DNA of 36,812 nt from Phycisphaera sp. (GTDB lineage: Bacteria > Planctomycetota > Phycisphaerae > Phycisphaerales > Zrk34), in NCBI GenBank assembly GCA_016125285.1, contig WGMA01000066.1, positions 1 to 36,812 on the forward strand, given 5' to 3'. The position numbers were made by a program, and so were the translations under genes. Numbering within the stretch: the first letter of the stretch is position 1; every line of letters starts with the position of its first letter. Of this stretch, positions 1-36,812 are shown in pieces. The notes beneath the pieces were generated by a model. It made no database searches, was not told where the DNA came from, and saw only the letters and a list, made by a program, of their open reading frames with translations.

Positions 1-115
1 GATGTGAGAGTGGGCGCCGTCGCAACGTTGCATGAGCCCGTGACTGATGGGTCTGATCGCCCCACGGCAGCTCGGATAGAAGAGTGAACCGATCCGTCGA
101 TAAAAACGTCTGACT

Positions 116-529
116 TTGCAGTTGACGACCCGGCTCATAGAGGAGCGTCGCGAGGAGTTCACGCCGGGCACGAACTTCGACGCGTGGGCGTTCACGATCG
201 CGCGGTTCCAGGCGATGGCGTACCGCAAGAACACGACGCGGCAGCGGGCCAGGCGGGTCCTTTCCGACGACGCGCTCGACCGCGTCGAGGCGAAGTTCAC
301 GGAGATGTCCGACCGGGCGACCGACATGCGTGACGCGCTGCGGACGTGCCTGCAGAAGCTGTCGCCCGAGCAGCGGCACATCCTCGACGCCCGCTACGCG
401 CACGACGACACGGTGAAGGTCGCCGCCGAGCAGCTCAACCGCCCGGTCAAGTCGATGTACAAGGCGCTGTACCGCATCCGCAAGATGCTGATGGACTGCG
501 TGCGGCAGCAGGAGGCGGTGCAGGCGTGA
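116..529 (+). CDS. ECF-type sigma-70 family RNA polymerase sigma factor, N-terminally short
   Basis: Predicted to direct RNA polymerase to a small regulon, probably controlled by the membrane protein encoded next to it. Residues 14-40 carry the end of sigma region 2 (EFTPGTNFDAWAFTIARF, as in planctomycete ECF factors). Residues 70-130 form region 4 with a helix-turn-helix (KLSPEQRHILDARY, then KSMYKALYRIRKML). The product is 137 residues, while relatives are about 170-190. The roughly 45 residues of regions 2.1-2.2 that should precede LIEERREEF are missing. An in-frame TAA at 101-103 blocks any upstream extension, and no other frame upstream encodes them. The TTG start at 116 is only the first possible one. 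The stop overlaps the next start (GTGA, 526-529), so the pair is translationally coupled. It may be a decayed or frameshifted gene; family call sure, functionality uncertain. Confidence 0.75.
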   Translation: MQLTTRLIEERREEFTPGTNFDAWAFTIARFQAMAYRKNTTRQRARRVLSDDALDRVEAKFTEMSDRATDMRDALRTCLQKLSPEQRHILDARYAHDDTVKVAAEQLNRPVKSMYKALYRIRKMLMDCVRQQEAVQA

Positions 530-2142
530 CGCACGAACCGGAACATCACGACGACCGCGACGACGCGCCCGACACGCCGGAGACGGTCGACGAGCTGATC
601 AACGCCGTGATCGACGGCTCGATCACCGACGGCGACATGGCGCGGCTGGACGCGATGCTCGCCGAGGGCGACACGGCGCGGGAGCGCTACGTCGAGGCGC
701 TGATGGCGCACGCGATGCTGCGTGTGGAGCTGCGGGCGCACGACGTGCCGATCGCGCTGGCGCGACCGATCGACGCCGACGGCGAGGCGGAACTGCTGGC
801 GCCGCGGCGGCTGGCGTTCCGCTGGACGCGCGTCGCCGCGGCGGCCGCGGTGCTGCTGGTCGCGGGCGTGACGTTCAGAATGATCACGTCGGACGCGTTG
901 ATGCACCGCGCGGGCGAAACGAAGGTGACGCACGGCGCGGTCGCGACGCTGACCGACACCACCGACGCGACGTGGGCCGACGATGCCGCGAGCCTGCTGA
1001 CGCCGGGCGCCGAGCTCGATCGCGGCCCGCTGCACCTCAAGGCCGGCGTCGCGCAGATCGTGATGCGCAGCGGCGCGGTCGTCGAGCTGGTCGGCCCGAC
1101 GACGTTCCACGTCACCGGGCCCAACGCCGGGCGGCTCGACTCGGGGCGCATCGTCGCACGCGTGCCGCACTCGGCGATCGGCTTCGCGGTCGTCACGCCG
1201 CACACCACCGTCACGGACCTGGGCACGGAGTTCGGCCTGATCGCCGACGCCGACGACAAGTCGACGCAGGTGCACGTGTTCAAGGGCCGCGTCGAGATGA
1301 ACAGCACCCACGTCAGGCAGCAGCTCGAGGCGGGCCAGGCGACGTCGGTCGACAACGCGGGCGCGAAGACGATCGCGTCGGACCCGCTGGCGTTCCTGCC
1401 GGGGCCGACGTACGCCGCCGACGTGCTGCGGACGAGGCCGATCGGTTACTGGCGGTTCGACGGCATGACCGGCGGCGAGATCACCAACGTCGTCAACCCC
1501 GACGCCCCGGCGAAGATGGTCGGCCCGTCGCAGCTGTACAACGGCCCGGAGATCGGCCCGCGCGTCGACGCCGTGAAGCGCACCAACACCGCGCTGCACC
1601 TCGAGGGCAACGCGTACGCCGTCGTCGGCGACTTCGCCGCGTTCGAGCGCACCGACAGGTTCAGCTACGGCGGCTGGGTGCGGCCCCACACCGGCCCCGA
1701 GCAGCACGCGATCCTGTCGCGCATGGACGCCCCCACGGCGTACCGCGGCTACGACCTGCTGATCGCCGACGGCCTGCGCGCCTTCGTGCACATCTCCAGC
1801 CACTTCCCCGGCAACGCGATCCGCGTGCGCACCGCACCGATGACGCCCGACGCGTGGCACCACGTGATGGTGACGTACGACGGCTCATCGATGGCGGCCG
1901 GCGTCCGCGTGTACATCGACGGCGGGCTCGTCCCGACGGAGGTGCTCGATAACAACCTGACCGGGTCGATCAAGACCGAGGTCCCGTTCGTGCTGTGCCG
2001 ACGCACCGGCGCGAGCCAGACGTCCGTGCCGGCTCTTGTGCAGGGCGAGGTCGACGAGCTGGTGATCTATGACCGCGAGCTGACGGGCGACGAGGTGCGC
2101 GTGCTCGCCGGGTCCAAGGTCACGAAGGGAGACACGCGATGA
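526..2142 (+). CDS. FecR-domain / LamG-domain membrane protein (anti-sigma-like)
   Basis: 538-residue protein. The GTG start at 526 is chosen because it overlaps the sigma factor stop. The acidic cytosolic N-terminus (residues 1-100) resembles the short anti-sigma region of FecR-type regulators. One membrane helix follows at about 102-120 (VAAAAAVLLVAGVTF). A FecR-like beta domain spans about 140-265, with the hallmark TDLGTEFGLIAD near residue 230. A LamG/concanavalin-like jelly-roll domain runs from about 305 (GYWRFDG) to 530, with WHHVMVTYDG and a closing DELVIYDRELT. Known for the family: such proteins sit beside ECF sigma factors and pilin-like genes in planctomycetes. Inference: it holds the sigma factor at the membrane and senses a carbohydrate or surface ligand through LamG. 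Its stop overlaps the next start (ATGA at 2139-2142). Confidence 0.85.
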   Translation: MTHEPEHHDDRDDAPDTPETVDELINAVIDGSITDGDMARLDAMLAEGDTARERYVEALMAHAMLRVELRAHDVPIALARPIDADGEAELLAPRRLAFRWTRVAAAAAVLLVAGVTFRMITSDALMHRAGETKVTHGAVATLTDTTDATWADDAASLLTPGAELDRGPLHLKAGVAQIVMRSGAVVELVGPTTFHVTGPNAGRLDSGRIVARVPHSAIGFAVVTPHTTVTDLGTEFGLIADADDKSTQVHVFKGRVEMNSTHVRQQLEAGQATSVDNAGAKTIASDPLAFLPGPTYAADVLRTRPIGYWRFDGMTGGEITNVVNPDAPAKMVGPSQLYNGPEIGPRVDAVKRTNTALHLEGNAYAVVGDFAAFERTDRFSYGGWVRPHTGPEQHAILSRMDAPTAYRGYDLLIADGLRAFVHISSHFPGNAIRVRTAPMTPDAWHHVMVTYDGSSMAAGVRVYIDGGLVPTEVLDNNLTGSIKTEVPFVLCRRTGASQTSVPALVQGEVDELVIYDRELTGDEVRVLAGSKVTKGDTR

Positions 2143-2948
2143 GCCGTACCGGTTTCAAAACCCCTCTCCATCAAGGGAGAGGGAGCAAGCGGAGTCGTGG
2201 CATCACGCTGATCGAGCTGATGGTGACGATCGCGATCATCGCCGTGCTGATGGCGATCCTGCTGCCGGCGTTGTCGAAGACGAAGGAGCTTAACCGGCGG
2301 GCGCTGTGCCTGACGAACCAGCGGTCGACGGCGCAGGCGGCGATGGAGTACGCGGTGGCGTTCAACTCGGCGCTGCCGCCGTCGCAGATGGTCGGCAAGG
2401 GCTGGACGTCGGCGTACGACCTGCGTGTGTATCAGCCGGCAAGCCTGCGGTCGAACCCGATGGGGATCGGCCTGCTGATCAACGACAACTACCTGCCGAC
2501 GGACAAGGCCGGGCCGCTGATGCACTGCCCGAGCCTGGACGACTCGCTCGGCCCGGCGCCGGGCCACTGCATGGACCGCAAGACGCCGTGGGGCATCGGC
2601 GCGAGCCTGTGGAACGACCCGGCGTACAAGAACTGGCGCGTGATCAACTCGTACAACTACCGCTCGCCGTCGTACTACCGCGTCAGCGGGCAGTACGAGA
2701 TGAAGTCGTACAACCACGGCGCGACGTTCCTGCTGCTGTGCGACACGCCCGACAAACGATTCGGCATCCGCTACACGCACCTCGACGGATACAACCGCGT
2801 GTTCGCCGACGGGCACGGCGGGTGGTTCTCCGACCCCGACCTGATCATTGACGGCATGGCGCCGTACGTCTGCGGCATCGACGGGTGGTCCGTCACCGAC
2901 GAAAAGATCTTCACCCTGATGGCGCAGGACGTCGCGGCACACTACTGA
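2139..2948 (+). CDS. Prepilin-type N-terminal cleavage/methylation domain protein (pseudopilin-like) 1
   Basis: 269 residues. A class III signal is seen at residues 21-45: cleavage after Gly21 in RSRGITLIELMVT, Glu at +5, then the hydrophobic helix IAIIAVLMAILLPAL. The soluble domain ends with the planctomycete H-X9-DG signature (HLDGYNRVFADG). The expected role is a pilin-like or type II secretion-like surface subunit processed by a prepilin peptidase not present here. The start overlaps the stop of the FecR-LamG gene and is preceded by AAGGGAG. The leader is unusually long (about 21 residues), because DNA 2162-2183 forms a hairpin repeat that is read through as coding sequence. Family call is firm; the actual substrate or assembly is unknown. 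Confidence 0.85.
   Translation: MSRTGFKTPLHQGRGSKRSRGITLIELMVTIAIIAVLMAILLPALSKTKELNRRALCLTNQRSTAQAAMEYAVAFNSALPPSQMVGKGWTSAYDLRVYQPASLRSNPMGIGLLINDNYLPTDKAGPLMHCPSLDDSLGPAPGHCMDRKTPWGIGASLWNDPAYKNWRVINSYNYRSPSYYRVSGQYEMKSYNHGATFLLLCDTPDKRFGIRYTHLDGYNRVFADGHGGWFSDPDLIIDGMAPYVCGIDGWSVTDEKIFTLMAQDVAAHY
2162..2183. repeat. Small inverted repeat embedded in the pilin 1 leader
   Basis: CCCTCTCC at 2162-2169 pairs perfectly with GGAGAGGG at 2176-2183 around a 6-nt loop. The word resembles common intergenic REP-type hairpins, but here it lies inside the coding sequence, translated as part of TPLHQGRGS, upstream of the prepilin cleavage site. Confidence 0.6.
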
Positions 2949-2981
2949 TTCACACGATCACGATTGCAAGGAACCCCGAGC

Positions 2982-3746
2982 ATGACACGCTATCGGTACG
3001 CCCACGGATTCACACTCGTCGAACTGCTTGTGGTGGTTTCGATCATCCTGCTGATGGTCGCGATCATCCTGCCGAGCGTCGACCGCGCGCAGAAGACGGC
3101 GTGGGAGACGCGCAGCCAGATCAACCTGCGGCAGGTCGACATCGGGTTCCTCACGCTCGCGACGGATCACCGCGGCTACCTGCCCGCCGCGTTCGCCGCG
3201 CCGTTCACCGGTCCCGAGGACTGGCAGAAGTCGTGGCTCGGCAGCGAGGTCGGCTGGACCAGCAACGAGGGGGCGCTCGTGCCGTACATCGGCGGCGTGA
3301 AGAAGGCGCAGGAGATCTACCGCGACCCGGTCATCCCGCCGTCGCCGCTGAACTCCGGCAAGGGCTCCAACGGCATGTTCGACTACTCGGCGCTGACCGC
3401 GTTCGCCGGGGCGCGCGTGTCGGCGATGCCGAACATGGTCGAGCACCTGAACCCCGACACCGGCGAGTACGAGAAGTCCAACACGCCGCTGATCGTCGCG
3501 GAGGACCCCGCGGGCTACATCAACAACCACCACGTCGAGCCGAGCCACTCGGGCCTCGACCGGCTGTCCAACTGGTACCTCGACGGCGGCGCGTACTACG
3601 CGTCGGTGGACGGGTCGGTCACGCGGCTTCAGTTCCAGACGCGCGGTCCGACCAGCCTCGAGTGGATCGCCCAGACGCCCAGCGGCGCGACCGTCAACCT
3701 CGACTGGTACCTGCCCGGCGGCTGGGGCGGCTGGAACCACCGCTGA
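2982..3746 (+). CDS. Prepilin-type N-terminal cleavage/methylation domain protein 2
   Basis: 254 residues. The ATG at 2982 is preferred over an in-frame TTG at 2964, because AAGGAA at 2969-2974 lies at a proper distance and the leader is then short. Type IV pilin-like N-terminus: YAHGFTLVELLVVVSII, cleavage after the Gly, Glu at +5, then a hydrophobic helix ending ILPSVDRAQ. The globular part ends with a DGGAYYASVDGSV segment, a diverged version of the H-X9-DG tail seen in the preceding protein. It lies 33 bp downstream of that gene on the same strand, so it is probably in the same transcript. Role inferred to be a minor pilin or pseudopilin. Confidence 0.8.
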   Translation: MTRYRYAHGFTLVELLVVVSIILLMVAIILPSVDRAQKTAWETRSQINLRQVDIGFLTLATDHRGYLPAAFAAPFTGPEDWQKSWLGSEVGWTSNEGALVPYIGGVKKAQEIYRDPVIPPSPLNSGKGSNGMFDYSALTAFAGARVSAMPNMVEHLNPDTGEYEKSNTPLIVAEDPAGYINNHHVEPSHSGLDRLSNWYLDGGAYYASVDGSVTRLQFQTRGPTSLEWIAQTPSGATVNLDWYLPGGWGGWNHR

Positions 3747-3784
3747 TCCCGTTCAACTCGAACGACTCGCAAGGAACGTCACCC

Positions 3785-4561
3785 ATGCAACGCGCCCGCG
3801 GATTCACCATCGTCGAACTGCTCGTCGTGATCTCCATCATCCTGCTGCTGGTGGCGATCCTGCTGCCGTCGATCGAGCGCAGCCAGTATCAGGCGAACCT
3901 CACGAAGTGCGCCGCGAACCTGCGTCAGCTCGGCGTGGGCGTGATGGGCTACGCGTCGGACAACCTGACGTTCTATCCGGCGCGGCCGAGCCTCAACAAG
4001 CCCACGAGCCTCAAGAACGGCGGCAACGACTACCGCCCAGCGCTGCGGGACTACGTGCCCTTCAACGCGCTGCAGTGCCCGCTGTCGCCCGATCGTGTCG
4101 ACTTCGACAAGGCCAACGCCGTGCAGGTCGAGGCGAACTACGGGCTGTGGTGGAGCTGGCGTTACAACGACGGCGGCGGGTTCGTCGAGCGCGGCATGTA
4201 CAAGCTCAACGACGTGTTCACGTTCCGCGGCGAGAAGTTCGACGTGCTGGCCGGGGACTGGGACGCGATGCAGCTGACGTACGGGCACTCCGAGACGTCG
4301 CACATCGCCTGCGGCGGCGACACGACGCATCAGGCCTGGACGTGGGTGAACTACGCGTGGGGCGGCACGACGTACACGTTCTCGCGGTGGAACAACTGGG
4401 CGGGAACGAAGCGTAAGCCGATCGACGAGAACTTCCTGTTCAACGACGGCGGCGTGCGGATGTACGGCCACGTGTCGTGGGATCACGCCGAGGTTCCGGA
4501 GATGAAGAACACGCCGGTGTTCCGCGACGTGACGGTGTGGTCGACGTGGCTGCCGCAGTGA
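3785..4561 (+). CDS. Prepilin-type N-terminal cleavage/methylation domain protein 3
   Basis: 258 residues, starting at the ATG at 3785 after a CAAGGAACG stretch that serves as ribosome binding site. The N-terminus RARGFTIVELLVVISII is a canonical prepilin cleavage site with Glu at +5, followed by LLLVAILLPSIERSQ. The conserved Cys pair region after the helix (KCAANLRQLGVGVMGYASDN) is typical of planctomycete and lentisphaeral DUF1559-like pilins. The C-terminal FNDGGVRMYGHVSWD resembles the diverged tail of the second pilin. It is the third tandem paralogue in the cassette and the last gene before a convergent neighbour. Probably co-transcribed with the two upstream pilins. Confidence 0.8.
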   Translation: MQRARGFTIVELLVVISIILLLVAILLPSIERSQYQANLTKCAANLRQLGVGVMGYASDNLTFYPARPSLNKPTSLKNGGNDYRPALRDYVPFNALQCPLSPDRVDFDKANAVQVEANYGLWWSWRYNDGGGFVERGMYKLNDVFTFRGEKFDVLAGDWDAMQLTYGHSETSHIACGGDTTHQAWTWVNYAWGGTTYTFSRWNNWAGTKRKPIDENFLFNDGGVRMYGHVSWDHAEVPEMKNTPVFRDVTVWSTWLPQ

Positions 4562-4589
4562 GGGTGTCGCGGGGGTTGCCGGCGCGAGT

Positions 4590-4630
4590 AGCCGGGGTCG
4601 GGAACGACCCGGCTCGCGAAGTGTTTCGCG
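4590..4630. terminator. Two adjacent hairpins between convergent genes
   Basis: AGCCGGGGTCG (4590-4600) pairs with CGACCCGGCT (4605-4614) with one bulged G and a GGAA loop. It is followed at once by CGCGAA-gtgt-TTCGCG (4615-4630). They fill the space between the pilin 3 stop (plus) and the dehydratase stop (minus). There is no T-run on either strand, so they may be a rho-type barrier or REP-like repeat rather than an intrinsic terminator. Confidence 0.4.
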
Positions 4631-4915
4631 TCAGCCCGCAATCTGATTCATCTTTGTCGCCAGGTCAACGTCTTTCTGCGTGACGCCCCCCGCGTCGTGC
4701 GTCGACAGGTCGACTCTTACGGTGTTCCAGACGTTGAACCACTCGGGGTGATGGTTCATCTGCTCGGCGACCAGTGCGCAGCGGGTCATGAAGCCGAACG
4801 CGGCGTTGAAGTCGGCGAACTTGAACTCGGCGTGCAGCTTGCCGTCGACCAGCGTCCAGCCAGCCAGACCGGCCAGTGCGGCGGCAATCTCATCGCCGGT
4901 GAGTTTCGTGGCCAT
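4631..4915 (-). CDS. phhB: 4a-hydroxytetrahydrobiopterin (pterin-4a-carbinolamine) dehydratase
   Basis: 94 residues, the usual length for this family. It dehydrates 4a-hydroxytetrahydropterin to quinonoid dihydropterin, supporting pterin-dependent aromatic hydroxylation. In bacteria lacking such hydroxylases it may serve a broader pterin or molybdopterin role. The active-site signature is complete: E-Q-M-N-H-H-P-E-W at about 48-56, an aromatic and THD near 70, and a final Asp in QKDVDLA. The ATG at 4915 follows AGGAAAGGGGC, a clear ribosome binding site; the longer upstream reading has no coding character. It is a single-gene unit, convergent with the pilin cassette. No phenylalanine hydroxylase is in view. 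Confidence 0.92.
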
Positions 4916-4943
4916 GGTTGCCCCTTTCCTGAATAACCAACGC

Positions 4944-4972
4944 AGTATGGGGCGTATATGCTGATGAGTAAA
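4944..4972 (-). promoter_or_regulatory. Candidate sigma-70-type promoter for the dehydratase
   Basis: On the minus strand TTTACT (4967-4972) and CATACT (4944-4949) are separated by exactly 17 bp, each matching 4 of 6 consensus positions. The likely start lies about 25-30 nt ahead of the ATG at 4915. Sequence match only. Confidence 0.35.
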
Positions 4973-5056
4973 GATGCTGGATGCTGGAGGGGTCCAGCGT
5001 ATACCGGCGACGATCCGGCATCGCGAGCGCCAGCGAGCCATCCGGCATCCCGCATC
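4973..5056. repeat. Imperfect inverted repeat with word-iterated arms
   Basis: GATGCTGGATGCTGGA (4973-4988) pairs with TCCGGCATCCCGCATC (5041-5056), 14 of 16 positions. Each arm is a tandem of a GATGCTGG-like word. ATCCGGCATC also occurs as a direct repeat inside the element and in the right arm. It lies between the divergent dehydratase and DUF58 genes. Confidence 0.5.
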
Positions 5057-5107
5057 GGCGAGCGCCGCGAGCCCCGACAGCCGCGTGCCTTGAGCAGTGG
5101 GGGCGAC

Positions 5108-5120
5108 TACACTGAACGGC
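5108..5120 (+). promoter_or_regulatory. Candidate -10 element giving a leaderless DUF58 mRNA
   Basis: TACACT at 5108-5113 lies exactly 7 nt before the ATG at 5121, so transcription would start at or next to the start codon. No ribosome binding site precedes this ATG. The same TACACT-N7-ATG layout occurs before the hydrolase gene at 17298. No convincing -35 is seen. Confidence 0.35.
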
Positions 5121-6062
5121 ATGAGTGAAGCTGAGCAACACCATCACGCGACGGACTATCTCCGGCCCGAAACGCTGGTGCAGTTGCACGGCACGGAGCT
5201 GCGGGCCCGGCACATCATCGAAGGCCTGATGACCGGCATGCACCGCTCGCCGTTCTTCGGTTATTCGGTCGAGTTCGCCCAGCACCGCCAGTACGCCACG
5301 GGCGACGACCTGCGGCACCTGGACTGGAAGGTGTTCGCCCGCACGGACAAGCTCTACATCAAGCAGTACCAGCAGGAAACGAACCTCGACCTGATGCTGC
5401 TGGTCGACGCGTCGGGGTCGATGAGCTACGGCTCGAAGATCGGCGGGTCGAGGGGCAAGACGTGGCGGAAGTTCGACCTGGCGACGTCGCTGGCGGCGGC
5501 GATGAGCTACATCGCGCTGCAGCAGCAGGACCGCGCCGGGCTGATCGTCTTCGCCGACAAGCTGCTGGACGTGGTGAACCCCTCGAGCCAGCGCGGGCAA
5601 TGGCGTTCGATCGTCAAGGCGTTGCAGACCAAGCCGGTGGACGCCCAGACGAACATGGGCCGGGTATTCGACGAGGTGCTGGCGAAGCTGCATCAGCGGA
5701 CGCTGGTGGTGGTGCTCAGCGACATGTTCGACGACACGTCGAGCCTGGGCGCGGGCCTGGCGCGGCTGCACCACCGCCGCCACGACGTGATGCTGCTGCA
5801 GACGCTCGACCACGAGGAGCTGACGTTCTCGTTCAGCCGACCGTCGCGTCTGCTCGGGCTGGAGAACGAAGGCAAGCTCGACCTCGACCCGCGGTCGCTG
5901 CGCGAGGCGTACCTGCAGGAGATGTCGAACCACATCGAATCGATCCGCCAGCAGGCGCGTCGGTTCCGCTACGACCACGAACTGATCGACACCTCCCGCG
6001 AGGTGGGCCCGCCGCTGAGCCACTTCCTGGCCAAGCGCGCGGCGAAACTGAAACGTGCTTGA
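5121..6062 (+). CDS. DUF58 domain protein with von Willebrand A fold
   Basis: 313 residues. DUF58 proteins normally work with a MoxR AAA+ ATPase in chaperone-like assembly or maturation; no MoxR is in this window. No membrane helix is seen, so it is cytosolic. The DUF58 core is [21 protein letters not shown] at about 60-82. The VWA metal site (MIDAS) is intact: DASGSMS at about 96-102, a Thr in TNMGRVFDE, and Asp in LSDMFDD near 200. The start is set at the ATG at 5121; an in-frame GTG at 5097 would add 8 residues within non-coding sequence. It is the first gene of a six-gene plus-strand run. Function of the whole run is not established. Confidence 0.88.
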
Positions 6063-6065
6063 GGA

Positions 6066-6145
6066 GATTTTTGAATTTGGATTTTGGATTCTTGATCGTC
6101 CCTCGCTCACGTGCGGGACCGGTCGAAAATCAAAATTCAAAAATC
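6066..6145. repeat. AT-rich inverted repeat between DUF58 and BatA genes
   Basis: A 23-nt arm at 6066-6088 starting GATTTTTGAATTT pairs with 6123-6145 (mirror starting TCGAAAATC and ending AAAAATC), with 2 mismatches. Both arms iterate a (G)GATTTT word. The loop contains an inner inverted GTCCC/GGGAC. It is strikingly A+T-rich against the surroundings. It might attenuate or stabilise the operon mRNA between its first two genes. Confidence 0.65.
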
Positions 6146-6158
6146 AAAATTGAAGTTG

Positions 6159-8384
6159 ATGCTGACACTCGCCGCATTCCCCGGATTCCTCGTCCCCGGC
6201 CTCGCCGTCGCGGGGGCGTTGGCGGTGTCGATCCCGATCATCATCCACATCCTGTCGCGTCGGCCGCGCAAGCCCGAGCCGTGGGCGGCGATGCGGTTCC
6301 TGCTCGCGGCGTACAAGAAGCACCGCGTGCGCACGCAGCTGGAGCAGTGGCTGCTGCTGGCGTCGCGCTGCCTGCTGATGCTGGTGATCGGCATGGCGCT
6401 GGCGGGGCTGATCTGGTCGGCGAGCGGCTCGCTGGGGCAGATCACCGATCAGGGGCGCACGGTGTACGTCGTGCTCGACAACTCGATCACGGCGACGGCG
6501 AAGGACGCGTCGGGCCAGCAGCGGTGGGTGCGTCTGACGAAGGCGGCGAACACGCTGCTCGACACGCTGGGCGCGAAGGACCGCGTGGCCTTGATCACGG
6601 CGTCGCGTCCGGTGCAGACGGCGGTCTGGCCGCCGAGCGCCGACCCGATGGCGGTGCGACGCCAGATCGAGCAGATGCGCCCCACCGCCGCGGAGGCCGA
6701 CCTGCCGGAGGCGTTGCGTCAGACGCTGCGGTCGATCGAGCAGGACGACAAGGACACGCGGCCGGTGTACGTGGTGATGCTCAGCGACCTGTCGGCGGGC
6801 GCGGCGCCGGTCGGCGAGCCGATGCCCGCGGAGCTCAAGCGGCTGGGCGAGAAGGCGACGCTGATGGCGTTGGAGCCGGCGACGTCGTCGAACAACGTGC
6901 AGATCACGAAGCTGGAGCCGGACCGGCGGATCGTCGTGCCGGAGATCGCGGGCGCGACGCCGACGGTGACGTGGACGGTGGGCGTGCGTCGTCTGACGGA
7001 CAACGCGGCGGGGGCGACGCTGTCGACGGTGCGTCTGCAGTCGCCGGACCGCGCGCCGATCGTTCGGGCGGTGCAGTGGGAGCCGGGTCAGACCGAGACG
7101 CAGGTGCGCATCACCACGCCGCTGGACAAGCCGGGCCTGCAGACGGTCAGCGCGACGCTGGACCCCGAGGGCGAGGCGACGGACTCGGTGGGCGCGGACA
7201 ACACGCGGCAGTCGGTGGTGCGGGTGTACGAGAAGCTGGTGGTGCTGGTGCTGGATCGCAAGGGCGCCGAGACGCAGGCCGCCGACGGGTTCACGCCGCG
7301 GAAGTGGCTGACGACGGTGCTGGCGCCGGCGGCGGACCGGCTGAACTGGCCGATCGAAGTGCGCGAGCAGGACGCGGGCACGGTGAGCGACGAGACGCTG
7401 ACCGAGGCGAGCGTGGCGTTCGTGCTGCGGCCGGACCTGCTGAGCGACACGGCGTGGGCGTCGATGAAGCAGTGGTGCGAGGCGGGCGGACTGGTGTGGT
7501 TTGTCGCGCCGGCCACGCCGCAGCCGGGCCTCTGGCCGCAGACGCTGACCGACACGTTCGGGCTGAGCTGGTCGATCGCGCTGGAGCCGACGACGCACGA
7601 CCCGCCGCTGAAGCTCGAAGCGACCGAAACCCCCGCGCCGGAACTGGCGCGGCTGCGTCCGGACCTGGCGGACCTGCTGCGACCCGTCACCGTGTCGCGC
7701 CGGCTGCCGATCGACGCCGCGTCGCTGGGCGCGGCGACGGACGTGATGCTCAGCGCGAACGGCTCGCCGCTGCTGATCGCGACCACCGCCCCGCCGCACG
7801 GACGTGTGATGCTGCTGGCGACCGCGCTCGATTCGGAGTGGACGAACCTGCCGACCAAGCCGCTGTTCGTGCCGCTGGTGCACGAGTCGCTGCGTGCGGC
7901 GATCGATCGCCTGCTGCCGGGCAACGAGTTCGAGCCGGGCGATCAGCCGCAGCTCGCGGCGAGCTGGTCGGGCACGACACGCCTCGACGGCCCCGAGGGC
8001 GCGGACATGATGCTCGCGCCCGTGGACAGCGCCGACCCGCAGCGCGGCGTCCAACCCATCCGCCCGTTCGCCGAGCCCGGCCTGTACCGCAGCGAGACCG
8101 ACGCGCTGGTCGTCAACGTCGACCCCAACGCCGCCAACACGCTCGCCGTCGACCGCAACGTGCTGACCGCCTGGCTCGACGGGGCCGGGACATGGAAGAA
8201 CATCAACGCCGACGACCCGACCGCGCCGATGCGCGCCGAGTCGGCCCGTACCGACTGGACCACGACGCTGCTGTGGATGGCGATCGTGCTGGCGCTGATC
8301 GAGATGTTCCTCGCGCGCCACGTGTCGCACGCCACGGCGCACAAGAGCCGCGCCTCGGCGCTGACGATCCAGCCGACCAACTAA
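6159..8384 (+). CDS. BatA-domain / VWA-like membrane protein
   Basis: 741 residues from the ATG at 6159; an earlier in-frame start would read through the inverted repeat. The BatA N-terminal membrane domain is clear: FPGFLVPGLAVAGALAVSIP, IIIHILSRRPRK, then a second helix LLASRCLLMLVIGMALAGLIW. A VWA-like domain follows with YVVLDNSITAT at about 101-111. Its metal-site motif is D-N-S-I-T instead of D-x-S-x-S, so the MIDAS may be altered. The middle is beta-rich with Ig-like stretches, followed by a class I amidotransferase-like region. A C-terminal helix LLWMAIVLALIEMFLA re-anchors it. Most of the chain is therefore extracytoplasmic. The next gene starts 9 nt downstream, indicating a shared mRNA. 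Likely partner of the DUF58 and second VWA protein; exact role unknown. Confidence 0.82.
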   Translation: MLTLAAFPGFLVPGLAVAGALAVSIPIIIHILSRRPRKPEPWAAMRFLLAAYKKHRVRTQLEQWLLLASRCLLMLVIGMALAGLIWSASGSLGQITDQGRTVYVVLDNSITATAKDASGQQRWVRLTKAANTLLDTLGAKDRVALITASRPVQTAVWPPSADPMAVRRQIEQMRPTAAEADLPEALRQTLRSIEQDDKDTRPVYVVMLSDLSAGAAPVGEPMPAELKRLGEKATLMALEPATSSNNVQITKLEPDRRIVVPEIAGATPTVTWTVGVRRLTDNAAGATLSTVRLQSPDRAPIVRAVQWEPGQTETQVRITTPLDKPGLQTVSATLDPEGEATDSVGADNTRQSVVRVYEKLVVLVLDRKGAETQAADGFTPRKWLTTVLAPAADRLNWPIEVREQDAGTVSDETLTEASVAFVLRPDLLSDTAWASMKQWCEAGGLVWFVAPATPQPGLWPQTLTDTFGLSWSIALEPTTHDPPLKLEATETPAPELARLRPDLADLLRPVTVSRRLPIDAASLGAATDVMLSANGSPLLIATTAPPHGRVMLLATALDSEWTNLPTKPLFVPLVHESLRAAIDRLLPGNEFEPGDQPQLAASWSGTTRLDGPEGADMMLAPVDSADPQRGVQPIRPFAEPGLYRSETDALVVNVDPNAANTLAVDRNVLTAWLDGAGTWKNINADDPTAPMRAESARTDWTTTLLWMAIVLALIEMFLARHVSHATAHKSRASALTIQPTN

Positions 8385-8393
8385 CGAGACCGA

Positions 8394-10811
8394 ATGAACT
8401 GCATCGCTCACATCACGACGCTGCTCGCCCAGGCACAGGCCGACGAAGGCGGCGGTCTGCTGCGCTGGCTGCTCGGCGTCGATCGCATCGATCCGACGAG
8501 CCCGGACGTCGTGCTCGACTGGCAGCACCGCGTGCCGCTGTGGGCGTGGGCGCTGATCGTGATCGCGGCGGTGGTGCTCGCGGCGTTGAGCTACCGGCAG
8601 ATGACCGGCAACCGCAGCGGGCGGATCGTGCTCGCGGCGGTGCGCACGGGGCTGCTGATCCTCATCGTCGCGCTGCTCGCCGGGCCGATGCTCGTGCTGC
8701 CCAACGAGATCGTCGAGGAGGACCACGTCGTGATGCTCGTCGACCGGTCGAAGTCGATCGGCGTGGCGGACGTGCCGGACCCGTCGTCGCCCGACCCGCT
8801 GGCTCGCATCAGCCGCGACAAGCAGCTGCGCGACCTGCTCGACGAGCACGCCGACGTGTGGAAGCGCCTCGGCGAGGGGCACAACGTCGCGTGGCTCGGG
8901 TTCGCCGACCGCGGGCCGACGCCGATGGGCGACCCGAGGAAGCTCACCGACGCCAACGGCGAGGCGACGGCGTTGCGCAGCGCGATCGACGAGTCGCTGC
9001 GACGCACGGCCGGCAAGCCGGTCAGCGCGGTGGTGGTGTGGACCGACGGTCGCAGCAGCGAGCCGATCGGCGCCGAGACGTGGCGGAAGCTGCGTCAGAT
9101 GGGCGTGCCGGTGTACGCGGTGCCGCTGGGGTCGCCGGAGCAGCCGCTCGACCTGGCGATCCAGCGCATCGACGCGCCGAGCCGGGCGTTCATCAACGAC
9201 ACCGTGCCGGTCACCGTGACGGTGCAGCAGACGGGCGTCGAAGGCCCCGACGCGGCGCTGCCGCCGAACACGGTGCTCAAGCTGATCGACACGACCACGC
9301 AGCAGGTGCTCGACGAGCAGCCGGTGTCGAAGCTGGGCGAGCCGGTGCGCCTGCTGACGATCCCCAAGGCCGCGGGCCAGGCGACGTGGCGCGTGCAGCT
9401 CAGCACGCCGCAGCCCGAGCTGATCACGGAGAACAACGCCGAGACGCTGGAGGTCTCGCTGATCGACCGCGCGATCCGGCTGCTGTACGTCGAGGGCTAC
9501 CCGCGGTGGGAGTACCGCTACCTCAAGAACCTGCTGATCAACGAGGGCCTGCGCACGGAGAAGACGATCGACTCGTCGATCATGCTGATCAGCGCCGACC
9601 GCACGTTCGCGCAGGAGGGCACGATCCCGCTGCGTCGTCTGCCGCGCACCGAAGAGGAGATGCAGCCGTACGACGTGATCGTCATCGGCGACGTCCCGGC
9701 GAACTTCTTCAGCGCCGATCAGCAGCGTCTGATCCACCGTCAGGTGTCGGTGCACGGTGCGGGCCTGCTGTGGATCGGCGGGCAGAAGTGGACGCCGACG
9801 ACCTACGCCGCGGGCCCGCTGTCGCCGCTGCTGCCGATGCAGGGCCCGGCGAGCACCGCGACGCTGTCGCCGCCGATCGCGATGCAGCCGACGCCGGCCG
9901 CCGAGGCGCTGGGCGTGATGCGGCTGCTGCCCAACGAGCCGCAGCCGACCGCGGCGGGTGAACCGCTGGTGACCTGGCCGACGAACCTGCCGCCGCTGAT
10001 GTGGGCGCAGTCGATCGAATCGATCAAGCCGGCCGCCGAGCCGCTGGCGATCGACGCGTCGTCGGGCCAGCCGCTGATCGTGCGGATGCGCGACGGCGCC
10101 GGTCAGTCGCTGTACATCGCGACCGACGAGGTGTGGCGCTGGCGTTACGGGCGCGGCGACCTGTGGGGCCAGCAGTACTGGATGCAGCTGATCCGGCTGC
10201 TGTCGCGCGGGCGGCTCGACACCGGCGGCGCCGACTCGCGTGCGTCGCTCGTCGTCTCGCACCGCCGCGCCGCCGTGGGCGACACGCTCGTGGTCGAGGT
10301 CGTGCTGCGTGACCAGGCGCTGCTCGAGCAGAACCGCCCCGCCGTCGAGGTCGCCGTCAACGAACTGCGAGAAAGCGACGCGACCGCGCCGACGCCGTCG
10401 GGCCTGCGCACGCAGACGTCGCAGCTGCTGACGCTGACCGCGACCGACAAGCCGGGCCACTACCGCGGCGTGTGGACCCCCGCCGCGCCGGGCCGCATGG
10501 CGCTGACCGTCTCGACCGCGGACCTGGCCGACCTGGGCCTCCGCCGCGTCGTGCAGGTCGACCGCCTCGAAGACGAGATGCGTTACCCCGCAACGGACCA
10601 CGACGCGCTGGCCGAACTGGCGAGCCGCACCGGCGGGCAGGTGCTCACGCCGACGCAGCTGACGTCGCTGGACAAGATCCTGCCCAACCGCGCCCGCCAC
10701 ACCCCCGCCGACATCCGCGAGCCGCTGACGCACAGCCGCCTGGCCTTCTTCGTGCTGATCCTGCTGCTGACCGGCGAGTGGGTGGGACGACGGCTGCTGG
10801 GGCTGGCGTAA
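8394..10811 (+). CDS. Membrane VWA / glutamine-amidotransferase-like protein
   Basis: 805 residues. Two N-terminal membrane helices (about 48-65 WAWALIVIAAVVLAALSY and 78-100 VRTGLLILIVALLAGPML) are followed by a VWA domain with an intact MIDAS: MLVDRSKSIG near 113-122 and VVWTDGRSS near 213-221. A beta domain leads to LYVEGYPRWEYRYL (about 365-378) and DVIVIGDVPANFFS, the amidotransferase-like fold found in this planctomycete family. No catalytic Cys-His-Glu triad is evident there, so it is probably a binding fold. A last helix FFVLILLLTGEW precedes the C-terminus. Unlike its upstream neighbour it keeps the canonical metal site, so the two may have divided labour. Start ATG at 8394, 9 nt after the previous stop. 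Confidence 0.85.
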   Translation: MNCIAHITTLLAQAQADEGGGLLRWLLGVDRIDPTSPDVVLDWQHRVPLWAWALIVIAAVVLAALSYRQMTGNRSGRIVLAAVRTGLLILIVALLAGPMLVLPNEIVEEDHVVMLVDRSKSIGVADVPDPSSPDPLARISRDKQLRDLLDEHADVWKRLGEGHNVAWLGFADRGPTPMGDPRKLTDANGEATALRSAIDESLRRTAGKPVSAVVVWTDGRSSEPIGAETWRKLRQMGVPVYAVPLGSPEQPLDLAIQRIDAPSRAFINDTVPVTVTVQQTGVEGPDAALPPNTVLKLIDTTTQQVLDEQPVSKLGEPVRLLTIPKAAGQATWRVQLSTPQPELITENNAETLEVSLIDRAIRLLYVEGYPRWEYRYLKNLLINEGLRTEKTIDSSIMLISADRTFAQEGTIPLRRLPRTEEEMQPYDVIVIGDVPANFFSADQQRLIHRQVSVHGAGLLWIGGQKWTPTTYAAGPLSPLLPMQGPASTATLSPPIAMQPTPAAEALGVMRLLPNEPQPTAAGEPLVTWPTNLPPLMWAQSIESIKPAAEPLAIDASSGQPLIVRMRDGAGQSLYIATDEVWRWRYGRGDLWGQQYWMQLIRLLSRGRLDTGGADSRASLVVSHRRAAVGDTLVVEVVLRDQALLEQNRPAVEVAVNELRESDATAPTPSGLRTQTSQLLTLTATDKPGHYRGVWTPAAPGRMALTVSTADLADLGLRRVVQVDRLEDEMRYPATDHDALAELASRTGGQVLTPTQLTSLDKILPNRARHTPADIREPLTHSRLAFFVLILLLTGEWVGRRLLGLA

Positions 10812-10821
10812 TCGCCTTCGC

Positions 10822-10898
10822 GTAGGGTCCGCTAGTGCGGACCGGTCGGGCGCATCGCACGTACGCACAGGGATCCGGCCCGCAATGGCGGACCCTAC
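10822..10898. repeat. Long inverted repeat after the second VWA gene
   Basis: GTAGGGTCCGC (10822-10832) pairs perfectly with GCGGACCCTAC (10888-10898). The pairing extends inward to about 24 nt per arm with 3 mismatches, and each arm is itself partly self-complementary. It occupies the only large gap within the operon besides the element at 6066. Confidence 0.65.
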
Positions 10899-10995
10899 TT
10901 GCTCCCGACTATCGGAAACCGGCGTGTAACAACCGTCATATAGATGCGGCAATCCACCGGTGAGCCGCTAAAATGGATGGGAACGGAGACAGGCC

Positions 10996-13900
10996 TTGTC
11001 ACCATTGGTTAAACAGCTCGAGCTGGTCCGTCGCAGGGCGCGCACGATGCTGGTCGTGATGCGGCTGGCGGCGTGGCTGGCGACGGTGATCGGCGTGGCC
11101 ATCGCCGCGGGGCTCGTCGACTACACGCTGCGGCTGCCGGGGTGGCTGCGGCTCGTGCTCGTATCGCTCGGTCTCGCCTGGGCGCTGTGGCACGTGCTGG
11201 TCCACATCGGGCGCAGCGTCCGCGTCACGCCCGCGCTGACGACGCTCGCGCTGCGGCTCGAACGCATCTACCCCGAGGCCGCGGGACGCCTCGCCTCCGG
11301 CGTCGCCTTCGCCACCGGCTCCTCCGACCCCAACCCGTCACCCATCACGCGTCACCTCGCGCAGCGCACCGCCGGCGAGGTCGACGACGTGCTCCAGCCG
11401 CAGCAGGTCGAACGCCTGCTCGACGCCACGCGCATGTGGCGCTGCGTGACCGTGCTCGCGATCTCCGTCGCCGCGATGACCGCCGTCGCCGTCGCCGCGC
11501 CGCAGCAGACCATGACCGCGTTCAACCGCTGGGCCAGGCCGCTCGGCGACACGCGCTGGCCGAACCGCTACGCGGTCGAGTCGATGACGTACGACGAGGT
11601 TGCGCCGAACAACGCGCCGCTGTCCGTCGCGGCGCAGGTCACCAAGGGCGACGACGACACGCTCCGCACGTGGGTCGTCTACCGCTTTGACACGCCGAGC
11701 GGCATGACCGACTGGCAGCGCACGCTGATGACGCGTCAGAGCGACGGCCGCCTCGCCGGTCGCTACCAGCGCCTCATCGAGCCGCAGTCCAACGCCGAGC
11801 GCATCGAGCTGTACTTCGAGGCCGGCGACGATCACACGACGACGCAGACGATCCGGCTGATCGAGCCGCCGACGCTGCGGCAGGTCGTCGCGGAGATCAC
11901 GCCACCCGACTACGCCAAGGCGTTCCGCGTGCACGAGCCGCACTACCTGCTCACGCCGCCCCGCCCCGCCGTGCTGATCGACGACGCGTTGCGCGGCTCG
12001 CGGGTGACCCTCCGTGTGCACATCGACGGCTCGCTGACGAAGCTCGACAAGTCGCCGAGCAACGAGCAGATCGCCGAGTGGATCCGCTCGAACATGCCTG
12101 GCCTGATGCCGGCGAACACGGCCGTGGCCGCGAGCCTGATGAACGTGAAATACGAGATCGAGCCCGAGACGACGGCCGCGTTCGCGTTCCGCCTGAGCTG
12201 GACGCTGACCGAGCCGGCGCAGTTCAGCTTCAACCCGCACGACGCGTACGGCAAGGCGTACCCCGACCAGCGTGTGTTCCGCTTCGAGCCGCGCGACGAC
12301 CGCGCCCCGCGCGTCACGATCCTCGACCCCGCGGGCGACGAGTCGGTGCTGCCCACGGCCAAGGTCGATCTCGCCGCCGAGGCGCAGGACGACGTGGCGG
12401 TCAGCAATCTCGAGCTCACCGCCGAGTGGGCCAAGGCCCAGCCGCTCGTGCTCGCCCACCAGCCCGACGTCAACCAGCCGCGCACGACCCTCAACGGCGG
12501 CATCGATCTGACGCCGCTGAAGCTGCTGCCGGGCGACACGGTGGCGATCATCGCGGTCGTGCGTGACAACTACCTGCTCGACGGCAAGTCGCACGACGCG
12601 GTGCGCTCGACGCCGCGCAACCTCACGATCATCAGCCCCGACGAGCTCGTGCGTCAGGTGCGCACCGACCTCGCGGAGCTGCGTCAGCGTGCGATCCGCG
12701 CCGCGTCGACGCAGCAGCGCCTCATCGAATCGCCCGCCGACGCGTCGACCGCGCAGCAGCAGGACGAGCTCGTCGAGCGCCTCGACACGATGAGCCGCAC
12801 CGTCGACACGCTGCGTCAGCGCATCGACCGCAATCAGCTCAAGGACGAAGACCTCGGCCAGACGCTCGACGAGGCCGGGCGACTCGTCGACCAGGCGCAG
12901 CGCGAGGCGCAGCAGGCGTCGGACAAGCTCAAGCGTGTCGCGCGTGACCCGACCGCGAAGGACCCGCAGACGCAGCAGGAGCTGCAGCAGTCGCGCGAGC
13001 AGCAGAAGTCGGTCAAGGACGAGCTCGACAAGCTCGTGCAGCTGCTCGACCAGGGCCGCGACGCGTACGAACTGAAGCAGAAGCTCACGAAGCTGGCGAA
13101 CGATCAGCAGCAGTTGTCCGACAAGGTCCGCCAGCTGCTGCCCAAGACGCTCGGCCGCAGCGCCGACCAGCTGCCCGACGAGGACCGCAAGGCGCTGGAG
13201 CAGGCGGCGCGCGAGCAGCAGCAGCTGTCCGACCAGGCCCAGCAGCTGACCGACCGCATGCGGCAGACGTCGTCGGTGATCAGCCGGCAGTCGCAGAAGC
13301 CCGACGACCAGGCGACGGCCGAGGCGTTGCGACAGGCGGCGGACACCGCGACGAAGGAATCGCTCGACAAGAAGATGGAGCAGGCGTCGCAGCAGGTGCA
13401 GCAGAACCGCCTCGCCCAGGCGCAGCGCCAGCAGCAGGACGCGTCGGAGGTGATCCGGCAGATGCTCGACCAGCTCGGCAACACCGACAAGCTGCGGCAG
13501 GAGATGCTCAGCCGCAAGCTGTTCGAGCTCGCCGACGAGATCAAGCGCCTGCGTGACGCGCAGCAGGCGCAGCTCGACCGCCTCGTGGCCGCGGCGAAGT
13601 TCGACAGCCTCGACGCGCCGATGATGACGCTGCGGACGAACACGATGGCCGTCGCCGAGGACGCCCGCAACACCGACCGCAAGACGATCCCCGTCGCCGA
13701 GGCGCTGGACAAGGCCGTGCCGTACCAGGCCACCGCCGTGCAGGAGCTGCGTGCAACGCCCGTGGCCAAGCCCGCGGCGATCGACGCCGAGACGCAGTCG
13801 CTTGCCAGGCTCAACGAGGCGCTCGACCTCGCCCAGAAGCTCGCCCGCGAGGCGGCGCAGGAGATGTCGAACAAGCAGCGCAAGGAACTCGTCGAGGAGT

Positions 13901-14595
13901 ACGGCAAGGTGCTGGCGCAGCAGGTCGAGGTGCTCAAGCAGACCGAAGAGCTGGCCGGGACCGCCGCGCCGCAGCGCGACCGCCGGTGGCGCAGCTCGTC
14001 GCTGTCGACCGGCAACACGCAGGCCGACATCCGCGTTGAGCTGACGAAGATCGGCGAGAAGGTCAAGGAGACGATCGTGTACCAGTCGGTGCACCAGCAG
14101 ATGGACACGTGGGCGGGCGACGCGTCGGCGTCGCTGCGTCAGGCCAAGCCCGACGCGGTCAGCGTGTTCGATCAGAAGATGATCGTCCGCAGCGTCGAGG
14201 CGCTGATCGACGCGCTCAAGCAGGACCCCAGCGAAGACGAGTTCGCCGAGGCCAACTCCGGCAACGGCGGGCAGAGCGGCGGGCAGGGCAACCAGCCGCA
14301 GCAGCAGCCGCTCGTGCCGCCGCTCGCCGAGCTGAAGCTGCTGCGGACGAAGCAGCAGATGCTGCTCGACATGACCAAGACCTACAACGAGCAGCCGGCC
14401 GACGCCGACCCGCAGGGCCGCGTGCTGCGACTGCTCACCGACCAGCAGACCAACCTCGCCGACGTCGGCGACCGCCTGATCGAGTCGATGAACCAGCAGC
14501 AACAGCAGCCGCCTAAAATGAAGTTGCCGACGGGCGGCGACGACAAGCCGGAACCCGACGGCGGCAGCGACGGAGCGAAGGAGCCCCAGCAATGA
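10996..14595 (+). CDS. Giant membrane-anchored coiled-coil protein (DUF4175-like)
   Basis: 1199 residues. A TTG start at 10996 is used, with GGAGA seven nt upstream; a TAAAAT box at 10969-10974 could provide its own promoter. Helices at about 20-40 and 46-66 (LPGWLRLVLVSLGLAWALWHV) and another at about 148-170 anchor it. Residues 180-550 are beta-rich with Ig-like stretches (PRVTILDPAGDESVLPTAKV). Residues 550-1010 form a very long, Gln-rich coiled coil (repeated QQQLSDQAQQL-type heptads). The tail (about 1090-1199) is Gly/Gln/Pro-rich. The layout matches DUF4175-type planctomycete and bacteroidete proteins found with DUF58/VWA genes. Inference: a scaffold spanning the periplasm. Its stop overlaps the next start (ATGA at 14592). 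Confidence 0.78.
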   Translation: MSPLVKQLELVRRRARTMLVVMRLAAWLATVIGVAIAAGLVDYTLRLPGWLRLVLVSLGLAWALWHVLVHIGRSVRVTPALTTLALRLERIYPEAAGRLASGVAFATGSSDPNPSPITRHLAQRTAGEVDDVLQPQQVERLLDATRMWRCVTVLAISVAAMTAVAVAAPQQTMTAFNRWARPLGDTRWPNRYAVESMTYDEVAPNNAPLSVAAQVTKGDDDTLRTWVVYRFDTPSGMTDWQRTLMTRQSDGRLAGRYQRLIEPQSNAERIELYFEAGDDHTTTQTIRLIEPPTLRQVVAEITPPDYAKAFRVHEPHYLLTPPRPAVLIDDALRGSRVTLRVHIDGSLTKLDKSPSNEQIAEWIRSNMPGLMPANTAVAASLMNVKYEIEPETTAAFAFRLSWTLTEPAQFSFNPHDAYGKAYPDQRVFRFEPRDDRAPRVTILDPAGDESVLPTAKVDLAAEAQDDVAVSNLELTAEWAKAQPLVLAHQPDVNQPRTTLNGGIDLTPLKLLPGDTVAIIAVVRDNYLLDGKSHDAVRSTPRNLTIISPDELVRQVRTDLAELRQRAIRAASTQQRLIESPADASTAQQQDELVERLDTMSRTVDTLRQRIDRNQLKDEDLGQTLDEAGRLVDQAQREAQQASDKLKRVARDPTAKDPQTQQELQQSREQQKSVKDELDKLVQLLDQGRDAYELKQKLTKLANDQQQLSDKVRQLLPKTLGRSADQLPDEDRKALEQAAREQQQLSDQAQQLTDRMRQTSSVISRQSQKPDDQATAEALRQAADTATKESLDKKMEQASQQVQQNRLAQAQRQQQDASEVIRQMLDQLGNTDKLRQEMLSRKLFELADEIKRLRDAQQAQLDRLVAAAKFDSLDAPMMTLRTNTMAVAEDARNTDRKTIPVAEALDKAVPYQATAVQELRATPVAKPAAIDAETQSLARLNEALDLAQKLAREAAQEMSNKQRKELVEEYGKVLAQQVEVLKQTEELAGTAAPQRDRRWRSSSLSTGNTQADIRVELTKIGEKVKETIVYQSVHQQMDTWAGDASASLRQAKPDAVSVFDQKMIVRSVEALIDALKQDPSEDEFAEANSGNGGQSGGQGNQPQQQPLVPPLAELKLLRTKQQMLLDMTKTYNEQPADADPQGRVLRLLTDQQTNLADVGDRLIESMNQQQQQPPKMKLPTGGDDKPEPDGGSDGAKEPQQ

Positions 14596-15290
14596 CACGA
14601 CGTGGAAATCGCCGCATGTGGATCGCCGCGACGGTCGCCGCGTGCGCCGTCACGCTGGGCGCGTCGCCGCTGTCGCTGCACGCCAAGGACGCCGACGCGC
14701 CGCCGACGCTCGACGAGTTGCTGAACCTGCCCGAGCCGCCGAGCAAGCCGAACCGCGCGCAGCCCGGCGACAACGCCGCGCCGCGTGTGCCGCTGCCGGA
14801 GGGCGAGGAAGCCAAGGGCGGCGACGCGTTCGCTCAGGCCGTGGTCGAGATGAAGCAGGCCGCGGACCGGCTCGCCTCCGCCGGCGACACCGGCCTGCCC
14901 ACGCAGCGCATCCAGGAGCGCATCATCCGCCGACTCGACCAGCAGATCGCCGAACTCAACAAGCAGCAACAGCAGCAGAAGCAGAAACAGCAGCAGCAAC
15001 AGCAGCAGGACACCGGCGCGAAGTCGAACCAGCAGAAGCCGGGCCAGCAGAAGCAGCAGTCCGAGCGCAACAGCCAGGCGCACGAGTCGGCCGACAAGGC
15101 CGGGCAGAAGGGCGAAGTGAAGAACGGCCAGCTCGGCGACGAGCCGCTGACCGAGCGTCTGAGCGAATGGGGCAACCTCCCGCCGCGCCTGCGCAAGCAG
15201 CTGCTGCAGGGCTGGGAGGACAACTTCTCGCAGTTGTACCGCGACCTGACCGAGCGTTATTACCGGCGGCTCGCTGAGGAGGGGAGATGA
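14592..15290 (+). CDS. Secreted Gln-rich hypothetical protein
   Basis: 232 residues. A signal peptide is seen at 1-31 (MWIAATVAACAVTLGASPLSLHA, cleavage after HAKD or nearby). A proline-rich stretch follows, then a helix (VVEMKQAADRLAS), then a low-complexity poly-Gln/Lys tract at about 120-160. A conserved-looking C-terminal module contains EWGNLPPRLRKQLLQG and the end DNFSQLYRDLTERYYRRLAEE. That C-terminal module is common in proteins next to DUF4175 genes in planctomycetes, as far as I recall. It overlaps both neighbours by 4 nt, so it is made in step with the coiled-coil protein and the toroid. Function unknown; a small helical partner of the coiled-coil scaffold is a reasonable guess. 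Confidence 0.7.
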   Translation: MTRRGNRRMWIAATVAACAVTLGASPLSLHAKDADAPPTLDELLNLPEPPSKPNRAQPGDNAAPRVPLPEGEEAKGGDAFAQAVVEMKQAADRLASAGDTGLPTQRIQERIIRRLDQQIAELNKQQQQQKQKQQQQQQQDTGAKSNQQKPGQQKQQSERNSQAHESADKAGQKGEVKNGQLGDEPLTERLSEWGNLPPRLRKQLLQGWEDNFSQLYRDLTERYYRRLAEEGR

Positions 15291-16375
15291 AGTTTCGAAG
15301 TGAAGAAGTGACGGTCGCGCTCGCGGCCGTGATCGCGCTGACGCTGCTCGCGCCCGCAACGATGTGGGCCGCCGACGAACCCGACGCGCCCGCCCCGCCG
15401 GCGAACAACGTCGCGCCGCCCGGCGCGGCCAACGCCGACCCCGAGTTCACCGAGATCACGCCGAAGATGACCGAGTCCGCGCTGCAGGGCCTGGCGTTCC
15501 TCGCCACGCAGCAGCAGGAGGACGGCTCGTTCGGCGCCGAACGCTACGGCCGACACGTCGGCATCACCGCGCTGGCCGCGCTGGCGTTCATGAGTCACGG
15601 CGACCTGCCCGGTCGCGGCAACTACGGCAAGTACGTCGAGAAGGCGCTGACGTTCATCCTCGACAACGTTCAGCCCAACGGCCTGATCGCCGCGGACACG
15701 TCGCACGGCCCGATGTACGGGCACGGCTTCGCGACGCTCTTCCTCGCCGAGATCTACGGCATGACCCACGACGAGCGCACCCGCGAAGCGCTCGTCAAAG
15801 CCATCCGCCTGATCGTCCGCTCGCAGAACGACGAGGGCGGCTGGCGTTACCAGCCCGTGCCCAACGAGGCCGACCTCTCGGTGACGATCTGCCAGGTGAT
15901 GGCGCTCCGCGCCGCGCGCAACGCCGGCATCAAGGTGCCCAAGGAAGTCGTCGACAAGGCCGTCGACTACGTGCGTCGCTGCCAGAACCCCGACGGCGGG
16001 TTCCGCTACATGCTCAACAGCGGTTCGAGCGCGTTCCCGCGCAGCGCCGCGGGCGTCGCGACGCTCTACTACGCCGGCATCTACACCGACCAGGCGATCG
16101 ACCGCGGCCTGTCCTACATCATGGAGCACGTGCCCGGCTCCGGCCGCAACACGCCCCACTACTTCTACGGCCACTACTACGCGGTGCAGGCGATGTACCT
16201 CGCCGGCGGCAAGTACTGGCGCACGTGGTACCCCGCGATCCGCGACGAACTGATCAGCCGCCAGGACCCCACCGACGGCTCGTGGGACGGCCAGGCCGGC
16301 AAAACCTACGGCACCGCCATGGCGCTGATCATCATGCAGATGCCCAACCGCTACCTGCCGATCTTCCAGAAGTGA
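15287..16375 (+). CDS. Secreted prenyltransferase/squalene-oxidase-repeat (QW) toroid protein
   Basis: 362 residues. A signal peptide or anchor occupies residues 1-28 (VTVALAAVIALTLLAPATMWAA). The rest is an alpha/alpha toroid with repeated QW-type motifs: QQEDGSF near 82, QNDEGGW near 184, QNPDGGF near 234 and QDPTDGSW near 325. The catalytic DXDD of squalene-hopene cyclases is not present and the protein is about half their length, so it is unlikely to cyclise triterpenes. Known for planctomycetes: such half-length secreted toroids accompany VWA/DUF4175 genes, with no assigned activity. It may be a binding domain like the thioester domain toroid of alpha-2-macroglobulins. Start ATG overlaps the previous stop (15287-15290). 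Last gene before a strong terminator. Confidence 0.8.
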   Translation: MKFRSEEVTVALAAVIALTLLAPATMWAADEPDAPAPPANNVAPPGAANADPEFTEITPKMTESALQGLAFLATQQQEDGSFGAERYGRHVGITALAALAFMSHGDLPGRGNYGKYVEKALTFILDNVQPNGLIAADTSHGPMYGHGFATLFLAEIYGMTHDERTREALVKAIRLIVRSQNDEGGWRYQPVPNEADLSVTICQVMALRAARNAGIKVPKEVVDKAVDYVRRCQNPDGGFRYMLNSGSSAFPRSAAGVATLYYAGIYTDQAIDRGLSYIMEHVPGSGRNTPHYFYGHYYAVQAMYLAGGKYWRTWYPAIRDELISRQDPTDGSWDGQAGKTYGTAMALIIMQMPNRYLPIFQK

Positions 16376-16408
16376 CGCCGCGGCCCACCACCACACGCAC
16401 CAATTGAT

Positions 16409-16438
16409 AAAGCCCGGGGCAGGCCTGCCCCGGGCTTT
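16409..16438. terminator. Perfect 30-bp palindromic bidirectional terminator
   Basis: AAAGCCCGGGGCAGG (16409-16423) is followed directly by its exact reverse complement (16424-16438). It lies between the stop of the QW-toroid gene (plus) and the stop of the hydrolase (minus). GGGCTTT on either strand gives a short T-run for both directions. Confidence 0.85.
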
Positions 16439-16461
16439 GTTCGTTCAATGGAATTCGCGTC

Positions 16462-17298
16462 TCACGGCGCCTTCGGGGTCGCGTATTTGACGATGAAGTC
16501 GATGAGGGGCTTGGGGTCGTCGAGGCCGTGCTTGTGGCCGACGCCGGGCTTGTGGATGACGGTGATCTCGCCGCCCATGTCCTTGTAGCGTTTCTCGACG
16601 AGGAGGGTGTTCTCGGCGGGCGGGACGACGTCGTCGGCGTCGCCCACGACGTGGATCAGCGGGATGCCGGCCGCGGCGAGCGGTGCGAGCGAGTCAACGG
16701 GGTTGTGCGGGTACTTCAGCGCCTCCTGCTCGTCGGCGAATCCGTAGGCGAGCAGCAGGCGTTTCCAGTCGGTCTCCGAGCCCTTGCCCTTGCCGTAGCC
16801 GCCGGGCCAGCTCTTGAAGTCGCAGACCGGGGCGTCGGCGTAGATGCACGCGACCTTGTCGAGGTTGGCGATCGCCCAGTTGAAGATGATCAGCCCGCCG
16901 CGGCTCATGCCCTCGAGCGCGGGCCGCTTCGCGAAGCCGTGGTTGTCGACGAGCTCCTCGTACATCGCGTTCCAGTGCTCGACCGCCTGCTCGCAGCCGT
17001 ACAGGTTCGCCACGTCGATGTACACCACGTGCCAGCCCTTGGCGAGCAGCGCGAGGTCGACCTCCGGGCGGTGGCCCCAGAATCGCGCCCGCCAGATCCA
17101 CGGCTTGCCCGGCGCGACCTGCTTCGGCGCGACAACGATCGCGTCGCGGTCGTCGCATTGGAACTGGTACATCGTGTACCCGTTCCAGTTCGACGTCTTG
17201 CCTTCGAACTCCGCGGGCTCGGCGGCACGCGCGGGACGCGCCGTGATGAAGGTCAGTGATAGAGCGATCAACAGGACGGTGATGAGTGTGTTACGCAT
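16462..17298 (-). CDS. Secreted alpha/beta hydrolase (serine esterase/peptidase-like)
   Basis: 278 residues with a signal peptide (ITVLLIALSLTFITARPARA, 5-24). The catalytic triad of an alpha/beta hydrolase is visible: nucleophile Ser in LEGMSRGGLI near 147, acid in VVGDADDVVPP near 224, and His in KPGVGHKHGL near 255. The WKRLLLAYGF insertion is typical of prolyl oligopeptidase-like carbohydrate esterases in planctomycetes. Substrate is unknown; with the sialate esterase-like neighbour on the same strand 92 bp upstream, deacylation of polysaccharides is plausible. Start ATG at 17298, preceded by TACACT at 17306-17311 and no ribosome binding site, suggesting leaderless initiation. Confidence 0.8.
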   Translation of the reverse strand: MRNTLITVLLIALSLTFITARPARAAEPAEFEGKTSNWNGYTMYQFQCDDRDAIVVAPKQVAPGKPWIWRARFWGHRPEVDLALLAKGWHVVYIDVANLYGCEQAVEHWNAMYEELVDNHGFAKRPALEGMSRGGLIIFNWAIANLDKVACIYADAPVCDFKSWPGGYGKGKGSETDWKRLLLAYGFADEQEALKYPHNPVDSLAPLAAAGIPLIHVVGDADDVVPPAENTLLVEKRYKDMGGEITVIHKPGVGHKHGLDDPKPLIDFIVKYATPKAP

Positions 17299-17311
17299 AG
17301 GTGATAGTGTA
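17299..17311 (-). promoter_or_regulatory. Candidate -10 element giving a leaderless hydrolase mRNA
   Basis: On the minus strand TACACT (17306-17311) stands 7 nt before the ATG at 17298, exactly as before the DUF58 gene. No Shine-Dalgarno sequence lies in between. No recognisable -35 hexamer at the right distance. Confidence 0.35.
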
Positions 17312-17390
17312 TGCCGCGCGCGCGAAAGAAAATACACCCGAGACGGCGCGGCGTCCCGGCTTTGCAAACCGCTGGTCCCTGGCTGCGGGT

Positions 17391-18974
17391 TCAGTTGGCG
17401 TCGACGGTCACGCCCGGCCAGTCGTCGGTGCGGAACGGCGACATCGGCAGGCTCACCGAGTTGTACACGTTGACCACCGGGTTGTTCGCCCAGCCGTAAC
17501 GCACCGCCACGGGCTCCTTCACGTCGTCGCTCCATACCGTCACGGCGTCCTTGCCGGCGATCTTCGCCTCGGCCCACTTCCACTGCTTGTCGGCGCCGGC
17601 GATCTGGAAGCCCTTGACCGGCTCGTTGTCGAACGACTGCAGGCCCGTGCCGACGCTGCTGAACGTGAGCACGGCCTTGTCGCCCTTGATCTGCATCTCC
17701 TTGAAGTGCGGGCTGCGGGCGACGATGTCGATGCCGTAGTCGTTGGCCAGCGCCAGGCGTGCGAGCCGCTTGCCGACGTACTGCTTGTTGGTCGGGTGGA
17801 TGTTGTTGGCCAGGCCGATGTCGATGATCACGGCCTCGCCGGTGTTCGGCAGCTTCAGCGTCATGGACTGCGCTTCGCGGAGCTCGGCCCAGTCGCTCTC
17901 GGCCGGCTCCTCCACGACGGGCTTGAAGTTCGCGAGCTGCACCCAGTAGAACGGGAAGTCGCCCTGATGCCAGTCCTCTCGCCAGTTGTTGATCATGGTC
18001 GGAAAGACGGTGCGGTACTGGAAGGCGCGCGACGCGTTGGACTCGCCCTGGTACCAGATCGCGCCGCGGATCGCGAAGGGGATGATCGGCGCGATCTTGC
18101 CGTTGTAGAGCGACGCCGGTCGGTGCGGGTCGAGGCGCGGGTCGACAAACTGCGGACGGCGCGGCGGACGCCCGCCGGTCTTCTTCGCCTCCGCGGCCTT
18201 CGTCTTCCACTCCTCGAGATTCTTTTCGTAATCCGCCTTGGCCTTGTCCGGATCGAAATCGGCGACCTGCTTGTCCCACCGGTCGAGCAGCGGCTTGAGA
18301 TTCGCCTGCGCCTCCATCGCTTCGCGACGCGTCCAGGCCTCGGACGGCGTGCCGCCCCACGACGTGTTGATCAGGCCGATCGGCACGCCGAGCGTTTCGT
18401 ACAGCTGGCGACCAAAGTAGTAGCCGACGGCGGTGAAGCCCGGCAGCGTCTCGGGGGCGCACACCTGCCAGTCCGCCTGCGTGTCGTCGAGCGGCTGCTC
18501 GGCGGTGACGCGCGCGGTGGTGAAGAAGCGGATGCCCGCGTGATCGCGGGCGGCGAGCGCCTCGAGGTCGGCGTCGTTGCCGCGCGACACGCTGAACGCC
18601 ATGTTCGATTGACCGCTGCACACCCACACCTCGCCGACCAGCACGTCGGCGAGCGTCAGCGTGTTCTTGCCCTTGATCGTCATCTCGCGCGGCTCGGCGG
18701 ACGCCTTCAGCGGGTCAAGCCGCACCGCCCAGCGTCCCTCGGCGTTGGCCTTGGCGACCTTGTTCTGCCCGGCGAACGACACGGTGACCTTCTCGTCGGC
18801 GTCGGCCCAGCCCCATATGTCCGCGGGCTTGTCGCGTTGGATGACCATGTGGGCGCCGATCACGGCAGGCACCTTCACGTCGGCGTACGCAACGTGTTGA
18901 ACGCCGCTCACGACACCGGTCAGGACGAGAACAGCGCTCACCGCGACACGGGAGAAAAAGACATTACCGGACAT
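17391..18974 (-). CDS. Sialate O-acetylesterase-like SGNH hydrolase
   Basis: 527 residues, secreted by a signal peptide (VAVSAVLVLTGVVSGVQHVAYA). It is predicted to remove O-acetyl groups from sugars, as 9-O-acetylesterases of sialic acid and similar deacetylases of plant or algal polysaccharide do. Family blocks are intact: CSGQSNMAFSV near 103 with the nucleophile Ser, INTSWGGTPSEAW near 206, IWYQGESNASRAF near 305, and the His in NNIHPTNKQYVG near 390. An N-terminal beta domain and a C-terminal Ig-like domain flank the SGNH core, as in longer family members. The ATG at 18974 follows GGAGG with 5-nt spacing; the earlier TTG-like reading lacks a site. Possibly co-transcribed with the hydrolase downstream. 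Confidence 0.88.
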   Translation of the reverse strand: MSGNVFFSRVAVSAVLVLTGVVSGVQHVAYADVKVPAVIGAHMVIQRDKPADIWGWADADEKVTVSFAGQNKVAKANAEGRWAVRLDPLKASAEPREMTIKGKNTLTLADVLVGEVWVCSGQSNMAFSVSRGNDADLEALAARDHAGIRFFTTARVTAEQPLDDTQADWQVCAPETLPGFTAVGYYFGRQLYETLGVPIGLINTSWGGTPSEAWTRREAMEAQANLKPLLDRWDKQVADFDPDKAKADYEKNLEEWKTKAAEAKKTGGRPPRRPQFVDPRLDPHRPASLYNGKIAPIIPFAIRGAIWYQGESNASRAFQYRTVFPTMINNWREDWHQGDFPFYWVQLANFKPVVEEPAESDWAELREAQSMTLKLPNTGEAVIIDIGLANNIHPTNKQYVGKRLARLALANDYGIDIVARSPHFKEMQIKGDKAVLTFSSVGTGLQSFDNEPVKGFQIAGADKQWKWAEAKIAGKDAVTVWSDDVKEPVAVRYGWANNPVVNVYNSVSLPMSPFRTDDWPGVTVDAN

Positions 18975-19180
18975 CAAAACCTCCGAACCGGTGCAATGGG
19001 TTGTCAGGACAGGTGGATACGTGACCAACGCCGACAGCTTAGACCCCATCGTTTTGTCGGGCAACTGCATTATCGCGGCACGCGGTGAAAAGGGTTCACG
19101 GGATTGCTAAATCTTGGCCAATGCCTTGGAAACGCGTGTTCAGCATCTCGGTATGCCCGCCGACCGGCGTACGCCCCACA

Positions 19181-19202
19181 TGCATTGACTAATTTTTGTG
19201 CA
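19181..19202 (+). promoter_or_regulatory. Possible NtrC-like upstream activator site
   Basis: TGCATT at 19181-19186 and TGTGCA at 19197-19202 form an inverted pair of TGCA half sites. The centre is about 120 bp upstream of the sigma-54 promoter, a typical enhancer distance. The spacing is wider than in the enterobacterial NtrC site, so this is tentative. Confidence 0.25.
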
Positions 19203-19309
19203 TCCTTCGTTCGTAACTGTGTGACCTGCGCGCAAAAGTGACGCTAATGAGGGGGCTCCAATCGGGTCTAAATATGCGTTAAACCATTAATGACAATTTG
19301 TTAAGCATG

Positions 19310-19326
19310 TTGGCACGCAACTTGTA
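19310..19326 (+). promoter_or_regulatory. Sigma-54 (RpoN) promoter for amt
   Basis: TTGGCACGCAACTTGTA matches the -24/-12 consensus TTGGCACR-N4-TTGCW at every defined position except GC, which is GT here. GG (19312-19313) and GT (19324-19325) have the required 10-bp spacing. The predicted start near 19337 leaves a 5-prime leader of about 120 nt. Ammonium transporters are classical nitrogen-regulated sigma-54 targets, which fits the downstream gene. Confidence 0.7.
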
Positions 19327-19456
19327 TTAGGGGATGCAGTCGGATCGACAGCGTGGTCGATTCGCATATGTTTGGGACGCCCAAGCGAATCACATAGAAG
19401 CAGATGCTGAGCGGCCCAATCTCGTGTGTGTTCTCGTAAAGGAGGTATGACACCCC

Positions 19457-21112
19457 ATGATCAAGCTGGCGAAAACAGAACGTAACATGACACGCGTATG
19501 GCTATCCGGCGCCGTCGCGCTAGCCCTGACGATTTGCGTGGGCTGGATGTGTTTCGGTCCGGGCACGTCGAACGCGACAGCCGACTCGAAGGCGGTCACG
19601 GTCTCGGCCGAGTGGAAGTATGACGCCGACGCGCTGAAGTCGGGCCTGTCCGAGGCCGAAGCCGGCGAAGACGGGTCCAAGTCCGCCAGCGTCGACGGGT
19701 CGATTACCTACACCTACAGCGACGGCTCCACCGAAACCGTCGACGCGACCTTCAGCCAGACGGCCGACAAGGCCGGCGCCACCGGCGACGTCACCGCGGA
19801 AGTCACCCACCCGTTCCTCCCGCAGGGCACGTCCGACATCATGTGGCTCTGCCTCACGGCGTACCTGGTGTTCTTCATGCAGGCGGGCTTCGCCCTCGTC
19901 GAGAGCGGCCTGACGCGTGCGAAGAACTCGGTCAACATCATGACCAAGAACCTCATGGACTTCTGCTTCGGCGCCCTGCTTTTCTGGATGTTGGGCTACT
20001 GCCTGATGTACGGCGAGGGCGGCAACGGCTTCGTCGGCTGGGACTCGAGCCTGCTGATGCTCGGCTCGGCGACGGACGGCCAGGACAACGCGACCAGCGC
20101 CGCGTGGCTCTTCCAGATCGTGTTCGCCGCGACCGCCGCGACGATCGTGTCCGGCGCCATGGCCGAGCGTACGAAGCTCATCGCCTACATCTTCTACAGC
20201 ATCATCATCTCGGCCTGCCTGTACCCCGTGACCGGTCACTGGATCTGGGGCGGCGGCGGCTGGCTCGGCAACATGGGCATGCGTGACTTCGCCGGTTCGA
20301 CCGTCGTGCACTCCGTCGGCGCCTGGGCGGCGTTGGCCGGTGCGATCATGGTCGGCCCGCGCGTCGGCAAGTACAACGCGGACGGCAGCGTCAACGCCAT
20401 CCCCGGTCACAACCTCGTCATGGCCACGCTCGGCGTGTTCATCCTGTGGTTCGGCTGGTACGGCTTCAACCCCGGCTCCACGCTGGTCGCGGTTGACGGC
20501 ATCGCCCACATCTCCGTGACCACCACCCTCGCGGCTGCGGCCGGCGCCATCGCCGCCCTCACCATCTCGTGGATCAACCTCGGCAAGCCCGACCTGTCCA
20601 TGGCCCTCAACGGCGGCCTCGGCGGTCTGGTCGGCATCACCGCCCCTTGCGCTTCGGTGTCCACGGGCAGCGCGGTCGTCATCGGCCTCGTCGCCGGCGG
20701 CCTGGTCTACGCCGCGGTCCTGTTCATCGACCGCGTCCTGAAGATCGACGACCCGGTCGGCGCGGTCAGCGTCCACGGCGTCTGCGGCGCGTGGGGCACC
20801 CTCGCGGTCGGCCTCTTCGGCCAGCACTCCATCGACGTCCTCTACTGGGACGAGTCCACCGCGATCAAGGACGGCCTGTTCTTCGGTGGTGGCTTCGAGC
20901 AGGTGTGGGTCCAGCTGATCGGCATCGGCGCCGTCTTCGCCTTCGCCTTCGGCGCCGCGATGCTCCTGTTCACCGTCCTGAAGTTCACGATCGGTCTCCG
21001 CGTCTCCGACGCCGAGCAGATCGAGGGCCTGGACATCGGCGAGCACGGCATGGAGGCCTACCCGGACTTCCAGCCGATGGTCAACCCCTTCGAGGCCTTC
21101 GCCAAGAAGTAA
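19457..21112 (+). CDS. amt: Ammonium transporter (Amt/Rh family) with N-terminal extension
   Basis: 551 residues, compared with about 400-430 for typical AmtB. It conducts ammonium across the inner membrane. The core is unmistakable: AGFALVESGLTRAKNSVNI near 143-161, the first pore His in STVVHSVGAWAAL near 284, GWYGFNPGS, and the second pore His in AVSVHGVCGAWG near 440. The first 125 residues are extra: a signal-like helix (VWLSGAVALALTICVGW), then a soluble acidic segment with a TYTYSDGSTETVDATF stretch, predicted outside the cytosol. GGAGG at 19441-19445 precedes the ATG at 19457; the ATG at 19487 is an alternative. No glnB/glnK is adjacent, unlike the common amt-glnK pairing. Single-gene unit ending in a terminator. 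Confidence 0.93.
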   Translation: MIKLAKTERNMTRVWLSGAVALALTICVGWMCFGPGTSNATADSKAVTVSAEWKYDADALKSGLSEAEAGEDGSKSASVDGSITYTYSDGSTETVDATFSQTADKAGATGDVTAEVTHPFLPQGTSDIMWLCLTAYLVFFMQAGFALVESGLTRAKNSVNIMTKNLMDFCFGALLFWMLGYCLMYGEGGNGFVGWDSSLLMLGSATDGQDNATSAAWLFQIVFAATAATIVSGAMAERTKLIAYIFYSIIISACLYPVTGHWIWGGGGWLGNMGMRDFAGSTVVHSVGAWAALAGAIMVGPRVGKYNADGSVNAIPGHNLVMATLGVFILWFGWYGFNPGSTLVAVDGIAHISVTTTLAAAAGAIAALTISWINLGKPDLSMALNGGLGGLVGITAPCASVSTGSAVVIGLVAGGLVYAAVLFIDRVLKIDDPVGAVSVHGVCGAWGTLAVGLFGQHSIDVLYWDESTAIKDGLFFGGGFEQVWVQLIGIGAVFAFAFGAAMLLFTVLKFTIGLRVSDAEQIEGLDIGEHGMEAYPDFQPMVNPFEAFAKK

Positions 21113-21131
21113 ACACAGACCTCAATCCTCT

Positions 21132-21164
21132 GGAAGCCTGATATCCATCAGGATCCAAGCTTCC
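21132..21164 (+). other. Structured 3-prime leader-out hairpin after amt
   Basis: GGAAGC (21132-21137) and GCTTCC (21159-21164) enclose CTGAT/ATCAG, giving a compact stem between the amt stop and its terminator. It has no T-run, so it may protect the mRNA end or be a protein or RNA contact site. Function not known. Confidence 0.35.
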
Positions 21165-21179
21165 AAGCCTCCTTTACCA

Positions 21180-21216
21180 CCCGTCGTACTCCCTATGGGA
21201 TGCGGCGGGTTTTTTA
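21180..21216 (+). terminator. Intrinsic terminator of amt
   Basis: CCCGTCG (21180-21186) pairs with the GCGGCGGG side (21202-21209), and ACTCCC pairs with GGGA across a short loop. A run of seven T residues follows (21209-21216 region). It lies 68 bp past the amt stop on the same strand. Confidence 0.85.
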
Positions 21217-21218
21217 TT

Positions 21219-21316
21219 GAAGTGGGAACCCGGAATGCGGAACGCGGAAGTCGACGCCCCATACCGACTGGTTCGGCAAGGCAGCGTCCGACCTCCGCGT
21301 TCCGCGATCCCACTTC
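21219..21316. repeat. Inverted repeat with word-iterated arms
   Basis: The left arm (21219-21253) begins GAAGTGGGA and continues GCGGAACGCGGAAGTCG after an extra 7-nt CGGAATG-like word. The right arm (21289-21316) is the mirror without that extra word and with one G/A difference. The change in copy number of the inner word between arms is notable. It sits directly behind the amt terminator and 10 bp from the thioredoxin-TPR stop. Confidence 0.65.
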
Positions 21317-21326
21317 CGAGTTCAAA

Positions 21327-22412
21327 TCACTGCGTCTTGCCCGCCAGTTCCTTCTTGTACTGCTCGAGCGTGTTCTGCATGTGCAGCTTCTGGCGGCGGT
21401 CGTCGATCTTTTCGATCGCCAGCGTCTGCACCTCGATGGCCTTCTCCAGGTTGCCCTTCGCTTGGTGGGCGCGGGCGAGCAGCGTGAGCACCTGGCCGTT
21501 CTCATGCTTCGTCAGCTCGTCGGCCTTCGACACGTAAGCCAGCGCGCGGTCCAGGTCACGCTTCACCACGCCGTCCTCTTCGAGAATGATGAACGCCAGG
21601 TGGCCGAGCCCCATCGCGTGGTCCTTGAACGCGCTGGCGGCCAGGCCGTCGGAAAACGCGTAGGCCTCGTCGGTCTTCTTGAGCTGCGTCAGCAGGATGT
21701 TGAACTTGATCGCACCGAGACTGGTCACGGCCTGCGGCGCATCGACGAGCATGCCGTCGACCAGTTTCAACGCGGTGTCCCAGTCACCCTTGCGGGCCGC
21801 GTTCTGGAACTGGCCCGGGAACGCCTCCATGCGGGCGGACTTCTCGGCCTCGGCCTTCGCGTCGAACTTGTCGGCGAGGATCTTCTCGACGACCTCTTCG
21901 AGCCCGCCCATCGGGTGCCCGATCCACGCGACCTTGCCTTCCTTGTCGACGACGAACGAGCACGGGATGCCGTTGCGTCCCGCCGCCTGCAGCCACGCCG
22001 CGGCGGTCTTGCCCTCGCGGCCACCCTCGTCCTTCGCCACGCGATAGTTCATCGACGCGCCCTGCTCCTTGACGAACGCCTCGATCGCTTCGACCTCCGC
22101 CTGGTCCCAGACGTTGACGCCGATGAACACCGCGCCCTTGTCCTTGAACTTCGTGTTCAGCTCCGAGAGGTGCGGGATCGCCGCGACGCACGGGCCGCAC
22201 CACGTCGCCCAGCACTCGATGACGTAGACCTTGCCCTTCTCGAAGCTCTTGACCGGCTCGCCCTGCACCCACTTGGCGATGTACAGCTCGGGCGCCGGGT
22301 CACCGACCTTCAGCGTCTGCGCGTGAGCGCCGGTGGCGAGCAGCAGCGTCGCGGCGACGGCGAGCGCCGCGAGGCGTGTGAGGTGACCGGTACGGATGGC
22401 GTGATTCGACAT
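21327..22412 (-). CDS. Secreted TlpA-like thioredoxin fused to a TPR region
   Basis: 361 residues. Signal peptide 10-32 (LTRLAALAVAATLLLATGAHAQ). Thioredoxin-like/redoxin domain at about 33-185, with the redox motif WCGPC near 71-75 and the cis-Pro loop GIPCSFVVD near 150. The loop has a Cys right after cis-Pro, where Thr is usual. Residues 195-361 are helical with TPR-like repeats (GLGHLAFIILEEDG, QVLTLLARAHQAKGNLEKA). Expected role: extracytoplasmic thiol-disulfide exchange, with the TPR part recruiting partners. The ATG at 22412 follows AGGAG at good spacing. Monocistronic by spacing. Confidence 0.85.
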   Translation of the reverse strand: MSNHAIRTGHLTRLAALAVAATLLLATGAHAQTLKVGDPAPELYIAKWVQGEPVKSFEKGKVYVIECWATWCGPCVAAIPHLSELNTKFKDKGAVFIGVNVWDQAEVEAIEAFVKEQGASMNYRVAKDEGGREGKTAAAWLQAAGRNGIPCSFVVDKEGKVAWIGHPMGGLEEVVEKILADKFDAKAEAEKSARMEAFPGQFQNAARKGDWDTALKLVDGMLVDAPQAVTSLGAIKFNILLTQLKKTDEAYAFSDGLAASAFKDHAMGLGHLAFIILEEDGVVKRDLDRALAYVSKADELTKHENGQVLTLLARAHQAKGNLEKAIEVQTLAIEKIDDRRQKLHMQNTLEQYKKELAGKTQ

Positions 22413-22537
22413 GCGTGACTCCTGGTGTGTTTCCGTGTTGGACCGGGCGATGGCCGGTCGGTTGTTCGAGGTGTATCGATTCGTGTCGCGCGTCGGCGCG
22501 ATTCCCGGCGGACGTGTGTCACACGCGAACGGGCGTG

Positions 22538-23728
22538 TCAGTGTTCGTTGGTGATCAGCAGCACGGCGTTCGACAGCGTGAGTCTGTCGAGCACCGGGCC
22601 GTTGGTCGCGTTATCGAGTTGAAGGATCAGCGTGCGGTCGCGCAGCGGCACGTTGACCGTCGCGGACGGGTGATCGGCGTTGAGTCGCTGCACGAACGAC
22701 TTGCCCTTGCCGTCGGCGACCGTCAGATTCAGGTCCGCCCAGTCGAGCGTGCGATCGTCAAGGCTCGCCGTCGCCGCGAAGCGGTGCACGCCCTCGGGCA
22801 GCTCGAACCGCAGCGTGATCGGCGCGTGCAGCTCGGCGGCGCCGTCGTCGAAGCGTGGCGGCATCGGCACGCCGAACACGCTACCGCCGTCCATGATCTT
22901 GGCCTTGAGTTCGCTGAGTCGCATCAGCCGGTGCTTGAGCGCGAAGTCGATGCCCGCGATCGCCTTGACCGGCACGACGACCTCGCGGCCGAACGCCTGG
23001 CCGATCGCCTGGATCGAACCGATGTCCACACGATCCACGAGCAGCCGCGTGCCGTCGACCAGCCGCATCCACACGCCGGGCGTGTTCCGCATCGGGTTGG
23101 CCAGCTGCACCGACCGCACGCCGCCCCACGACAGCGGCAGCGTCTCGTTGTTGGCCTCGAGCGACACGCCGGTCGTGCCGACCTTCGCGACGAACCCGAC
23201 GAGGCGGTCGCCGTTCTGCAGCGTCACGACGTCCTGCCCGGCGGTCGCCTCGCCCGCCGACGCGTCAGCGCCTGGCGCGGCGGCGTCGGCGGCGCAGTCG
23301 AAGCGGTTGAGCTGATCGAGCGTGAACGTCAGTTCGCCGAGGTTTGACGTCTGCCAGCGCACGCGCCCCTCCGCGTCGACGCCCGCGAAACGCCCACGCA
23401 CCACGTGCCCGTCCGCCAGGTACGCCACGTTCGGCCAGCGCGACTGCGCCGAGGCCGAGGCCGACACGATCGCGGTCGCGGATTTCGGCCCGGCCTGCGT
23501 GCGGTCCCACCGCAGCAGCACGAAGCCGTCCACCGACGCCGTGCGCAGCCGACGGTCCGTGTCAAAGTACGTCAGCCGCCCGTCCGAGAGGCTCACGAAG
23601 CGGATCGATTGTTCGTGGAGATCGGGGTCGACGAGCGTCGCGTCCTCGACGGCAAACGCCGCGGCCGGCAGCCACACCGCCAACGCGGCCAGCGCCATCG
23701 CGAATCGGAATCGGGCGTGCTTACTCAT
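22538..23728 (-). CDS. Secreted protein with NPCBM/NEW2-like C-terminal domain
   Basis: 396 residues. Signal peptide within residues 1-27 (FAMALAALAVWLPAAAFA). The middle has beta segments of the type DGRLTYFDTDRRLRTA and QNGDRLVGFVAKVG, found in planctomycete proteins that precede an NPCBM domain. The last 130 residues fit the NPCBM/NEW2 jelly roll: ELPEGVHRFAATASLDD, a middle segment LNLTVADGKG, and the closing RTLILQLDNATNGPVLDR. Such domains bind carbohydrate in glycosidases; here no catalytic domain is attached. The ATG at 23728 is preferred to the GTG at 23740. TACGAT ahead of it on the minus strand is a possible -10. Domain assignment is moderate. Confidence 0.65.
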   Translation of the reverse strand: MSKHARFRFAMALAALAVWLPAAAFAVEDATLVDPDLHEQSIRFVSLSDGRLTYFDTDRRLRTASVDGFVLLRWDRTQAGPKSATAIVSASASAQSRWPNVAYLADGHVVRGRFAGVDAEGRVRWQTSNLGELTFTLDQLNRFDCAADAAAPGADASAGEATAGQDVVTLQNGDRLVGFVAKVGTTGVSLEANNETLPLSWGGVRSVQLANPMRNTPGVWMRLVDGTRLLVDRVDIGSIQAIGQAFGREVVVPVKAIAGIDFALKHRLMRLSELKAKIMDGGSVFGVPMPPRFDDGAAELHAPITLRFELPEGVHRFAATASLDDRTLDWADLNLTVADGKGKSFVQRLNADHPSATVNVPLRDRTLILQLDNATNGPVLDRLTLSNAVLLITNEH

Positions 23729-23858
23729 ACGCAGACTCACCGCTCAATCGTATGTGGACCGACCACCAAACGCCACAGTTTTTCACGCCCGCTGCGGCGG
23801 CAAGGGCACCCCGCCGCCGATTGAGATGCCCCGCCCGGCCCGCCCGTCACACCCGCCG

Positions 23859-24275
23859 TCACAGCGACACGGGCAGGTGCTGACGCACCGCTTCGATCCA
23901 GTCGTTTTCGATCCATTCAATGCCGCCCGGCTCCAGCCGCGTCGCCCGCCAGCCCGCCCGCGTCAGCCGCTCGACCATCGCCGTCGCCGCCTCGCGCTCG
24001 TCGGCGTGCACCAGCACCGGGCACGTCGGCTCGTAGGTGCACAACGCCCGCACCACCGTCATCCCGTCGCCCAGGTCGTCGACCATGCCCAGCGGCGGCA
24101 TCAGCCGATGGTCCAGCGAGATCAGCGCCGCGCCGGGCAGCGTCCGCTTCAGCCGACGCGCCATGCGGTGCGCGTCGTTCCAGAACTCCGCGTGCAGGTC
24201 GTCGCCCAGCACCGCGCGGAACCGGTCCACCAGCGTCGTGTCGTCCTCGAGAATCAGCAGCTTGCGGAGCTTCAT
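23859..24275 (-). CDS. Receiver-like protein (cREC-type)
   Basis: 138 residues from the ATG at 24275; further upstream the frame enters an inverted repeat. The fold is that of a response-regulator receiver: ILEDDTTLVDRF (acidic pocket near residues 8-11), ISLDHRL near 56 with the candidate phospho-Asp, and PVLVHADER near 93. The Lys normally found at the end of strand 5 is missing and is replaced by His-Ala-Asp. The VLVH pattern with a following AATAMVERLTRAGW helix resembles the so-called cyclic-phosphate-processing receiver (cREC) group. No kinase or output domain adjoins. Function inferred only by fold. Confidence 0.65.
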   Translation of the reverse strand: MKLRKLLILEDDTTLVDRFRAVLGDDLHAEFWNDAHRMARRLKRTLPGAALISLDHRLMPPLGMVDDLGDGMTVVRALCTYEPTCPVLVHADEREAATAMVERLTRAGWRATRLEPGGIEWIENDWIEAVRQHLPVSL

Positions 24276-24293
24276 GCGTGGGCCCACCGCGGC

Positions 24294-24369
24294 GTGTGCC
24301 ACTGGCGGCTTGTCCGCCAGTGAATGAACGACGACTGGAACACTGGCGGGCAAGCCGCCAGTGGCACAC
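24294..24369. repeat. REP-like inverted repeat (GTGTGCCACTGGCGG type)
   Basis: Left arm 24294-24322 starts GTGTGCCACTGGCGGCTTG and the right arm 24341-24369 is its reverse complement, 28 of 29 positions identical, with an 18-nt centre. Each arm is itself self-complementary (CACTGGCGG...CCGCCAGTG), so a cruciform or double hairpin could form. It sits just upstream of the receiver start and just past the small membrane ORF. Confidence 0.75.
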
Positions 24370-24373
24370 ATCG

Positions 24374-24484
24374 TCACATCACCGGCTTGGCGCCGAAGTA
24401 CAGGTCCGCGGCGATGTAGCCGAGCGTCAGCCCGATCAGGATCGCGATGATGCGGCGGATCCAGCGGCGTGTCACAGGCTTCAT
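24374..24484 (-). CDS. Possible 36-residue single-pass membrane peptide
   Basis: A short ORF from the ATG at 24484 encodes a basic N-terminus (KPVTRRWIRR) followed by one membrane helix (IIAILIGLTLGYIAADLYF). A weak GGTGG lies upstream. It is on the same strand as, and 90 bp downstream of, the STAS gene, so it could be the last gene of the gyrA transcript if the hairpin at 24509-24536 is read through. Support is only composition and position. Confidence 0.4.
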   Translation of the reverse strand: MKPVTRRWIRRIIAILIGLTLGYIAADLYFGAKPVM

Positions 24485-24508
24485 CGTGTCACCACCGTTA
24501 CATAAGGC

Positions 24509-24536
24509 GAGCCCGCGGGCGCATGCCCACGGGCTC
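24509..24536 (-). terminator. Hairpin after the gyrA-STAS pair
   Basis: GAGCCCG-c-GGGC (24509-24520) pairs with GCCC-a-CGGGCTC (24525-24536) around GCAT. It lies 38 bp past the STAS stop. The minus-strand tail (GCCTTATG) is not a strong T-run, so termination may be partial. Confidence 0.5.
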
Positions 24537-24573
24537 ACGTCGTGGTCGTTGAGATGCGACGCGTCCGGCCGGA

Positions 24574-24921
24574 TCAGCCCTCGTCGTCGCCGTCGATCTG
24601 CAGCGAGGCGAGCGCCGACGGCACGTCCGACTGGAAGTCGAAGATCTTGTCGAGGCCCGTGATCAGCATCACGCCCCACAGCGAATCCGGCACCGAGCAG
24701 ATGCGCAGCTGCACGTCCTTGTTGATCTGCTTCTTGCGGATCCGCAGCAGCTGCGAGATGTTCGAGGAGTTCAGCCGCGTGATGTTGCCGAGGTTCAGCA
24801 CGACGTGGCAGTCCGGCCCCTTGTCGACGCGGTCGGACAGCGCCTGGATCTCTTCGGAGAAGACCGGTTCGTCGTTGAGCTCAACCATCAGGATGTCGTC
24901 GGACCACTGTTGAATGGGCAT
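24574..24921 (-). CDS. STAS-domain protein (anti-anti-sigma-factor-like)
   Basis: 115 residues. The STAS fold shows in the order of strands and helices: ILMVELNDEPVFSEEIQAL, HVVLNLGNITRLNSSNISQLLRI, and VQLRICSVPDSLWGVMLITGL. In SpoIIAA-type proteins the phosphorylated Ser lies in D-S-S-G; here it is N-S-S-N (about 62-65), so the Ser is retained in an altered context. Such proteins bind anti-sigma kinases or scaffold stressosomes. The ATG at 24921 follows AGGAG, five nt upstream, and the gene starts only 18 bp after the gyrA stop, so the two are surely co-transcribed. What partner it serves is unknown. Confidence 0.8.
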   Translation of the reverse strand: MPIQQWSDDILMVELNDEPVFSEEIQALSDRVDKGPDCHVVLNLGNITRLNSSNISQLLRIRKKQINKDVQLRICSVPDSLWGVMLITGLDKIFDFQSDVPSALASLQIDGDDEG

Positions 24922-24939
24922 GCCATCTCCTTTTCTCAA

Positions 24940-27675
24940 TCACTCGTCGGCTGGATCGCCGGTGTTGGAATCGTTGACGTTCGCGTTATCGTCTTTCCCG
25001 TCGGCCACCCCTTCGGCCGGTTCGTCCGGGGACTCATTATCCAATGATTCGGCGATCCGTGCCACCGCGACAAGGCGGTCTTCCTTCTTCAGGTTGATCA
25101 CGCGGACTCCCTGCGCGCCACGCCCGGTCTGCCGTACTTCCCCCACGGCCGACCGCACGATCATACCCTTTTCCGTGATCAACATCATCTCGTCGTCCGG
25201 CGTGACGGACAACGCCGAAACCACCGGGCCGTTCCGCGCCGTCACCTTGATGTCCACGCGCCCCTTGCCGCCGCGACGCTGCGGGTAGGGCTCGCCCTCT
25301 TCGGGCTGCACGAGATACTCCGCCATCGGCGTCCGCTTGCCGTAACCGTTTTCACACACGGTCAGCAGCTCGCGGTCGTCCTCGGCCTTGACCATCGCCA
25401 CGACGATGTCGCCCTTGCCGAGGTTGATGCCCTTCACGCCCGCCGCGCTGCGTCCCATCGCCCGCGCGTCGTTCTCGTCGAATCGGATCGCCATGCCGCT
25501 GCTCGTGCAGAGCATCAGGTGGTCCGAACCGCTGGTCAGACGCACGTCGACCAGGCGGTCGTCGTCCTTCAGCCCGACCGCGATCAGTCCCGACCGGTTC
25601 ACGTTGCGGTACAGCTTCAGGCTCGACCGCTTCACGAGCCCCTGCTCGGTGGCGAACACGAGGAAGTCGCTGAATTTCTCGAAATCCTGGATCGGCAGCC
25701 ACGCCCGCACGCGCTCGTCCTCGCGCAGGCCGATGATGTTGACCACCGATCGCCCGCGCGACGTGCGCGACGACTGCGGGATCTCGAACACGCGGATCTT
25801 GAAGACCCGCCCGGTGTTCGTGAAGCACAGCAGGTCGTCGTGCGTCGACGCCACAAACAGGTGCTCGGTGAAGTCCTCGTCCTTCGTGTCGGCGCCGATG
25901 ATGCCTCGCCCGCCGCGCGCCTGCGTGCGGTACGTGTCGATCGGAAGCCGCTTGACGTAGCCCTCGTGGCTGATCGTCACCACCACGTCTTCGACGGGGA
26001 TCAGGTCCGCGTCGGCGATGTCCTCGAGCTCGCTCTCGTCGATGTAGGTCCGCCGCGGATCGGCGAACTTCTCCTTCATCTCCAGCGTGTCCTCGCGGAT
26101 GATGTCCAGCACGAGGTTGTCGTCGCTGAGGATCAGCTCGTAGCCCTCGATCTCCTCGACGAGCTTCGCGTACTCGCCCACCAGCTTCTCGATCTCCAGG
26201 CCGACCAGCGAGATCAGCTGCATGCGTCCGATCGCCTCGGCCTGCGCCCGGCTCAGCGCGATCTCGCCGTCGGGGCTCGCCGCCGCCGCGTCCAGCATCC
26301 GCTGCGGGATCTTCTCGGCGTAAGGATGGTCCGGCGGAACCCGGAACCCGCGCGCCATCAGCTTCTCGATCGCCTCGTCACGCGTGCCCGACGAGCGGAT
26401 CAGCCTGATCACCTCGTCGATGTCGCACACCGCGTAGATCAGGCCCTCACGCAGGTGCGCCTCCTGCTGCGCCTTGCGGAGCAGGTAACGCGTGCGCCGG
26501 ACGATCACTTCCTTGCGGTGCTCGATGAACAGGACGATGAGCTCCTTGAGGCCCATCGTGCGCGGCTGGCCGTTGACCAGCGCGATGTTCATGATGCTGA
26601 ACGTCACCTGCATCGACGTGTGCTTCCACAGGTTGTTCAGCACCACGTTCGGGTCGACGCCCTTCTTACACTCGATCACCAGACGCATGCCGTCGCGGCC
26701 CGAGTAGTCGTTCACGTCGGCGATGTCCGTGATACGCTCCGTCTTCACCGCCTCGACGACCTGATCGATGATCGTCGTCTTGAGGATGTTGTACGGGATC
26801 TCGTCGATGACGATCAGCGCCTTGTCGTTCTTCTGCTCCTCGAAGTGCACCTTCGCGCGCACCGTGATCCGGCTGCGGCCGGTCGTGTACCCGCGGTAGA
26901 TGCCGCCGATGCCGCAGATCGTGCCGCCGGTCGGGAAGTCCGGCCCGGGCACGATCTTCATCAGGTCGAGGATCTCGATCTCCGGGTTGTCGATCACCGC
27001 GACGATCGCGTCGCAGATCTCGCCGGGGTTGTGCGGCGGCAGCGAGGTCGCCATGCCGACCGCGATGCCCATGCCGCCGTTGACCAGCAGGTTCGGAAAC
27101 TTGCTGGGCAGGACGCGCGGCTCGGTCAGACGCTCGTCGTAGTTCGGCTGGTAGTCGACCGTGTCGAGCTTGAGGTCCTCGAGCATCGCCGCGGTCGCGA
27201 AGGTCATGCGGGCTTCGGTGTATCGCATCGCCGCCGGGGGATCGCCGTCGATCGAACCGAAGTTGCCCTGCGGATGCACCAGCGGGACGCGCTGGTTCCA
27301 GTCCTGCCCGAGCCGCACCAGCGTCGGGTACACCACCGACTCGCCGTGCGGGTGGTAGTTGCCGGACGTGTCGCCGCAGATCTTGGCGCACTTCATGTGC
27401 TTGGACTGCGGGCCGAGCCGAAGGTCGTTGATCGCCACGAGGATGCGGCGCTGCGACGGCTTGAGCCCGTCACGGACGTCGGGCAGCGCCCGGTCCATGA
27501 TCGTGCTCATCGCGTACGTCAGGTACGAGTCCTGGAGCTCGCGATCGATCGCCAGATCGACGATGTTGCCCTCGGGGATCGGCGCCATCTGCGAGGTGTC
27601 CTCGCCGACCGCGTCGCCGCCAATGTCGTCGCCTTCGGGTTGCTCGGGATCGGGTGTCTGCGTGTCGTCAGCCAT
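24940..27675 (-). CDS. gyrA: DNA gyrase subunit A
   Basis: 911 residues, the breakage-rejoining subunit of DNA gyrase, which introduces negative supercoils with GyrB. N-terminal DNA-cutting domain: [21 protein letters not shown] near 49, [21 protein letters not shown] in the quinolone region, and [10 protein letters not shown] with the catalytic Tyr. In the quinolone pocket the Ser equivalent to E. coli Ser83 is kept, and the Asp87 equivalent is Pro. The C-terminal beta-pinwheel has a GyrA-box variant QARGGRG and a second box QRRGGKG. The acidic tail ends near [10 protein letters not shown]. The ATG at 27675 is preferred to a TTG at 27693. It follows a TlyA-like gene by 91 bp and precedes the STAS gene. 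Confidence 0.97.
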
Positions 27676-27695
27676 AAAGAACCACTTCTCCAACG

Positions 27696-27731
27696 CCGAA
27701 ATTCAGTCCTGTATTTTACCCTAAATTTCGG
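27696..27731 (-). promoter_or_regulatory. Inverted repeat with a -10-like box upstream of gyrA
   Basis: CCGAAATT (27696-27703) and AATTTCGG (27724-27731) are perfect inverted halves, 20 bp apart. Between them, on the minus strand, is TAAAAT (27713-27718), about 38 bp ahead of the gyrA ATG. No good -35 is seen. Consistent with an operator straddling a promoter, or a supercoiling-sensitive A+T-rich site. Confidence 0.5.
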
Positions 27732-27766
27732 TTTTGCACGAGTCGCCGCGCCCCCCGCCAGGCGCC

Positions 27767-28387
27767 TTACGCGACAGACCCGCCCGACACACCTTCCGCC
27801 GGCTCCAGCCACGCCAGCCACTCCGCGTTGCCCGCCTTGCCCTTCGATTTTCCCCCGCGGATCGGCGACCGCATCGACCCCGCCACGCGCACCCCCAACG
27901 CCGCCATCCCGTCCAGCGTTTCGCTCACCACGCGCTCCGCTTCCGCGTCGTCCAGCACCGCCGCGCGACCCCGGCCGCCGCCGCCGCGCGCACCGCCCGA
28001 CGTGCTCTCGTAGTGCGGCTTGATCAGCGTCACGATCCACCGCGGCCCCCAACGCAGCGCCGCAGGGATCGCGTGACGTTGCGGCGTCCAGCCCAGGTCG
28101 ATCACGACCAGGTCCACGCCCACGACCGGCGGCTCGACGTGCATCGCGTTGCTCCGCTCCATCACCACCACCCGCTCGTCCTGCCGCAGCTTCCACGCCA
28201 GCGCGCCGTACCCCGTGTCCACCGCGTACACCTGCGCCGCGCCGCGCTGCAGCAGCACGTCGGTGAACCCGCCGACGTTGCACCCCAGGTCCGCGCACAC
28301 GAAGCCCGACACGTCGAGCCCGCTCGCGTCCAGCGCCGCCGCGAGCTTCAACCCGCCGCGCGACACGTATTGATCCGCATCACCCAT
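27767..28387 (-). CDS. TlyA/FtsJ-like rRNA 2-O-methyltransferase lacking the S4 domain
   Basis: 206 residues. Rossmann methyltransferase of the TlyA type: YVSRGGLKLAAAL at 7-19 (the TlyA linker and helix), ADLGCNVGGFTDVLLQRGA at about 32-50 for AdoMet binding, YAVDTGYGALAWKLRQ, and VVVIDLGWTP and TLIKPHYE bearing the Asp and Lys of the K-D-K catalytic set. Classical TlyA is about 250-270 residues with an N-terminal S4 RNA-binding domain, which is absent here; no S4 coding sequence lies upstream. The AdoMet loop reads L-G-C-N-V-G-G instead of V-G-x-S-T-G-G. Expected substrate is rRNA cytidine ribose, but specificity may differ. Same strand as gyrA. Confidence 0.78.
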   Translation of the reverse strand: MGDADQYVSRGGLKLAAALDASGLDVSGFVCADLGCNVGGFTDVLLQRGAAQVYAVDTGYGALAWKLRQDERVVVMERSNAMHVEPPVVGVDLVVIDLGWTPQRHAIPAALRWGPRWIVTLIKPHYESTSGGARGGGGRGRAAVLDDAEAERVVSETLDGMAALGVRVAGSMRSPIRGGKSKGKAGNAEWLAWLEPAEGVSGGSVA

Positions 28388-28418
28388 ATCGCCAGTCTAT
28401 CCATCACCCCGTTTAGCG

Positions 28419-28475
28419 ACGGCCCTGCGGGCCGTGTTTCCCCACATCACCAAACGCCAAATCACCAAATGATCA
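28419..28475. repeat. Small hairpin plus a solo ATCACCAAA-word array
   Basis: ACGGCCC-tgc-GGGCCGT at 28419-28435 is a perfect 7-bp stem. From 28445 to 28475 the words ATCACCAAA, CGCCAAATCACCAAAT repeat up to the GNAT stop. It looks like one arm of an inverted-repeat element without its partner. Confidence 0.4.
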
Positions 28476-28988
28476 CAGCGTCAGCTGCATGAACACCACA
28501 TCGAGCCAGCGCCCTTCCTTGAATCCGACCTCCGGAAAGCGGCCCACCTCGACGAAACCGTGCCGCACGTGCAGGCCGATGCTGGCCAACTGCTGCGCCT
28601 CGATGCTGGCGACGATCACGTGGTGCCCGATCGCGCGGGCCAGCTCGATCTGACGCACGAGCATCATCGCGCCGATGCCGCGGCGGTGCATGTCGTGGCG
28701 GACGTACAGCGCGTTCTCCACCGTGCGCGCCCAACCCTCGCGCGGCCGAAACCGCGACAGCGAGCCCCAGCCGACCACGTCGTCGTCGAGCGTCGCGACA
28801 AACACCGGATGCTCCGGCCCGCGCTCGCTCAGCCACGCCCGCCGCTCATCGGGCGTGATCTCCGCGGCGTGAAACGTCGCCACCGACGTGCGCACGTAAT
28901 GGTTGTAGATCGCGTTGATCGCCTCGACGTCATCAAGCGTCGCGGGGCGCAGCGTGATATCGGTCGGTGAGTCCGGCACGTCGTTCAC
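28473..28988 (-). CDS. GNAT N-acetyltransferase (phosphinothricin acetyltransferase-like)
   Basis: 171 residues from a GTG at 28988 that overlaps the hicB stop (4 nt). It transfers acetyl from acetyl-CoA to an amine. Motif A is HRRGIGAMMLVRQIELARAIG near 105-125, preceded by strand ENALYVRHD. The end GFKEGRWLDVVFMQL is the signature close of the Pat/Bar and methionine-sulfoximine acetyltransferases, so an amino-acid-like substrate is the most natural guess. Its tight coupling to hicAB raises the option that it acts with that module. The longer upstream reading overlaps hicB and is rejected. Confidence 0.85.
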   Translation of the reverse strand: MNDVPDSPTDITLRPATLDDVEAINAIYNHYVRTSVATFHAAEITPDERRAWLSERGPEHPVFVATLDDDVVGWGSLSRFRPREGWARTVENALYVRHDMHRRGIGAMMLVRQIELARAIGHHVIVASIEAQQLASIGLHVRHGFVEVGRFPEVGFKEGRWLDVVFMQLTL

Positions 28989-29209
28989 GCGACCTCGGCG
29001 TCGATGTACTCGCACCGCGTCGTCGGCTCCGGCACGGTTTCGCCGTCTTCAAGCAGCCCCTCGACGTGCAGCGCGATCGCCTCACGGATATTACGCTCAA
29101 CCTCTTCGACGGTGGCTCCCGTCGTCACACAGCCCGGCAGGTCAGGCACGTACGCGCTGAGGTTGTCCCCCGCCCGCTCGATCACAATCGCGTATCGCAT
29201 CACGCTCAT
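28985..29209 (-). CDS. hicB: HicB-family antitoxin (short form)
   Basis: 74 residues. The partial RNase-H-like HicB fold is clear: MRYAIVIERAGDNLSAYVPDL, PGCVTTGATVEEVERNIREAI, ALHVEGLLEDGETVPEP. It would bind and neutralise HicA. It ends soon after the fold and has no helix-turn-helix or ribbon-helix-helix tail, so DNA binding and autorepression are not expected. ATG at 29209 overlaps the hicA stop (ATGA), so toxin and antitoxin are translated in order, toxin first, as usual for this family. Confidence 0.9.
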   Translation of the reverse strand: MSVMRYAIVIERAGDNLSAYVPDLPGCVTTGATVEEVERNIREAIALHVEGLLEDGETVPEPTTRCEYIDAEVA

Positions 29210-29403
29210 TGGTCCGGTCCCTTCAGTCCCGCCTGTTTGAGGACACTGTTCAGCGTTCCGGGCGCGAGCCGGTCAGCCAGCTTGCCGGGCACCGTCACGC
29301 GGCCCGGCTTTGTCGGATGTTTGTACTGACGATGGCTCCCGCGCGTCCGCACATGATACCAGCCATCGTCTTCCAACAGCCGAATCACCTCCCGGATCGT
29401 CAT
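29206..29403 (-). CDS. hicA: HicA-family mRNA interferase toxin
   Basis: 65 residues from the ATG at 29403 (a GTG lies one codon upstream). The dsRBD-like HicA fold includes REVIRLLEDDGWYHVRTRGSHRQYKHP with the catalytic His in GSHRQYKH, then GRVTVPGK and LNSVLKQAGL. HicA cleaves mRNA when free of HicB. Completely intact by length and motif. It starts 15 bp after the lpxI stop, so it lies within a housekeeping gene run with no sign of its own mobile context. Confidence 0.92.
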   Translation of the reverse strand: MTIREVIRLLEDDGWYHVRTRGSHRQYKHPTKPGRVTVPGKLADRLAPGTLNSVLKQAGLKGPDQ

Positions 29404-29418
29404 CACCGCTACCCCATT

Positions 29419-30270
29419 CTACGCCGGCTCCAGCGTCACCCCCACGATCGCCACACCCGCCGCGTTCGCCGCGTCGATCAGCGCCGGCTTGTCGACCATG
29501 ATCACGCGGCCGGCCTCGACGGCGATGCACGAGCCGCCCGCGGCCTTGAGCTTCTCGATCGTCTGCACGCCGATCGTCGGCACGTCGAACCGCATGTCCT
29601 GCGAACCGGCGACCTTCACCAGCGTCCAGCCCTTGCGTTTGCACAGCACGCCGGCGCGTTCGATCATGCGGTCGGTGCCTTCGATCGCCTCCACGGCGAT
29701 CACCGCGCGGTCCTTCACCGCCACCGCCTGCCCCACGTCCAGCTCGCCGAGCTGCGACACGATCGGCAGCGCGAACGCGATGTCCGCGTCCTGCGCGCCG
29801 CTCGGCTTCACCGACGTCATCACGCCCGCGTCCGCCAGGTGCTCCGGGATGTAACGCGTTGTGTCCACCAAGGTGATGCCCTCTGCCGCCAACTCGTCCG
29901 CGACGGCCCCAAGGATAGCGTCGTCACGCTTGTCGTGCCGCAGCCGACCGAACCACAGCCGCGCCGCACGCCAGTCCGGCATCTGCCGCACCAGGTAAAA
30001 CGGATCGTACATGCGGACCTTCCGCACGCGGCCGACCATCACGGTTTCCGTGCACCCCTGCCGCCGCAGCGTGCGGATCCATCGGCCGAGCTGGATGATG
30101 CCCGCCGCACGAAACGAGTCGCAGAACTCGGGCAGGTCCGCGTCGAACTGATCACGCAGCCCCACGCACGCCACGCGACGCCCGCTCGCGCGGATCCCCT
30201 GCGCGATCAGCACGGGCAATCGCCCGCCGCCCGCGATCAGGCCGATCGGAGTGTCATCGTTCGTAGGCAT
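29419..30270 (-). CDS. lpxI: LpxI-type UDP-2,3-diacylglucosamine pyrophosphatase
   Basis: 283 residues, the usual length for LpxI. It hydrolyses UDP-2,3-diacylglucosamine to lipid X plus UMP in lipid A synthesis, at the cytosolic membrane face. Family motifs: IGLIAGGGRLPVLIAQ at 8-23, TVMVGRVRKVRMYDPF near 92, the central DDAILGAVADELAAEGI, and the C-terminal part with GWTLVKVAGSQDMRFDVPTIG and SCIAVEAGRVIMVDK. The presence of lipid A synthesis fits an outer-membrane planctomycete. No clear Shine-Dalgarno precedes the ATG at 30270. It heads the minus-strand run lpxI-hicA-hicB-GNAT. Confidence 0.93.
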   Translation of the reverse strand: MPTNDDTPIGLIAGGGRLPVLIAQGIRASGRRVACVGLRDQFDADLPEFCDSFRAAGIIQLGRWIRTLRRQGCTETVMVGRVRKVRMYDPFYLVRQMPDWRAARLWFGRLRHDKRDDAILGAVADELAAEGITLVDTTRYIPEHLADAGVMTSVKPSGAQDADIAFALPIVSQLGELDVGQAVAVKDRAVIAVEAIEGTDRMIERAGVLCKRKGWTLVKVAGSQDMRFDVPTIGVQTIEKLKAAGGSCIAVEAGRVIMVDKPALIDAANAAGVAIVGVTLEPA

Positions 30271-30293
30271 GCGTGGCAGACCAGTCGTCCTTC

Positions 30294-30446
30294 AAATCCT
30301 AAGCCCTGAACTCGAAATCCTAAACAAATTTGAAATCCAAAGCACCAATGTCCAAACGGTCCCAGACCGCGAGACCTCGGCGTTTGGGTCATTCGGATTT
30401 CGTGCTTGGGATTTGTTTAGGATTTAGAGCTTAGGATTGAGGATTT
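30294..30446. repeat. Long imperfect AT-rich inverted repeat
   Basis: Arms of about 65 nt (30294-30360 and 30381-30446) share a core AAATCCTAAACAAAT and its complement plus scattered matches (CCAAACG/CGTTTGG). The arms are made of iterated AAATCC/GGATTT words. It fills the gap between lpxI and the upstream secreted protein gene, and is far richer in A+T than its surroundings. Confidence 0.65.
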
Positions 30447-30452
30447 CCCCGA

Positions 30453-32015
30453 TCACTTATCCTTCTCACCCTCGCCGTCGGACTTCGCGTCGCCGTCTTT
30501 CTTGCCGTACTTGCGTTCGAGGAAGCTCTTGCCGTCCTTCTTGCCGTACTTGCGCTCGAGCGCCGACTGCTTGTCGGACTTCGCGTCGCCTTCTTTCGCG
30601 TCGGTTTCGCCGGGCGACTTGTCGCCGTCCTTCGAGCCGTACTTGCGATCGAGGAGGCTGCCACCGTCCTTGGAGCCGTACTTGCGGTCGAGCAGCGAGC
30701 CCTTGCTGTCGGGCGAATCGGCCCCGGCCTCGGCCTGCGCGTCGGCCTTCGCCTCGGCGAGTTCCTTGAGGACCATCGGCTCGGCCTCGTCGGCGCCGAA
30801 CTCCCGCATCAGCGACTGCGCGGTGTTGACGAAGTCGAGCTGCGACATGCCGCGGTTGGCCAGCAGCTGGATGAACTGCGGCTCGGTCAGGCCGATCGCG
30901 TCGTTCCACATCTCGGCGTTCACCGCGGTCAGCGTCTTGCGGCTGGAGTACGACGTGCGGCGCGACGACGTGCTCGCCCCGTCCGACGTCAGCGTCGTCT
31001 CGTACACCGGGATGACCACGCGGGGCCCGTTGGGGTACTTGTCGAACCCGTCCCAGCGCTTGCCCGGCACCGCGCCGCGCGTCGGGAAGCCGATCAGCTG
31101 CACCGTCAAGCGCCCGTACGCCTTCTGCTTCTTGATCAGCTCTTCGCGGTACTTGTAGCGCTGGTCGATCGCCTTGGTGATGTCGGACTTCGTAAAGCTC
31201 GGCTGCGTGTTGGTGCCGTTGCTGCTGGTCCCCGACCCGTAGTTCGGCCGGTCGTAGCTGGCCCGCTCGTTGCCGCGTCCGTCGTTGTTGCGGCTGCTGC
31301 TGCTGCTGGTGCTGTAGCTGGAGCTGCGTGTCTCGCGCTCGCGGATCGCCTTGACGCGCTCCTGCTCGCGCTTGTACAGCTCGTCGCCGCGGTCCTCGGC
31401 GTCCTTGATCTCCTTGGTGATCTGCTTCTCGTCGACCACCCAGATCCCGGTGACGATCATCTCGTGGTCGTTGACGACCTGGACGACCTCCGCAGATTGG
31501 ATCGTGCCGTACTCGCCCGGCTTGAGGTCCGGGATCGAGTTGACGTAGGCGACCACTTCCTCGCGGCTGGGCTTGGTGGTGACGTTCTGGATCAGCGTGC
31601 TGGACACGCGCTCCCGGTTGACCTCGGTGTTCTCGCGGAGGAACTGCTCCTCGGTCTGTCCGAGCGAGCTGGGGTAGCGGAAGGTGTACTTCGGGCAGAG
31701 GAAGAACCGCTTGCCGTCGTCCGTGCCGAACTTCGCGGCGTAGGTGTGCCAGTGCATCTTCCAGAACTGCTGGGCCTTGGCGTCCATCGTCGTGTAGGGC
31801 ACACTGGTCGCGTCGGCATCGACGCCGGTCTTTTCGCCGGGGGAGGGGGGGGTCTTCGCGGCGTCGGGCGACTTGGTCGGGACCTTGATGTCGTCGAGGC
31901 GGATGTTGTCGAGGTTGATGTTCTCGAGCTGGGCGTGGGCGGCGGCGGTGGTCAGGGTGACCACTGCGGCGGCAAGCGCGACACGCGTTGCGGTAAGTCC
32001 CTGTAGTTTCAGCAT
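30453..32015 (-). CDS. Secreted protein with four C-terminal KYGxKDG repeats, unknown function
   Basis: 520 residues. Signal peptide about 6-28 (VALAAAVVTLTTAAAHA). Mature N-terminus ENINLDNIRLDDIKVP, then a mixed domain (HWHTYAAKFGTDDG, then VNSIPDLKPGEYGTIQ), a Ser/Arg/Asn-rich linker (TRSSSYSTSSSSSRNN) and a second domain with GRLTVQLIGFPTRGAVPGK and NAEMWNDAIGLTEPQFIQLL. From about 428 on, the unit LLDRKYGSKDG/LERKYGKKDG occurs four times, spaced by a charged DAKEGDAKSDK segment. I do not recognise the family. The ATG at 32015 is chosen; a TACAAT box sits about 46 bp upstream on the minus strand (32061-32066). The tail is highly charged and could bind mineral, polyanion or peptidoglycan, but that is speculation. 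Confidence 0.75.
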   Translation of the reverse strand: MLKLQGLTATRVALAAAVVTLTTAAAHAQLENINLDNIRLDDIKVPTKSPDAAKTPPSPGEKTGVDADATSVPYTTMDAKAQQFWKMHWHTYAAKFGTDDGKRFFLCPKYTFRYPSSLGQTEEQFLRENTEVNRERVSSTLIQNVTTKPSREEVVAYVNSIPDLKPGEYGTIQSAEVVQVVNDHEMIVTGIWVVDEKQITKEIKDAEDRGDELYKREQERVKAIRERETRSSSYSTSSSSSRNNDGRGNERASYDRPNYGSGTSSNGTNTQPSFTKSDITKAIDQRYKYREELIKKQKAYGRLTVQLIGFPTRGAVPGKRWDGFDKYPNGPRVVIPVYETTLTSDGASTSSRRTSYSSRKTLTAVNAEMWNDAIGLTEPQFIQLLANRGMSQLDFVNTAQSLMREFGADEAEPMVLKELAEAKADAQAEAGADSPDSKGSLLDRKYGSKDGGSLLDRKYGSKDGDKSPGETDAKEGDAKSDKQSALERKYGKKDGKSFLERKYGKKDGDAKSDGEGEKDK

Positions 32016-32176
32016 CGTAGACAAGCTCCGGTGCGGCGTGATCTGATCGATCTCCGCGATATTGTACGCTCCCCGCGTTCGCCGACACAGACCGTCGACG
32101 AAATTGTGCCGTAAGGCTAACGCATGAGATCGCCGGTCATTGCGGTCCGCGTGCGACTCTGCGCGGGTGGCTACCT

Positions 32177-32199
32177 GTTGTAAATACGTTTGTTACAAC
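32177..32199. promoter_or_regulatory. Palindromic operator-like site
   Basis: GTTGTAA (32177-32183) and TTACAAC (32193-32199) are perfect inverted halves with a 9-bp spacer, a usual size for a dimeric repressor. It lies about 165 bp upstream of the KYGxKDG protein ATG, on the minus-strand side. The cognate regulator is not in the window. Confidence 0.45.
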
Positions 32200-32220
32200 G
32201 CCCCGACCAATGTCGCCCGT

Positions 32221-32334
32221 AAAAAAGACCGGGGCGTGAACGAGCGATTGCATCGTTCACGCCCCGTGGGCACGTCGAGTTTGTCATTTCGTACACAAGT
32301 AAATAGCCGAACTCCCGATTCCTTACCTGTTTCG
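32221..32334 (-). ncRNA. Possible small RNA between two terminators
   Basis: On the minus strand a TATAAC box (32341-32346) would start a transcript near 32334. It runs about 113 nt to a hairpin with a T6 tail. The intervening sequence is not part of the dnaK or repeat-protein genes. There is no good -35, so it may equally be a spacer between tandem terminators. Confidence 0.3.
32223..32265 (-). terminator. Second strong minus-strand terminator after dnaK
   Basis: GGGGCGTGAACGA (32231-32243) and TCGTTCACGCCCC (32253-32265) form a perfect 13-bp stem; on the minus strand GGTC and six T residues follow (32221-32230). The complete intrinsic terminator lies 211 bp past the dnaK stop, behind another one. 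Confidence 0.85.
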
Positions 32335-32389
32335 CGAAAAGTTATAGCAGGAATCTGCAAACGCGCGTCACCCGATCGCGTCGGCGCGT

Positions 32390-32426
32390 AAAAAACGCCA
32401 GCCCGCGATCCTTGCGGGCTGGCGCT
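32390..32426 (-). terminator. Terminator of dnaK
   Basis: On the minus strand GCGCCAGCCCGC pairs with GCGGGCTGGCG across a short loop, followed by six T residues. The hairpin is about 50 bp after the dnaK stop. Confidence 0.85.
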
Positions 32427-32475
32427 TATGTGAAACGCGATCGGGCCGTCGCATTGGCGCGGCCCGCCGCGGCTG

Positions 32476-34407
32476 TCAGTCCTTGACCTCGAACTCGGCG
32501 TCAATCACGTCGTCGGCGGACTCGGACGAGCCTTCGTCGGCCGTCTCACCGTCGCCGCCCGGCGCGGCGCCTGCGCCAGCCGCGCCGCCGCCGGACTTCG
32601 CCGTCGCTTCGTAGACCGCCTTGCCGAGTTCCATCGCGGCTTCCTGCATGGCCTCGACGGCCTTCTGCAGTTCGTCCTTGTCCTCGCCCTTCATCTTCTC
32701 CTCGACGTTCTTCGCGGCCTCTTCGATCTTCGTCTTGACCTCGTCGGAGACCTTGTCGCCGTGCTCCTTGAGCTGCTTGCGCACCTCGGTGACCTGGTAG
32801 TCGGCCTGGTTGCGCAGCTCGACGAACTCACGCCGCTTCTTGTCCTCGCCGGCGTGCGCCTCGGCGTCCTTCTTCATCCGCTCGATCTCGTCGTCGGACA
32901 GGCCCGACGCGCCCTTGATCTGGATGGACTGCTCCTTGCCGGTGGCCTTGTCCTTGGCGGTGACGTTGAGGATGCCGTTGGCGTCGATGTTGAACGTGAC
33001 CTCGACCTGCGGGACGCCGCGCGGCGCCGGGGCGATGCCGGTCAGGTTGAACTGGCCGAGCGATCGGTTGTCCTTCGCGAAGTCGCGCTCGCCCTGGAGC
33101 ACGTGCACCGTCACCTCGGACTGGTTGTCCGTGGCGGTGGAGAACGTCTCGCTCTTGGACGTGGGGATCGTGGTGTTCTTCTCGATGAGCTTGGTGTTGA
33201 CGCCGCCGAGGGTCTCGATGCCGAGCGACAGCGGGGTCACGTCGAGCAGGAGGATGTCGGACGAACCGCCCTTTTCAAGCTCGGACGCGAGGATCGCCGC
33301 GCCGATCGACACGACCTCGTCGGGGTTGATCGAGCGGTTGGGTTCCTTGTTGAACAGCTCCTTGACGAGCTTCTGCACGGCGGGGATGCGCGTCGAGCCG
33401 CCGACGAGCACGACTTCGTGGATGTCGGCCGGGGTGAGCTTCGCGTCCTGAAGCGCCGCGAGGCAGGGCTTGCGGAGGCGTTCGATGAGGTCCTTGACGA
33501 GCGACTCGAACTTCGCGCGGGTGATGGCCAGCTGCAGGTGCTTGGGGCCGGAGGCGTCGGCGGTGATGAACGGCAGGTTGACCGTCGTCTCCAGCTGCTG
33601 CGAGAGCTCGCACTTGGCTTTTTCCGCGGCTTCCTTGAGGCGTTGCAGCGCCATCGCGTCCTTGCGGAGGTCGATGCCGTCGGACTTCTTGAACTCATCG
33701 GCGATGAAGTCGATGAGCTTCTGGTCGACGTCGTCACCGCCGAGGTGCGTGTCGCCGTTGGTGGACTTGACCTCGAAGGTGCCGACCTCGGGGTCGATCT
33801 CGAGGATGGAGATGTCGAAGGTGCCGCCGCCGAAGTCGAACACGGCGACGGTTTCTTCCTTCTTCTTGTCCAGGCCGTAGGCGAGCGCGGCGGAGGTCGG
33901 CTCGTTGATGATGCGCAGGACGTCGAGGCCGGCGATCTCACCGGCTTCCTTCGTGGCCTGGCGCTGCGAGTCGTTGAAGTAAGCGGGCACGGTGACCACG
34001 GCCTTGGTGACCTTCTCGCCGAGGTAGTCCTCGGCGGTCTTCTTGAGGTCCATCAGCACCTTGGCGCTGATTTCCTGCGGCGTGTAGGCCTTGCCGTCCA
34101 CGTCGACGCGCACGAGTTCGCTCTCGCCGCCGGTGATCTTGTAGGGCACCATCTTCTCTTCGCCGTGGACCTCGTTGTGGCGGCGGCCCATGAAGCGTTT
34201 GATGGAGTAGACGGTGCGCGTGGGGTTGGTGACCTGCTGGTGCTTGGCGGACTGCCCGACGAGCACCTCCCCCTTGTCGGTGAACGCGACGACGGACGGC
34301 GTGATGCGGCTGCCGGCGGAGTTGACCAGCACTTTGGGCTGGCCGCCTTCTACGACGGTCACCACGGAGTTGGTCGTTCCCAGGTCGATGCCGATTGGAG
34401 TAGACAT
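32476..34407 (-). CDS. dnaK: Molecular chaperone DnaK (Hsp70)
   Basis: 643 residues, full length. It folds and refolds proteins by ATP-driven cycles with DnaJ and GrpE. Nucleotide-binding domain: [14 protein letters not shown] at 5-18, [15 protein letters not shown] near 193, and [15 protein letters not shown] near 331. Substrate-binding domain: [17 protein letters not shown] near 390 and the beta sandwich through [20 protein letters not shown] Gly/Ala linker leads to the C-terminal [10 protein letters not shown]. The ATG at 34407 follows GAGG with 8-nt spacing. No grpE or dnaJ adjoins, and no CIRCE element is visible upstream. It is followed by two strong terminators. Confidence 0.98.
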
Positions 34408-34846
34408 TGCTGTACCTCGATTCGTTGCTTGTTTCTTTCCCCGGAATGCGGGTCGTCCCGCAGGGGTCTCCTACGAAGGCCGTTGCAACGGACGTGCCAG
34501 TGCGATATCGGCGTAAACCCTTGTAAACACGAAGATCATGCCGGATGGGCATGCTGCCACAGGTGATTGGGTGGCGGCGGATGCTGCCAATGTGACATGC
34601 GATTCCGACGGGGCATGGCGCGGCGTGGCGCGGCAGCGGGTGGGCCGACGGCGACGGCGGATCGGCGGGACGATTCGGAACCTCCCGCGCAATCTCCGCT
34701 TACCCGAAATGAGCACCTCGTGGAATTCGCACAAAAGCCGATCACGGGCCTTTTCAGCGGCGCGGGTTTGCGGTTATCATGCAGCCTTGGATGTTGAAAT
34801 GATCAGGGGATCCGTTAGAGATCGTAACCTATAGGGGTTTGGAAAC
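34408..34846. other. 439-bp divergent gap between dnaK and the SMP-30 gene
   Basis: It holds hairpins GCGGG-tcgt-CCCGC (34448-34461) and CATGCC/GGCATG (34537-34553) and a direct repeat of ATGCTGCCA (about 34551 and 34581). No coding region was found. No convincing -10/-35 pair was seen for either divergent gene. Confidence 0.5.
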
Positions 34847-35773
34847 ATGAACAGATTCATCGCTATGTCACTGACCGCCGCTGTTCTTACGCTGGTCGGT
34901 TGCGACGCCACCCACTACTCGACGACGCTGGTCGAGGACGACGCGTGGGTCAAGGTGATCTCCGAGGGCTATGCCTTCACCGAAGGCCCGGCCTGGGACG
35001 GCAAGCACCACGTGTACTTCTCCGACATTCCCAACGAGCGCATCATCAAGATGGACCTGAACAACGGCCAGGAGGTCGTGTTCAACCACGAGTCCGGCAA
35101 GGCCAACGGCCTGATGTTCCATGACGGCAAGCTGTACGGCTGCGAGGGCGGCAACCGCCGGGTGGTGCGTTACAACTCCGACGGCTCGGTGAAGAAGGTG
35201 ATCGCGGCGTACTACGGCCTGGACCGCCTCAACAGCCCCAACGATCTGGAAGTCGACTCGAAGGGCGGCGTGTACTTCACCGACCCGCGCTACGGCGACC
35301 GGGCCGACATGGAGATGAGCGTCGAGGGCGTGTACTACGTGACGCCGAAGGGCCACGTGAAGCGCATCATCAGCGACCTGATCCGCCCGAACGGCGTGCT
35401 GCTCTCGCGTGACGGTTTCACGCTGTACGTGGCGGACAACGCGGCGAAGGCGATCTACAAGTACAAGGTCATGAACGACGGCAGCGTCGGCAAGGGCAGC
35501 ATCTTCGCGTGGATGGACCCCAACGCGCAGGGCGGTCCGGACGGCCTGAGCATCGACAAGCAGCACAACATCTACGCCGCGGGCCAGGGCCACATCTGGA
35601 TCTGGGACGCCGAGGGTCACCCGCAGGGCCGTATCCGCCTGCCGGAGAACCCGAGCAACGTCGCCTTCGGCGGCTGGAAGGGTCGCAAGCTGTTCGTCAC
35701 GGCCCAGAAGTCGCTCTACATGATCGACATGGACGTGGCGGGCGGCCGCATCAACAAGCTCGCCTCGCGGTAA
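34847..35773 (+). CDS. SMP-30/gluconolactonase/LRE-like lipoprotein
   Basis: 308 residues. Lipobox L-V-G-C with lipidated Cys19 after a short signal (MSLTAAVLTLVGC), so it is anchored outside the cytosol. The rest is a six-bladed beta-propeller of the SMP-30/gluconolactonase family: FTEGPAWDG near 43 (first metal-ligand Glu), NSPNDLEVDSKGGVYFTDP near 126, IRPNGVLLSRDGFTLYVAD near 180, and GGPDGLSIDKQHNIYAAG near 225. The Glu, Asn and Asp metal ligands appear conserved, so a metal-dependent lactonase or hydrolase is plausible; the sugar substrate is unknown. ATG at 34847, with only a weak ribosome binding site. Confidence 0.85.
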   Translation: MNRFIAMSLTAAVLTLVGCDATHYSTTLVEDDAWVKVISEGYAFTEGPAWDGKHHVYFSDIPNERIIKMDLNNGQEVVFNHESGKANGLMFHDGKLYGCEGGNRRVVRYNSDGSVKKVIAAYYGLDRLNSPNDLEVDSKGGVYFTDPRYGDRADMEMSVEGVYYVTPKGHVKRIISDLIRPNGVLLSRDGFTLYVADNAAKAIYKYKVMNDGSVGKGSIFAWMDPNAQGGPDGLSIDKQHNIYAAGQGHIWIWDAEGHPQGRIRLPENPSNVAFGGWKGRKLFVTAQKSLYMIDMDVAGGRINKLASR

Positions 35774-35799
35774 GCGACGCGGACATCACACGACGAACG

Positions 35800-35830
35800 A
35801 AGCCCACGGGTCGAACCCGTGGGCTTTTTT
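35800..35830 (+). terminator. Intrinsic terminator of the SMP-30 gene
   Basis: AAGCCCACGGGT (35800-35811) and ACCCGTGGGCTT (35815-35826) form a 12-bp perfect stem with a 3-nt loop and six T residues. It is also in position to end the convergent SDR gene. Confidence 0.9.
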
Positions 35831-35857
35831 CATGCGCGCACCGTGCAGGTTGTGCGC

Positions 35858-36658
<801 letters not shown>

Positions 36659-36687
36659 GCGAGTCGCTCCGGATAGAGCATCTTGCA

Positions 36688-36812
36688 TCAATCAGTTTCA
36701 TATCCACATGACCGCATGTAGTTGGCGCACTCGGTCGGATCGACCGTTTGCAGCACCTCGACCAACGCCTGGCCGATCGCGTCGAATGCCCGGGCGGCGA
36801 CCCGACGCAGCC
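36688..36812 (-). CDS. C-terminal fragment of a probable IS630-type transposase (runs off the window)
   Basis: A 40-residue open frame enters from the right edge and stops at 36688. It ends VDPTECANYMRSCGYETD, resembling the C-terminal motif of IS630/Tc1-mariner-like transposases (pattern P-x-E/D-C-x-x-x-F/M-x-H/x-x-G-Y). Only the tail is in the window, so the family is a guess. No terminal inverted repeat can be assessed here. Confidence 0.4.
   Translation of the reverse strand, partial: LRRVAARAFDAIGQALVEVLQTVDPTECANYMRSCGYETD

Follow-up and report, generated by a model that had tools for sequence, protein, structure and literature searches.

A six-gene DUF58–VWA operon of Phycisphaera sp. 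as part of a conserved planctomycete gene module, with its likely moxR elsewhere in the genome

Judging from gene content and order in relatives, six genes on a 36,812-nucleotide stretch of Phycisphaera sp. DNA (contig WGMA01000066.1, hereafter the window) belong to a conserved planctomycete gene module that is kept in Phycisphaerales and extends beyond that order. The same comparisons, read with a MoxR phylogeny, indicate that moxR usually heads the operon and that in the window's family it has been moved, not lost. We put the probability at roughly one half that the six genes encode six parts of a seven-part MoxR–DUF58–VWA module of the inner membrane and periplasm, with moxR acting in trans from the dnaA region and the whole building or maintaining an envelope scaffold. 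At the sequence level, this reading draws on the conserved composition and order of the genes, their co-inheritance with one MoxR clade, the fusion of two of the proteins in some relatives, and the predicted topology. Planctomycetota envelopes are poorly understood, and the operon offers a candidate envelope machine that is retained throughout Phycisphaerales and also occurs elsewhere in the phylum. The seven-gene set defined here includes a motor gene that is missed if only neighbours are inspected, and with such a set, knockout tests become concrete.

Layout of the six genes and their products

All six reading frames are open and lie on the + strand, running head to tail as originally described: DUF58 (5121-6062; 313 aa, with its ATG at 5121), BatA/VWA (6111-8384), GATvwa, which encodes a TM-VWA-amidotransferase-like protein (8394-10811), CC (10996-14595; 1199 aa), Qrich, encoding a Gln-rich protein (14592-15290), and QW (15287-16375). 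From DUF58 to QW, the junction spacings are 48, 9, 184, -4, and -4 nt; the tight 9-nt or 4-nt geometry that had been claimed for most junctions is found at three of the five, with wider gaps at DUF58–BatA and GATvwa–CC. The leader between DUF58 and a divergent pterin-4a-carbinolamine dehydratase gene (4916-5120, +) is likely the promoter region of the operon, and a search of this leader for a sigma-70 consensus found none. It also lacks moxR, which occupies that position in relatives. Downstream, between convergent genes, the perfect palindromic terminator of the original prediction was recovered as a 30-nt perfect palindrome (16409-16438) by sequence, RNA fold (-30.8 kcal/mol, z -4.8), and terminator scan; it is probably a terminator that serves both convergent genes. 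Convergent to the operon are genes for a sialic-acid-type acetylesterase (SASA) and an S9-type hydrolase (16462-19070, -), which may share its palindromic terminator. Other genes in the window include those for a FecR/LamG protein followed by two proteins with prepilin-type N-methyl leaders (346-4561) and, downstream of the operon, an ammonium transporter (19457-21112, +) and an HSP70 of the DnaK type (32476-34407, -).

Pfam searches bore out the earlier calls of DUF58, BatA/VWA_2, and a squalene-cyclase toroid, and the second VWA protein was recognised through its 26 orthologues. The DUF58 protein (PF01882, E 1e-43, 149 bits vs. a cut-off of 23.4) is a soluble protein with a single VWA fold and no predicted TM segment. 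Its MIDAS is intact, and in the alignment, the DxSxS motif and the late Asp are retained among orthologues and the Thr mostly retained. The BatA-like protein matches PF07584 (E 1.7e-12, 48 bits vs. 25.9), TIGR02226 (E 5.8e-19, 68.2 bits vs. 23.05), and VWA_2 (E 2.8e-10), with BatA and VWA_2 matched by 22/22 of its orthologues. It is predicted to comprise two N-terminal TM helices, a cytoplasmic loop, a VWA domain, and a C-terminal TM helix. The positive cytoplasmic loop between the N-terminal helices has a conservation of 0.71, against 0.46 for the whole protein, and the two helices are likewise conserved above the whole-protein level; the MIDAS of the VWA domain is degenerate.

The VWA match of GATvwa is weak for the single protein (E 0.0019) and clear over the 26 orthologues; GATase1_like is matched by these as well (best E 3e-4), as are solved VWA and GATase1-like chains. 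Two N-terminal TM helices are followed by a VWA domain whose MIDAS is intact in nearly every orthologue, an Ig/CARDB domain, an amidotransferase-like domain, a second Ig domain, and a C-terminal TM helix. The AlphaFold2 model (pLDDT 87) gave local Foldseek matches to BatB 3ibs, 4jdu, CARDB 3idu, and OST48. The nucleophile elbow would be expected in segment 425-470, which lacks a cysteine in all 26 orthologues; with the catalytic Cys missing, a catalytic class I glutamine amidotransferase was ruled out. A tblastn search of plasmids with GATvwa (P0003) returned three matches, all weak.

CC has three N-terminal TM helices, an Ig-like region (about residues 190-545), and approximately 600 residues of helical bundles; its AlphaFold2 model has a pLDDT of 85, and its Foldseek matches, Ig and vinculin-like, are weak. 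An assignment of CC to DUF4175/TIGR02302 was not supported, as the curated cut-off was missed: one of 22 orthologues gave a match (E 0.0018), and the genome held none over the cut-off, in a search whose control was also weak. By hydropathy, both Qrich and QW begin with a signal-peptide-like N-terminus. Qrich ends in a conserved C-terminal motif, EWGNLPPRLRxxLLQG...YYRRLAEE. The CC and Qrich genes share an ATGA overlap in most relatives, and of 87 long CC frames, 14, spread over several lineages, encode the two proteins as a fusion; these 14 include at least one pair, L060 and L114, that appears identical in sequence. The fusions carry a linker in place of the Qrich signal peptide, which fits a periplasmic C-terminus for CC. 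QW, the best conserved of the six (54-74% identity to 18 orthologues), is an alpha/alpha-toroid (PF13243, E 2.4e-10, 40.4 bits vs. a cut-off of 26.1) that matches the squalene-hopene cyclase 3sqc in the PDB (E 4e-11). Against the squalene-hopene cyclase equivalog TIGR01507, it scored 24.5 bits where 431 are needed, and the DxDD motif is absent from its sequence (P0006). With no catalytic residues and the equivalog score not reached, a terpene cyclase enzyme was ruled out.

The positive-inside rule predicts that the VWA domains of the BatA-like protein and GATvwa lie in the periplasm, together with the Ig, helical, Qrich, and QW parts, and that DUF58 and MoxR are cytoplasmic. Of the shared envelope assembly first proposed, two elements stand, namely the conservation of the genes as a single unit and a predicted topology indicative of the envelope, but its working free of MoxR does not.

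Gene order in relatives

A search with GATvwa (P0003) of 41 genomes, namely the window's own and 40 relatives of its order, gave matches in all 41 and orthologue-level matches in 35. In 34 fetched neighbourhoods, the usual order was MoxR-DUF58-BatA-GATvwa-CC-Qrich-QW. Among 80 named genome loci, mostly from Phycisphaerae MAGs, this full order was present in 27, and moxR stood upstream of DUF58 in 43; the remainder began at DUF58 or were cut by contig ends. Outside the order, the seven-gene arrangement recurs at two loci (L223 and L224), and three others (L230, L231, and L233) have a variant with QW before CC. Synteny is conserved in the order and beyond it rather than simply scattered. Three other families of the class (f7-f9), sampled by nine genomes, yielded no QW orthologue at E 1e-100, and GATvwa was also missing in two of these genomes.

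In an alternative reading, CC, Qrich, and QW would be a second membrane/secreted set, functionally separate from a standard MoxR-DUF58-BatA-VWA chaperone set upstream and only co-transcribed with it. We judge this unlikely, though it deserves some weight. In genus g9, the system is split among three locations (moxR; DUF58-BatA-GATvwa; CC::Qrich-QW), which sets the two halves apart, and QW is found away from the operon in some other Planctomycetota, standing in several other genomes with no operon neighbours. However, the g9 genomes retain both halves despite their separation, an arrangement that suggests three modules, all retained. In most named loci, GATvwa is followed by CC in the same order, and both halves are jointly absent from the operon-negative genomes tested. 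An ordinary MoxR-DUF58-VWA set with unrelated genes downstream had been named as the case that would undo the original prediction; the MoxR set is indeed ordinary, but the downstream genes, on the evidence of their conserved order, belong with it.

Several individual loci depart from the usual layout. In G035, assembled as one contig, at least three separate sites hold pieces of the operon (GATvwa at 1301051, moxR at 1405118, and CC at 1030637), with the tested parts kept. Within the window's family, approximately 7 kb of other DNA separates GATvwa from CC at one locus (L051; G002, contig C62). Two contigs titled Cyanobacteria and Verrucomicrobia (L180, RHKP01000011.1, and L158, CAIOKD010000140.1, respectively) carry the planctomycete operon and are probably misbinned; the CC of the former is very close to that of the window.

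Location and inheritance of moxR

The window contains no MoxR gene, in keeping with the observation that none is nearby, and the eight strong MoxR genes of its genome are all on other contigs. The window begins at base 1 of its contig (C57), and the region farther upstream is visible only in relatives. The description of the operon as lacking MoxR did not hold, since one of the eight, on contig C50, nests inside the operon-MoxR clade in three trees (support 97/93, 100, and 99), a placement that rules out true loss. Displaced MoxRs from four other members of the window's family (G002, G003, G004, and G006) also fall in this clade, as do those of six genomes of family f2 and of G035 and G036. 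Distances can be considerable. In the single contig of G006, about 0.97 Mb separates moxR (2.44 Mb) from the operon (3.42 Mb), and on one contig each, the two are separated by ~600 kb in G014, ~285 kb in G040, and ~104 kb in G035.

The flanking genes of moxR in the window's family are dnaA and nuoH (NADHdh), with G003 seen on the dnaA side only. In the window's own genome, this place is L104:2021-6835 on C50, and four to five genera of the family keep the dnaA-moxR-nuoH arrangement. The two intergenic gaps around the C50 moxR hold four exact DnaA boxes (TTWTCCACA) vs. 0.04 expected, and the moxR loci of G004 and G006 hold two each; given these boxes, the locus is probably the replication origin region. 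Displaced moxR genes of other families are not adjacent to dnaA or nuoH, which argues that displacement probably occurred more than once. MoxR partners should accordingly be assigned by phylogeny and not by adjacency alone.

The operon and this MoxR clade were inherited together. Both are present in 33 of the 39 testable genomes of the order, and neither is present in the other six (G001, G005, G007, G008, G013, and G023); two of the 41 genomes (G032 and G034) were left out of this count owing to contig ends. The six operon-negative genomes are not independent events, as four belong to the window's family. In five of them (all except G023), CC searches found no orthologue and only paralogue-level matches, and the QW search among operon-negative genomes covered the four members of the window's family. 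This pattern of co-occurrence supports a functional link between the operon and the MoxR clade.

Another MoxR could serve the operon, given four further related MoxR systems in the genome. These paralogous MoxR-DUF58-BatA-GATvwa sets (on C44, C80, C35, and C5) have the same core parts as the window's operon and a MoxR nearby, and two have a QW gene; their GATvwa proteins are 23-28% identical to that of the window, and their MoxRs fall in separate clades. GATvwa relatives number four to seven per genome in most other Planctomycetota examined. The operon might also use no MoxR, with the dnaA-linked orthologue serving some other process, such as one involving nuoH (complex I). The displaced moxR adjoins nuoH in an arrangement kept in four family members, and one study reports that RavA-ViaA interacts with E. 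coli complex I (PMC3893208). Use of a different MoxR or none nevertheless seems improbable to us, because the clade MoxR was found in 33/33 operon-bearing genomes tested and was absent from 6/6 without the operon, and because the displaced copies of other families are not near dnaA or nuoH.

A putative envelope machine and known systems

The putative seven-part machine most likely helps to build or maintain the cell envelope. In the mechanism that we infer for it, including the BatA docking step and the MIDAS ligand, MoxR, as a hexamer, and DUF58, as its VWA adaptor, would be active on the cytoplasmic side and bind the BatA-like protein at its conserved cytoplasmic loop. The ATP-driven remodelling would be relayed via BatA and GATvwa into the periplasm, where the intact MIDAS of GATvwa may grip an acidic ligand presented by the CC/Qrich/QW assembly. 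This assembly would form a long Ig-plus-helical-bundle scaffold, the building or upkeep of which would support envelope integrity. A more ambitious version, which we consider quite unlikely, is a trans-envelope machine whose cytoplasmic MoxR motor mechanically builds or loads a periplasmic Ig/helical-bundle scaffold bearing a non-catalytic terpene-cyclase-fold protein and so helps shape the unusual planctomycete envelope, and in one family, the motor gene would sit at the replication origin with its dose following replication.

We found no literature specific to this operon in Planctomycetes, and the main text of a Planctopirus essential-gene paper leaves its families unmentioned. The binding targets of CenR, an envelope regulator of Rhodobacter, include a MoxR gene and a TIGR02302 gene (PMC9275681), but since CC failed the DUF4175 test, that listing serves as background only. 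One likeness is to NorQ/NorD and RavA/ViaA, in which a MoxR ring and a VWA adaptor act at a membrane-associated client (PMC9976466, PMC13036017, PMC9489729). In NorQ-NorD, the MoxR ring turns a VWA "finger" and the membrane client is remodelled, the client needing the MIDAS (PMC9976466, PMC13036017), and the site of RavA-ViaA action is the inner membrane (PMC9489729). If the module operates in like manner, the membrane-anchored VWA proteins would be driven by MoxR and DUF58 and would in turn build or maintain the CC/Qrich/QW scaffold. Those systems have one VWA partner, whereas here there are the DUF58 VWA and two membrane-anchored VWA proteins whose VWA domains are predicted to be periplasmic.

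The features of a Bat-type MoxR-DUF58-VWA set are present: a clade MoxR (C50, non-adjacent), DUF58 with VWA and MIDAS, and BatA with its double TM and VWA. With the Bat operon of Bacteroides, Leptospira, and Borrelia, the module shares MoxR, DUF58, a BatA-type double-TM VWA protein, and a second VWA protein, the GATvwa fold matching BatB. GATvwa differs from that operon's second VWA protein in its extra Ig and amidotransferase-like domains, and the operon as a whole differs in the addition of CC, Qrich, and QW and in that Pfam and NCBIfam scans of the six proteins and orthologue sets found no BatD or TPR (BatC/E) match. The BatA domain, TIGR02226, and the structural match to BatB would suit a Bat-type oxidative-stress (aerotolerance) system instead of an envelope assembly machine. 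Such a role is doubtful at best, as neither BatD nor a TPR component was found in the six proteins, and according to a Leptospira study, no specific function of the Bat proteins had been shown by experiment (PMC3557215).

Rhizobium leguminosarum RL3499-RL3502 (cmdA-D) is among the closest known systems to the window's operon. It contains a DUF4159 domain, and we know of no CC, Qrich, or QW in it. The window's operon differs in being without DUF4159, which was rejected as a component; PF13709 occurs at 11 places in the genome, none on the window's contig. With CC below the DUF4175 cut-off and BatA without DUF4159, the link to Rhizobium draws on MoxR, DUF58, and architecture and falls short of full homology. 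The original prediction held that no member has an assigned job, and this is true of these six proteins, but the related MoxR/DUF58/Bat operon does have mutant phenotypes: according to two papers citing Vanderlinde 2011 (PMC5700661, PMC5118466), RL3499-RL3502 is a conserved Bat/VWA/MoxR-type operon whose mutants have envelope and cell-morphology defects.
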